51,510 bases of DNA. Origin: Cytophaga sp. FL35. Lineage in GTDB: Bacteria > Bacteroidota > Bacteroidia > Flavobacteriales > Flavobacteriaceae. Below, in pieces: positions 1 through 51,510 of the stretch (positions are counted from its first letter, which is position 1; the number at the start of each line of letters is the position of its first letter). The stretch covers positions 1 through 51,510 of the forward strand of contig NZ_JACSOH010000030.1 in assembly GCF_014349235.1 (NCBI RefSeq). The letters run 5' to 3'. Both the position numbers and the translations under genes were made by a program. The notes under the pieces are model-generated. The model was given only the letters and a program-made list of their open reading frames with translations. It did no database searches and had not been told where the DNA came from.

Positions 1-70
1 GTATGAATTTAAGATCCTGAGCCGCCTGATTCTCACTAACTTTCAAAAATAATCTCCTAAGTTCTTGCAT
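1..70 (-). CDS. 5' end of a third cassette gene, truncated by the window edge
   Basis: An ATG at 70-68 opens a frame that stays open to the window edge, giving 23 residues that begin MQELRRLFLKVSENQAAQD. The start lies only 3 nt after the stop codon of the 580-residue nuclease-like gene, which is the spacing expected for the next gene of the same operon. The fragment is short and charged and shows no recognisable domain. It was too short for routine ORF calling. The tight spacing and open frame are what is seen; that it is a real gene is inferred. Confidence 0.45.
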   Translation of the reverse strand, partial: MQELRRLFLKVSENQAAQDLKFI

Positions 71-73
71 TAA

Positions 74-1816
74 TCAGGTAGAAATTTTGGAGTTTAAACT
101 TATATTTCTCCAAGTATCGGGAAAATAGGGCGTGTGAAAATAATGATGTGCCAAATCTCTTAAGAAAGGATAACCTGCTTTATCAGTTCTATATTCATAA
201 GTAAACTCATCTTTTCTCTTAAAGAGCAGCTCTTGAAATTCTTCAAAAGTTATGGTGGCCTCCAATGTGTTTTCTTTTCTGAAACTGATTTCGGCTTGAT
301 AACCATCGCGAACCGATTTGGAAAACAGCTGCTCTTCAAGGTCGTTCTCGGTATCCTCGATTAATTCTTTGGAGGAAGAATTCAAGCTATGATGTGGAAC
401 GAAAATCCCAAGGTCTATATCGTGCTCCTTGACAAACTCCTTTAACAAATAGAATTCATCTTCCATATCAAATAGGGCCAAGTATTCCAATAAGGTAGCA
501 ATTAGAGGAGAGGTTGAATCGATGTAATAAATAGGTTTCTCTCCCTTTATAGTCAGCTCGATGACACTTCTTATATTATTATTGGCATCTGGTAATCTTC
601 CGTATGTACTTTTTGCATGACGTATGTATCCCAGAACTTGTTTAAGGTAATTTTTGGCACTTTGAACATCGCCTAAATTTAATAGAAGGTTAATAATGTC
701 CAATATTACTATTGAATCAATGTCTAAAAGAACTCGGGCAGAAACCGAATTTTGATTAATTACTTCTACCAAAGCCTTGTTCGCGTTTTTAAAATCGAAT
801 TTAGGATTAAAAGTTCTTTCAAAATTAAGTGTAAAACATAGTGTTTGTAAGTATTGAATCGTTCTATATGTGTATCCTATTTCTTCATATCGACCGGATT
901 CATTACTTGCCAGTCCATCCTTTAACCGGGCAAACGGCATCGTCCTTTTGAGATATTCACATAAAAGAGTGTAGTAGAAAATGAGGATTTGCTGGAAATA
1001 CCCCATGACCACTTGATTTGATTCAAGCTTATTTTTTAAAATCCAGTACCAAAATCTCAGTAGTAGGTGGGTAAGGTAACGCTTGGCAATGTCAAGATTG
1101 TTGTATTCTTTGGATTCCGTATATATTATTAAGGAAATTAAACGCAGTGATTCAAACAATAAAATCCACTTTCGAGGAAGTTTTTTCTTGGAACCCTTAA
1201 AAGTTTTTCTGGTCAATATTACATCTATCAACTCCACAAAATCGTCGGATACCCCATCCGATGTATTCAGGTTGACAAGAATACGGTTAAACAGTTTTGT
1301 GGTCTTAATATCAGTCAACAGATACTCTCCAAAGAGTTTGTCAGCAAACAATTCGGTCAGCTTGTAGATGTTCCATTCTACGAATTCAGTACCCTTATCA
1401 TGAAATTCCTTTTTTACGAAACCGTTTAACTGCTCCCTCGTTTTTCCGGACACCATACCATTAAATACCAAAACGACCTTGATCGGCAAATCTTTGAACT
1501 TGGGGTAAGTAGTCTCAAAATCATGGTCAATAGTCATTGTGAGCGTTTCTCTTACACCATTTGGCCCGTTATTCCAATTTCTACCATCTATATTTCCCGC
1601 TTTAAGTTCAAAATAAAAGCGTTTTTTAGTGCCATCATCGTCATCCTTAACCGCAACTAAATCCTTTCCATACTGGGAAAAGCCTTTGTACTCCTTTGGA
1701 GTTGACAACACTTCAAACCCCATGGATTGGAGAAGCATGGGAAAAATAGCATCCAACTCTTTGTCTTCCTTTAAGGATTCTAAATATTTCTGAACAATAA
1801 TTGGTTTGATATCCAT
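74..1816 (-). CDS. PD-(D/E)XK nuclease-like protein of unknown function
   Basis: This is a 580-residue soluble protein with no signal peptide or clear membrane segment. The first 170 residues look like a restriction-endonuclease fold: a helical start, then G50-K-D52 (QYGKDLVAV) and, after a linker rich in Asp, F69-E70-L-K72. That is the D...ExK pattern of PD-(D/E)XK nucleases. The remaining 400 residues are predicted mostly helical and match nothing I recognise. The ATG start shares its A with the stop of the upstream 628-residue gene (TAATG), so translation is probably coupled. A likely third gene starts 3 nt after its stop. Nuclease activity and an anti-phage role are inferred from the motif and the island setting. 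Confidence 0.7.
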   Translation of the reverse strand: MDIKPIIVQKYLESLKEDKELDAIFPMLLQSMGFEVLSTPKEYKGFSQYGKDLVAVKDDDDGTKKRFYFELKAGNIDGRNWNNGPNGVRETLTMTIDHDFETTYPKFKDLPIKVVLVFNGMVSGKTREQLNGFVKKEFHDKGTEFVEWNIYKLTELFADKLFGEYLLTDIKTTKLFNRILVNLNTSDGVSDDFVELIDVILTRKTFKGSKKKLPRKWILLFESLRLISLIIYTESKEYNNLDIAKRYLTHLLLRFWYWILKNKLESNQVVMGYFQQILIFYYTLLCEYLKRTMPFARLKDGLASNESGRYEEIGYTYRTIQYLQTLCFTLNFERTFNPKFDFKNANKALVEVINQNSVSARVLLDIDSIVILDIINLLLNLGDVQSAKNYLKQVLGYIRHAKSTYGRLPDANNNIRSVIELTIKGEKPIYYIDSTSPLIATLLEYLALFDMEDEFYLLKEFVKEHDIDLGIFVPHHSLNSSSKELIEDTENDLEEQLFSKSVRDGYQAEISFRKENTLEATITFEEFQELLFKRKDEFTYEYRTDKAGYPFLRDLAHHYFHTPYFPDTWRNISLNSKIST

Positions 1817-3702
1817 TAACTATCAAATTTCTTCAAATTCATTTCAAATAAATCGGGGTTACGATATGCCCTAGCGTCTAACCAATGTTCCGATTTTACC
1901 GTTCCCAAAGGCATTACTTCCTCACGCCCCTGTATTTTCCAACTGTTGCCTCTCACGATTACGGTATTCTTTGCAAATCCAAAAAAAGACCCCTCCCCCT
2001 TTCCTATGCTATCCATCATTTTTGCCCTTTGTTCATGTTCGAGACTATAGTATAGATTCATAAGCTCCTTTTCATTTTCATGAGGGTTAACATCGTGCAC
2101 AGCGGATTTCATCTTTTTCACTTCATTGTATACATCCAACGCTTTCTTGATCGGAGCAAGAAACTGTTTGTCTTCTTTCGATGTACTTAACAAATCTGTT
2201 ATAGATTTATAAAGCATGGTATTGTATGAATCAAAGACCAACTGTGCAAGTTCATCTTTTAAATAAGTAACGACCTCTGGAAATGGCGATTCTCGCAGTT
2301 TTATCAATATTGGTATCAACTCATTGATCGAATGAGGATATAAACAAAAACATTCGACAGCCTTTAGCTGTTTATTTTTCGAATCTAATAATTGTAAATC
2401 GATGGGTAATGGATGACCATGGCCGCACATGATAATTTCCACAGGCAGAAGCCCTAATCTGAATCTTGGATCGAACATAGCGAGAATTTCATTTTGGGTC
2501 TCCTTCAGATTCTGTGACCAAAAATGCAAAATTGCATTCTCAAAAAATTTAATTGAATTTCTACCCCATTTAGTATAATAACAGGATTTTATTAAGCGGA
2601 ATAGGTAACTTGGGTTTTGAAACCTAAAAAAGAAATTGTCAAGAATCTTAAAATTTGAAGTTCGGTTAAGGTAAGAGATGAGCAACTTATACTTATTTTC
2701 TTCGTAACCTTTTATGAATTCTACGCTCCATATTACTGCATGGGCAACATCGTCGCTTTTGCATGCGAAGAAGCTATTGATCTTCTTGAAACATTTCGCC
2801 CGCATCGTTTTAGATGTTAATGGGCTCTCAATGATATTGCCAAGAATATTTGTTCGGCGTTGATACGCCGCTTCGGCACTTTCTTTTTCGACTAACCGAT
2901 AAACCTTATAAAGTACTTTTTTAGTGTTAATTTCAATGGCACTAAAAAAACGATAGCCTTCTTCGGGATTCGTTTCCACTATTTTCTCAAACTCCGAGAA
3001 TATTCCTGTATGTCCGTTGTTAAAGAGACCTACGGCCAAATTTGTCAGAAACACAGGATGTCGAAGTGACTTCATTTTGGAACTGACAAAATATAGATTT
3101 TTCGCTAGGTGCAAATTATTCGCACATAATTCCCTAGCAAATGAAAGGACGTAATGTGAATCACCTTTGTCCAAAACTTCATCACATATCCCCAATATTT
3201 TTTCAGCATCATATCCCGAATGAGGTAAGAACCTGAAAAAACAATCATCAAATAAAAAAAGATGATTTTCATGTTTTTGAGAAGGACCAATAATCCGCTT
3301 GTAAAAATCAGCAATATCTACACCGTTCTTTTCCAACTGGAATAAGATATAGCCCTTTAGTCCTTTAAGGATAGCACTATAGGAGCCAATTACATTTGGT
3401 TTAATATCATTCTCTTTTTTTAATATTTCCTCAAGTCCGTCCACCATGGCAAACGAACGCGAAATATCATTTGGGAATTTTTTGCCAATTCTGCCCTCCG
3501 CCAAATCATAAAGGGATTGATTAAATAAGAAAGAATTTGTTTCCAGTTCTAGTAAATCCGGTACTTCTTGTAAGTGCTTTAATATTTTGAGCTTAACTAG
3601 GATATCCACTCCTTCCAATTCGGCCTTTTTAAATTGAGTTTTTTTGGTCTCAAAGACCTTAGTAATCAATCTGTTGATAAAACCTTTTTCCTGTTGATTC
3701 AT
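1816..3702 (-). CDS. Large protein of unknown function, first gene of the island cassette
   Basis: This is a 628-residue protein with no signal peptide, membrane segment, Walker motif or other catalytic signature that I recognise. Long amphipathic helices through most of its length (for example around residues 150-520) suggest an alpha-helical repeat scaffold of HEAT or TPR type. The last 60 residues are different, rich in Gly, Trp and aromatic residues (GSFFGFAKNTVIVRGNSW), and may form a small beta-rich domain. The ATG start at 3702 is preceded by a short AT-rich leader with a perfect palindrome at 3752-3771. The gene ends in a TAATG overlap with the nuclease-like gene, so the two products probably act together, perhaps as sensor or scaffold plus effector. 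No function is assigned. Confidence 0.7.
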   Translation of the reverse strand: MNQQEKGFINRLITKVFETKKTQFKKAELEGVDILVKLKILKHLQEVPDLLELETNSFLFNQSLYDLAEGRIGKKFPNDISRSFAMVDGLEEILKKENDIKPNVIGSYSAILKGLKGYILFQLEKNGVDIADFYKRIIGPSQKHENHLFLFDDCFFRFLPHSGYDAEKILGICDEVLDKGDSHYVLSFARELCANNLHLAKNLYFVSSKMKSLRHPVFLTNLAVGLFNNGHTGIFSEFEKIVETNPEEGYRFFSAIEINTKKVLYKVYRLVEKESAEAAYQRRTNILGNIIESPLTSKTMRAKCFKKINSFFACKSDDVAHAVIWSVEFIKGYEENKYKLLISYLNRTSNFKILDNFFFRFQNPSYLFRLIKSCYYTKWGRNSIKFFENAILHFWSQNLKETQNEILAMFDPRFRLGLLPVEIIMCGHGHPLPIDLQLLDSKNKQLKAVECFCLYPHSINELIPILIKLRESPFPEVVTYLKDELAQLVFDSYNTMLYKSITDLLSTSKEDKQFLAPIKKALDVYNEVKKMKSAVHDVNPHENEKELMNLYYSLEHEQRAKMMDSIGKGEGSFFGFAKNTVIVRGNSWKIQGREEVMPLGTVKSEHWLDARAYRNPDLFEMNLKKFDS

Positions 3703-3751
3703 TTAACCTCTGCTGTTTATAGTATTTACTAGTATATTTTTTTTGTGATAG

Positions 3752-3771
3752 CCTACTATAAAGATAGTAGG
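3752..3771. promoter_or_regulatory. Perfect 8-bp inverted repeat, possible operator of the cassette
   Basis: The arms CCTACTAT and ATAGTAGG are separated by AAAG, 50-69 bp upstream of the start of the 628-residue gene. On the minus strand the palindrome contains TATCTTTA, one base away from the Bacteroidota -7 consensus TAnnTTTG. A repressor bound here could therefore cover the promoter. No convincing -33 box was seen at normal spacing, so the promoter part is tentative. Confidence 0.4.
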
Positions 3772-4272
3772 TATTCAGGCAATTCCTTGAAAAAGACATT
3801 CTAGCTAGAAAAAAATGATAGGCTATTTTTCAATGGAGCATATACAATGGTCTTATTCGTTTAAGAGGTTTCTCCAGCACCTTAAACTAAAGTTTTCACT
3901 TACCTTTCGTGCACAATGGCGCTAAGGACATTGTCTCTAAATTACATTCCTGGTAAAGAGCCTCTCTACATATTATCTTGAACCCAATCCCAAAGTTTGG
4001 ATTTCCATTTCGTTACTCCATTGAAATATGGGAGACGCTCCATTCCCAATAAAAACTTCGGCGTCAAGTTCGCTTGAACTAAATTAACATTTAGAGTTTT
4101 GTTCCGCTTCAAGAGGAGTTTGAAATTTGACAACTAAGGGTTTTGTCATACTGCCATGTCAGGATGTTTCAGTAACCCTTTCTATAAATAGCCTCTTTCT
4201 TTTGAGAACTCTTTACATTATGCCTTTTGGTCATAGTACTAGGATTAGGCTTAAACTCCCTAGACTATAATC

Positions 4273-4316
4273 AAAAAAACATAACTCTTTACAAAATCCG
4301 CTTTTTGTAAAGAGTT
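4273..4316 (-). terminator. Hairpin terminator for leftward transcription
   Basis: There is a perfect 14-bp stem (4283-4296 with 4303-4316) around a 6-nt loop. On the minus strand it is followed four bases later by seven consecutive T (the A-run at 4273-4279). It lies 220 bp beyond the integrase stop and would back up the nearer hairpin at 4445-4478, insulating the cassette from integrase or tRNA transcription. Confidence 0.6.
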
Positions 4317-4441
4317 TAATTCACTTCTACGGTAATGGGATATAAGAATTTTTTCAACTTATGTATACTCCGGGTATCCTAATTCTCCTTTAGTATTGCA
4401 GTGAGAACTGAATAAAACATCTCCGTGGACCAGTTCTAAGC

Positions 4442-4478
4442 AAAAAAGTTTTTCATGATAACAACAATGAAAAACTTT
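4442..4478 (-). terminator. Intrinsic terminator of the integrase gene
   Basis: There is a perfect 12-bp stem (4445-4456 with 4467-4478) with a 10-nt loop. On the minus strand the stem ends in CTTT and continues into TTT, a U-run typical of factor-independent terminators. It is about 60 bp past the stop of the recombinase gene. Confidence 0.65.
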
Positions 4479-4536
4479 GGACAGGTCAAGAAGCATATAC
4501 TGATTGGAAAACCACCTTGTTCTCCAATATTTTGCC

Positions 4537-5814
4537 TCAAATTAAAGAGAACAAACCACTATAGTCTTCCGGAAGCTCTGCATCAATATCCTTCAAATAG
4601 GCCTTAAGCGCATCTAGAGTGGAATGGCCTGTAATTAGCATTAACTTATCACAAGTTTCGGTATACGTAAAGTCTTTTCTGAGCTTCCTAAAAAGTAGCG
4701 TTATAAACGTATGCCTAAAGGAGTAGATGGTATATTCACTTCCCAACTGTAGAGTTTCCCCGGTTGCAATTAGATATTCGTTATATTTCTTTTTAAGCTT
4801 CCAAAACCGTTTTGTAAAGTAATCCCTTCTACTTGATTCTATGGCTTCCCATTCACCAATGCCGGTAGGCGTAAACAAAAAGTGATTTTGTACAGAGAAG
4901 TCTAAATCCTGAATTTCGCGAAGAACGATATCAGGTATGATTTTAGTCTTCTCGGGCTTATTCTTTGCCTGAACGCGCAATAGTTTTTGAGAAAGAAAAA
5001 TATCCTTTAACCTAAGTCTACATACTTCAATTGGTCGTAAAAAATTATAGGAAACAAATTTTACGAAGAGCAATAGAAGTGGGTCGTTTTCCTTCATAAA
5101 AGCGAACAAACCTTCCAGAACTTTCAACGAATAGGTCTTATGACTTACCGATTTCGTGTTGAGTACCTTGATATTTTCGATAAAATTTCTTGGGATGATA
5201 TCGTTATCTTCTAGTTCGCCGAATAACGAACTTAGTACGATACGGGTGTTGTTCCGGTTTCTTGCGCTTGAAGCTTTGACGATACTCTGGAGATAATCGT
5301 TTACGGTTTGTTTGGTAACGCTGAGAATACTTTTGTCAAGTAGATTCTTTTTATCCAAATAAGTTTTAAACCTGCCATATCGGCTTTTGTAATCTTTGAC
5401 GGAAGTTTCCGAAAGTTCACTGAGCTTTATGCCGTACGCATAATCCAGTGCCTCTTCAGCCGTATATTCCAAGGATTTTGAATTTAGCTTAAGCTTGTCC
5501 TTGTAAGGAGAATATCCTTCTTTCAACATTTCCAGCAAAACCTCCTTGATGATCCCTAAGTGTAATAACCTTTCCGCTTTGGTCTTAAAATTCTTGTTGA
5601 CACTCATCGTAACTGGTGTCTGGCGAACCAACACGGGATTTCCGAGTTTGTCGAAATGGTCGGGTTTGGCGAAGGAGTAGTAGACATACCACCTTTTGGA
5701 GAGGTCGAAATCATCCCCGCCATGATAGATCTTCGGTTCCGTGTATCTCTTCTTCAAACCGTGTTTGTATGCGGTAGCGTATGCGCTTTGCAATATATCA
5801 AAAAAAGAACCCAT
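4537..5814 (-). CDS. Tyrosine recombinase (site-specific integrase)
   Basis: This island integrase breaks and rejoins DNA at the attachment site. It is 425 residues from the ATG at 5814; a TTG at 5844 would add ten residues. The N-terminal part (to about residue 120) resembles the arm-binding region of Bacteroidota integrases, followed by a core-binding SAM-like domain (about 125-225) and the catalytic domain. Catalytic signatures visible are the first Arg in NFLRPIEVCRLR, a Lys in the following hairpin region (AKNKPEKTK), YSFRHTF carrying the second Arg, TGHSTLDA carrying the His, and the Tyr nucleophile in KAYLKDI. The first His of the usual HxxR box is replaced by Tyr. The gene abuts tRNA-fMet and may be read from the tRNA promoter. 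Two hairpin terminators follow it. Confidence 0.93.
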   Translation of the reverse strand: MGSFFDILQSAYATAYKHGLKKRYTEPKIYHGGDDFDLSKRWYVYYSFAKPDHFDKLGNPVLVRQTPVTMSVNKNFKTKAERLLHLGIIKEVLLEMLKEGYSPYKDKLKLNSKSLEYTAEEALDYAYGIKLSELSETSVKDYKSRYGRFKTYLDKKNLLDKSILSVTKQTVNDYLQSIVKASSARNRNNTRIVLSSLFGELEDNDIIPRNFIENIKVLNTKSVSHKTYSLKVLEGLFAFMKENDPLLLLFVKFVSYNFLRPIEVCRLRLKDIFLSQKLLRVQAKNKPEKTKIIPDIVLREIQDLDFSVQNHFLFTPTGIGEWEAIESSRRDYFTKRFWKLKKKYNEYLIATGETLQLGSEYTIYSFRHTFITLLFRKLRKDFTYTETCDKLMLITGHSTLDALKAYLKDIDAELPEDYSGLFSLI

Positions 5815-5857
5815 TGGCAACAGTTTCAAAACACTGTCAGTCAATGGGTTAATCTAG

Positions 5858-5930
<73 letters not shown>

Positions 5931-6011
5931 ATATGGGTTTCTTCTCACTTGCATCATTGCTGCAGTTCATTACTCTGCCAAGAAGACCGCTACTTTGTTC
6001 GTAACGGGCAG

Positions 6012-6044
6012 CAAATATACAACCGTTTTATTGTATTATCAAAA
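6012..6044 (-). promoter_or_regulatory. Promoter of tRNA-fMet
   Basis: On the minus strand a TTTTG -33 element (6044-6040) is followed after 20 nt by TATATTTG (6019-6012), a perfect match to the Bacteroidota -7 consensus TAnnTTTG. Transcription would start near 6005 and run through the tRNA. It may continue into the integrase gene. Confidence 0.75.
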
Positions 6045-6092
6045 CATATTCGAGAATCTTTTTTTATCCGCCCATAAAACCCCTAAAATGTA

Positions 6093-6100
6093 TACCTTCG
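6093..6100 (+). promoter_or_regulatory. Candidate -7 box for the sodium:amino-acid symporter gene
   Basis: TACCTTCG differs from TAnnTTTG at one base and lies 19 bp before the ATG at 6119. No clear -33 element was found. Confidence 0.35.
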
Positions 6101-6118
6101 AGACTTGCTACATTGCCT

Positions 6119-7483
6119 ATGGAACTAATTAACGACCTAATCTCGGGAGCGCTACCTTTTACGGAGTGGCCCATGTTTATTCTTTTAATCGGTGGGGGAC
6201 TATTCTTAGTCTTCTATTCCAAGTTTTTACCCTATCGCTTTTTTGGTCATGCCATCGCTATAACGGCAGGTAAATATGATGACAAAACAGCACAGGGTGA
6301 TGTGAGTTCGTTTCAAGCGTTATCGGCTGCAGTTGCTGCCACTGTGGGATTGGGAAATATCTCCGGGGTGGCCATTGCCATTCATGATGGCGGTCCGGGG
6401 GTGGTGTTTTGGATCTGGGTCACGGCCCTCATTGGTATGTGTATCAAATTCTATTCCTGTAGCTTGGCTGTGATGTACCGAACTACGGATGCCGATGGTA
6501 AATTGCAAGGCGGCCCCATGTATTATATTACTAAAGGCCTAGGGGAGAAGGCACGGCCTCTGGCCCTGTTTTTTGCGGTGTGCGGACTTTTTGGCTTTTT
6601 AGGTGTTTTTACGGCAAACCAGTTCACGGACACTTTTATGACCGTTGTAGAGCCTAATGAGACCATTGCCAATTTTGGAACCTTTAATTGGCAGTTGGGT
6701 ATTGGTTTTGTACTGGCCATTGTAACTTCTTTTGTTATTTTCGGGGGACTGACAAAAATTGCAAAAGTGGCTTCGGCCATAGTTCCCTTTATGGTTTTGG
6801 TCTATTTATTGGCCGTAGTGGTGGTGATGGTTTTAAATGCTTCCCAAATCATTCCTTCTTTAAAAATGATCGTTACCGAAGCCTGGAACTTCAAAACGGT
6901 GGTGACTGGAGGCTTTTGGGGGCTAGTAATTATCGGTATCCGTAGGGCCATGTTTTCCAACGAGGCCGGTTTGGGTAGTGCCCCTATGTACCATGGGCAG
7001 TCAAAAACCGATAGTCCTATAAAAGAAGGGCTTGTGGCCATGTTAGGTCCATTTATTGATACGATTTTGGTATGTACTTTCACCGCAGTCGTAATCATTT
7101 TAAGTGGCGCTTATTTAGAGGACGGTAGCGGTATTGTTATGACCCTTTCCGCTTTTGAAAAGACCCTTTTTGGTTATGGCGATGACCTTTTAATGCTCAT
7201 CGTTACCGCGTTTGCCTTGTCCACCTTGTTTACCTATTCCTATTACGGGGTGAAGTGTTTGTCTTTTCTGACGAACCCAAAAATAGGCAAGTATTACAAC
7301 TGGTATTTTGTCATCATGATTGTTTTTGCAGCGGTGGCTTCTTTGGAATTGGTAAAGAACCTCATTGATCTTTCCTATGCATTAATGGTAATACCCAATA
7401 TGATTGCCGTACTTTTGTTGGCTCCTAAAGTAAATAAGGAGGCTAAAAAGTATTTTCAGAGGTTAAAAGGTGAGCAGGGATAA
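6119..7483 (+). CDS. Sodium:alanine symporter family protein (AGCS)
   Basis: This inner-membrane secondary transporter of 454 residues is expected to bring in alanine, glycine or a related amino acid with sodium. Family marks seen are GLGNISGVAIAIHDGGPG near residues 75-95, LQGGPMYYITKG, and SNEAGLGSAP near residue 285, together with about ten hydrophobic spans. The ATG at 6119 is preferred over the TTG at 6113 because it lies next to a plausible short leader. Its end overlaps the methyltransferase gene by 14 nt, so the two are probably co-transcribed. Substrate is inferred from the family. Confidence 0.92.
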   Translation: MELINDLISGALPFTEWPMFILLIGGGLFLVFYSKFLPYRFFGHAIAITAGKYDDKTAQGDVSSFQALSAAVAATVGLGNISGVAIAIHDGGPGVVFWIWVTALIGMCIKFYSCSLAVMYRTTDADGKLQGGPMYYITKGLGEKARPLALFFAVCGLFGFLGVFTANQFTDTFMTVVEPNETIANFGTFNWQLGIGFVLAIVTSFVIFGGLTKIAKVASAIVPFMVLVYLLAVVVVMVLNASQIIPSLKMIVTEAWNFKTVVTGGFWGLVIIGIRRAMFSNEAGLGSAPMYHGQSKTDSPIKEGLVAMLGPFIDTILVCTFTAVVIILSGAYLEDGSGIVMTLSAFEKTLFGYGDDLLMLIVTAFALSTLFTYSYYGVKCLSFLTNPKIGKYYNWYFVIMIVFAAVASLELVKNLIDLSYALMVIPNMIAVLLLAPKVNKEAKKYFQRLKGEQG

Positions 7484-7940
7484 TTTTGAACATGAATTTT
7501 TTGGAATTGGCATCCAGAACGGAAAGACACCGGAAAATTTAGGGGTGCTTTGGCGCACCGCTCAAAATTTGGGTGCCAGTTTTATTTTTACCATTGGAAA
7601 CAGGTATGCGAAACAATCGAGCGATACCCACCAAGCAGTAAAGGCCATGCCCTATTTCCACTACGATACTTTTGATGATTTTTATGGAAATTTACCTAAA
7701 GGGGCCATGTTGGTAGGGGTAGAAATGACAGAGAACGCCGTGGATCTGGAGACCTTTCACCATCCCAGAAGGTGTGTTTATTTATTAGGGGCCGAAGACC
7801 ATGGGCTCACCGCTCAGGCCTGTAAAAAATCGCATCATTTGGTACGTTTCCAGTCGGTAAAAAGTTTGAATGTCGCCGTGGCCGGAAGTATCGTGATGTA
7901 CGATAGAAATTTACCAAAACCCAGGTTTAACAAAAGATAA
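7470..7940 (+). CDS. TrmH/SpoU family RNA methyltransferase
   Basis: This 156-residue SPOUT-fold enzyme is expected to methylate a ribose in tRNA or rRNA using S-adenosylmethionine. The three SpoU motifs are present: N-x-G-x-x-x-R-T-A (residues about 23-31), LLGAEDHGL, and SLNVAVAGSIVMYD, which together form the trefoil-knot cofactor site. The start is a GTG inside the end of the symporter gene. The SPOUT domain begins almost at once, so no later start is possible. era follows after 3 nt. The target nucleotide cannot be told from sequence. Confidence 0.9.
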   Translation: MSRDNFEHEFFGIGIQNGKTPENLGVLWRTAQNLGASFIFTIGNRYAKQSSDTHQAVKAMPYFHYDTFDDFYGNLPKGAMLVGVEMTENAVDLETFHHPRRCVYLLGAEDHGLTAQACKKSHHLVRFQSVKSLNVAVAGSIVMYDRNLPKPRFNKR

Positions 7941-7943
7941 GGT

Positions 7944-8831
7944 ATGGAAAAGCATAAATCAGGATTTGTAAATATTATTGGAAACCCCAATGTAGGTAAA
8001 TCTACTTTGATGAATGCCTTTGTGGGCGAAAAATTATCCATTATTACTTCCAAAGCACAGACCACCAGACACCGAATTCTAGGTATTGTCAATGGAGAAG
8101 ATTTTCAGGTGATTTTGTCCGATACCCCGGGAATAATCAAACCGGCCTATGAGCTTCAATCCAGTATGATGAATTTCGTCAAAACGGCATTTGAAGATGC
8201 CGATGTTCTTATTTACATGGTAGAAATAGGGGAGAAAGCTTTAAAGGACGAGGCTTTTTTTGAAAAAATAAAGAATAGCAAAATTCCCGTACTGTTGCTT
8301 TTGAACAAAGTGGATACGGCCACTCAAGAATTGTTGGAAGAACAAGTGCAATACTGGCAAAACCTTTTGCCTACAGTAGAGTTGCACCCTATTTCGGCCT
8401 TGAGCAATTTCAATATCAAAAATGTATTTGAACGCATCATCGAATTACTTCCCGAAGGGCCGGCCTATTATCCCAAAGACCAATTGACGGACAAACCGGA
8501 GCGATTTTTTGTCAATGAGACCATCCGCGAGAAAATTCTTTTGAATTATAAAAAGGAGATTCCATATTCGGTAGAAATTGAAACAGAAGAATTCATAGAG
8601 GACGAAGATATCATTCGCATGCGGGCGGTGATCATGGTGGAAAGAGATTCCCAAAAAGGAATAATAATAGGCCATAAAGGCAGCGCTTTAAAAAAGGTGG
8701 GTATGGAAGCCCGTAAGGATCTGGAGCAATTTTTTGGTAAGCAGGTACACATAGAACTCTATGTAAAGGTCAACAAAAATTGGCGTAGTGATGTGCGTCA
8801 ACTCAAGCGTTTTGGGTACAACCAAAACTAA
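7944..8831 (+). CDS. era: GTPase Era
   Basis: Era is a ribosome-assembly GTPase that binds the 3' end of 16S rRNA during maturation of the 30S subunit. The protein is 295 residues, normal for the family. The GTPase domain shows G1 GNPNVGKS (13-20), the G3 motif DTPGI near residue 60 and G4 NKVD. The C-terminal KH domain carries IIIGHKGSALKKVG near residue 240. The ATG is preceded by AAGATAAGGT. It follows the methyltransferase gene with a 3-nt gap, suggesting one operon. Confidence 0.97.
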   Translation: MEKHKSGFVNIIGNPNVGKSTLMNAFVGEKLSIITSKAQTTRHRILGIVNGEDFQVILSDTPGIIKPAYELQSSMMNFVKTAFEDADVLIYMVEIGEKALKDEAFFEKIKNSKIPVLLLLNKVDTATQELLEEQVQYWQNLLPTVELHPISALSNFNIKNVFERIIELLPEGPAYYPKDQLTDKPERFFVNETIREKILLNYKKEIPYSVEIETEEFIEDEDIIRMRAVIMVERDSQKGIIIGHKGSALKKVGMEARKDLEQFFGKQVHIELYVKVNKNWRSDVRQLKRFGYNQN

Positions 8832-8917
8832 ATCATAACATTAGCTTATTATTGAGCTTACTTTTTGGTTACGGTATTTGATCATATTCGTTTTTAGATA
8901 AATAACTATACCGTACT

Positions 8918-10441
8918 ATGAAAAAATCACTATTAGCAGCCCTGGTTGCAGGAGCTGCACTTTCTTCTTGCATTAAAGATTACATTGGCATGCCTGGTCA
9001 GGATAATGACAAGGACGTAGCCGCACTTACCTTTGAGAAAATAGGAACTTTTAGTAATGGTGAAGGTGATGAAGGCTTTGCCGAAATCAGTGCCTTTGAT
9101 GCCAAAACGAACAAACTTTTTATCGTAAATCCCAATGATGATGAGGTTTCGGTTTGGGATATTTCAAATCCGGGCATGTCCGTAAAACTTTCAGGTATAC
9201 CTTTGAATGGTACTCCAAACAGCGTGGCCGTTCATAAAGGCCTATTGGCCGTAGCGGTCGAAGATGCCAACAAGCAGGCAAATGGAACCATCGTAACCTA
9301 TGACACCGAAACCCTTCAGATGGTAGAAACATATACTGCAGGTGCACTGCCTGATATGGTTGCCTTCTCACCGAACGGAAATTATATCGTTGCGGCAAAC
9401 GAAGGGGAGCCTAATGATGACTATACGGTGGATCCCGAAGGATCGATTTCCGTTATCGATTTAAATAAGAGCGAAGTAGCTACTCTTTACTTTGCTAATT
9501 TCAGCCAAGAAGGTATAGGTAATGATTTTAGGGTTTTTGGGCCGGGTGCGAGCTTTGCCCAAGATGTGGAACCGGAATACGTCGCTATTTCTGATGATAG
9601 CCGTTATGCCTACGTAACCTTACAAGAGAACAACGGTATTGCGGTGGTCGATTTAAAGTCCATGAGCATTACTAATATATACGGGTTGGGAACAAAAGAT
9701 CATTCCTTGCCTATGAATAGTTTGGATGCCAGCAATGAAGATGATATGGTGGGTAACTTCCAGAATTGGCCGGTATACGGTTTCTATATGCCCGATGCCA
9801 TTGCGTTTGCAAAGGTGAAAGGAGGCGAATACTTGATTACCGCTAATGAAGGTGATGCCAGGGATTATGATGGCTATTCTGAGGAAGAAAGGGTAAAAGA
9901 TTTAGAATTGGATGCCACCGTATTCCCCAATGCCGAGGAACTTCAAATGGATGAGAATTTAGGAAGGTTAAAAACCACTACAGCCAACGGCGATATTGAT
10001 GGTGATGGAGATTTTGATAAGATTTATTCCTACGGTACGCGTTCTTTCACGATATGGGATACTTACGGAACACAGGTATATGATAGTGGAGACGACCTAG
10101 GAAGGAAAACTTTTGAATTGAATCCTTCGTATTTCAATGCCGATGAGGGCGAAGCCGACGGTCGCAGCGACGACAAAGGAGCTGAGCCGGAAGCGGTGAC
10201 TACCCTAAAAGTAGGTAGTTCAACATTGTTGTTCGTTGGGCTGGAACGTACAGGTGGCGTGATGGTGTACGACATTTCCAATCCGTATGCACCTGAGTTT
10301 GTCAATTGGATATTCGATGCGCAGGATGTGGCTCCTGAAGGTCTATTGGTAGTGCCCGCAAAAGATAGTCCTACAAAGGAAGACTTGTTGATTGTTACTA
10401 ACGAAGTAAGCAACACCGTTTCTATCTACGAAATCAAATAG
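8918..10441 (+). CDS. Choice-of-anchor I family beta-propeller lipoprotein
   Basis: This is a 507-residue surface or periplasmic lipoprotein. The signal peptide ends in a lipobox, ALSSC, with Cys17. The body is a string of beta-propeller blades with repeats such as NGTPNSVAV, LPDMVAFSPNGNYIVAANEG and ITANEGDARDYDGY. These are hallmarks of the choice-of-anchor I domain, also found near secreted alkaline phosphatases and nucleases. Several acidic Asp-Gly stretches (NGDIDGDGDFDKIYS) look like calcium-binding loops. The biochemical role is not known. The gene stands alone, closed by a terminator at 10470-10501. Confidence 0.85.
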   Translation: MKKSLLAALVAGAALSSCIKDYIGMPGQDNDKDVAALTFEKIGTFSNGEGDEGFAEISAFDAKTNKLFIVNPNDDEVSVWDISNPGMSVKLSGIPLNGTPNSVAVHKGLLAVAVEDANKQANGTIVTYDTETLQMVETYTAGALPDMVAFSPNGNYIVAANEGEPNDDYTVDPEGSISVIDLNKSEVATLYFANFSQEGIGNDFRVFGPGASFAQDVEPEYVAISDDSRYAYVTLQENNGIAVVDLKSMSITNIYGLGTKDHSLPMNSLDASNEDDMVGNFQNWPVYGFYMPDAIAFAKVKGGEYLITANEGDARDYDGYSEEERVKDLELDATVFPNAEELQMDENLGRLKTTTANGDIDGDGDFDKIYSYGTRSFTIWDTYGTQVYDSGDDLGRKTFELNPSYFNADEGEADGRSDDKGAEPEAVTTLKVGSSTLLFVGLERTGGVMVYDISNPYAPEFVNWIFDAQDVAPEGLLVVPAKDSPTKEDLLIVTNEVSNTVSIYEIK

Positions 10442-10469
10442 TAAATTTTTAGTACACTTTTTTTGGGAC

Positions 10470-10501
10470 AAACCCTTATCCATTCTGGTAAGGGTTTTTA
10501 T
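10470..10501. terminator. Bidirectional terminator between convergent genes
   Basis: A stem of about 11 bp with one bulged T (10470-10481 with 10487-10497) is followed by a T-run on the plus strand and preceded by A/T-rich sequence that serves the minus strand. It lies between the stops of the anchor-I lipoprotein gene and the convergent membrane protein gene. Confidence 0.75.
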
Positions 10502-11004
10502 GGTATTTTGTTAGAGCTTTCCAATATTCTTTGCATATAGGAGTATAGCTCGTGCATCTGTGGTTTCCCTTTGTGTTTTCCAACCCGCCCAAAAACATAA
10601 AGTGCCAACCAAATGATAACCATAAGTGCCATTAAGCTGAGTTGGAGAGCATACGGACGATTTAATATGGCACTGGAATACGCCCAAATGCCTAATATGA
10701 TAAAAACAGTAGCAATCCCAAAATGCAGGAACATAAAGAATGTCCATAAGGTAGGATTGGGGCCAAAAAGACCGTAAAGTTTACTTTGGTCGTCTTTGTA
10801 TACATTTATTTCCAGATGTAATTGAGGGGACCAAAAATGAACACGCTCTGAATTGAATTTGATAAAAACATGGTCGTCCAACCTTCTAATTATAAACGGT
10901 TTTTCTTCGGATTTTTCAAAGGCGGATAGCAGTGTTTCCTTCGTTTGCGCCAGTTCCAATTGAAATCTCGGTCTTAAAACAATGTCATTGGGCAAGGCTT
11001 TCAT
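10498..11004 (-). CDS. Small membrane protein of unknown function
   Basis: This is a 168-residue protein with a soluble N-terminal half (about residues 1-85) and two hydrophobic spans, LHFGIATVFIILGIWAYSS and LSLMALMVIIWLALYVF, followed by a short basic tail. The N-terminal part contains alternating beta-like segments (FIIRRLDDHVFIKF, LHLEINVY). I do not recognise a named family. It is transcribed divergently from der and converges on the anchor-I gene. Its place between era and der may simply be chance. Confidence 0.75.
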   Translation of the reverse strand: MKALPNDIVLRPRFQLELAQTKETLLSAFEKSEEKPFIIRRLDDHVFIKFNSERVHFWSPQLHLEINVYKDDQSKLYGLFGPNPTLWTFFMFLHFGIATVFIILGIWAYSSAILNRPYALQLSLMALMVIIWLALYVFGRVGKHKGKPQMHELYSYMQRILESSNKIP

Positions 11005-11058
11005 GGTCAGGGACTTTTAAGAAAGAAGAAGATACATAATTCGTTAAAATATTAGTAG

Positions 11059-11066
11059 TACTTTTG
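11059..11066 (+). promoter_or_regulatory. Candidate -7 box of der
   Basis: TACTTTTG matches TAnnTTTG exactly and lies 20 bp before the ATG of der. The -33 region is AT-rich without a strong TTTG. Confidence 0.5.
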
Positions 11067-11085
11067 TCGCAAAATTATTGCAGGT

Positions 11086-12390
11086 ATGAGTGCTATCGTT
11101 GCTATTGTGGGAAGGCCTAATGTGGGAAAGTCCACCTTTTTTAACCGTTTGATACAGCGGAGGGAGGCCATTGTTGATGCCGTTAGTGGCGTTACCCGAG
11201 ATAGGCACTACGGAAAAAGTGATTGGAACGGAAAAGAGTTTTCCTTAATTGATACTGGAGGTTACGTAGTGGGTAGCGATGACGTATTTGAAAAGGAAAT
11301 CGATAAGCAGGTAGAGTTGGCCATTGATGAAGCGGACGCCATTATTTTTATGGTGGATGTGGAAACCGGGGTTACAGGAATGGACGAGGATGTAGCAAAG
11401 TTGCTCCGTAGAGTGGACAAACCGGTATTCTTGGCAATCAACAAAGTTGATAATGCCATGAGAGAAGAAGATGCCGTGGAGTTCTATGCTCTTGGTCTAG
11501 GGGAGTTTTACACGCTTTCCAGTATAAATGGTAGTGGAACCGGGGACCTTCTGGATGCCTTAGTGGAAGTGCTTCCGGAGAAAGTGAATGAAGAAAGTGA
11601 ATTGCCACGTTTTGCTGTGGTAGGAAGGCCAAATGCGGGTAAATCCTCTTTTATCAACGCCTTGATCGGTGAAGACCGTTACATTGTGACGGATATTGCC
11701 GGTACAACGAGGGATAGTATAGATACCAAGTACAACCGATTCGGTTTTGAATTTAATTTAGTGGATACCGCCGGTATTCGTAGAAAAAGAAAGGTTAAGG
11801 AAGACCTTGAATTCTATTCGGTTATGCGCTCCGTTAGAGCCATAGAGCACAGTGACGTATGTATTTTGCTATTTGATGCCACCCGTGGTTTTGACGGCCA
11901 GGTAGAGAATATTTTTTGGCTTGCCCAGCGTAATAACAAAGGCGTTGTAATTTTAGTGAACAAATGGGATTTGGTAGAGGATAAAGAGACCAATACCATT
12001 AAGCAGTATACCAAGCAGATTAAAAAAGCCATTGAGCCGTTTGTAGATGTACCTATTATCTTTATTTCGGCCCTGACCAAACAACGAATTTATAAGGCCA
12101 TTGAAATAGCGGTGGAGGTTTATAAAAACCGTTCCAAAAAAATTAAGACAAGGCGGATAAATGATGTAATGCTTCCCATCATTGAGAAAACACCACCTCC
12201 TGCATACAAGGATAAATACGTGAAAATCAAGTTTATTACCCAATTGCCCACTCCTTATCCGCAGTTTGCCTTTTTCTGTAATTTACCGCAGTATGTCAGG
12301 GATCCGTACAAGCGTTTCTTAGAAAATAAGTTGCGCGAGCATTTTGATTTCACTGGCGTTCCCGTCACGGTTTTCATGAGGAAAAAATAG
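11086..12390 (+). CDS. der: GTPase Der (EngA)
   Basis: Der is the double-GTPase needed for 50S ribosomal subunit assembly. The 434-residue protein has two tandem G domains, the first with GRPNVGKST (about residues 9-17) and DTGGYV, the second with GRPNAGKSS (about 180-188), DTAGIRRK and NKWD. A C-terminal KH-like domain begins near residue 355. The length and order are typical. A clean ATG lies 20 bp downstream of a TAnnTTTG box. It is probably transcribed alone. Confidence 0.97.
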
Positions 12391-12395
12391 GTTCG

Positions 12396-12450
12396 GCACT
12401 TTTAAGCTTTTCAAACATTTTGTGAAAAAACACAAACTTTTGTTAAGTGC
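12396..12450 (+). terminator. Nested inverted repeat after der, weak terminator candidate
   Basis: An inner 6-bp stem (12419-12424 with 12431-12436, loop of six A) is followed by CTTTT. An outer pair GCACTT/AAGTGC (12396-12401 with 12445-12450) encloses it. The stem is short and the T-run modest. Confidence 0.35.
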
Positions 12451-12473
12451 GCCACATACTGTTAATGGATTTC

Positions 12474-12481
12474 TATTTTTG
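12474..12481 (+). promoter_or_regulatory. Candidate -7 box of the outer membrane barrel gene
   Basis: TATTTTTG matches TAnnTTTG, 43 bp before the ATG at 12524. A clear -33 element at normal spacing was not seen. Confidence 0.45.
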
Positions 12482-12523
12482 GTCTATACCAATTACAACT
12501 AAAACCACTAAACAGATATACCC

Positions 12524-15283
12524 ATGAACAAAGCCTTTTTCGCTTTTGTTCTGTGCATTTTTTTATCCCCCTATTTAACGGCACAAGAATTTAAGATTAC
12601 CGGTTCGGTCAAAGATGCGAGTACCCAAAATCCTTTGGAAGCAACCACCATTTATGCGGAGTCTCCAAAGGACAGCGTTTTAGTGGCTTATACAATTTCT
12701 GATGAGAACGGGTATTTTGAACTGGAAGAGCGTACTTCTTTAAAAAGACTCAACCTTTTTGTCTCTTATAATGGCTACAAACCCTTAACCATGAATTTGG
12801 AGGTAAAACCTTCTACCAATTTGGGAACAATTCAAATGGAACCTCAAGCGCAGGAATTGGAAGGGGTAAACGTGGTTGGCGAACGTGTGCCCATTCAAGT
12901 GAAAAAGGACACCCTTGAGTTCAATGCAGATTCATTCAAAACCAGACCTGATGCCAATGTAGAGGATGTCTTAAAAAAGCTTCCGGGGGTAGATGTAGAT
13001 AGTGACGGAAAGATTACCGTCAACGGGAAAGAGGTAAACAAGGTGTTGGTTAACGGTCAGGTGTTTTTTAGTAATGACCCCAAGGTAGCAACCAAAAGTC
13101 TTCCCAAGGAAGTAATAGACAAAATCCAGATTACGGATTCCAAGACCAAAACTCAGGAGTTTACCGGGGAAGATGGGGATGGTGAAAGCAAGACCATCAA
13201 CTTGACCATTAAAAAGGATAAGAATAAAGGAATACTTGGGAGGGCGGCAGCTGGTTACGGAACCGATGAGCGCTACCAACTTAACGGATTGCTCAACTAT
13301 TTCAATGATACGGAGCGAATGAGTTTTATTGCCAGTAGCAACAACATCAATAACTCCGGCTTTTCTTTTGATGAAATTTATGATATGGTTGGCAATACAC
13401 GAGGCGGTTATGACGGCGCTCGCGAATCTGGGCTCATCAATAATTTTGGAAACGGAATTACCACATCCTCCAATATTGGAGGGAGCTATGCCAATGCCAA
13501 AAAAGGTACATATGAAGTAGATGGAAATTACTTTTTTGGCTACAGCGATTCTTTTAACGACCAAAAGACAAACAGGGAAAATATTTTGCCCAACGGCCGC
13601 TTCTTTTCAGATAGTGAGAGTAATTTCTTGGGCACTACCAATTCCAATAGAGGTGCGGCCAATTTGGAATTTGATATTGATGAAACCCTTCGTATTTCCC
13701 TTGAACCCTCTATGAGTGTCAATAGAACGGACAGTTATAACTTCAATACTTCGGTAACAACGGATGCATCTGGAAACCTGATCAATGAAAACAATAGAAC
13801 CACCGTTAGTGATGGTTTTCAGAGAAATTTTTCCAATAGACTCGAGATTATTAAAAAGTTGGATACCGTCGGTAGGTTTGTAAGTATTCGGTTTTCCAAC
13901 AACAATAATGAGAATAGAGATGTTTCCAACTTGGCATCACTTAGGGAAGTATATGGGGAAAATGCCGAAACGCAAGAGCTTAACCAACTTACCGAGGTAA
14001 GCAATAAACGTAACAGCTATGAAGTACAGGCAGAGTACCGCCATCCGATTACCGAAAAATTCTTTTTGGATCTGGAATATACCTACAGCCACGATGACCG
14101 TGAAAATAGCAAGCAAATTAATGATTTTGATGAGCAACAAGGAGATTATCTGCTGTTCAACGAAGAGCTGAGTTCTAATTTCAATTTTAAGAATATTCAG
14201 CAAACTCCGGCAATCGGTATTCGACGAAACGGGGAGAAACTCAATTTTAGGATAGGAGCCGAGTATAAGCTAACGGATTTGAGTAACCAAGATTTTCTAC
14301 AAAATTCCAATTTCTCCAAATCTTATAAAAATCTGCTTTTCAATGCTAGAATGCGCTACTCTTTGGGTAGAAATAAGCGATTTTTTGCAAGGTATCGATC
14401 TAATTTAAATTTGCCGTCTGTAAATCAGTTACAGCCGGTTCCCAATGTCAGTAATCCACTTAATGTGGTTATCGGTAATCCAGAGCTTTCTCCGGAGGTC
14501 AACCATAATGTGAACTTTAATTACAATGATTTCAATTGGAAAGATCGTACCGGTTTGTATGCCTATTTCAATATGAACTTTCAAAAAGACAGGGTTTCGG
14601 CCATTTCCACAACAGATGAAAATTTTCTTAGGACAACCCGTTTCACCAATATTGATGGAAATTACAATGGATGGGCAGGGTTCGGATACTCCAAACAGAT
14701 TAAAAAAGACAGTGTTTTTACAGCTAAATTCAATGTAAGACCGGGTATGAGCTTTGGCAAACAGGTGAGTTTTACCAATGGGGTGAGATTGGAGGCCAAA
14801 AGTATGGATGTTTCTCCCAACCTTTCCATCACTTATAATTACAAGGAGCTTTTGGAAATTGAGCCCGGCTACGGTATATCTTTTAATAACACCCGGTACA
14901 ATTTGGAGAGTGTAGAGGATATTAATTTCACTTCCCAGAATGCCAGTCTGAGATTAACTACCTATTGGCCAAAAAATGTAATTTTTGGTAATGATATTCG
15001 CTATACATACAACGGAAATGTAGGACCCGGTTTTAAAAAGGATGCAGTTTTTTGGAACATGAGCTTAGGCCTTGAAATTCTTAATAAGAAAGGAACTGTC
15101 AAGGTGTTGGCTTACGACCTTTTGGACCAAAATATCAACACCAGAAGAACAACGGGTGAAGACTTTATCCAAGATTTTCAGGGTACGGTGTTGAAACGCT
15201 ATTTTATGGGAAGTTTTACCTATAAATTTGACCAGTTTGGAGGTGCAAAACCATCTCGGGGAGGCCGGTTTAGAAGGCTTTAA
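12524..15283 (+). CDS. Outer membrane beta-barrel protein, TonB-dependent-receptor-like
   Basis: This is a 919-residue outer membrane protein. It has a signal peptide (cleavage near residue 20, after LTAQ), a carboxypeptidase-regulatory-like beta-sandwich (about 24-110), a plug-like domain (about 115-215, with LKKLPGVDVDSDGKITVNG and VLVNGQVFFS), then a long Asn- and aromatic-rich barrel. It belongs to the outer membrane beta-barrel family that resembles TonB-dependent receptors but has no SusD partner beside it. The C-terminus carries a basic, Gly/Arg-rich extension (PSRGGRFRRL) past the last strand. The substrate is unknown. Its 3' end converges on a lipoprotein gene with a 7-bp gap. Confidence 0.88.
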   Translation: MNKAFFAFVLCIFLSPYLTAQEFKITGSVKDASTQNPLEATTIYAESPKDSVLVAYTISDENGYFELEERTSLKRLNLFVSYNGYKPLTMNLEVKPSTNLGTIQMEPQAQELEGVNVVGERVPIQVKKDTLEFNADSFKTRPDANVEDVLKKLPGVDVDSDGKITVNGKEVNKVLVNGQVFFSNDPKVATKSLPKEVIDKIQITDSKTKTQEFTGEDGDGESKTINLTIKKDKNKGILGRAAAGYGTDERYQLNGLLNYFNDTERMSFIASSNNINNSGFSFDEIYDMVGNTRGGYDGARESGLINNFGNGITTSSNIGGSYANAKKGTYEVDGNYFFGYSDSFNDQKTNRENILPNGRFFSDSESNFLGTTNSNRGAANLEFDIDETLRISLEPSMSVNRTDSYNFNTSVTTDASGNLINENNRTTVSDGFQRNFSNRLEIIKKLDTVGRFVSIRFSNNNNENRDVSNLASLREVYGENAETQELNQLTEVSNKRNSYEVQAEYRHPITEKFFLDLEYTYSHDDRENSKQINDFDEQQGDYLLFNEELSSNFNFKNIQQTPAIGIRRNGEKLNFRIGAEYKLTDLSNQDFLQNSNFSKSYKNLLFNARMRYSLGRNKRFFARYRSNLNLPSVNQLQPVPNVSNPLNVVIGNPELSPEVNHNVNFNYNDFNWKDRTGLYAYFNMNFQKDRVSAISTTDENFLRTTRFTNIDGNYNGWAGFGYSKQIKKDSVFTAKFNVRPGMSFGKQVSFTNGVRLEAKSMDVSPNLSITYNYKELLEIEPGYGISFNNTRYNLESVEDINFTSQNASLRLTTYWPKNVIFGNDIRYTYNGNVGPGFKKDAVFWNMSLGLEILNKKGTVKVLAYDLLDQNINTRRTTGEDFIQDFQGTVLKRYFMGSFTYKFDQFGGAKPSRGGRFRRL

Positions 15284-15290
15284 TAGCGGT

Positions 15291-15740
15291 CTATGGTACT
15301 AAAAGTATACTACCGTTATAGATTTCTTGTATTTCTTTTGTTTCGTCATTTATCTTAAAAGAATCTGTCCTTAAAATACCTCCACAGCATCCACTGTTAG
15401 GTGTACGCTTTAATTCTAGGTCCAAATTGTATGTTATGGAATCTTTAATGATGAGTTGGTAAGAAAACGTATCTTCATTCCAATTACTATCCCTTAATAT
15501 GAGCATGTCCGTTTCCAATATATTTTCGATGGAAAGCTGGGCCGAGGTACTTCCCTTTAAGGTGATATCTTCCAAGGTCAAACTCTCGTTGGTAAGTAAA
15601 TTTTCTTTTGTAGTGCTGTCTCTAAGCTGAAATAGGAGTTCTGAAATACGACCTTCGCAGATGGTGGCAGCGCAGTCTACTTCGTCCGACTCACAAAAGG
15701 ATAAAAACAATAAGGGAATGAAGAGGAGGTATTTGATCAT
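15291..15740 (-). CDS. Small lipoprotein of unknown function
   Basis: This is a 149-residue protein with a short signal peptide ending in a lipobox, LSFC, with Cys16. It is then directed to the outer membrane or periplasm. The mature part has four more cysteines, two in CAATIC and a CC pair in GCCGG, which could form disulfides. No domain is recognised. It converges with the barrel gene and is divergent from the deaminase gene. Confidence 0.7.
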   Translation of the reverse strand: MIKYLLFIPLLFLSFCESDEVDCAATICEGRISELLFQLRDSTTKENLLTNESLTLEDITLKGSTSAQLSIENILETDMLILRDSNWNEDTFSYQLIIKDSITYNLDLELKRTPNSGCCGGILRTDSFKINDETKEIQEIYNGSILLVP

Positions 15741-15839
15741 AGCTTTTTGTAAAAAGATGCATTTATGTTAATTGGTTGCTTTATAGAGGAGAGAAATTTG
15801 TTATTGTATTGATAAATGTAGTATGTGAAAGGCAAGTTC

Positions 15840-15847
15840 TATCTTTG
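15840..15847 (+). promoter_or_regulatory. Candidate -7 box of the deaminase gene
   Basis: TATCTTTG matches TAnnTTTG exactly and lies 30 bp before the ATG at 15878. It lies inside the upstream extension of the frame, so it argues for the internal ATG and against the earlier non-ATG start at 15776. Confidence 0.5.
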
Positions 15848-15877
15848 ATTAAAAATAGCGAAAAAACAACTGATTTT

Positions 15878-16354
15878 ATGAGCGATTCACATGCGTTTTT
15901 TATGAAAAGGGCCATTGAAATGGCGGCTAAGGGTATGAATTCCAATGCGGGAGGTCCCTTTGGTGCAGTAGTGGTCAAAGACGGAGAGATTGTTGCCGAA
16001 GGCCATAATAAGGTTACCTCTACCAATGACCCAACAGCACATGCAGAAGTGGTGGTAATTAGAGAGGCTTGTGAAAAGTTAGGCTCTTTTCAGCTAACGG
16101 ACTGTATACTATACACCTCCTGTGAGCCATGCCCCATGTGTTTAGGGGCCATTTATTGGGCCAGGCCAAAGGCCGTTTATTTTGCGTGTACCAAGGAAGA
16201 TGCCAAGGCCATTGATTTTGATGACCGTTTTATCTATGACGAATTGGAAAAGGATATGGATGACCGCCAGATGACGTTTGTACAATTGCTTAGAAAGGAA
16301 GCACTGCCCGTTTTTCAAAGTTGGGCCGAAAAAAATGACCGAACAGAATACTGA
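15878..16354 (+). CDS. guaD: Guanine deaminase-like nucleoside/nucleobase deaminase
   Basis: This 158-residue zinc hydrolase of the cytidine deaminase fold very closely resembles Bacillus GuaD, which converts guanine to xanthine. Zinc and proton-shuttle residues are H55-A-E57 and C85-P-M-C88 in the block TSCEPCPMCLGAIYWARPKA. The C-terminal half matches GuaD in length and ends in the typical EY dipeptide. The ATG at 15878 was chosen because it gives the family length and lies just after a -7 promoter box. Substrate is inferred from similarity; other purine deamination is possible. Confidence 0.85.
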   Translation: MSDSHAFFMKRAIEMAAKGMNSNAGGPFGAVVVKDGEIVAEGHNKVTSTNDPTAHAEVVVIREACEKLGSFQLTDCILYTSCEPCPMCLGAIYWARPKAVYFACTKEDAKAIDFDDRFIYDELEKDMDDRQMTFVQLLRKEALPVFQSWAEKNDRTEY

Positions 16355-16420
16355 TTTGGCCATGTTTTAGTAATTTTCAGAACTTCCCCTATTGTAGTCT
16401 AAAATATTAAAACTTTATTA

Positions 16421-16717
16421 ATGACAAAAGCAGAGCTTATTGCTGAAATGGCGGCGGACGCAAATATTACCAAGGAGGAAGCGAAAATGGCATTAGAATC
16501 ATTTTTAGGGAATATAGAGGAGTCCTTAAGTAAAGGTAACCGCGTATCACTCACTGGTTTTGGCTCTTGGTCAGTTACAAAGAGAGAAGCGAGGATTGGA
16601 AGAAATCCTAGCACTGGTGAAAAAATTAAGATTGGTCAGAAAAAGATAGTCAAATTTAAGCCAAGTATTAAATTAATAAAAAAAGGTACGGGAGATGGCG
16701 GTCCAAGAAGTAAATAA
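16421..16717 (+). CDS. HU family DNA-binding protein
   Basis: This 98-residue nucleoid-associated protein bends DNA and would act as a dimer. It has the helical N-terminus (MTKAELIAEMAADANITKEE), the VSLTGFGSW core and the conserved beta-arm with GRNPSTGEKIKI. The family normally ends around residue 90; here a short tail, GTGDGGPRSK, continues. The gene overlaps the following membrane protein gene by 23 nt. It is not possible to say from the sequence whether this is the main HU of the cell or an accessory copy. Confidence 0.93.
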   Translation: MTKAELIAEMAADANITKEEAKMALESFLGNIEESLSKGNRVSLTGFGSWSVTKREARIGRNPSTGEKIKIGQKKIVKFKPSIKLIKKGTGDGGPRSK

Positions 16718-17123
16718 AAAAACGATTGATGATTACAAAGATGACTACTTATATTATACTGGTAAGACTAGCGAGTTAAACCGAAATTTAGCTTTTGCAG
16801 GTGTAGCCATAATTTGGATTTTTAAAACGACATCTGAGTCCGGTTTTGTAATTCCAAAAGAATTAATTTCTCCTCTAATTTGGCTTGTAATATCTTTAAG
16901 CTTAGATCTTTTTCAATATTTGTGTGGAGGATTAATTTGGTTGATTTTTTACAGATATTATGAGAACATGATCAATAATAAGAAGCGAAAACCAAATAAA
17001 GACTTGAAGGCACACCCAATATTACCTGGGGTTTTACATTTTTTTTATTGGTCAAAAATTGTTGCTAATTTAATTGCATACTACCTTTTACTGAGCTTTT
17101 TATTCAAAGAACTATTTCATTAG
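16695..17123 (+). CDS. Small membrane protein overlapping the HU gene
   Basis: This is a 142-residue protein with a charged N-terminus (about 28 residues), then hydrophobic spans near 30-46, 58-88 (long enough for two passes) and 115-138, with a basic loop (NNKKRKPNKDLK) between. No family is recognised. The ATG at 16695 lies within the end of the HU gene, preceded by ACGGGAG, a reasonable ribosome binding site. Its base composition is more AT-rich than the flanking core genes. Co-translation with the HU gene is likely. What a DNA-binding and a membrane protein would do together is unknown. Confidence 0.7.
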   Translation: MAVQEVNKKTIDDYKDDYLYYTGKTSELNRNLAFAGVAIIWIFKTTSESGFVIPKELISPLIWLVISLSLDLFQYLCGGLIWLIFYRYYENMINNKKRKPNKDLKAHPILPGVLHFFYWSKIVANLIAYYLLLSFLFKELFH

Positions 17124-17246
17124 TTTTAAATTTAAACAGCATTTAAAGTGGATTTAGCGAGTTTTTTATCGTATTGGTCTAAAAATGAATTGATTGAGTT
17201 ATCTTAAATAGTGTGTTGTCTTTACTTTTAAGGTAAAATTTTCAAG

Positions 17247-17708
17247 GTGAGTACTTATTCCCAATCCATTTTTATTCCTATACTGTTCCTATTTAATATG
17301 ATTATTATGGCTTCGCTTCATGCTCAAGATTTAGATTTCCATCAATGGAAAAATAGAGTTTTGATTATTAAATCCGAAGATGGGAAAAGTGAGCAATTTA
17401 AACAACAATTGAAAGAGTTTGAAACTTCCGAAGCAGGTCTTAAAGAAAGGAAAATAGCGCTTTATAGGATTGTGGGCAATGACTTTTGGTTAAAGGACTA
17501 TACCGGGCAATTTGCTAATACCTCAGGAAAAATTACCTCAAAGTTTAAAGATGAAATTTTAGAAGCTTCAAAGAATTTTGAAGTTATCCTAATTGGCTTG
17601 GACGGAGGGGTAAAACTTCGTCAATCTTCATTGTTATCTAAAGAACAGCTTTTTCAGCTTATAGATTCCATGCCCATGAGGGCGAATGAATTGAAAAGAA
17701 ATAACTAG
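17247..17708 (+). CDS. DUF4174 family secreted protein
   Basis: This is a 153-residue protein with a signal peptide (hydrophobic core IFIPILFLFNMIIMASL, cleavage near HAQ). The mature domain fits DUF4174: WKNRVLIIKSEDGKS at its start, FEVILIGLDGGVKLR, and the end LFQLIDSMPMRANELKR. The fold resembles a thioredoxin-like sheet, but no CxxC is present. The start is a GTG; a later ATG at 17298 would break the signal peptide. Function is unknown. Confidence 0.8.
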   Translation: MSTYSQSIFIPILFLFNMIIMASLHAQDLDFHQWKNRVLIIKSEDGKSEQFKQQLKEFETSEAGLKERKIALYRIVGNDFWLKDYTGQFANTSGKITSKFKDEILEASKNFEVILIGLDGGVKLRQSSLLSKEQLFQLIDSMPMRANELKRNN

Positions 17709-17726
17709 CAAGCTACCCAGAATTAG

Positions 17727-18362
17727 TTACTCCCTAAAAATCAAATCTTGCTTTTCCATAGCCAAAACAACGAGGTCTACATACCGATCCGTGGTTTTTT
17801 CAATATTCTTGGGGTCACTGATATCTATGGCCCCACGCCAAATTAAGGAGCGCTCCTTGCCTTCGCAGATGCAATAAAGCGAGGTTTGGGCATGGTAAAT
17901 CGTAAACGGGTCATAGTAACCGGCATCGTAGTAGATGGATTGATTGTCATGATAATCATTTGGAAATCCACCGCCGTATGAGCTCCAAGAGGCTACACTT
18001 TCACGAAAACTGGTACGGTCTGTTGCCCCGGTGATTTTGGTGAACAGAATGGCGTCAAATCCTTTGTCCAACAAACTTTGTTCAAAATTATCCAGTTCCT
18101 CCTCACTTCTTTTGGAATCAGTAAAGTTGAGGTCAAAAACATCGATACTTCGCATGGCCTCAACTCCGCGCTTGTCGAACTCATTTTTAAGTCGGCTTTC
18201 AAAATTTATCCGGGCTTCCTCGTTTTGGGCCATTCCAACAATAAGCACTTTATAGGCATCAAAAAGAACAATATCCGGGTTTTTATAGTTTTCCACCAAA
18301 CTGGTATTGGAACAAGCTGCCAGTAAAGTAAGACAAAAGAAGAAAAGTTTCTTAATGTTCAT
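17727..18362 (-). CDS. Lipoprotein of unknown function
   Basis: This is a 211-residue protein from the ATG at 18362. The frame runs further upstream, but those 54 residues look non-coding and this ATG opens a good lipoprotein signal peptide, MNIKKLFFFCLTLLAACSN, with lipobox Cys17. The mature part alternates helices and strands, with a segment (KVLIVGMAQNEEARINFESR) suggestive of a nucleotide-binding-like alpha/beta fold. I do not recognise a family with certainty. It is convergent with the DUF4174 gene. Confidence 0.7.
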   Translation of the reverse strand: MNIKKLFFFCLTLLAACSNTSLVENYKNPDIVLFDAYKVLIVGMAQNEEARINFESRLKNEFDKRGVEAMRSIDVFDLNFTDSKRSEEELDNFEQSLLDKGFDAILFTKITGATDRTSFRESVASWSSYGGGFPNDYHDNQSIYYDAGYYDPFTIYHAQTSLYCICEGKERSLIWRGAIDISDPKNIEKTTDRYVDLVVLAMEKQDLIFRE

Positions 18363-18678
18363 CAATTTAGGGTTTAGGTATATAATGCTATGCTTCATTG
18401 GTTGGCATTTGAGTTTAGTGGCAGACCTAATTTGTTTTTTTCTTAAGTCATTCAGGTTAAAAACAAGGTTACAGCATAGGTGATTTGTTGTCAAGACTTT
18501 CCCTAGTAGCAAAGATATGGGCACCGCTTACAATGGTTTATGACATTGATCAGGTTTCTATAAAATAATCCATGCAAAATGAAATTACGAGAAATGTATT
18601 ATGGTAACAGTAAAATTGAAATATTGCAAAATTATTTAAATGATTATTGTTAATTTAATAGACTTTAAACTTTAATTT

Positions 18679-20742
18679 ATGAAATATTTTAACTCAAAAA
18701 TGAGTATTCTTTCGGGAGTCCTTATCCTTTCTATTGGAGCGTGTAAAACCGATAATAAGAAAGATTTGGGCAACCAAACCAAACAGCCCATATTGGGTTA
18801 CCGATCGGCCAAAATTCTAAAGGTTGAAGGCTTTGGTTTTAAAGACCTTAATAAAGACGGTCAGTTGAATCCATACGAGGATTGGAGATTATCCTCAAAA
18901 GCACGAAGTACAGATTTGCTTAAAAGAATGAGTCTTGAGGAAAAAGCGGGATTTATGTTGATCAGTACTACACGATTGGAAAATGATTGGTCCTTTAGTA
19001 GACCCCAAAACGACAAACCAATCACGAGCGGATTTAATGAGGTAGATCAGATTAATGAGACCAATATATTCACCAAAAAGCCTTTAGCTTATCCTACCAT
19101 GACTGCTGCTGGAACTACGAAGGATGTCACCCAGTTTCATAAAAGACACTTTATCCTAAGAGCGAATCCAACGGTTGATATTTTGGTAAATTATACGAAC
19201 AATCTTCAGGAACTATGCGAATCCAACGGACACGGTATACCGGGTATTATCACCTCTAACCCTAGAAATCATATTGCTATAGATGCCTCTATAGGTCTAA
19301 CGGTAGGCAAGACACCTTTTACGCAATGGCCCGGCGAGCTTGGTCTGGCGGCCATGAGGGATTTTGACCTTACCAGGGAATTTGCCGAAATGTCCGGTGA
19401 GGAATGGCGGTCTGTAGGACTTAGAAAAGGATATATGTATATGGCAGATTTGGCCACGGATCCGAGATGGCAAAGGGTGGAAGGAACTTTTGGTGAGGAT
19501 GCCCAGTTGGCCTCAAAGATGATGAAGGAAGTTATTTTGGGCTTTCAGGGTGATAGTTTATCCAATACATCGGTAGCTTTGACAACCAAACACTTTCCAG
19601 GCGGGGGGGCTACAGAAGGTGGTCAGGACCCGCATTTTGATTGGGGCAAGAGGGAAGTTTTTGAATCAGATATGTTTAAAAATAATTTAATTCCCTTTAA
19701 GGCTGCCATAGAAGCCGGTTCTTCATCTATCATGCCTTATTATTCCTATCCTGTTCATACGCCCTATCCAGAAGTGGGCTATGCTTTTAATAAGGAAGTG
19801 TTGCAAGGTGTTTTGAGAGGAGAATTAGGTTATAAGGGAATTATAAACTCAGATACAGGTCCAATAGATATGATGCCTTGGGGAGTAGAGGAGCTCGATT
19901 TTATTGAGCGGTATAAAATGGCTTTGGAAGCAGGGGTCAATCTTTTTTCCGGTACGGCAGACCCCACTAAATTAATAGAAACGTTGAAAAAATATCCTGA
20001 ACTATCAGATTATGTAGATGCTTCCGTGCAACTCTTATTAGAGGAAAAGTTTAATTTGGGACTTTTTGAAAACCCATATGTCGATTTAAATAAAGCCAAG
20101 GAAATAGTAGGGAATTCAAACTTTAAGGAGAAGGCGGATCTGGCAATGAAAAAATCCATTGTGCTACTCAGAAATGATACGGAATCTAGCAATGCCCTTC
20201 CCCTGAAGGAAAAAACAAAGATATATTTTGAAACGTACCTTCCCAAGAGAGGTGAAGACAGTTCAAATGTCTTTAAACCTGAGAACTATACAGGTAACCT
20301 ACAGTTTGTAGATACTCCGGAAGAGGCAGATTTAGTTTTGTTATGGTTGGTGCCAAAGGGTAAATCCCTATTTCAATCAGATGGTAGTCCGTTACATGTA
20401 AACCTTTCCAATAATGGTATAGATACCAAGTATGTAAATTCATTGATTGCTAAAAAGCCAACTGTATTGGCGATAAATTTCACCAACCCTTGGGCTATTG
20501 ATGAAATTTATTCAGATGGTGAGAGCGGTAATGTTACCAGTGTACTTGCCACTTTTGGCACAACTCCAGAAGCCATTTTAGCTGTGGTGGAAGGTAAATT
20601 TAATCCAACAGGTAAGATGCCTTTTTCAACACCCGTTAACGACCAAGCTGCCATAGACCAAAAATCAGATTTGCCAGGGTACATGGAAGGGGAGGGATAT
20701 GCCCTTTTTAATTTCGATGAAGGCATATCTTATGGCGAATAA
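18679..20742 (+). CDS. Glycoside hydrolase family 3 lipoprotein (beta-glucosidase-like)
   Basis: This 687-residue enzyme is expected to remove terminal beta-linked sugars in the periplasm. The signal peptide ends in a lipobox (IGACK). An EF-hand-like calcium loop, DLNKDGQLNPYEDW, precedes the (beta/alpha)8 domain. The catalytic nucleophile is most likely Asp392 in GIINSDTGP, and KHFPGGG is the substrate-binding KH motif. The second alpha/beta domain follows (about 485-680). No fibronectin-like third domain is present. The zinc dehydrogenase gene lies 100 bp downstream on the same strand, so co-transcription is possible. Substrate is unknown. Confidence 0.88.
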   Translation: MKYFNSKMSILSGVLILSIGACKTDNKKDLGNQTKQPILGYRSAKILKVEGFGFKDLNKDGQLNPYEDWRLSSKARSTDLLKRMSLEEKAGFMLISTTRLENDWSFSRPQNDKPITSGFNEVDQINETNIFTKKPLAYPTMTAAGTTKDVTQFHKRHFILRANPTVDILVNYTNNLQELCESNGHGIPGIITSNPRNHIAIDASIGLTVGKTPFTQWPGELGLAAMRDFDLTREFAEMSGEEWRSVGLRKGYMYMADLATDPRWQRVEGTFGEDAQLASKMMKEVILGFQGDSLSNTSVALTTKHFPGGGATEGGQDPHFDWGKREVFESDMFKNNLIPFKAAIEAGSSSIMPYYSYPVHTPYPEVGYAFNKEVLQGVLRGELGYKGIINSDTGPIDMMPWGVEELDFIERYKMALEAGVNLFSGTADPTKLIETLKKYPELSDYVDASVQLLLEEKFNLGLFENPYVDLNKAKEIVGNSNFKEKADLAMKKSIVLLRNDTESSNALPLKEKTKIYFETYLPKRGEDSSNVFKPENYTGNLQFVDTPEEADLVLLWLVPKGKSLFQSDGSPLHVNLSNNGIDTKYVNSLIAKKPTVLAINFTNPWAIDEIYSDGESGNVTSVLATFGTTPEAILAVVEGKFNPTGKMPFSTPVNDQAAIDQKSDLPGYMEGEGYALFNFDEGISYGE

Positions 20743-20842
20743 GGGCATTTAACAAAACTTAACAACGAACTTTTTTTGCTCTAAGGTTCTTTAAATACCT
20801 TCACCTCAAATTATAATAGTTTTAACTAGAAAATGTCTGTAA

Positions 20843-21883
20843 ATGAGAGCAGCAGTTTTTGAGGAGTTCAAAGGAGAAATAGTTATTAAGGATGTACCAT
20901 CTCCAACACCGGAGAATCATGGGGTAGTTTTAGAGATTAAAGCTACGGGTATGTGTTTGAGTGATTGGCATGCTTGGCAAGGACACGATGAGGATATTAT
21001 ATTGCCTCATGTGCCGGGTCATGAACTGGCAGGAGAAATTGTTGCCGTTGGTAAGGATGTTCGTAATTTTAAAGTTGGTGACAGGGTAACCGTACCTTTC
21101 GTTGGCGGTTGTGGAAAGTGTTATGAATGCCATTCAGGAAATCATCAAGTTTGTGATAATCAATCGCAACCTGGTTTTACCCATTGGGGTTCTTTTGCAC
21201 AGTATATGCAGCTAAATTTTGCCGATATTAACTTGGTAAAACTTCCACAGGAAATAAGCAATGAGACCGCCTGTATTTTAGGGTGTAGGTTTATAACTTC
21301 CTTTAGGGCCGTTGTAGAACAAGGTAATATTAAAGGAGGTGAGTTTGTGGCTGTTCATGGATGTGGAGGGGTAGGATTGTCCGCCATTATGATTGCTTCC
21401 GCTATGGGAGCTCAGGTTATAGCCGTTGATATCAATGATAAAACATTACAGCTCGCCAAGGATTTAGGGGCGGTTGCAACGGTTAATGGTAAAACATCCG
21501 CTGACGTAGTGGGCGAGGTAAAGGAATTGACCAAAGGTGGAGCACACGTTTCATTGGATGCCTTAGGAAGTCAAATTACCTGTTTTAATTCCATTTCCAA
21601 TTTGCGAAAAAGGGGAAAACACGTTCAAGTAGGTTTAATGGCCGGTGACCACAAGCACCCTCAAGTTCCCATGGATAAAATTATAGCGAATGAATTGGAA
21701 GTTTTAGGTAGCCATGGAATGCAGGCTTACAAATACGCTGAAATACTTGAAATGATACGCGTAGGTACTTTGGCACCACAAAAGTTACTGGACCGTTCCA
21801 TTTCTTTGGAGGAATCTATAGAATTGCTTCCCCAAATGAATCAATACAAAAGCAGTGGAATAACAGTAATCAACTCTTTTTGA
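20843..21883 (+). CDS. Zinc-dependent alcohol dehydrogenase (MDR family)
   Basis: This is a 346-residue NAD(P)-dependent oxidoreductase. The catalytic zinc ligands are Cys in GMCLSDWH and His in VPGHELAGE. The structural zinc is held by the cysteines of GGCGKCYECHSGNHQVC. The Rossmann fold opens with VHGCGGVGLSAIM (about residue 172), and Asp in VIAVDIND suggests NAD rather than NADP. It may reduce an aldehyde or oxidise an alcohol released from sugar or lipid breakdown. Its neighbour GH3 hints at carbohydrate metabolism, but this is inference. A strong terminator follows. Confidence 0.9.
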   Translation: MRAAVFEEFKGEIVIKDVPSPTPENHGVVLEIKATGMCLSDWHAWQGHDEDIILPHVPGHELAGEIVAVGKDVRNFKVGDRVTVPFVGGCGKCYECHSGNHQVCDNQSQPGFTHWGSFAQYMQLNFADINLVKLPQEISNETACILGCRFITSFRAVVEQGNIKGGEFVAVHGCGGVGLSAIMIASAMGAQVIAVDINDKTLQLAKDLGAVATVNGKTSADVVGEVKELTKGGAHVSLDALGSQITCFNSISNLRKRGKHVQVGLMAGDHKHPQVPMDKIIANELEVLGSHGMQAYKYAEILEMIRVGTLAPQKLLDRSISLEESIELLPQMNQYKSSGITVINSF

Positions 21884-21902
21884 TTACCACACTTTAAATG
21901 TT

Positions 21903-21935
21903 AAAGCTCCAGCAATTATTTGCTGGAGCTTTTTT
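21903..21935 (+). terminator. Strong intrinsic terminator after the alcohol dehydrogenase gene
   Basis: A 12-bp perfect stem (21903-21914 with 21921-21932) with a 6-nt loop runs into a run of T. It separates the dehydrogenase gene from the convergent glycosidase gene. Confidence 0.9.
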
Positions 21936-21943
21936 GTTCAGTC

Positions 21944-23356
21944 TTAATAGAGTTTATCAATTGCTATCAAAATCCCTTTGACCCTGCTTACATTTAGCTT
22001 TTTAAAATATTTATATGATTGATCTAAAAGGGACATTACTTCTGGATTATCCTTAAACTTTTGTCTTGCCAAGTAAAGGTGGGTAGCTAGTTCCAAATCT
22101 TTTAGATTGGAATGCACTTTTGTGTAATCCTGAATCTCAATTAGATAATCAAATCCAAATTCCAAGGTGGGCTCGATCATAGTGCCTTCGCCAAAATCAT
22201 TCCATGTAATTAATTGGACAAATTCCGAGTCTTCGTGATGATTAAGAAAGAGTGTTTCCCGAAACGTTTCTATTGACGGGGCAATGGTAAAATAATCAGA
22301 CCCCCAATTCCAGCCACCTTCGGTATAAAAATTGTCATAGCCAGGATAAGCAGAACCTACAGTATATTTTAAATTTGGGCCGTAGTTGTAATAACCCTCC
22401 ATATCATCCATGTAACCTGGGCTTATCCAAATAAATTCACCATCTATAACGTTTGGTAGTCTTTCCGTTGATCCCCATAAACTTAAAAATGATATGTTAC
22501 TCTTTAAGCTTAAATTCTCCAAAGCTGTACTCCAAGTGGACTCTTCCGTAAGATAATTTGGACCAAAAACAAAAAATGCTGGTTTATCTTGAACCCTAAT
22601 GTAGTTGTCCTTTACAAAGTAGGATTCGTTCAATAAGTTCATATCGTCTTGCAACAATTCAACTTCTCCTTTAGAGAGATTTTGAAAAGAATTGTCAGCT
22701 ACTCGGTCTTCATACATAATGGCAAAATCAAGGTCTATATCATTCAGTTCTTCCATAAAGGTCTCGGTAGCTTCCCTAATAAGCCCATAGTCATTTTCAT
22801 TTCTACTCCCATACCAATCAAATATAACCCCATCAATTCCTGCAAGTTTCATTAATAAAAAGTGATATTCCTGTAAGTAGGGGTCCCTTGAGGAATAAGG
22901 ACCCACTAATGGATAATAATGACTTGCAATATTTCTTCTGCCGTCTTCATCGGTAACGTTTGGGTTTTTATTGGCCATGGTCCAGTGTTGACCCCAGTAA
23001 CCATCATAGGATATGGATTGGAACCATGGCATATAATGTACATACACTTTTTTGCTATTATTCTTTCCAACCCACATTGGTGGCGGGTTTTTATCAGAAA
23101 TAGTACCTTTTTTAAAATTGGAAAGCTCTTCGTCAACAATTTTCTGTAACTCTTTTTTCGAGAAATTTCCCTCTAATGGGGGTAGTTGGTAATAGGCACT
23201 GTTAGATTTTATTTCGTTGGAAAATGTGGTTTCTACAGGTTCTAATTTTTCGTTTATAGAAGTTTCTTCTGTAAGTGAATCCTTTTCACATGAGGTCATG
23301 GCAATCAATAGGGCATTCCACAGTAAAAGCACTGAATTTCTCGTTATCAGTTTCAT
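21944..23356 (-). CDS. GH71/GH99-like glycoside hydrolase lipoprotein
   Basis: This is a 470-residue secreted lipoprotein (signal peptide with ALLIAMTSC, Cys23). After a low-complexity linker the (beta/alpha)8-like domain starts near residue 107 with VYVHYMPWFQS. It continues with GIDGVIFDWYG, AIMYEDR and the terminal LITWNDFGEGTMIEP. This set is typical of the GH71/GH99-like group, which includes endo-alpha-mannosidases and alpha-1,3-glucanases. Acidic residues in FDWYG, YEDR and NDFGEG are candidate catalytic residues. The activity is not known. It is transcribed alone and converges on the dehydrogenase gene. Confidence 0.82.
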   Translation of the reverse strand: MKLITRNSVLLLWNALLIAMTSCEKDSLTEETSINEKLEPVETTFSNEIKSNSAYYQLPPLEGNFSKKELQKIVDEELSNFKKGTISDKNPPPMWVGKNNSKKVYVHYMPWFQSISYDGYWGQHWTMANKNPNVTDEDGRRNIASHYYPLVGPYSSRDPYLQEYHFLLMKLAGIDGVIFDWYGSRNENDYGLIREATETFMEELNDIDLDFAIMYEDRVADNSFQNLSKGEVELLQDDMNLLNESYFVKDNYIRVQDKPAFFVFGPNYLTEESTWSTALENLSLKSNISFLSLWGSTERLPNVIDGEFIWISPGYMDDMEGYYNYGPNLKYTVGSAYPGYDNFYTEGGWNWGSDYFTIAPSIETFRETLFLNHHEDSEFVQLITWNDFGEGTMIEPTLEFGFDYLIEIQDYTKVHSNLKDLELATHLYLARQKFKDNPEVMSLLDQSYKYFKKLNVSRVKGILIAIDKLY

Positions 23357-23643
23357 AATAAGTAGGTTTAAGGGAGAAAATTAGATTTTTATTACTTGCA
23401 ACCTGAGGTATATCATCCAACTAGCTAATAACTTTAGATGAGCGAAAGATAAATGTCGACGAATGAATTCTTTAAATCATAGATTCCAAAGGAAAAACCG
23501 GAAGAACCTTACTATGAAAAGTTTAGGTACCTTATTCAATAAATAGTATCGATTGCCTTACTTGAAGATTGCTAGGGTGCAGTATGGGAATGTAATCAAA
23601 TTGGTTTAGTCTTGTTTTTTAGAGGTCGTGCACACTCTAAATT

Positions 23644-24084
23644 TCAATATTTTCTTTTATATAAAAGACCAGGCCCATCACAGGCAGCAGAGCCTCCCGT
23701 CAATAAATTACTATCCTTTACCAAAAATTTTTCTATAAGCTTTTCCCCAGTACAACTTTCTATTAAATCGGTTTCAGAATCATATTCCAAAACTAAAATT
23801 GTACCAGGGGTATCTTCCTTAATGCTAAAGGTTCCCTCTCCCGTAATCGTTTTATCTGAGGTTAACCTTGTCTTTAGAAAACTATTGTTTTCTTTTAAAA
23901 CCAGTGTTTCTTGATATGGGAGGTCTTCTCCAGATACGTTTCCTGGTTGCATGCCCAAGGTCATACTGCTTAATTCCCATTCTTGTGGTAGTGTTTCTAT
24001 AAAATCAGATTCAAGGGTATTTAAATTTTCGTTTGTACAGGAATTTAAATAAAGTAACACAAATAGTGCTGTATAGAATCGCAT
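23644..24084 (-). CDS. Small lipoprotein, possibly lipocalin-like
   Basis: This is a 146-residue protein with a lipoprotein signal peptide (VLLYLNSC, Cys16). The mature part has the pattern of small Bacteroidota lipocalin-like proteins: WELSSMTLG near the start, a loop, then paired strands such as ETLVLKENNSF and GEGTFSI. No catalytic residues are recognised. It is divergent from the transglutaminase operon, and the shared 244-bp gap holds a 17-bp palindrome. Confidence 0.65.
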   Translation of the reverse strand: MRFYTALFVLLYLNSCTNENLNTLESDFIETLPQEWELSSMTLGMQPGNVSGEDLPYQETLVLKENNSFLKTRLTSDKTITGEGTFSIKEDTPGTILVLEYDSETDLIESCTGEKLIEKFLVKDSNLLTGGSAACDGPGLLYKRKY

Positions 24085-24164
24085 AATTGACCATTTTTAA
24101 GAATAGATGTGAGATTGTAGGAGGGTTGCGCTAAATTGGAGAATTTTCATTACCTAAAAACAAT

Positions 24165-24181
24165 TAAAACCTCAGGTTTTA
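24165..24181. promoter_or_regulatory. 17-bp palindrome between divergent genes
   Basis: The sequence TAAAACCTCAGGTTTTA is a perfect palindrome around a central C. It lies 81 bp upstream of the minus-strand lipoprotein gene and 148 bp upstream of the transglutaminase operon. It looks like a dimeric repressor site, but no regulator is known. Confidence 0.4.
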
Positions 24182-24328
24182 TCAGTTTATGGAACCCTAA
24201 TTTGTCATTATTGTAAAATAGGGCTGGCATTATTCTATAGAAGCTAAAGTTTTAATTTATCTGTTGATATCGATAGGGATTCCTCTTTTTATCGCTTAAC
24301 TTACATACATTGAAAACCAGCTTTTTAT

Positions 24329-27300
24329 ATGGCATTAAAAGTAGCGATTAAGCACAAGACTGTTTATAAATATGACCGCAAGGTTCATCTCTCCCCTCAC
24401 ATATTTAGGCTAAGGCCTGCTCCACATAGTAGGACTCCCATTGAAGCTTATTCCATTAAAATTAAACCTGAGAACCATTTTTTTAATTGGCAACAGGATC
24501 CTTTTGGTAATTATTTGGCCAGATTGGTATTTCCGGAAAAGACGAATGAACTTTCCATTGATGTGGAAATCATTGCAGATATGAAAACCATCAATCCTTT
24601 CGATTTTTTTGTGGAAGAAGCCGTTGAGGATTATCCTTTTACGTATTCCGAAGCTCTAAAAAAAGAACTGCGGCCCTATCTGGAAATTATGGAGGATGGT
24701 CCGTTGCTTACCGAATGGATATCACAATTAGACCTAAGTAAAAAACGCACTATTGATTTCCTTACCGGGCTCAATCAAAAATTGTATGAGTATTTAAATT
24801 ATACGGTACGATTAGAACCCGGTGTACAAACCTGTGAACAGACTTTGGAAAGAAAGTTGGGTTCTTGCAGGGATTTTGCCTGGTTGTTGGTACAAACACT
24901 TAGACATTTAGGATTGGCCGCGCGTTTTGTATCCGGTTATTTGGTTCAATTAAAGGCCGATGAAAAATCATTGGACGGCCCTTCAGGACCAGAAGAAGAC
25001 TTTACGGACCTTCACGCTTGGGCAGAAGTATATTTGCCAGGTGCCGGGTGGATAGGGTTGGACGCTACCTCAGGACTTTTAGCGGGAGAGGGCCATATTC
25101 CTTTGGCATGTACCCCGTCTTATGAAAGTGCAGCACCGGTATACGGTTTAACGGATCCATGTGAAACTCAATTTGAATTCGAAAACAAGGTCACCCGCAT
25201 TTTTGAATCTCCTCGAGTGACTAGGCCTTACACGGAAGAACAATGGAATGCCATTTACAATTTGGGTTTCAAGGTAGAGGAGGAGTTACAAAAAAACGAT
25301 GTAAGGCTTACTATGGGCGGGGAGCCTACATTTGTATCGGTTGATGATATGGAGGCCGAAGAGTGGAATACCACGGCGGATGGGCCCCATAAAAGGGAAT
25401 TGGCCTCTCATCTTTCCGGCAGGTTATTGGAAGCTTTTGGAAAAGGTGGAATGCTTCACCATGCTCAAGGAAAATGGTATCCGGGTGAAGCCTTGCCGCG
25501 TTGGCTCATAGGGATTCATTGGCGAAAAGATGGGGAAGCCATCTGGAAAAATCCTGAATGGCTGGCTTCATTTTCCAAGGTATATGAGCTTCCTAAGGAT
25601 AGTACATCTACTTTCTTAAAAAAACTATCGGATAAACTTTTGTGTCCTTCGGATACTGTGATGCCTGCCTACGAAGATGCCTTTTACTTTTTGTGGGAAG
25701 AGCGAAAATTACCGGTGGATGTGGACGGAAAAATATACGACCAAAGGGATTCCGCTTTGCGAAAAAAATTGAGCGAGGTACTGGAGCAGGGCACTGGAGA
25801 AGTGGTTGGGCACGTAATGCCCTTATCAAAATCCGGAGGTAGATGGATTACCAACCCTTGGGAATTTAGAGGTGGTAACCTGGTTTTGGCACCGGGCAAT
25901 TCGCCTATAGGATTACGGTTACCGCTAGAGTCGCTGCCTAAAAACCCAAAAATACCCTCCGAACCTACAGCTGAACCCGAACTTTTTGAACCAAAGGAAG
26001 AACTTCCGGCTTATGGGGAAGAATTGCAAAAACGATTGCAAAATGGTAAAGTGGGCCACCTAAAAAATCAGCCCTATGTACGTACTGCTTTGTGCGCAGA
26101 GGTTAGAGAAAATAAATTATACCTCTTTTTACCTCCTTTGAATTCAGCAGAGGACTTTTTGGATTTGATAGCTTCAATTGAGTCCACTGCTTTAGAGTTG
26201 CAAATCCCGGTAATTCTAGAAGGTTACGAACCCCCTAGGGACAATAGATTGGAGGTTTTAAAGATTACCCCAGATCCTGGTGTAATCGAGGTTAATGTAC
26301 ACCCCGCAAAAAATTGGGAGGAGCTTACCAAAAATACGTTAACGTTATATGAAGAGGCGAAAAAATCCCGACTGGGGACGGAGAAATTTATGTTGGACGG
26401 GAAGCATACCGGCACCGGTGGCGGAAACCACGTTACCTTGGGCGGTATAACCCCGGCCGATAGTCCGTTATTACGTAAACCTCAGTTGTTACGTAGCTTA
26501 TTAACTTTTTGGCAGCATCATCCTGGGCTTTCCTATCTGTTTTCCGGGGCTTTTATTGGTCCTACCAGTCAGGCACCCAGGGTGGATGAGGGTCGCTTGG
26601 AAAATTTATATGAACTTGAAATAGCCTTTGCACAGATACCTGAAGAAGGGGAAGTACCTTTTTGGCTAACAGATAGGCTGTTTAGACATTTATTGACCGA
26701 TATCACGGGTAATACGCACCGGGCAGAATTTTGTATCGATAAACTATACTCTCCGGATAGCTCCTCTGGCCGCTTGGGAATTTTGGAGCTTAGGGCTTTT
26801 GATATGCCGCCACATTCCCAAATGAGCCTTATGCAAATGTTACTGGTACGAACCTTGGTTTCCTGGTTTTGGAAAAAGCCCTACAAGCATGATTTGGTAC
26901 GTTGGGGAACTGAACTACATGACAAGTTTTTATTGGAGCATTACGTTAAAGAGGATATTGCCGATGTGGTCTCGCAATTAAACGATGCCGGTTACCCTTT
27001 TCAATTGGATTGGTTCGATCCCTTTTTCGAGTTCCGGTTTCCGTTATATGGGATGGTGGAAATCAATTCCATACAGTTGGAACTAAGAATGGCCATTGAG
27101 CCATGGAACGTTTTAGGCGAAGAAATGTCCGGAAGGGGTACTTCTAGATATGTAGATTCCAGCTTGGAACGAGTACAGATAAAGGTGAAAAATTTTACGG
27201 AAGAGCGGTACAGCATCACCTGCAATGGTGTTAAAATTGATTTGAGTCCCACGGGAACCAAAGGGGAGTATGTGGCGGGCGTACGGTACAAAGCGTGGCA

Positions 27301-27652
27301 GCCATGGTCTGCACTGCATCCCACTATTGGAGTGGACACCCCTTTGGTTTTTGATGTGGTTGATATGTGGAACAAGAAATCAATAGGGGGTTGTACCTAT
27401 TTTGTATCACATCCCGGAGGGCGCTCTTATGAAACCTATCCCGTGAACAGTTTGGAGGCGGAATCACGAAGAATCAATCGTTTTTGGGAAATGGGCCATA
27501 CACAAGATGAGGTTTTACCTGCGCAACCCAAAACAAATACAAATTTTGTGGGTAGATTGGTGGAGCCTAAAAATGCTTCCAGTACATTTGTTTTCAAAGA
27601 AGTACCCGTGAACCCGGAATACCCTCATGTTTTGGATTTACGTAAAAAGTAA
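24329..27652 (+). CDS. Transglutaminase-like protease fused to DUF2126
   Basis: This is a 1107-residue cytosolic protein. The N-terminal 90 residues are the bacterial transglutaminase N-terminal beta domain (starting KVAIKHKTVYKYDRKVHLSP), followed by the transglutaminase/cysteine-protease core with the triad Cys180 (GSCRDFAW), His229 (DLHAWAEV) and Asp245 (GLDATSG). The rest is a large DUF2126 domain, with TMGGEPTFVSVDDM near 325 and TGTGGGNHVTLGG near 695, the latter like a glutamine synthetase or amidoligase loop. Similar genes always sit beside a circularly permuted ATP-grasp gene, as here (6-nt gap). The pathway has been suggested to build or modify a peptide. The product is unknown. Confidence 0.9.
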   Translation: MALKVAIKHKTVYKYDRKVHLSPHIFRLRPAPHSRTPIEAYSIKIKPENHFFNWQQDPFGNYLARLVFPEKTNELSIDVEIIADMKTINPFDFFVEEAVEDYPFTYSEALKKELRPYLEIMEDGPLLTEWISQLDLSKKRTIDFLTGLNQKLYEYLNYTVRLEPGVQTCEQTLERKLGSCRDFAWLLVQTLRHLGLAARFVSGYLVQLKADEKSLDGPSGPEEDFTDLHAWAEVYLPGAGWIGLDATSGLLAGEGHIPLACTPSYESAAPVYGLTDPCETQFEFENKVTRIFESPRVTRPYTEEQWNAIYNLGFKVEEELQKNDVRLTMGGEPTFVSVDDMEAEEWNTTADGPHKRELASHLSGRLLEAFGKGGMLHHAQGKWYPGEALPRWLIGIHWRKDGEAIWKNPEWLASFSKVYELPKDSTSTFLKKLSDKLLCPSDTVMPAYEDAFYFLWEERKLPVDVDGKIYDQRDSALRKKLSEVLEQGTGEVVGHVMPLSKSGGRWITNPWEFRGGNLVLAPGNSPIGLRLPLESLPKNPKIPSEPTAEPELFEPKEELPAYGEELQKRLQNGKVGHLKNQPYVRTALCAEVRENKLYLFLPPLNSAEDFLDLIASIESTALELQIPVILEGYEPPRDNRLEVLKITPDPGVIEVNVHPAKNWEELTKNTLTLYEEAKKSRLGTEKFMLDGKHTGTGGGNHVTLGGITPADSPLLRKPQLLRSLLTFWQHHPGLSYLFSGAFIGPTSQAPRVDEGRLENLYELEIAFAQIPEEGEVPFWLTDRLFRHLLTDITGNTHRAEFCIDKLYSPDSSSGRLGILELRAFDMPPHSQMSLMQMLLVRTLVSWFWKKPYKHDLVRWGTELHDKFLLEHYVKEDIADVVSQLNDAGYPFQLDWFDPFFEFRFPLYGMVEINSIQLELRMAIEPWNVLGEEMSGRGTSRYVDSSLERVQIKVKNFTEERYSITCNGVKIDLSPTGTKGEYVAGVRYKAWQPWSALHPTIGVDTPLVFDVVDMWNKKSIGGCTYFVSHPGGRSYETYPVNSLEAESRRINRFWEMGHTQDEVLPAQPKTNTNFVGRLVEPKNASSTFVFKEVPVNPEYPHVLDLRKK

Positions 27653-27658
27653 TTGAAG

Positions 27659-30217
27659 ATGCCGCTAACCACTACCAATTGGATCAATACCTATCATACC
27701 CAACACAAGAATGATGAGCTGTTTACGGCTCAACAGCGAATAAAACCCTATTGGAACCAACTTCTCAAAGAGTTTGAAAAATTTGGACCCGAGGGGCTCA
27801 TGGCCCGCCAAAAAGATATTGATTGGCTCTTGGGAGAGAATGGGGTTACTTACAACGTCTATAATGACCCTAAAGGGATGCACCGTCCTTGGAATTTGAA
27901 TGTTTTTCCGCATTTGGTGGAGGAACAGGAATGGAAAAAGGTTGAGGCGGGTATTATGCAACGAAGTCGCCTTTTGGATTTGGTCCTGAAAGATGTATAT
28001 GGCGAAAGAAAATTGATCAAAGAAGGTATTATTCCTAGTGAGGTCATCTATGGACATAGGGGGTTTTTACGCCAATGTGATGGTATCACCTATCCCAACC
28101 AAAAGTTTCTATCCATTTACGCAGCGGATTTGGCCCGTGGCAGTGACGGACGTCTTTGGGTGGTAAACGACAGGACGGAGGCTCCTTCCGGAATGGGGTA
28201 TGCCTTGGAAAATCGTTCTACCACTAGTAGAATTTTACCGGAGATTTACAGCCAAATGAACGTTAAGCGTTTGTCCGGTTTTTTCTTTGAACTACATCAA
28301 ATGCTGATGGATGCATCACCTGTAAAAAAGGAAAATCCGTACATAGTCATATTAACCCCTGGTTCTCATAATGAAACGTATTTTGAGCATGCTTACCTAT
28401 CTTCCTTTTTAGGCTACCCGTTGGTACAGGGCAATGATTTGGTAGTTCGAGATGGTTTTCTTTGGATGAAATCCTTACAAGGTTTAAAACGGGTAGATGT
28501 TGTTTGGCGTAGGGTAGATGATGTTTTTGCAGACCCTTTGGAGTTAAGGGAAGATTCCCATTTAGGAGTGGCCGGACTTTTAGATGTTGTTAGAAGGCAA
28601 AATGTGGCCATTGTGAATCCTGTTGGAAGTGCCGTAATGGAAAATCCAGGTTTAATTCCTTTTATGCCCTCCATAAGTAAATATTTCTTGAACGAGGATC
28701 TGATGTTGCCGCAAATTGCCTCTTGGTGGTGCGGGCAGGAGAAAGAAATGAACTATGTTCTTGAAAACTTATCGCAATTGGTCATCAAACGAATAGACCG
28801 AACCAATAGGGAAAGTATCCATTTTGCAGAGTTCCTAAGTGCCGTGGAATTGGAAAAGTTAAAACTTGAAATTAGGCGGACACCCTATAGGTATGTTGCA
28901 CAGGAAAAAATCAATTTCTCTACGGCGCCCAATCTGTCGGGCAATACGGTGGAGCCAAGGCACTTGGTAAGCCGTTCTTTTTGTATTGCCAGTAAGGAGG
29001 CATATCATGTAATGCCCGGTGGACTCGTTAGGGTAGCGCCTAGCAGTGAAACCATTAGGGTTTCCAATCAAAGAGGGGGAACCAGCAAGGATTTCTGGGT
29101 AATTCAGGAAAATGCATCTTTAGAGGAGGTAAAACACTGGCAAACTAGAAGTTCTATTGCAATTTCAGGCCTTAATGACCTACCTAGCCTTACAGCGGAA
29201 AATTTGTTCTGGGCAGGTAGATATGTGGGAAGAACCTTGGTGAACGCCCGCTTTTTAAGAATGGTATTTAGGCAAATGGCCTTACTACAGGACAATGACG
29301 AGAAACCAAAAACGGAAAAATTGGAGGTTTTGTTCCGGGCGGTTACCAATTTAACGGGCACCTATCCCGGTTTTGTGGGTGAAAAGGGTAAAGAAGCTAA
29401 AGCCATGGAACATCCCATGCAAGAAATGCTTTCCGTTCTGTTAGATAGAAATAGACCTGGTAGTTTGGCGCATACCCTGGGGATGTTCAGTAATTCTTAC
29501 TATTCCATTAGAAATCTTTGGTCTACGGATATGTGGCGGGTTTTTGAGAATATTCAGAACATATGGAAGACTTTTGAAAAAAGTGAGGACCGTTCCATCA
29601 ACAGGATTTTAAAAGTGCTCAATCAGTTGATTACCCGATTGATAGCTTTTATGGGGCTTATTGAAGAGAGCATATTGGTGCAGCAAGGTCTGCTTCTTTA
29701 TTTTATAGGGCTGCAGTTGGAGCAAAGTATTCTTACTATTACCAAATGTAGGTCTCTGTTGACCATCGCATATGATGAGCAGGTAGAATATGAATTACTT
29801 GAATATCTGCTAACCAGTCATGAAAGTCTTAATATTTATCGCTATAGTTACCGTTCTTATATTAAGTTGGAGCATGTATTGGATTTGGTGATTTTGGATT
29901 TGGAATATCCTAGGTCCTTAACCTTTATGCTTAACAGAATTCAAAAGGATATTGTACGATTGCCGCATTCAAGACAGGACAATAACTTGGCTAATTATCA
30001 GAAGTACATTTTAGAAGGATTTTCCAAGCTTCGTTTGGCGTCGTCATCAGAATTGATCAAAACCAATTCTGATAAAGATATAGTGCGAAAGGACCTTGAT
30101 ACTTTATTTGAGGAACTTTCCACTTTATTGTATCAAACCAGTCAATCACTAACCAGTACCTATTTTAACCATACAGATAAGCAAAACCAGTTGGTAGTTC
30201 AATCTTTTCCTTTTTAA
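27659..30217 (+). CDS. Circularly permuted ATP-grasp protein with alpha-E domain
   Basis: This is an 852-residue protein from the ATG at 27659 (a TTG lies 6 nt earlier). Residues about 70-475 form the circularly permuted type-2 ATP-grasp, with YGHRGFLRQCDGI, VVNDRTEAPSGMGYALENR and VVWRRVDDVFADPLELR. The rest (about 510-830) is the alpha-E helical domain, starting near LTAENLFWAGRYVGRTLVNA. In many genomes these are two genes; here they are one. It is predicted to join an amino group to a carboxylate using ATP. The gene follows the transglutaminase-DUF2126 gene with a 6-nt gap and precedes the second transglutaminase by 1 nt, so it is one operon. Confidence 0.9.
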   Translation: MPLTTTNWINTYHTQHKNDELFTAQQRIKPYWNQLLKEFEKFGPEGLMARQKDIDWLLGENGVTYNVYNDPKGMHRPWNLNVFPHLVEEQEWKKVEAGIMQRSRLLDLVLKDVYGERKLIKEGIIPSEVIYGHRGFLRQCDGITYPNQKFLSIYAADLARGSDGRLWVVNDRTEAPSGMGYALENRSTTSRILPEIYSQMNVKRLSGFFFELHQMLMDASPVKKENPYIVILTPGSHNETYFEHAYLSSFLGYPLVQGNDLVVRDGFLWMKSLQGLKRVDVVWRRVDDVFADPLELREDSHLGVAGLLDVVRRQNVAIVNPVGSAVMENPGLIPFMPSISKYFLNEDLMLPQIASWWCGQEKEMNYVLENLSQLVIKRIDRTNRESIHFAEFLSAVELEKLKLEIRRTPYRYVAQEKINFSTAPNLSGNTVEPRHLVSRSFCIASKEAYHVMPGGLVRVAPSSETIRVSNQRGGTSKDFWVIQENASLEEVKHWQTRSSIAISGLNDLPSLTAENLFWAGRYVGRTLVNARFLRMVFRQMALLQDNDEKPKTEKLEVLFRAVTNLTGTYPGFVGEKGKEAKAMEHPMQEMLSVLLDRNRPGSLAHTLGMFSNSYYSIRNLWSTDMWRVFENIQNIWKTFEKSEDRSINRILKVLNQLITRLIAFMGLIEESILVQQGLLLYFIGLQLEQSILTITKCRSLLTIAYDEQVEYELLEYLLTSHESLNIYRYSYRSYIKLEHVLDLVILDLEYPRSLTFMLNRIQKDIVRLPHSRQDNNLANYQKYILEGFSKLRLASSSELIKTNSDKDIVRKDLDTLFEELSTLLYQTSQSLTSTYFNHTDKQNQLVVQSFPF

Positions 30218-30218
30218 T

Positions 30219-31118
30219 ATGGTCTTTAATGTAATCCATACAACCGCCTACAAGTACAATGCACCGGTTAGCTATTGTCATAACATTGCCACCCTTAGAC
30301 CGCGTGATTCCCAAGGGCAGAAATTATTGGATTTTAACATAGACATCAGTCCCCTTCCTTCGGAAATTTCTGAAAGGAGGGATTTCTTTGGAAATTTTAT
30401 CACTAGATTTTCCATCCAAACAGAACATAAGGAACTAAAAGTAACTACCAAGAGTAAAATAGAAAGGGACTTCACACCATTCAAAGAAAATATGAATAGC
30501 AATAGTTGCAGGGGAGTTACAAACTCGCAAGCAATCTTTGCATTAAAGGGAGCCACCACACCAGAACTTTTGGACGCCAAGCAATACATCTTGGATTCTA
30601 TATTTATAAGGCGGGCCAATGCGCAAATCAGGGAATATGCCAAAGTTTCTTTTCTACCCAACCGCTCGGTTTTTGATTCGGCATATGAACTCATGCAGCG
30701 TATTTATACAGACTTTGATTTCGTTTCTGGCTTTACAAGTATTTCAACTCCGGTAGAGGAGGTGATGAGGGAGAAAAAAGGGGTTTGCCAAGACTTTGCG
30801 CAAATTGCCATCTCCTGTATTCGTTCTATGGGGTTGCCCGCAAGGTACGTGAGCGGCTATATAGAGACCATTCCGCCAGAAGGCCAAGAAAAATTAGTGG
30901 GAGCAGATGCGTCCCATGCTTGGTTCTCCATATTCATTCCTGGTTTTGGATGGGTAGATTTTGACCCTACCAACAATATGATACCCATGAACCAGCATAT
31001 TGTTGTAGGCTGGGGAAGGGACTATTACGATGTTCCTCCTTTAAAGGGAGTTGTTTTTGGGAGTGGAAAGAGTAAGCTCAAGGTAATGGTAGATATTACG
31101 GCTGCGCAACCGGTTTAA
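30219..31118 (+). CDS. Transglutaminase family protein
   Basis: This 299-residue protein again has the bacterial transglutaminase N-terminal domain (VIHTTAYKYNAPVSYCHN) followed by the protease-like core, with Cys190 (GVCQDFAQIA), His233 (DASHAWFS) and Asp249 (DFDPTNN). The start is 1 nt past the ATP-grasp stop. It differs from the first transglutaminase of the operon by lacking DUF2126. It may cleave or transfer an amide on the product of the ATP-grasp enzyme. The biochemistry is unproven. Confidence 0.92.
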   Translation: MVFNVIHTTAYKYNAPVSYCHNIATLRPRDSQGQKLLDFNIDISPLPSEISERRDFFGNFITRFSIQTEHKELKVTTKSKIERDFTPFKENMNSNSCRGVTNSQAIFALKGATTPELLDAKQYILDSIFIRRANAQIREYAKVSFLPNRSVFDSAYELMQRIYTDFDFVSGFTSISTPVEEVMREKKGVCQDFAQIAISCIRSMGLPARYVSGYIETIPPEGQEKLVGADASHAWFSIFIPGFGWVDFDPTNNMIPMNQHIVVGWGRDYYDVPPLKGVVFGSGKSKLKVMVDITAAQPV

Positions 31119-31375
31119 ATTCAATTGTAAGTTAAATCTTCTTAAACTTATAGAATTAATTGGGTACAAGGTGTGCTCAATCACTCAAAAAATCTGTAAT
31201 TTTAACATACTTACGTTGCATACCTGTTAAGAATAGGAATACGTTACTTACATGGGTTGATTTGCGTAGGGGTTATTTTCTTGATGTATTGCCTTTTCAG
31301 AGGAATAGTTATGTTCAAGTGTTTTACAGTTGACATGGATTATTCGAGAGTCAATCTTGCAAAACCAAACTGAAT

Positions 31376-34300
31376 ATGAGTAAAGAACAACCTCAGGACT
31401 TTTATGTGGTAGGAATTGGCGCATCCGCTGGAGGGCTAAAAGCAGTTCGAAGTTTTTTCGATAACATGCCCAGTGATTCCGGCATAGCCTTTATTGTAGT
31501 GCAACACCTTTCCCCGGATTTTAAAAGTTTAATGCCAGAACTTTTATCCTCCCATACAGAGATGGAAATTTTTACGGCCGATCAAGACCAGGTCATAAGA
31601 CCTAATTGCATTTACCTAAATAAGCGTAACAAAAACTTGGGAGTAAAGGATGGCAAATTTGTGTTACTCAAAAAAGCACCAAAGGAACATTTGAACCTAC
31701 CTATAGATATTCTGTTTAAAATGTTGGGGCAAGAATACCAAGATAAATCCATTGGGGTCATTTTGTCCGGTACCGGATCGGATGGATCCAGAGGTTTGCG
31801 CGATATTAAGGAGGGCGGGGGTACCATCTTTGTGCAGGAGCCGGAATCTGCTCAATTTGATGGCATGCCCAAGTCTGCCATTTCTACCAATTTAGTGGAT
31901 TATGTATTGTCTTCTGGAAATATAGCGGACAAAGTTTTCAATTTTGTTAACCATGAAATTGTTTTGGAGGTAGACGGGGAGGAAGAAGCTTACGACGAAA
32001 AGAGCTATCAGGCCATCTTGTTCGAAATTCAGAAAAAGACGGGAATCAACTTTAAAAAGTATAAGCCAAATACTTTACTAAGAAGATTGGCCAAACGTTT
32101 AAGCCTTCACAACATCAATTCTTTAGAAGATTATTTGGCGTATCTAAAGAAAAAAGAGGAGGAGTTGGAAATCATTAAACAAGAATTTTTAATAGGGGTC
32201 ACAAATTTTTTTAGAGATCAAGAAGCTTTTCAGATTTTAAAGGAAAGTGTTATTCCAAGGATTTGCCAAGAAAAGGACAAGTTTGAAGGGATTAGGATTT
32301 GGGTGGCCGGCTGCTCCAATGGCAAAGAGGTGTATAGTATAGCCATGTTGTTTGATGACTATATTCATATCAATGGATTGGATATTGATTTCAAAATTTT
32401 TGCAACTGATATTGATAAAAATGCCCTAAGGCAGGCAAGTGCCGGTATCTATAATGGAAACGATGCTGAGGAAATTGATAAGTCTTATTTGGACCAATAT
32501 TTCCTAAAGACAGGCAATAGGATACAAATTATTAAACGTATTAGGGAAAAAGTAGTTTTTTCCTATCACGATGTTACCAATGATCCCCCATTCATACAAG
32601 TAGATTTAATAACTTGTAGAAACCTACTCATCTATCTAACAGGAGCAACACAGCAAAACATTCTGTCCAATTTTCAATTTGCCCTCAATAAAGATGCTTT
32701 CCTATTCTTGGGAAGTAGTGAGTCTCTAGGAAGAATGAATAGTGCTTTTAGACCTTTGGATGCCAAACATAGAATCTTTCAAGTAGTGAAAAAGGAAAAG
32801 AAGCTTTTTAACAGAAGGTCTATTTATGATAACGATGTGAGGACACGTAGAATGGATTATCTAGGTACGGAAAACCAGCAGCCAAGGGAGAAAGAACTTA
32901 CTTCCAATAATGAGCTTTTTTACTATAAATATCTGAGCAAAAAATATGCCCCGGTTACTGTTTTTGTAGATGAGGATTTCAATGTACAATTTATTCAAGG
33001 TGAATTTAAAAGATGGTTTAGGCAAACTGATGGAATGTTCTCCAATAATCTAATGAGTCTTGTACCGCAGGAGTTATCTACGGTAATACGAAATGGAGTA
33101 AGGCGTACCATGAAGTCCAATGGGCCTATCACCATTAAAAATCTGGTGGTAAAAACAACAGAAGTAGACCTTACCACGGATCTATATTTTGAACAGGTAG
33201 ATAGTTTGCAGAAGGATCAAAACATTTTTTTAATACAATTTGGGGAGAGTGTTAAAGAGAGGCCTGCAGAGGAAATTTATCTTTCGAGCGATGATGTTTC
33301 CAATTTTTCCAAGGAGCGAATAGCAGATTTGGAACATGAGCTCATGGAGAAAAAGGGTGAGCTACAAAACGTAATTGAAGAATTGGAAACCAGTAATGAA
33401 GAATTACAGAGTTCTAATGAAGAGTTGATGTCCTCCAATGAAGAATTACAAAGTTCCAATGAAGAATTACAGTCCGTTAATGAAGAATTATACACCGTAA
33501 ATACGGAGTTTCAGGAGAAAAATAAGGAGCTTGAGGATCTTCATAATGATATGGTGAATTTATTGAACAGTACTGATATTGGTACGCTGTTCCTTGATAT
33601 AAACCTGAATATTAGAAAGTTTACCCCGGCCGTAAAGCGTATTTTCAATTTGGAGGAAAGAGATTTAGGCCGCTCCATTGAAAGTTTTGCTTCTGAATTT
33701 GATGATGCAACAAGAGATATATTCTTGGAAGACTGTCAAATGGCATTGGAGGAGTTACAGACTTTTGAGAAAGAAATCTGCGATAGGAAGAAAAACTGGT
33801 ATCTAAATAAGATAGCCCCTTTTGTAACATCAGAAAAGAGAATTGAGGGGGTGGTAGTTACTTTTGTTAGTATCAGTGATCTTAAGGAAAATGAACTGGC
33901 CTTACAATTAAAATCCGAAGAATTGGCCAAAGCCCAAGAAGTAGCTAGAATGGGTAGTTGGCGTTTAGACGTGAAAACCAATAAAGTGTTCTGGACAGAA
34001 GAACTCTATAGAATGTACGGTTTTGATCCTCATTTACCCCCGCCGCCCTACACAGAGCACATGAAACTTTTTACCAAGGAATCTTGGGAAGAACTTAGTA
34101 AAGCCGTGGAAAAAACGGCCCATGACGGTACTCCTTATGCTTTGGAGTTAAGAATGCTTAAAAGAGATGGTTCCCTTGGATGGATTTTTGCTTCTGGCAA
34201 TGCCTATTACGACGAGATGGGGGAAATTACCCATCTACGCGGGATTGCTCAAGATATTACCGAGCGAAAAGACCTTTATGAAAGAATGCTGCACGAAAAG

Positions 34301-35824
34301 GAGTTTTCTAATAAAATTACGGAATTATCTCCTTCAGGAATTTATATCTACAATTTTATCAGCGGCACCAACGACTATGTAAACGAACAATATGGGACCA
34401 TTTTGGGCTATTCCATGGATGAAATTAATTCAATGGAGCAGTCAGAGTTTATGGAACTTTTTCATGAGGAGGATAGGGATGCTATCTCCGCACATATGCA
34501 AGAATTGTTTAATGGAAATGAGCACTGTAAAATAGAGTATAGATTTAGGCATAAAGACGGTCATTGGGTTTGGTGTTATTCTGTAGATTCTCCTTTTGAG
34601 TATGATGATGAAGGCAATGTCATAAGTTTTATAGGGGTATTTATAGATATTACCGAAAAGAAAAAAATAGAGCGTGAATTACAACTAGCTTTAAACAAAG
34701 CTCATTCTGCCAATATCTATAAGAATCAGTTTTTGGCGAATATGAGCCATGAGATACGCACGCCATTGAACGGATTGGTGGGCTTTGCAGAGTTTCTTAA
34801 GGAAGATGGGTTGGATAAAAACACAAGGGAAGAATATGTGGGTATTATCGAAAAATGCAGTAAACAATTACTTGATCTTGTAAATGATATTTTGGACCTT
34901 TCCAAGATTGAGGCAGGGGAACTGGATTTGCAGTTTGGAGCCTGTAATCTAAACGAGCTTACTAATGAGGTTCAAAAAACTTTTGAAGCTATACGTAAGC
35001 AACGTAGAAAAGATAAAATCTCAATTGAATGTTATGTTCCTGAAGATGGTGAACATATTATAGAAACAGATTCCTCTAGGTTAAGGCAGGTATTGATCAA
35101 CTTAGTAGGCAATGCCCTTAAGTTTACGGTAAAGGGAAGCATTAGGTTTGGATTTACAATTGAAGATGGTAGGGTAATTTTTGAGGTGACCGATACGGGC
35201 ATAGGTATTTCCAAAAAGGATTTGGAAATAGTATTTGACCGCTTTCAAAGGGTAGAGCACAAAGACAAAAAACAATACGATGGTACCGGTCTAGGTCTCG
35301 CCATCTCCAAAGGGGTATTAAGTCTCTTAGGAGGTTCTATAAAAGTAGCTTCCAAAAAAGGGGTAGGTACTACATTTACCTTTGATATTCCTTATAAAGC
35401 ATATCATTCAGAACAAAAAGAGCAGAATGGGAAGACAACCGTTGATACCTCTAAATTTGAAAACAAACATGTTTTAATCGCCGAGGACAACCCTACCAAT
35501 AAACATTACCTCAAAAAATTATTTGAACCTTTAAAAATGAAAATTTCTTGGGCCATGGATGGTAAGGAAGCCGTGGAGTTGTTCAAAAATGAATCGGACC
35601 TTTCATTGGTATTAATGGATATACGTATGCCGGTAATGGATGGTTATGAAGCGGCAGACGCCATCCTGAAAATCAATCCGGAGGCACGGATTATCGCCCA
35701 AACCGCCAATGCCATGACCAGTGATCGTGAGAATTGTCTGGAAAAAGGATTTGTTGACTATGTGGCGAAACCTATTTCAAAAGATGAAATGTTCACCATC
35801 CTTTCCAAATGGATTCCTAATTAA
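31376..35824 (+). CDS. CheB-CheR-PAS hybrid histidine kinase
   Basis: This is a 1482-residue signalling protein. In order: a CheB methylesterase (about 8-190) with a complete triad Ser17, His44 and Asp136; a CheR methyltransferase (about 205-480, with VAGCSNGKEVYSIAM for SAM); a PAS-like segment; a coiled coil of NEELQSS repeats (about 650-720); three PAS domains (about 725-1095); a HisKA with His1125 in MSHEIRTPLNG; an HATPase (about 1225-1340); and a receiver with Asp1415. There is no membrane segment, so it is cytosolic. Fusions like this are known, but their targets are unclear. No chemoreceptor gene is in the window. It stands between the transglutaminase operon and an aldo/keto reductase gene. 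Confidence 0.93.
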   Translation: MSKEQPQDFYVVGIGASAGGLKAVRSFFDNMPSDSGIAFIVVQHLSPDFKSLMPELLSSHTEMEIFTADQDQVIRPNCIYLNKRNKNLGVKDGKFVLLKKAPKEHLNLPIDILFKMLGQEYQDKSIGVILSGTGSDGSRGLRDIKEGGGTIFVQEPESAQFDGMPKSAISTNLVDYVLSSGNIADKVFNFVNHEIVLEVDGEEEAYDEKSYQAILFEIQKKTGINFKKYKPNTLLRRLAKRLSLHNINSLEDYLAYLKKKEEELEIIKQEFLIGVTNFFRDQEAFQILKESVIPRICQEKDKFEGIRIWVAGCSNGKEVYSIAMLFDDYIHINGLDIDFKIFATDIDKNALRQASAGIYNGNDAEEIDKSYLDQYFLKTGNRIQIIKRIREKVVFSYHDVTNDPPFIQVDLITCRNLLIYLTGATQQNILSNFQFALNKDAFLFLGSSESLGRMNSAFRPLDAKHRIFQVVKKEKKLFNRRSIYDNDVRTRRMDYLGTENQQPREKELTSNNELFYYKYLSKKYAPVTVFVDEDFNVQFIQGEFKRWFRQTDGMFSNNLMSLVPQELSTVIRNGVRRTMKSNGPITIKNLVVKTTEVDLTTDLYFEQVDSLQKDQNIFLIQFGESVKERPAEEIYLSSDDVSNFSKERIADLEHELMEKKGELQNVIEELETSNEELQSSNEELMSSNEELQSSNEELQSVNEELYTVNTEFQEKNKELEDLHNDMVNLLNSTDIGTLFLDINLNIRKFTPAVKRIFNLEERDLGRSIESFASEFDDATRDIFLEDCQMALEELQTFEKEICDRKKNWYLNKIAPFVTSEKRIEGVVVTFVSISDLKENELALQLKSEELAKAQEVARMGSWRLDVKTNKVFWTEELYRMYGFDPHLPPPPYTEHMKLFTKESWEELSKAVEKTAHDGTPYALELRMLKRDGSLGWIFASGNAYYDEMGEITHLRGIAQDITERKDLYERMLHEKEFSNKITELSPSGIYIYNFISGTNDYVNEQYGTILGYSMDEINSMEQSEFMELFHEEDRDAISAHMQELFNGNEHCKIEYRFRHKDGHWVWCYSVDSPFEYDDEGNVISFIGVFIDITEKKKIERELQLALNKAHSANIYKNQFLANMSHEIRTPLNGLVGFAEFLKEDGLDKNTREEYVGIIEKCSKQLLDLVNDILDLSKIEAGELDLQFGACNLNELTNEVQKTFEAIRKQRRKDKISIECYVPEDGEHIIETDSSRLRQVLINLVGNALKFTVKGSIRFGFTIEDGRVIFEVTDTGIGISKKDLEIVFDRFQRVEHKDKKQYDGTGLGLAISKGVLSLLGGSIKVASKKGVGTTFTFDIPYKAYHSEQKEQNGKTTVDTSKFENKHVLIAEDNPTNKHYLKKLFEPLKMKISWAMDGKEAVELFKNESDLSLVLMDIRMPVMDGYEAADAILKINPEARIIAQTANAMTSDRENCLEKGFVDYVAKPISKDEMFTILSKWIPN
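33395..33499 (+). repeat. Five tandem 21-bp units encoding the coiled coil
   Basis: Units start at 33395, 33416, 33437, 33458 and 33479, each opening with AATGAAGA and encoding a heptad of the type NEELQSS. The exact 21-bp spacing preserves the heptad frame. It lies in the coiled coil between CheR and the PAS domains of the hybrid kinase. Such repeats can expand or contract by recombination. Confidence 0.85.
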
Positions 35825-35969
35825 TTTAGGAGAGCATTATTCAATATGGTTCAAGCAAGAATACCTTGATTTTAGGTAGGTTTAAACGAACAAAAATTCA
35901 TGTTGTTTGCAATAAGGGTTGCGATCTTTAATTCCTATTTTCTAGCAGTTTTAATTTCAAATTACATTT

Positions 35970-36851
35970 ATGGACATTACAAAGGACCACAAAATAGAAT
36001 CTTATACCTTAAATGATGGCAAGACCATTCCCTACATGGGCTTTGGAACGTACCAAGCCACAGAGGAAGAAGGAATTGAGAGCGTTAAATTTGCGTTACA
36101 AAACGGATACAGACTATTGGATACGGCCGCTAGGTATGAAAATGAAGAGGCGGTGGGGAAAGGAATAATTCAAAGTGGAATACCTCGAGAAGAAATTATG
36201 GTAACCACAAAGGTTTGGAGAGATCGCTTGGGGTATGACGAAACTAAAAAGGCGTTCTTTGAATCTTTGGAAAGGCTCCAGTTAGATTATATTGACCTCT
36301 ATCTTATTCACTGGCCGGCAAACGAGAAGAACTTTGGAGCTGATTGGCAGAAAATCAACTCGGAGACCTGGAGAGCCATGGAAGATTTACAGATGGAAGG
36401 AAAAATTAAATCGTTGGGGTTGAGTAATTTTTGGCCGGAGCATTTGGAACCATTATTACAAACGGCAAGAATAAAGCCTGCGGTCAACCAAATAGAATTT
36501 CATCCGGGATATTGGCAACCGGGGGTATTTGCCTACTGTAAAGAACGTGATGTTAGGGTAGAAGCTTGGTCGCCCTTTGCGAAAGGTGCCGTCTTTAAAA
36601 ACGGTATAATGAAGGAAATAGCCAAAAAATACAACAAGACCGTAGCACAAATTACCTTACAGTGGATTGTGCAGCATGGTGCGGTGCCCATCCCCAAGTC
36701 AACTACCAAGGAAAGGGTTTTGGAGAATATTGATATTTACAACTTTGAACTTACCGGGGAAGACTTACATACCATTAGTCAACTTCCTAAAATGGGCTTT
36801 AGCGGAGAACTTCCAAATGAATGGCCGGATATTATAGGTAAACAAGCGTAA
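35970..36851 (+). CDS. Aldo/keto reductase
   Basis: This 293-residue NADPH-dependent reductase has the (beta/alpha)8 fold. The catalytic tetrad is visible as Asp51, Tyr56, Lys81 and His114 (LLDTAARY, TTKVW, YLIHWP). The coenzyme loop is IPKSTTKERVLEN. The family reduces aldehydes or keto sugars; the real substrate is unknown. A terminator follows at 36859-36894, so the DoxX gene behind it probably has its own promoter or depends on read-through. Confidence 0.93.
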   Translation: MDITKDHKIESYTLNDGKTIPYMGFGTYQATEEEGIESVKFALQNGYRLLDTAARYENEEAVGKGIIQSGIPREEIMVTTKVWRDRLGYDETKKAFFESLERLQLDYIDLYLIHWPANEKNFGADWQKINSETWRAMEDLQMEGKIKSLGLSNFWPEHLEPLLQTARIKPAVNQIEFHPGYWQPGVFAYCKERDVRVEAWSPFAKGAVFKNGIMKEIAKKYNKTVAQITLQWIVQHGAVPIPKSTTKERVLENIDIYNFELTGEDLHTISQLPKMGFSGELPNEWPDIIGKQA

Positions 36852-36858
36852 AAGAATG

Positions 36859-36894
36859 AGGGCAACATAATTAAAATGTTGCCCTTTAACTTTT
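36859..36894 (+). terminator. Terminator after the aldo/keto reductase gene
   Basis: There is a 10-bp perfect stem (36859-36868 with 36876-36885), a 7-nt loop and a tail TTAACTTTT. The T-run is imperfect, so partial read-through into the DoxX gene is possible. Confidence 0.7.
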
Positions 36895-36905
36895 AAAATT
36901 GAACA

Positions 36906-37286
36906 ATGAAGAAAACTACCCTGTTTTATCTACTAAGGTTACCGCTGGCGGTAAGCATGTTCGGTCATGGCGCAGTACGACTGCCAAAACTTGACGGTTT
37001 TAGTACGTGGATGGTGGAAACTATGACGGAATCTGCAATTCCTACCTTCTTAATAATACCTTTCAGTTATGCCTTGCCCATCGTAGAATTTGGCATTGGG
37101 TTACTTATGTTGCTATCCATTCAAGTGAAGTACGCACTTGTGGCAGGTCTTATGGTGATGTCCTTGTTAATTTTGGGAAGCTGCTCTATAGAAAATTGGG
37201 GTGCAGTAGGGGCGCAGTTGGTGCATGCTGTTTATTTTGGTCTTTTACTTTTTGCTCAGGATTATAGTAATATTCCCAAAAAGTAA
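36906..37286 (+). CDS. DoxX-like membrane protein
   Basis: This is a 126-residue protein with four hydrophobic segments (about residues 5-20, 45-65, 70-90 and 98-115) and the pattern LRLPLAVSMFGHGAVRL at the start, typical of DoxX-type quinone-linked or sulfur-related membrane proteins. The ATG lies 11 bp past the terminator of the aldo/keto reductase gene. It converges on the receiver gene with a gap of 10 bp. No specific function can be given. Confidence 0.8.
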   Translation: MKKTTLFYLLRLPLAVSMFGHGAVRLPKLDGFSTWMVETMTESAIPTFLIIPFSYALPIVEFGIGLLMLLSIQVKYALVAGLMVMSLLILGSCSIENWGAVGAQLVHAVYFGLLLFAQDYSNIPKK

Positions 37287-37296
37287 ATTTACATTA

Positions 37297-37734
37297 TCAA
37301 ACAACATTAATGATGGCAGTACCACCTAGTTTGTTTCTTTTTACGGAATTAAGCGTTCGCTCCAATGCAGAAATTAAATTGTGAAAATTGGAAGGTTTGT
37401 GCAAATAGCGATTGGCACCCATGGCAAACAGATCCTCAATTTTGGTCATGTCCAGAACGGTAGAATAAATTATGACCGGAACTTCGTCAAAACGTTCATT
37501 GTCCCTAATATCCTGTAAACACTCCTCACCGTTCATCATTGGCATAAAAAGGTCCAAAAAAATTAGGTCTGGAAGTTTACTTTCAGAATGTAAATCGGCC
37601 ATAAGGTCAACCCCATTATCGAACATTTTTAACTCAACTTCAGAATCTACCATTTCCAAAGCATCGCAAAAGATTTCTTGATCCTCATGGTCATCATCTA
37701 CCAAGTACACCAATTTTTTATTTTGACTTATCAT
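37297..37734 (-). CDS. Stand-alone response regulator receiver
   Basis: This 145-residue protein is a single receiver domain without an output domain. Acidic pocket residues are D13-D14-D15, the phosphorylation site is Asp61 (FLDLFMP), and Thr in YSTVLD and Lys in LHKPSN complete the site. The ATG at 37734 was chosen because it starts directly before the beta-1 strand; the frame could extend 17 residues upstream, but that part does not fit. It lies left of the polysaccharide locus and converges on the DoxX gene. It may relay phosphate from a hybrid kinase. A similar gene lies on the other side of the locus. Confidence 0.9.
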   Translation of the reverse strand: MISQNKKLVYLVDDDHEDQEIFCDALEMVDSEVELKMFDNGVDLMADLHSESKLPDLIFLDLFMPMMNGEECLQDIRDNERFDEVPVIIYSTVLDMTKIEDLFAMGANRYLHKPSNFHNLISALERTLNSVKRNKLGGTAIINVV

Positions 37735-38075
37735 ATCCTGCCCAAATATTCTTTCTAACAAATCAACTGAAAATTTTAAATACAAAATTAGGGTCTGGCA
37801 TCTCTATGGGGTGCTTTAAAACCATTTCCTTTTAATGCGAATGCATCAAAAACCTTAACATTTTAAGTTTGAATTCAATGGGGATTGGTTTCAAAACATT
37901 AAAAACATAAAAAAAACTTAAAATTTAAAATTCTGTTTAACTAATTGAATATTAGTTTTTTAAGTGGGTTTTGGTTAGTTGGTACCTATATAAATCCATA
38001 TTTCTTGTTGTTTTGTCCATATGCTCTTGAAGGGTCTGCGATAGTTTAGTGCAGTAAACTACTTAACAAACTACT
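37735..38075. promoter_or_regulatory. Regulatory gap before susC
   Basis: This 341-bp, very AT-rich gap lies between the divergent receiver gene and the SusC gene, so it must hold both promoters. A perfect 7-bp inverted repeat, AACTAAT/ATTAGTT, spans 37939-37957 and is followed by a T-run. No perfect TAnnTTTG box and no clear direct repeat of the kind bound by hybrid sensors was found by eye. No gene is seen in it. Confidence 0.5.
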
Positions 38076-41000
38076 ATGATTAGACTAAAACAACTTTTGT
38101 TGGTCATTTGTATGTGTACGGGCACAACGCTTCTCGCACAAGAACAAGTGACAGGTGTTGTCAATGACAATACCAACATGCCCATTCCCGGGGTGAACAT
38201 TATGATTAAGGGTACTTCTAAGGGTACGGCCACAGACTTTGATGGCAATTATGAAATTAGTGTCGAAAATGGAGACGTATTGGTCTTCTCTTATCTTGGT
38301 TTTAAGAATGCCGAAGTAAGTTATAATGGTCAGCAGACCATTGATGTGGTATTGGAAGAAGATGCCGCTAAATTGGATGAAGTGGTGGTCATTGGTTACG
38401 GTACCGTTAAAAAGAGTGATTTAACCGGTTCTGTTGCCACCGTTAGTGCCAAACAGATTGAACAGGCCAACAAGGTAGATGCGGTATCTGCCTTACAGGG
38501 GCAATCTGCCGGTGTGGTTATTCAGCGTGGAGATAATAAGCCAGGGAGTGGAGGATTTAACATCCGTATTAGAGGGGCCAGTACCATAAACCAAAATGAC
38601 AGTAATGGTTTTAATCCTGGTCAAAACCCTTTATTTATTGTTGATGGAATCTTTGTTGATGATATTTCCTTTCTTAACCCGGCGGATATTAGCCGAATGG
38701 ACATTCTTAAAGATGCTTCCGCTACAGCTATTTACGGTTCTAGAGGTAGTAACGGGGTGGTTCTTATTGAAACAAAGAGAGGTAAGAGCGGAAAATTAAA
38801 GGTAGACTATAGCAACTACACGGGCTTTAAACAAGCTTACCACTTGCCCAAAGTTTTTAATACGGAAGGGTATTTGCAAATGGTGAAAGAAGCCGTTGTT
38901 GGAAATGAGTTTTCCCAGCCTGAAGGCGATTTGACCTACCGTTCCAGTGATGTTCAATTAAGTGAATTTTTGGATGCTGAGGAATTACAAAATGTGGCAG
39001 ATGGCGTTGACACGGATTGGATAGACCTTATGTTAAAAAACGGACTTCAAGTAAACCACACTATTGGTTTAAGTGGAGGTACTGAAACCACTAGATACTC
39101 GGCAGGTTTGGCGTATACCAAGGATGAAGGTACTGCGGACGGTGAAGATTTTACTAGATATAATGTGAGGGCCAGCCTAAGCAGTGATTTGGCAGACTGG
39201 GTAAACGTTTCCTTTAGCAATTACATTACAACGGCCATTCAAAATGGAGGTAGTTTTGAGGGTTTCAGGAGTGCGTACAGGTTAAAGCCCATTGGTAGGC
39301 CGTACAATGAGGATGGGACCTTACGTTTTTTCCCAACATCCAAAGAAACACAGATAACCAATCCATTGTTTGAAGCGGATAATATTACACGGGAAGATAA
39401 GTTTCTTCAATACATTGCTGATTTTGCCGTAAGGTTCAAACCTCTTGACGGTCTAACCTTTACCACCAAGTTTTCGCCAAATATTAAGTATAACAGGTAC
39501 GGCGAATACCGCGGGCTATATTCTAAAAGTGTTAGTGCCAATGAATCCAATAGAAGGGCTCAGGTAAATCACGGTAACTACTTTTCATATGCTTGGGATA
39601 ATATTCTTAACTACAACTTTAGCAAGGGTATCCATGCCGTTAATTTTACCGGGGTTGTTTCAAGGTTTTTGGAAAGGTCTGAAGGGTATTATAACCAAGT
39701 AAGGAACTTTACCACAGATGAGTATAGTTTCTACAATATAGGAGCAGGTTTGGATATCAGGGATGTTTCCAGTGATTTTAGTAAGATGACCTTGGAGTCT
39801 TATACTGGTAGATTAAATTATACCCTGGCCGATAAATACCTGTTCACTGTTACAGGTAGATATGATGGAGCTTCCATACTTTCGGAAAAAAATAAATGGG
39901 CATTTTTTCCATCGGCTGCCTTTGCCTGGAAAATCATAGATGAAAACTTTATGAAAAATCTTGGTGCGGTCTCCAATGCCAAACTAAGATTGAGCTACGG
40001 GCAAACTGGTAATAACGGTCAAGGCGGTGGATTAGCGCCACTTAAATCACAGTCTTTATTGGCGGCGAGTGCCACCAACATTGGGGATGCTTCCGTGGCT
40101 ACTTCCTATATTACGGATTTGGCAAATGAGGATCTTACTTGGGAAACTACTACGGAAATTAACGTGGGGGTAGATTTTGGTTTCTTTAATAACAAGATCA
40201 ACGGTTCTGTAGATGTATATGAAAGACAGAACAATGATATCATTTTCTTTACTCCATTACCAACAGTAACCGGATTTTCAGGTACGTTCAATAATGTAGG
40301 AGAATCCAGTAACAAGGGGATTGAGGTAATGTTGAATACGGTAAATGTGGATACAGAGGATTTCCGTTGGTCTACCAACTTCAATTTTGCATCCAATAAA
40401 AATACCTTGGAAAAACTATATCAGAATGATGAAATAGTATTCAATGTTGGGGGCACCAACCTAATCCATAGAGTAGGAGAGCCAGTTGGTTCTGTGTATG
40501 ATTACGAATATGCCGGTATATGGCAAATTGACGAAGCAGCGGAAGCAGCCACTTTTGGACAACGTCCAGGCCAGGTAAAAGTTACCGATGTGAACGGTGA
40601 TGGACAAATTACTCCGGATGAGGACAGAAAGGTAATTGGTCAAGTTGCTCCTAAATGGACTGGTGGTATTACCAGTAATATGGATTATAAAAACTTTGAT
40701 TTCTCTTTCTTGATCAACTTTAGCCAAGGAAATACCTACAGAAGTAATTTCCATAGTAACTACTCTTGGGGATGGCAAGACCAACCACAGAGGACATTTA
40801 ATGGTTATGATGTGAATTATTGGACACCGGATAATCCGATCAATTCATGGTATCAACCAGGTAATCCTGGTCCTTACGGGCATGTAGCGCATTACAAGGA
40901 TGTATCCTACGCCAAGGTTGGGTTTATCACTTTAGGATATTCCTTAGGTAATAACATATTGGAGAAACTTAACGTAAGTAACCTAAGGTTATATACTACC

Positions 41001-41123
41001 GTTCAAAATCCGTTCATTTTTACAGATTACGATGGTTGGGATCCTGAAAATGCAGGAAGAAATCAGTGGGGAGCCGCATACATGTCCAGAACTTTTATGG
41101 CCGGTCTTAACCTAAGCTTCTAA
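38076..41123 (+). CDS. SusC/RagA family TonB-linked outer membrane protein
   Basis: This 1015-residue importer of oligosaccharides spans the outer membrane. It has a signal peptide (cleavage after TTLLAQ, near residue 22), a carboxypeptidase-regulatory-like domain (about 25-100), a TonB box region (LDEVVVIGYGTVKKSDLTGS), a plug (about 120-240, with ATAIYGSRGSNGVVLIETK) and a 22-strand barrel ending in aromatic Phe. The SusD partner starts 29 bp downstream, the usual pair. It is the first gene of the polysaccharide locus. The substrate is not visible from sequence. Confidence 0.97.
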   Translation: MIRLKQLLLVICMCTGTTLLAQEQVTGVVNDNTNMPIPGVNIMIKGTSKGTATDFDGNYEISVENGDVLVFSYLGFKNAEVSYNGQQTIDVVLEEDAAKLDEVVVIGYGTVKKSDLTGSVATVSAKQIEQANKVDAVSALQGQSAGVVIQRGDNKPGSGGFNIRIRGASTINQNDSNGFNPGQNPLFIVDGIFVDDISFLNPADISRMDILKDASATAIYGSRGSNGVVLIETKRGKSGKLKVDYSNYTGFKQAYHLPKVFNTEGYLQMVKEAVVGNEFSQPEGDLTYRSSDVQLSEFLDAEELQNVADGVDTDWIDLMLKNGLQVNHTIGLSGGTETTRYSAGLAYTKDEGTADGEDFTRYNVRASLSSDLADWVNVSFSNYITTAIQNGGSFEGFRSAYRLKPIGRPYNEDGTLRFFPTSKETQITNPLFEADNITREDKFLQYIADFAVRFKPLDGLTFTTKFSPNIKYNRYGEYRGLYSKSVSANESNRRAQVNHGNYFSYAWDNILNYNFSKGIHAVNFTGVVSRFLERSEGYYNQVRNFTTDEYSFYNIGAGLDIRDVSSDFSKMTLESYTGRLNYTLADKYLFTVTGRYDGASILSEKNKWAFFPSAAFAWKIIDENFMKNLGAVSNAKLRLSYGQTGNNGQGGGLAPLKSQSLLAASATNIGDASVATSYITDLANEDLTWETTTEINVGVDFGFFNNKINGSVDVYERQNNDIIFFTPLPTVTGFSGTFNNVGESSNKGIEVMLNTVNVDTEDFRWSTNFNFASNKNTLEKLYQNDEIVFNVGGTNLIHRVGEPVGSVYDYEYAGIWQIDEAAEAATFGQRPGQVKVTDVNGDGQITPDEDRKVIGQVAPKWTGGITSNMDYKNFDFSFLINFSQGNTYRSNFHSNYSWGWQDQPQRTFNGYDVNYWTPDNPINSWYQPGNPGPYGHVAHYKDVSYAKVGFITLGYSLGNNILEKLNVSNLRLYTTVQNPFIFTDYDGWDPENAGRNQWGAAYMSRTFMAGLNLSF

Positions 41124-41152
41124 TCAGTTACTAACACATTAAAAAGATTTCA

Positions 41153-42796
41153 ATGAAATATATTAATCGCAAAATAATTGGTGGTTTGTTATTGGCCGGA
41201 GTTTTAGGAGCCAGTTGCGACACCTATTTAGAGGAAGAAAATAATTCCTCTTTAAGTATAGAAACCGTAGAATCAGACCCACAGATTTTTAATCAATTGG
41301 TAGCTTCCGTATACGAGCGGGCAAGGGAAACCAGCACCTATTATACCTCTGACCTTTACTATGCTTTAGAGGATTTGGGAACGGATATCGTTACAAGGGC
41401 TACCGCCATAAACGGTACTAGTGATGTGAATGACTACGTGAACTTTAACTCCTTGAATTGGGCTGTTGGAGTTTTCTGGACCAATCAATATAAAGTAATC
41501 TCCGCTGCCAATGTTGTGGCAGATTTGGAGAACGGTGAAGTTGCAATTCCAGATTTATCGGCGGCCGAATTGGCCAAAGGAGTTGCTGAAGCAAAATTTT
41601 TTAGGGCATGGTCCTATTTTAAATTAGTGGTCAATTACGGGGGGGTGCCATTGGTGTTGAACCAGGTTACTACTTCGGATACGGATTATAGCCGGGCAAG
41701 CGAGGAAGAAGTGTACGCACAGATAATTACTGATTTACAAACGTCATTGGCTGGTGTTGATGAAAATCCAGCTGATTATGGTAGGGTTTCAAAAGATGCG
41801 GTAAGACATCTTTTATCCAAAGTATTATTGACTAGAGGGTATAAATCATTTGGTTCCGATGCTGATTTTACTGAGGCAATCGGTCTTGCCGAAACGGTAA
41901 TGACAAACCATCCATTGGAAGGTTCGTTTGCAGATTTGGTAGCTATAGGTAACCAAAGAAATCAGGAAGTTGTTTTCTCCTATTTATTTGGAGGAAACTC
42001 GGTAAGTCGTGGTTGGGGTAACTCCAGACACATGATGTACCAGTTCCGTTTTTATGATTATCCCGGGTTGATCAGGACCGTTCAGGGACTAAGAAATATG
42101 CCAACACCTTTCTTTTACGGTTTATTTTCTGATGAGGACCAAAGGGCCGAAGCTACTTTTACCCGTGAGATTTATGCGCATGAGGACTATGAAGCTGAGG
42201 TAAACGGTTCTACCGTTACGGTTGCTGCAGGAGAATTGGCAATATTGCTTCCAAAAGAAACTTGGACACAAGAGGAAATAGATGCCGTGCCCTATGCAGT
42301 TATTAACCCCGGAACATATTTCACCAATAATGGTACTACTCCTGTACATTTTCCCATCTTTACTAAGTTTGAAGATCCCGGGGTACCTTTTACGCAGCCA
42401 GATCAATCTTCTCAAGGAGAAAGAGATATGGTTATGATGCGAGGAGGAGAAGCCTACTTGATTGCAGCTGAAGCCTACCTTGAATTAGGAAATGCAGGTC
42501 AAGCGGCGACCTTGCTGAACTCATTGAGAAGCAGAGCCGGAATTACAGAAGAGGTGACTGCCGGTGATGTGGATATCGACTTTATCTTGGATGAAAGGGC
42601 AAGAGAGCTCATAGGTGAGGTCAATCGTTGGGCAGACCTTAAAAGAACAGGTAAGTTGTTGGAGCGTGTAAGGGAGCACAACCCGCATGTTGCCTTGAAC
42701 AATGCATTACAGGAATATCACTTGCTGAGGCCTATTCCTCAGGCAGAAATAGACAATACCGGTGGTAGCATAACGCAAAACCCTAATTACAAGTAA
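41153..42796 (+). CDS. SusD/RagB family nutrient-binding lipoprotein
   Basis: This is a 547-residue surface lipoprotein that forms the lid of the SusC transporter and captures the glycan. The lipobox is VLGASC, with Cys23. The TPR-like helical body and the C-terminal RagB signature (VMMRGGEAYLIAAEAYLE and DERARELIGEVNRWADLKR) are present. It is translated from the same mRNA as susC (29-bp gap). A GC-rich stem-loop lies 51 bp after its stop. Confidence 0.97.
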   Translation: MKYINRKIIGGLLLAGVLGASCDTYLEEENNSSLSIETVESDPQIFNQLVASVYERARETSTYYTSDLYYALEDLGTDIVTRATAINGTSDVNDYVNFNSLNWAVGVFWTNQYKVISAANVVADLENGEVAIPDLSAAELAKGVAEAKFFRAWSYFKLVVNYGGVPLVLNQVTTSDTDYSRASEEEVYAQIITDLQTSLAGVDENPADYGRVSKDAVRHLLSKVLLTRGYKSFGSDADFTEAIGLAETVMTNHPLEGSFADLVAIGNQRNQEVVFSYLFGGNSVSRGWGNSRHMMYQFRFYDYPGLIRTVQGLRNMPTPFFYGLFSDEDQRAEATFTREIYAHEDYEAEVNGSTVTVAAGELAILLPKETWTQEEIDAVPYAVINPGTYFTNNGTTPVHFPIFTKFEDPGVPFTQPDQSSQGERDMVMMRGGEAYLIAAEAYLELGNAGQAATLLNSLRSRAGITEEVTAGDVDIDFILDERARELIGEVNRWADLKRTGKLLERVREHNPHVALNNALQEYHLLRPIPQAEIDNTGGSITQNPNYK

Positions 42797-42846
42797 AATT
42801 TTTGCTTCTGTTAAGTTTAGTTGAGTTAACAGCTGATTGTTTGGTA

Positions 42847-42866
42847 GGGCGGGCTTAGGCCCGCCC
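42847..42866 (+). promoter_or_regulatory. GC-rich stem-loop after susD, likely attenuator or mRNA end
   Basis: There is a perfect 8-bp stem GGGCGGGC/GCCCGCCC with loop TTAG in an otherwise AT-rich gap, without a T-run. It stands between the SusCD genes and the enzyme genes. It may protect or end part of the transcripts so that the transporter is made in excess over the enzymes. Confidence 0.55.
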
Positions 42867-42988
42867 AACTTACATTTACTGTTATGGGTTGACCTGCTAA
42901 GCTTCAATAAATTTTTAAAATTTATGGGTATTTTCTATATATTGACCACTATTATACTCACTTTACCTTCCTTCTTAACTATCTAAAA

Positions 42989-45301
42989 ATGCTTCGCATC
43001 AAAGAGTTATTATTTTTTGTTTCTACCCTTAGCCTTTTACTGTTTGTCTCTTGTGAGAAGAAAGTGGAGGTAAAAAAACCATTGGAAATTAACTATGTGG
43101 ATAAGGTATATCCTTGGTTGGATACGGAGAACTCCAGATGGTTTTTCTTCAGTTCTGCCAGTAGACCTTTTGGGATGGTCAACCTTAGCCCGGATACGGA
43201 GATTGATGGCGCATGGGGAAGTGGTTATCGCTACAAAGTTGACTCTATAAAAGGGTTTAGCCACGTACATGCTTGGCAAATGAGCGGCCTCTCCGTGATG
43301 CCCGTAGTCAATAGGGATTCTATAAATCCATTTACGGATTTCTATTCAAAATTTAGCCATGAATCTGAAAAAGTAACTCCCGGGCATCATTATTTAAAAC
43401 TTGATAGAAATAATATTGAAGTAGAGCTCACTAGTACTAAAAGGGTTGGTTTTCATAAATACAACTTTAGAGCGGAGGATGGAGAAAAAAGAGCCATTCT
43501 ATTTAACCTTCATACCCCATTGGGACCCTGTGATAATTCCGAAGGAGTCCTGGAAATGGACGGTAATATGGCACTCTCCGGTAGTCTGGTCATGGAACCT
43601 ACTTTTAGAAGACCCAAGCCTTTAAAAATGTACTTTAAAGTACTTTTAAATACGGCAATTGCTTCCATTGAACATGATGAAATTACCCAAAATGCTGTAG
43701 TGCATTTAAACAAAACGGAAGATGCTGTTTTAATGAAGGTGGGTATTTCCTATACGTCCAAAGAAAATGCAGCCCTAAACTTGGAAAAAGAAGTTCCACA
43801 TTGGGATTTTGAACAGGTTGTGAAAGAATCCAAAGAGGAGTGGAACAAGATGCTGTCAAGAATTCAAGTAGAAGGGGGGTCTGACCAAGAGCAGCGAAGA
43901 TTTTATACCGATTTGTGGCACGCTTTACAAGGAAGAAGAACAATCAGTGATGTAAATGGGGCCTATCCGGACAATACGGGAGAGAATTTTAGAATTGGTC
44001 AGCTTCCGTTAAATGAAAAAGAAGAACCTCAATTTAACCACTATAACTCAGATAGTTTTTGGGGGGCTCAGTGGACCATCAATACCTTATGGGGATTGGC
44101 CTATCCTGAGATAATGGATGAATTTACCAATTCCTTAATGCAATATTATAGGGATGGTGGCTTGGTACCTAGAGGACCGTCCGGTGGCAACTACACCTAT
44201 GTGATGACCGGCGCTTCCAGTACGCCATTTGTAGTAACCGCCATTCAAAAAAATATCTATAAAGGAGATTTGCAAGAAGCTTTTTCCGCCCTTAAAAAGA
44301 ACCACGAAAAAGGCGGTATCATGGGTAGGGCCGGTTATGAGCATGAAACGGAAATTGGCGGCGGGCTCAGTCATTACTTGGAAAAGGGCTATGTTCCCAA
44401 TCCCCTGCCCGAGGGCAAGTTCGGTATACATTTAGACGGCTCTGGTCAAACATTGGAATATGCCTATCAAGATTACACTTTGGCCCAATTAGCGAAGAAA
44501 TTAGGAAAGGCTTCAGAGGTGGAGGTTTTTATGAACCGGTCCAAAAACTATCAAAATGTCTTTAATGTAGAAGAAGGTTGGATGGGCCCCAGAAATGAAA
44601 AGGGGGAATGGAAAGCAGATTTTGACCCCTATGCTTATGAAAACGGTTTTGTAGAAAGCAATGCCGCACAGGCAACATGGTTTGTGCCCCATGATTTGGA
44701 TGGCTTGGCCAACTTAATGGGTGGAAAGGAAAAAGCAATTGAAAAATTGCAGGAACAGTTCACAAAAGCAGAAGAACTAAACTTTACCTCCGGTAGTTCG
44801 CACGAAAGTGAATTGCATCCGGAATACAGAAGAATCCCCATCAATTTGGGAAATCAACCTTCCATACAAACGCCTTTCGTATTCAATAAGTTGGGCCGGC
44901 CAGACCTAACCCAATACTGGACGCGAAAAGTGGTGGAAAAAGCGTTTAGTGGTTTGGCACCGGATACCGGTTACAATGGCGATGAGGATCAAGGTCTCAT
45001 GGGGAGTTTAAACGTGCTTTACAAAATTGGCCTGTTTCAGATGAACGGGGGCACAGAGGAAAACCCTGAATATCAAATAGGCAGTCCTATTTTCAATAAG
45101 GTGACCATTAAGTTGCATCCAGACTATTATAAAGGGGGAACCTTTGTAATTGATGCTTCCAACAATAGTGGAACAAACGTGTATTCGGATACTCCCGTTT
45201 TCAACGGAACCAGCTTAGCTGATTTTACCATCAAACACGAGGATATTACCAATGGGGGTACTTTGATTATGAATATGAAATCGGAGTCAAAAACCAAATA
45301 A
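42989..45301 (+). CDS. Glycoside hydrolase family 92 (alpha-mannosidase-like)
   Basis: This is a 770-residue calcium-dependent exo-alpha-mannosidase-type lipoprotein (lipobox LFVSC). The N-terminal beta-sandwich contains VYPWLDTENSRWFFFSSASRPFG and IKGFSHVHAWQMSGLSVMPV; the helical domain follows. Candidate catalytic residues are Glu556 (VESNAAQ) as acid and Asp665/Asp667 (NGDEDQG) as base. Their spacing of 109 and 111 residues equals that of the characterised Bacteroides enzyme Bt3990, as I recall it (Glu533, Asp642, Asp644). The conserved NEPS block reads GNQPS. The GH28 gene starts 1 nt after its stop. The exact linkage is unknown. Confidence 0.9.
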   Translation: MLRIKELLFFVSTLSLLLFVSCEKKVEVKKPLEINYVDKVYPWLDTENSRWFFFSSASRPFGMVNLSPDTEIDGAWGSGYRYKVDSIKGFSHVHAWQMSGLSVMPVVNRDSINPFTDFYSKFSHESEKVTPGHHYLKLDRNNIEVELTSTKRVGFHKYNFRAEDGEKRAILFNLHTPLGPCDNSEGVLEMDGNMALSGSLVMEPTFRRPKPLKMYFKVLLNTAIASIEHDEITQNAVVHLNKTEDAVLMKVGISYTSKENAALNLEKEVPHWDFEQVVKESKEEWNKMLSRIQVEGGSDQEQRRFYTDLWHALQGRRTISDVNGAYPDNTGENFRIGQLPLNEKEEPQFNHYNSDSFWGAQWTINTLWGLAYPEIMDEFTNSLMQYYRDGGLVPRGPSGGNYTYVMTGASSTPFVVTAIQKNIYKGDLQEAFSALKKNHEKGGIMGRAGYEHETEIGGGLSHYLEKGYVPNPLPEGKFGIHLDGSGQTLEYAYQDYTLAQLAKKLGKASEVEVFMNRSKNYQNVFNVEEGWMGPRNEKGEWKADFDPYAYENGFVESNAAQATWFVPHDLDGLANLMGGKEKAIEKLQEQFTKAEELNFTSGSSHESELHPEYRRIPINLGNQPSIQTPFVFNKLGRPDLTQYWTRKVVEKAFSGLAPDTGYNGDEDQGLMGSLNVLYKIGLFQMNGGTEENPEYQIGSPIFNKVTIKLHPDYYKGGTFVIDASNNSGTNVYSDTPVFNGTSLADFTIKHEDITNGGTLIMNMKSESKTK

Positions 45302-45302
45302 T

Positions 45303-46874
45303 ATGAAAACTAAAATCTGGTTTTTTTTACCGGTGGTCGCTTTATTGATTGCTATGACACAACCTTTGCCGGAATTGGATAAGGGGAAGGTGAAGGAGTT
45401 TCTGGTAACGGATTTTGGAGCGGTGCCAGATGGTATGACCCTTAATACAATAGCCATCCAAAAAGCGATCGACGCCGCACATAAGCGAAAAAAGGGAGGA
45501 AAGGTTGTATTTCCTTCCGGAAATTATCTGTCGGGAAGCATTCAATTAAAAAGCAATGTTCATCTTTATTTTGAAGAGAATGCCCAATTGTTAGGAAGTA
45601 CCGATCCTGGGGACTACCAAAAAATGGAATTTCCAGGAAGACCCGAAAGCCCCAAAAAGGACGATAATTCCCAAATGGCTTTGATTTTGGCTCATAAGGC
45701 TATAAACATCAAACTTAGTGGTAAGGGGCGTATTGATGGGCAGGGGCTACCACTGGCTTTACATATTGACAGTCTACACCATGCCGGAGTTGCCATAGAC
45801 CCTAATTACAACACTAAGCGAAATAGGCCCAATGAGACCATGAGACCTAAATTGTTTAGGTTTTCACAATGTGAAAATATTGAAATAACGGACTTAAAAG
45901 TAGGGGAAGCCGCTTGTTGGGGACTATCTTTTGAGCTGTGCACTAATTTGATTATAGATAATCTCACCGTTACCAACCGGTCTTATTGGAACAATGACGG
46001 AATGGATATTACGGATAGTAAAAACGTGCGAATCACTAACTGTGATGTTAATTCTGCTGATGACGGCATCTGCTTAAAATCCTATTATCCGGGATATAGC
46101 AATGATAGTATCTATATAGCCAATTGTACCATACGGTCCAGCGCTAGTGCCATAAAATTTGGTTCGGCTTCCTTTGGCGGATTTAAAAATGTGACTATAG
46201 AGAACATTAAAGTATTCGATACGTTTCGTTCTGCCATTGCCATAGAATCAGTAGACGGGGCCCTTATTGAAAATATCAAAGTGAACAACATAGTGGCAGA
46301 AAATACCGGAAACGCCATTTTTGTGAGATTGGGACATAGAGCAGGCGAAAAGCCGGGAGTAGTAAGAAATATCTCCATTACCAATATGAAAGTAGAAGTT
46401 CCTTTTGGTAGGCCAGATATCGATTATGATTTAAGGGGACCCGAAGTGAATTTCTTTCATAACCCTTTCCCTTCTTCCATTGTGGGAATAGAAGGCCATC
46501 AAATTGAAAGTATAACCTTGGAGAATATAGAGATTATATATCCCGGTCGTTCTAGTAGGAGTATGGCATACATTCCTTTAAGCGATTTGGACAGGGTTCC
46601 TGAAGAAAGAAAAGGGTATCCGGAGTTTTCCATGTTCGGTGAATTACCGGCGTACGGTTTGTATGTTAGGCACGCCAAGAACGTTAAGATGTCCAATATT
46701 AAGTTTGGCTTAAAAGAAATGGAATATAGACCGGCATTTGTTTTTGATGATGTTCATAATTTGAATATGTCCTCCATTCAGCTTCCTAATACCGATAAAG
46801 AAGAAATTGTATTGAAGGATACAGAGCAGTGGCAATTGGATGATGATGCCCAAAAATGGTTGAAGAAGTGGTAA
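45303..46874 (+). CDS. Glycoside hydrolase family 28 protein
   Basis: This is a 523-residue secreted enzyme with a right-handed parallel beta-helix. The signal peptide is weak (KIWFFLPVVALLIAMTQ). Domain start is VTDFGAVPDGMTLNTIAIQKAID. Catalytic acids fit NNDGMDI and SADDGICLK (three Asp residues). The canonical HG and RxK motifs of polygalacturonases are not obvious: the corresponding positions read SSASAIKFGSASFGG and RSAIAIES. This variant suggests a different uronate or rhamnose-linked substrate. It is co-translated with the GH92 gene (1-nt gap). The product is probably periplasmic. Confidence 0.88.
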   Translation: MKTKIWFFLPVVALLIAMTQPLPELDKGKVKEFLVTDFGAVPDGMTLNTIAIQKAIDAAHKRKKGGKVVFPSGNYLSGSIQLKSNVHLYFEENAQLLGSTDPGDYQKMEFPGRPESPKKDDNSQMALILAHKAINIKLSGKGRIDGQGLPLALHIDSLHHAGVAIDPNYNTKRNRPNETMRPKLFRFSQCENIEITDLKVGEAACWGLSFELCTNLIIDNLTVTNRSYWNNDGMDITDSKNVRITNCDVNSADDGICLKSYYPGYSNDSIYIANCTIRSSASAIKFGSASFGGFKNVTIENIKVFDTFRSAIAIESVDGALIENIKVNNIVAENTGNAIFVRLGHRAGEKPGVVRNISITNMKVEVPFGRPDIDYDLRGPEVNFFHNPFPSSIVGIEGHQIESITLENIEIIYPGRSSRSMAYIPLSDLDRVPEERKGYPEFSMFGELPAYGLYVRHAKNVKMSNIKFGLKEMEYRPAFVFDDVHNLNMSSIQLPNTDKEEIVLKDTEQWQLDDDAQKWLKKW

Positions 46875-46935
46875 CTTAGCCCTTTATATTCATCCTGAGA
46901 AAAGATTTGGATGTAGAATAAACGTTGTTTTTGTA

Positions 46936-49900
46936 ATGAGAATTTTCTACGCTCTTTTGGTATTCTTTTGTGTATGGGGCCCTGTGGTAGCCCAAGACAT
47001 AAAGTTTACCCATTACAATGACAACAATGGACTTTCCCATAATTCCATTAGACACATTGTTCAAGATGAAAATGGCTTCTTATGGTTTGGCACCTTTGCG
47101 GGACTCAATCGTTTTGATGGTTATCAGTTTAAGTCGTACGTAAGTTCAGATAAGGACTCGCCTTCTATTCTAAATGATGACATCACCGCGCTGGAGTTCA
47201 ATGCAAAATCCAATCACCTTTGGATCGGTACACGTGGCGGACTTACTTTACTGGAAACAGATACCCATACTTTTCGTACGTATTTGCCAGATTCCCAAAA
47301 AAATACTGCCTTACCTGAAAGGGAAATCCGTTCGGTTTTGATCGATAAATGGGAAAGAGTTTGGGTAGGAACAAGAACTCAAGGACTTTCCATATTAAAT
47401 GTGGATACCGATTCCTTTGAGCGTATTGAAATACAAGGCTTTGAGTATATAAAGGACATTTTTGAAGACAGTGAAGGTAATATTTGGATCGGTAGTTTTG
47501 AGACCGGTGGGGTTGCTAAAGTACAGTTGAATTCTAAAGGTACCATTGTTCAGATTACAAAGTTCGAATTGCCCATTCCCAACTCAAATCAGAAAAATCC
47601 TTATGTCAATTTTATTTATGAAGATGCCAAAAAGGATATGTTCGTTGGTACGCGTGAAGGGCTGTATAAATTTGACCGCGACTCCAACTCTTTTGTCAAT
47701 CTCTTTATTACTGATAATGAACTTAGAAATAATTTAGGACCCTACTTCCTTTCGGTCGCTAAAGCGCCGGACAATAAATATTGGGTGGGCACTTTAGGAG
47801 GTCTTTTGGTCTGTGATCAATTGGAGGATATTGCCAAAGGTAATTTTCAACTGTTTCAATCCGTTCTTTCTGATGACGCTTCTTTGACGGATAATTTGGT
47901 TTCTTCCTTGTTTTTTGATGCTTCCGGTGTATTATGGATCGGTACGGAAGATGGGCTCGATAAATTTGACTCATTTGAAAACCAGTTCAGTTTGGATAAG
48001 GATATTTCCAAATTTATAGGAAATAAGGCCCCAAGAATCAGAGGTTTTGCCAAAACTTATGATGGTGAAATTTTAATTGCCACTAGACATAATGGCCTAT
48101 TTATCACAGACGAATCCGGGTACAGACCTCTTTTTAACAATCAGGCAGACATAGCTTCCATTTATACCTATGACCATAAGCTTTTTTATTGTGGATTATG
48201 GGACGGTAGACTTCTAGTATACGATCATGAAGCTAACAGCTCTACCATTTTTGATACCGGCTTCCATAATGCACCGGTAATAGCCATAGCTACAATTGAC
48301 GAACAGACTATACTTTTGGGATCTTTTGGGGAAGGTGTTGTTTATTGGGACACCAAAGCAAAAAATCAAGTTGTAGCTAAGGGTAAATTGTTAGATGGTT
48401 TTGAAATCAATGCCATTTGTAAAGGAGAAGGGGATATTGTTTGGTTGGCCACGGAAGACGGAGCTGTACAGTTGAATACCAAAGAGCTTCGCTACAAACT
48501 TTATGTTATAAATAGGGAGGGAATATTCCATAATGCCGATGCCAAAGATGTAAGTGATATTGTTTTAGATAACCAAGGCACTGTTTGGGCAGCTTCCAGA
48601 TATGGACTAAGCAGGCTAAATGCGGATAGGGGCCTGTTTGAAGTTGTGAAGGAGCCAGAAGAGCTCGTTGGCAAATGGGTGACGGATTTGTTATTTGATG
48701 CTTCTGGAAATCTCTGGTTGAACTTGAACAATAACAGTGTGGCCAAATTGAACAGTACTTCCGGAAGTTTGAACACGTACCATGTGAATAGTGGTAACAG
48801 GCTAGATGTTTTTAGTTCCAGGGGTTTTTATTCCCCTAATGGAACTGAAATTTTTCTGGCCGCAAAAAATGGGGTCATCCACTTTGAAACAGATAAGCTT
48901 GAGGCCCATAAAGAAAAAGCTATACCGGTCATTTCTGAGTTTAGGATTGCCAATAGGGAAGTTCTACCGGGAGTGAAAATCAACGGACAAGTTCCTCTAA
49001 AAGAGGATATCAATTTTAACAAAGAAGTAGAACTTTCATACGCCAACAGAAACTTCTCATTACAGTTCGCCATTCCGTCCTTCGCAAACGAGAAACTAAA
49101 TAAGTTTCAATATCAATTAGAGGGTTTTGATAAAGAGTGGATTACTACAGATGGCTATACAAGAAACGTACAGTATACCAATTTATATCCCACGGATTAT
49201 ACATTTAAATTAAGGTCTAGAAATGGGGATGGCCCCTGGAGCGACACTGTGGAATATGATATTAAAATCCTGAAACCTTTCTGGCTTACATGGCAAGCTT
49301 TTGTTTTGTTCTTTGTAATCCTTGGGCTATCCTTTTATCTCATTAGGCTTGAGCTTGACAAAAGAATGAAGTTGCGCAGAGAGCTTATGGCAGAAAAAGT
49401 AAACAGGGAACATGACATAAAACTAAATAATGAAAAACTTAGGTTTTTTACCAACATCTCGCATGAACTGAGAACGCCTCTAACCTTAATTTTAGGTCCT
49501 ATTAAACAGTTAATGGAAGAGAATAATGGGTTGATCACGGATTATCAAAAAAGCAGGTACAAACTTATTCACCAAAACACGAATAGATTGTTTTCCTTGG
49601 TCAACCAAGTTCTGGATTTTAGAAAGGCACAAAGTGGTGAGTTAAAGTTAAAAACAACCCAAACGGATATTTTGGCGTACTCCAAGAATATTTTTGATTC
49701 TTACAAAGAGTTGGCCAATAATAAGAACATCACCTTTCAGTTTATTTCAGAGAACGAGAACATTCTTGGATATATAGATACGGACAAATATGATAAGATT
49801 CTCTACAACCTATTATCCAATGCATTTAAATTTACTCCGGATTTTGGTAATGTAGACCTTTATTTAAGATATAATCAGGAAACGGGGTTGCTTACCGCAG

Positions 49901-50970
49901 AAGTGAGTGATGATGGAATAGGGATACCGGTCAAAAGTCAGGAAAAAATTTTTCATAGGTTTTATCAAGATTCGCCCAACAAGCAAAATAATACAGGTTC
50001 CGGTATAGGTCTATCTTTGGTTAAATCCCTGATAAGTTTGCATAAAGGTACAATAACGGTCAAGAGCACACCCAAAAAGGGGAGCGTATTTACGGTGGAA
50101 ATACCTATTCAGAAAAATTTTTATCATCCAGAAGAGATATTTCAAATTAGGGTTCCCAATGAAGTGGTCGATTATCCCCAAACAAATGAAATTCCCAGAA
50201 AAACCATACAGAATACCGATCTAAAACAAAAAGTATTGGTAATTGATGATAACCTTGAGCTACGAAAGTACTTGGTAGACTACCTGTCTGGATTTTACAA
50301 AGTGTATGAAGCCGAAAACGGTGAAGAAGGTCTCAAGCTGTGTAGACAGATAAAACCCATTGTTTGCGTATCTGATGTGATGATGCCCGTAATGGATGGA
50401 TTTGAGTTTTGTGAAACCCTTAAGAACGATCAGTTCATAAGCCATATTCCAGTAGTATTGTTGACAGCATTAAGTGACAATAAGGACAAGAAAAAAGGCT
50501 ATGGTACCGGCGCAGATGGCTATTTGGTAAAACCTTTTGACCCTTCCTTATTGAAAATGATGATAGAAAATATCATTAAATCACGATTGGACCTTAAAGC
50601 AAAGTTTGCCGAAGAAACAGAAAGTGAGGTGAGTCTTTTGACCCATTCTCCGGTTGATGAAAATTTAATGCGTAGAATTACAGAGTTAATCGATAAAAAT
50701 TTGGATAATGCGGATTTGTCCACCAGTTTCTTATGTCAAGAATTGGGGATGAGTTCTTCAAAATTATACCAAAAAATAAAGGAGCTTACAGATCTGGCAC
50801 CAAAAGAATTTATTAGAACGGTGCGCTTGAAGAAGTCCGCTGCATTGTTAAAAACCAAAAAATACAATGTTTCGGAAGTAACTACCCTTATTGGTTTTAA
50901 CGACCCCCTATATTTTAGTCGATGTTTTAAAAAACAATTTGGCTATCCCCCCAGTAAATTGATTAAATAA
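46936..50970 (+). CDS. Hybrid two-component sensor/AraC regulator of the polysaccharide locus
   Basis: This 1344-residue inner-membrane regulator combines sensor and transcription factor. It has a signal peptide (about residues 1-20), two seven-bladed-propeller sensor segments (repeats such as FLWFGTFAGLNRFDG, about 25-690), a Y_Y_Y domain (about 700-775), one membrane span (about 781-805), HisKA with His843 (NISHELRTP), an HATPase (about 950-1060), a receiver with Asp1147 (VSDVMMPVMDG), and an AraC-type helix-turn-helix (about 1240-1344). It would sense an oligosaccharide from the locus and activate susC. It starts 61 bp after GH28. Confidence 0.97.
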   Translation: MRIFYALLVFFCVWGPVVAQDIKFTHYNDNNGLSHNSIRHIVQDENGFLWFGTFAGLNRFDGYQFKSYVSSDKDSPSILNDDITALEFNAKSNHLWIGTRGGLTLLETDTHTFRTYLPDSQKNTALPEREIRSVLIDKWERVWVGTRTQGLSILNVDTDSFERIEIQGFEYIKDIFEDSEGNIWIGSFETGGVAKVQLNSKGTIVQITKFELPIPNSNQKNPYVNFIYEDAKKDMFVGTREGLYKFDRDSNSFVNLFITDNELRNNLGPYFLSVAKAPDNKYWVGTLGGLLVCDQLEDIAKGNFQLFQSVLSDDASLTDNLVSSLFFDASGVLWIGTEDGLDKFDSFENQFSLDKDISKFIGNKAPRIRGFAKTYDGEILIATRHNGLFITDESGYRPLFNNQADIASIYTYDHKLFYCGLWDGRLLVYDHEANSSTIFDTGFHNAPVIAIATIDEQTILLGSFGEGVVYWDTKAKNQVVAKGKLLDGFEINAICKGEGDIVWLATEDGAVQLNTKELRYKLYVINREGIFHNADAKDVSDIVLDNQGTVWAASRYGLSRLNADRGLFEVVKEPEELVGKWVTDLLFDASGNLWLNLNNNSVAKLNSTSGSLNTYHVNSGNRLDVFSSRGFYSPNGTEIFLAAKNGVIHFETDKLEAHKEKAIPVISEFRIANREVLPGVKINGQVPLKEDINFNKEVELSYANRNFSLQFAIPSFANEKLNKFQYQLEGFDKEWITTDGYTRNVQYTNLYPTDYTFKLRSRNGDGPWSDTVEYDIKILKPFWLTWQAFVLFFVILGLSFYLIRLELDKRMKLRRELMAEKVNREHDIKLNNEKLRFFTNISHELRTPLTLILGPIKQLMEENNGLITDYQKSRYKLIHQNTNRLFSLVNQVLDFRKAQSGELKLKTTQTDILAYSKNIFDSYKELANNKNITFQFISENENILGYIDTDKYDKILYNLLSNAFKFTPDFGNVDLYLRYNQETGLLTAEVSDDGIGIPVKSQEKIFHRFYQDSPNKQNNTGSGIGLSLVKSLISLHKGTITVKSTPKKGSVFTVEIPIQKNFYHPEEIFQIRVPNEVVDYPQTNEIPRKTIQNTDLKQKVLVIDDNLELRKYLVDYLSGFYKVYEAENGEEGLKLCRQIKPIVCVSDVMMPVMDGFEFCETLKNDQFISHIPVVLLTALSDNKDKKKGYGTGADGYLVKPFDPSLLKMMIENIIKSRLDLKAKFAEETESEVSLLTHSPVDENLMRRITELIDKNLDNADLSTSFLCQELGMSSSKLYQKIKELTDLAPKEFIRTVRLKKSAALLKTKKYNVSEVTTLIGFNDPLYFSRCFKKQFGYPPSKLIK

Positions 50971-50981
50971 GAAAATTAGTG

Positions 50982-51012
50982 AGTGTAGTTTTCTTTCTAT
51001 ACTTTTTCTTTT
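50982..51012. terminator. Weak terminator between convergent hybrid sensor and receiver genes
   Basis: A 7-bp stem with one G-U pair (50982-50988 with 50997-51003) and an 8-nt loop is followed by a T-rich tail. It overlaps the last codons of the minus-strand receiver gene. Confidence 0.4.
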
Positions 51013-51410
51013 AAAGCCTGATTGGTAAAAATTATATCCACGTTTGCTCTGCTCAAAGGCTTAATAAATCGCCTTTTTACAACCGACTTGACTTCTTCTT
51101 CAGCCCTTTCAAGGCAATTGCTATAGGATGAGGCCATATAAATATCCATATCTTTAAGAGGAATTCCTCTGTCCAGAGCTTCACTTAAAAATTCAAAACC
51201 ATCCATTTTTGGCATTTGCCAATCCAATAATAAAATATCCGGTAATTGAAGAGCCCCGTTAGAAGACTTCCAATCTTCAAACCAGCTTAACGCTTCAATA
51301 GGACAATCGTAGGACAATATTTCGCACGGTTGCCCGTGACGCTGCAGTTTGATTCTCATATCAAACTGTGATACGAGATCATCATCGATTAATAGTATTA
51401 GGGGATTCAT
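50997..51410 (-). CDS. Stand-alone response regulator receiver
   Basis: This is a 137-residue single receiver domain. Acidic residues are D9-D10-D11, the phosphorylation site is Asp63 (LLLDWQMP), the Ser of MASSYS is the switch residue and Lys is in RRFIKPLS. It has no DNA-binding part. The gene converges on the hybrid sensor gene of the polysaccharide locus (26-bp gap) and mirrors the receiver gene at 37297-37734 on the other side of the locus. Roles in phosphate relay are inferred. Confidence 0.9.
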   Translation of the reverse strand: MNPLILLIDDDLVSQFDMRIKLQRHGQPCEILSYDCPIEALSWFEDWKSSNGALQLPDILLLDWQMPKMDGFEFLSEALDRGIPLKDMDIYMASSYSNCLERAEEEVKSVVKRRFIKPLSRANVDIIFTNQALKEKV

Positions 51411-51510
51411 AGGGTAGGATTTTTTTATAGTATTATTCTTACATTAATCTAAAATAAAATAAATTTTTATAAGAAATAGCTTAAATAATCAAAAAATATA
51501 GATTTTAACT

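Follow-up and report, generated by a model that had tools for sequence, protein, structure and literature searches.

The minus-strand gene pair at the start of the window (the whole stretch of DNA analysed, 51,510 bases) is almost certainly an Olokun anti-phage defence system, oloA-oloB. Both products matched the PADLOC models of this system. OloB (580 amino acids) matched PDLC03926 with an E value of 4.7e-137 (residues 6-572 of 580 on profile positions 3-553 of 556), and OloA (628 amino acids) matched PDLC03925 with an E value of 2.1e-49 (residues 119-626 of 628 on profile positions 68-589 of 596). An earlier note on this DNA had presented the cassette as undescribed; judged from its sequence, it is an already described two-gene system. 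The note had also stated that the 628-residue partner had no known domain. This statement held in that OloA gave no Pfam or NCBIfam match at E <= 1, but the protein does match a named defence family. Olokun was reportedly found to have anti-phage activity by Millman and colleagues in 2022. Among the papers listed for OloA and OloB, none had a title on Olokun components. A passage of a 2026 review (PMC12926258) places Olokun among the systems of unknown mechanism.

Features of the oloAB locus and its surroundings in the window
Feature	Position	Strand	Description
23-codon open stretch	1..70	-	cut by contig edge; unsupported as Olokun gene
oloB	74..1816	-	predicted PD-(D/E)XK-like domain at the N terminus (residues 1 to about 165, with D52, E70 and K72); TPR-like helical repeats in the C-terminal part
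oloA	1816..3702	-	predicted alpha-solenoid (ARM/HEAT-like) partner with conserved C-terminal tail
tyrosine recombinase (integrase) of island	4537..5844	-	Pfam PF00589, E = 1.3e-05; 87.8% identical protein in sister species G002
tRNA-Met (CAT), presumed integration site	5857..5930	-	ARAGORN; Rfam RF00005

Gene pair and its relatives

The identification was extended to the homologues, since the Olokun models were matched by 10/10 members of the OloB alignment and by 8/8 members of each OloA alignment. In the window oloA comes first, followed on the same strand by the adjacent oloB, an order that was shared with the two E. coli loci that were opened. The E. coli Olokun locus (e.g. NZ_CP076285.1, 281667-285096) likewise consists of two adjacent genes that match PDLC03926 and PDLC03925; for the E. 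coli pair opened, the E values against these models were 3.2e-207 and 6.4e-111. The annotated E. coli genes are separated by 1 nt; in the window the oloA stop and the oloB start overlap as TAATG (junction sequence AGTTAATGG). There were also differences between the two forms. The window OloB is only 22% identical to its E. coli counterpart and has Glu rather than Ser at position 70, and OloA has 628 residues compared to 574 in E. coli, with the family match beginning about 50 residues later. Finally, the E. coli genes follow phage tail genes, whereas the window pair lies by an integrase at a tRNA-Met gene. No perfect palindrome was found in a search of up to 250 nt upstream of oloA in four close relatives.

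The Olokun of the window belongs to a divergent clade, so far mainly from Bacteroidota. A long stem branch (1.88 changes per column) separates this clade from canonical OloB, to which it is 17-23% identical, as would be expected if the locus were an undescribed defence system that is unrelated to Olokun and resembles it through repeat content only. Such an origin is extremely improbable. Each gene matched its own Olokun model, almost end to end in the case of OloB and beginning at residue 119 in that of OloA, the gene order equals that of E. coli Olokun, and the motif residues align across the rows; the unrelated-system reading is already contradicted because there are two independent family matches.

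Among 395 genomes of the phylum (one sample), OloB was found in eight, OloA in seven and both in six (hypergeometric P = 3.8e-11), so that the neighbourhood check proposed in the earlier note, which asked if the two genes co-occur, gave a positive answer. Weak partial matches, for OloB in G518 and G662 and for OloA in G706, were set aside; G707, which counts among the six genomes that have both, encodes an OloB-like protein without the N-terminal domain. A search of phage records for OloB gave no match. Viral contigs yielded seven OloB loci when an alignment was used as the query and none when the single window protein was used. All seven had an upstream open reading frame of 575-639 codons (stop to stop) that ended inside the oloB start, and the distinct ones among these upstream frames (5/5) matched OloA.

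An ATG located 3 nt past the oloB stop opens 23 codons (MQELRRLFLKVSENQAAQDLKFI), and the frame is still open at base 1, where contig C30 of assembly G000 ends. The earlier note had counted three packed, coupled genes; two are complete and joined by the TAATG overlap, but the third is a 23-codon scrap at a contig edge. The probability that 22 further codons would stay open by chance, given the local composition, is 0.24. The first 160 bases had one full-length match in their own assembly, the window itself. A candidate continuation or paralogue on contig C9 (81% identity over about 45 bases) was rejected, as it lay inside another open reading frame.

Downstream regions were compared all against all at 19 loci, using 143 open reading frames of at least 60 amino acids within 2.5 kb of oloB and E <= 1e-3 as the threshold for a shared gene; L031, L033, L034, L037 and L041 were omitted. 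The only frames shared between loci were those that two E. coli loci had in common and two frames of the prophage loci L038 and L039, and none of the shared frames began within 30 nt past oloB on the oloB strand. In both of the E. coli loci that were opened, an IS remnant comes after the two genes. Only 2/19 relatives, L011 and L029, had a 4-nt overlap between the oloB stop and a further gene on the same strand; the gene of L029 encodes an RlaP-family nucleotidyltransferase, and that of L011 gave no Pfam or PADLOC match.

It is therefore very unlikely that the window carries a three-gene Olokun variant, with a third gene running from base 70 past the contig edge. The position of the ATG and the overlapping genes at L011 and L029, which are two of the four other loci of the close clade, would suit such a variant. 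However, those two genes are unrelated to each other, the 19 loci share no coupled downstream gene, the 23-residue peptide had no meaningful match among their downstream frames (best E = 3.4), and an open stretch of this length has the chance probability of 0.24 given above.

Predicted fold and candidate active site of OloB

Residues 1 to approximately 165 of OloB look like a PD-(D/E)XK nuclease in the predicted structure, although the statistics are weak. The AlphaFold2 model (mean pLDDT of 77) has a helix at 18-31, strands at 35-38, 53-58 and 64-72, a helix at 88-97, a strand at 112-118, a helix at 124-137 and a strand at 144-148, an order of elements that fits the alpha-beta-beta-beta-alpha-beta core of this fold. 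D52 directly precedes one strand, and E70 and K72 end the next. When the model was compared with known structures by Foldseek, a designed repeat protein ranked first (E = 0.0078), and MspJI was the best enzyme match (three chains, probability 1.00, E = 0.024-0.06; the aligned residues were not shown in the output). The structural check proposed earlier thus gave a fitting topology and a restriction enzyme as the best enzyme match, but neither the OloB nor the OloA model had a match at E <= 0.001. Sequence searches of the PDB gave nothing useful, and OloB had no match to Pfam Mrr or restriction-enzyme families.

Alignment of OloB by hhalign with 12 Mrr_cat domains (from 12 of 16 fetched Mrr loci; L032 was not included) was collinear from residue 12 to residue 156 and spanned the entire Mrr domain. 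The P value was 2.4e-4 at a probability of 20%, within a low range of 20-33%. D52 was aligned with the Asp of Mrr, and E70-L-K72 with Q-A-K. Use of the canonical OloB members only gave a P value of 8.1e-5, and the five-member clade of the window alone a probability of only 3%. None of 20 column-shuffled controls equalled the score, one of the 20 came within 0.5 of it, and a solenoid control gave 0.2%. The likeness to MspJI and Mrr-type enzymes, for which the statistics are weak, comprises the predicted fold and the collinear Asp and Lys; in contrast to these enzymes, the remainder of OloB is a predicted TPR-like solenoid, accompanied by a partner gene whose product is also a predicted solenoid. 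These data agree with the earlier description of a nuclease-like protein with a large partner.

The D...ExK signature that had been reported for the window protein (D52, E70, K72) was only partly conserved. D52, K72, E17 and G50 were kept in 19/19 of the homologue rows tallied and E20 in 18/19, but Glu70 was confined to the five-member clade of the window (5/5 compared to 0/14 elsewhere), and the other 14 of the 19 homologues have T, S, I, V or A at this position. Since Glu70 is absent from these 14 rows, Olokun cannot as a rule have a standard D-ExK site. The OloB-like protein of L031, the locus of G707, has no such N-terminal domain, and L031 was therefore omitted from the tally and the tree; with it included, D52 and K72 are each found in 19/20 rows. 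L037 (identical to L036) and L041 (differing from L039 at 3 of 3,800 compared bases) were not counted, the weak partial matches L033 and L034 were not used, and L032 was included.

Replacement of the motif Glu in most homologues and the weak matches of OloB to known nucleases would also be explained if the N-terminal domain of this Olokun protein were a degenerate PD-(D/E)XK fold, able to bind nucleic acid but not to cleave it, and OloB were not the effector but a sensor or scaffold. This explanation is unlikely, as the near-invariant residues look like a kept active site and the D-ExK set is complete in all members of the window's own clade. A second, tentative and somewhat less doubtful proposal is that OloB is a nuclease effector with two classes of active site: the Bacteroidota-centred clade would have the standard D-ExK site, and in canonical forms, which lack the motif Glu, the acidic E17 or E20, close to where the first core helix begins, may take over metal binding. 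If this is true, the clade of the window is the tractable form for proving nuclease activity.

OloA and the proposed mechanism

Based on its AlphaFold2 model (mean pLDDT of 77.4, mostly helix), OloA is a predicted alpha-solenoid. The Foldseek matches were beta-catenin, importins and CAND1, none of them at E <= 0.001. The C-terminal tail, previously singled out as distinct, proved to be common to the OloA family, whose members align through it and have invariant G585 and P616 residues (8/8).

The two proteins probably act by OloA-gated nucleic-acid cleavage by the OloB nuclease. OloA and OloB would be produced jointly and would interact; an infection cue would be sensed by the OloA solenoid or would release it, and the N-terminal PD-(D/E)XK domain of OloB would then cut phage or host nucleic acid, after which the infection would stop. 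Treating OloB as a PD-(D/E)XK nuclease, in which two candidate catalytic residues are conserved and one clade has the complete motif, makes the mechanism of Olokun directly testable by point mutation.

Integrase and tRNA-Met site

The oloAB genes were shown to lie in a variable tRNA-site setting. As the earlier note had recognised, the anti-phage cassette adjoins a tyrosine integrase gene that is itself next to a tRNA gene; the Pfam Phage_integrase match of the product (25.5 bits) was just below the cut-off of 27.1. A close relative of this integrase is present at the same tRNA in the sister species G002, where the cargo comprises mobilisation genes and AbiEi/AbiEii, so that the flavobacterial Olokun lies beside an integrase whose relative adjoins other defence cargo. 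No integrase was seen at the corresponding tRNA site of G001. The far end of the island was sought through these two sister genomes and was not located; the flanking gene of G001 had no match in G000 or G002. In G002, genes read as conjugation genes continue until some 37 kb away from the tRNA.

Identity and co-occurrence of the two genes

Both proteins were named by PADLOC as components of Olokun, one matching OloB (E=4.7e-137, residues 6-572) and its partner matching OloA (E=2.1e-49, residues 119-626). Neither had a match above cut-off in Pfam or NCBIfam or in a PDB sequence search; because these sources were silent, the earlier note left both proteins unnamed. Its description of the cassette as undescribed is replaced by the PADLOC assignment. 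Olokun was reportedly described, as a two-gene system, by Millman et al. in 2022. When an E. coli oloA-oloB pair was run through PADLOC, it matched the same models as the window pair, and an E. coli defence-island survey treats Olokun as a known system (PMC10121019). A search that started from a viral-contig oloB of enterobacterial type showed a relative in 14 of 5,426 E. coli genomes; the two loci that were opened were two-gene cassettes located behind phage tail genes and followed by an IS4-family remnant. The locus can be assigned to Olokun with good confidence, which places the system in a further lineage, and it provides a useful lead on the catalytic domain.

Co-occurrence of the two genes, a check named in the earlier note, was confirmed in a phylum sample of 395 genomes: at thresholds of E <= 1e-10 for OloB and E <= 1e-6 for OloA, OloB was found in 8, OloA in 7 and both in 6 (hypergeometric P 3.8e-11). 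The single-gene genomes represented weak partial matches (OloB only in G518 and G662; OloA only in G706). OloB was present in 2/395 genomes of the class sample and in one of three genomes of the genus; its distribution is rare and scattered. In viral contigs a long ORF ended within the oloB start in all seven loci, and the upstream ORFs of distinct loci matched OloA in 5/5 cases. An annotated gene of 575-579 aa overlapped oloB by 4 nt in three of the five plasmid loci opened; the gene at that position in plasmid locus L019 encoded 300 aa, and in plasmid locus L015 IS transposases intervened upstream of oloB.

Locus layout, presumed integration site and contig edge

The window is the entire contig C30 of a 4.84-Mb genome in 81 contigs. 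The TAATG at the oloA/oloB junction is common to both genes, to the right of which are approximately 830 bases without any ORF of at least 60 aa. The genes past tRNA-Met were read as ordinary chromosomal genes (putative symporter, tRNA methyltransferase and Era).

Features of the Olokun locus and of related loci
Feature	Position	Strand	Remarks
oloB	74-1816	-	complete gene, 580 aa
oloA	1816-3702	-	complete gene, 628 aa
inverted repeat	3752-3771		perfect, 8 bp; ~50 nt upstream of oloA
tyrosine integrase	4537-5844
tRNA-Met	5857-5930
three adjoining ORFs	24329-31118	+	1107, 854 and 299 aa
AbiEi/AbiEii pair	L048 (G002:C11) 13270-14912		behind related integrase, same tRNA-Met
RlaP-family gene	L029 (G688) 5631-6728		4-nt overlap with oloB stop
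divergent pair matching OloA and OloB	L031 (G707) 5669-9662		856 and 492 aa

Similarity to the sister-species genome G002 began at window position 4542 and extended rightward (90% over 7,472 columns, chromosomal genes included); the two integrases were 87.8% identical as proteins and 82% as DNA. The leftward cargo in G002 included a relaxase, MobC/NikA and an AbiEi/AbiEii pair. In the second sister species, G001, similarity to the window began at the tRNA, and no integrase was found among the ORFs to its left. The different cargo in G002 and the G001 arrangement without an integrase therefore identify tRNA-Met as a variable site in the genus, as judged from three genomes.

The third coupled gene that had been proposed was not upheld. 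Base 1 of the window is the contig end, which cuts the frame 3' of oloB at 23 codons; the chance probability of 22 further open codons was 0.24 at local composition, and no continuation of the frame was found elsewhere in the assembly. In the four other loci of the close clade the DNA downstream of oloB was different in each, with an unnamed 146-aa ORF in L011 and ORFs on the opposite strand in L010 and L030. When 143 ORFs across 19 loci were compared, starts on the oloB strand in the interval between 60 nt ahead of the oloB stop and 30 nt past it were present only in L011, L029 and, as a 92-aa ORF, L028, and none of these three ORFs matched an ORF of any other locus. The 23-codon fragment, as read up to the contig end, is not counted within the Olokun system.

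The downstream gene in L029 belongs to the RlaP (RNA repair nucleotidyltransferase) family. The inverted repeat, CCTACTAT-AAAG-ATAGTAGG, had a shuffle expectation of 0.01 per window (mean, allowing up to 2 mismatches), and a search of the 250 nt preceding oloA in four close relatives did not find it; it is a candidate operator, promoter or terminator. The three adjoining ORFs read like a putative transglutaminase-like/circularly permuted ATP-grasp cluster.

Predicted structures and candidate active site

OloA was modelled (mean pLDDT 77.4, pTM 0.61) as an alpha-solenoid with a short N-terminal helix-strand unit; its Foldseek neighbours were ARM/HEAT-like, none at E <= 0.001. The C-terminal stretch (residues 535-628) had low model confidence, yet aligned family-wide. 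OloA measured 613-644 aa in the close clade and 573-580 aa in seven of the eight others (L039, 636 aa). The upstream ORFs of L027 (530 aa), L028 (690 aa) and L032 (636 aa) mean that OloA length is therefore no clean separator of clades.

The AlphaFold2 model of OloB, built from 8 sequences (mean pLDDT 77, pTM 0.72), consisted of an N-terminal alpha/beta domain (H18-31, E35-38, E53-58, E64-72, H88-97, E112-118, H124-137, E144-148) followed by a helical repeat region; residues 44-48, directly ahead of D52, had a pLDDT < 50. The order of elements in the N-terminal domain is that of the PD-(D/E)XK core. In Foldseek the top match was a designed repeat protein (E 0.0078), the best enzyme was MspJI (prob 1.00, E 0.024) and the repeat region drew TPR proteins. 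By hhalign, a profile of residues 1-170 (18 rows) was collinear end to end with 12 Mrr_cat domains, with D52 matched to the Mrr Asp and E70-L-K72 to Q-A-K (P 2.4e-4, probability 20%). The probability was 33% for canonical members alone, 3% for the five-member clade alone and 0.2% for the solenoid; the score was reached by 0/20 column shuffles, one of which came within 0.5. Element order, MspJI and Mrr_cat collinearity favour the nuclease-like protein of the earlier note, whereas the MspJI E value and the Mrr_cat probability are weak statistics; the model and alignments suggest that the domain likely has a PD-(D/E)XK fold.

The proposed D52/E70/K72 signature survived in part. D52 and K72, together with E17, G50 and W148, were invariant in 19/19 OloB proteins and E20 was present in 18/19, whereas position 70 was Glu in only five, the remainder having T (3), S (6), I (1), V (3) or A (1). 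The Glu70 carriers were exactly the window's clade: the window, L010 (Flavobacterium flevense), L029, L011 (a Rickettsiales MAG, label as filed) and L030. This clade was supported at 100/100 and sat on a long stem branch; the tree program cautions that the placement of the long rows L032 and L019 is uncertain and that L032 meets the clade.

Membership, coupling, co-occurrence, the variable tRNA-site setting and the kept candidate catalytic residues are directly supported. OloA and OloB may join in one complex; OloA would sense infection and OloB would cut nucleic acid. A 2026 review places Olokun among systems of unknown mechanism (PMC12926258).

The OloB-like protein of the divergent L031 pair has no N-terminal domain of the usual kind. 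Residues 387-490 of this protein matched the C-terminal end of LmuA from Lamassu (E=8.1e-11); the pair may represent a system whose effector has been exchanged.
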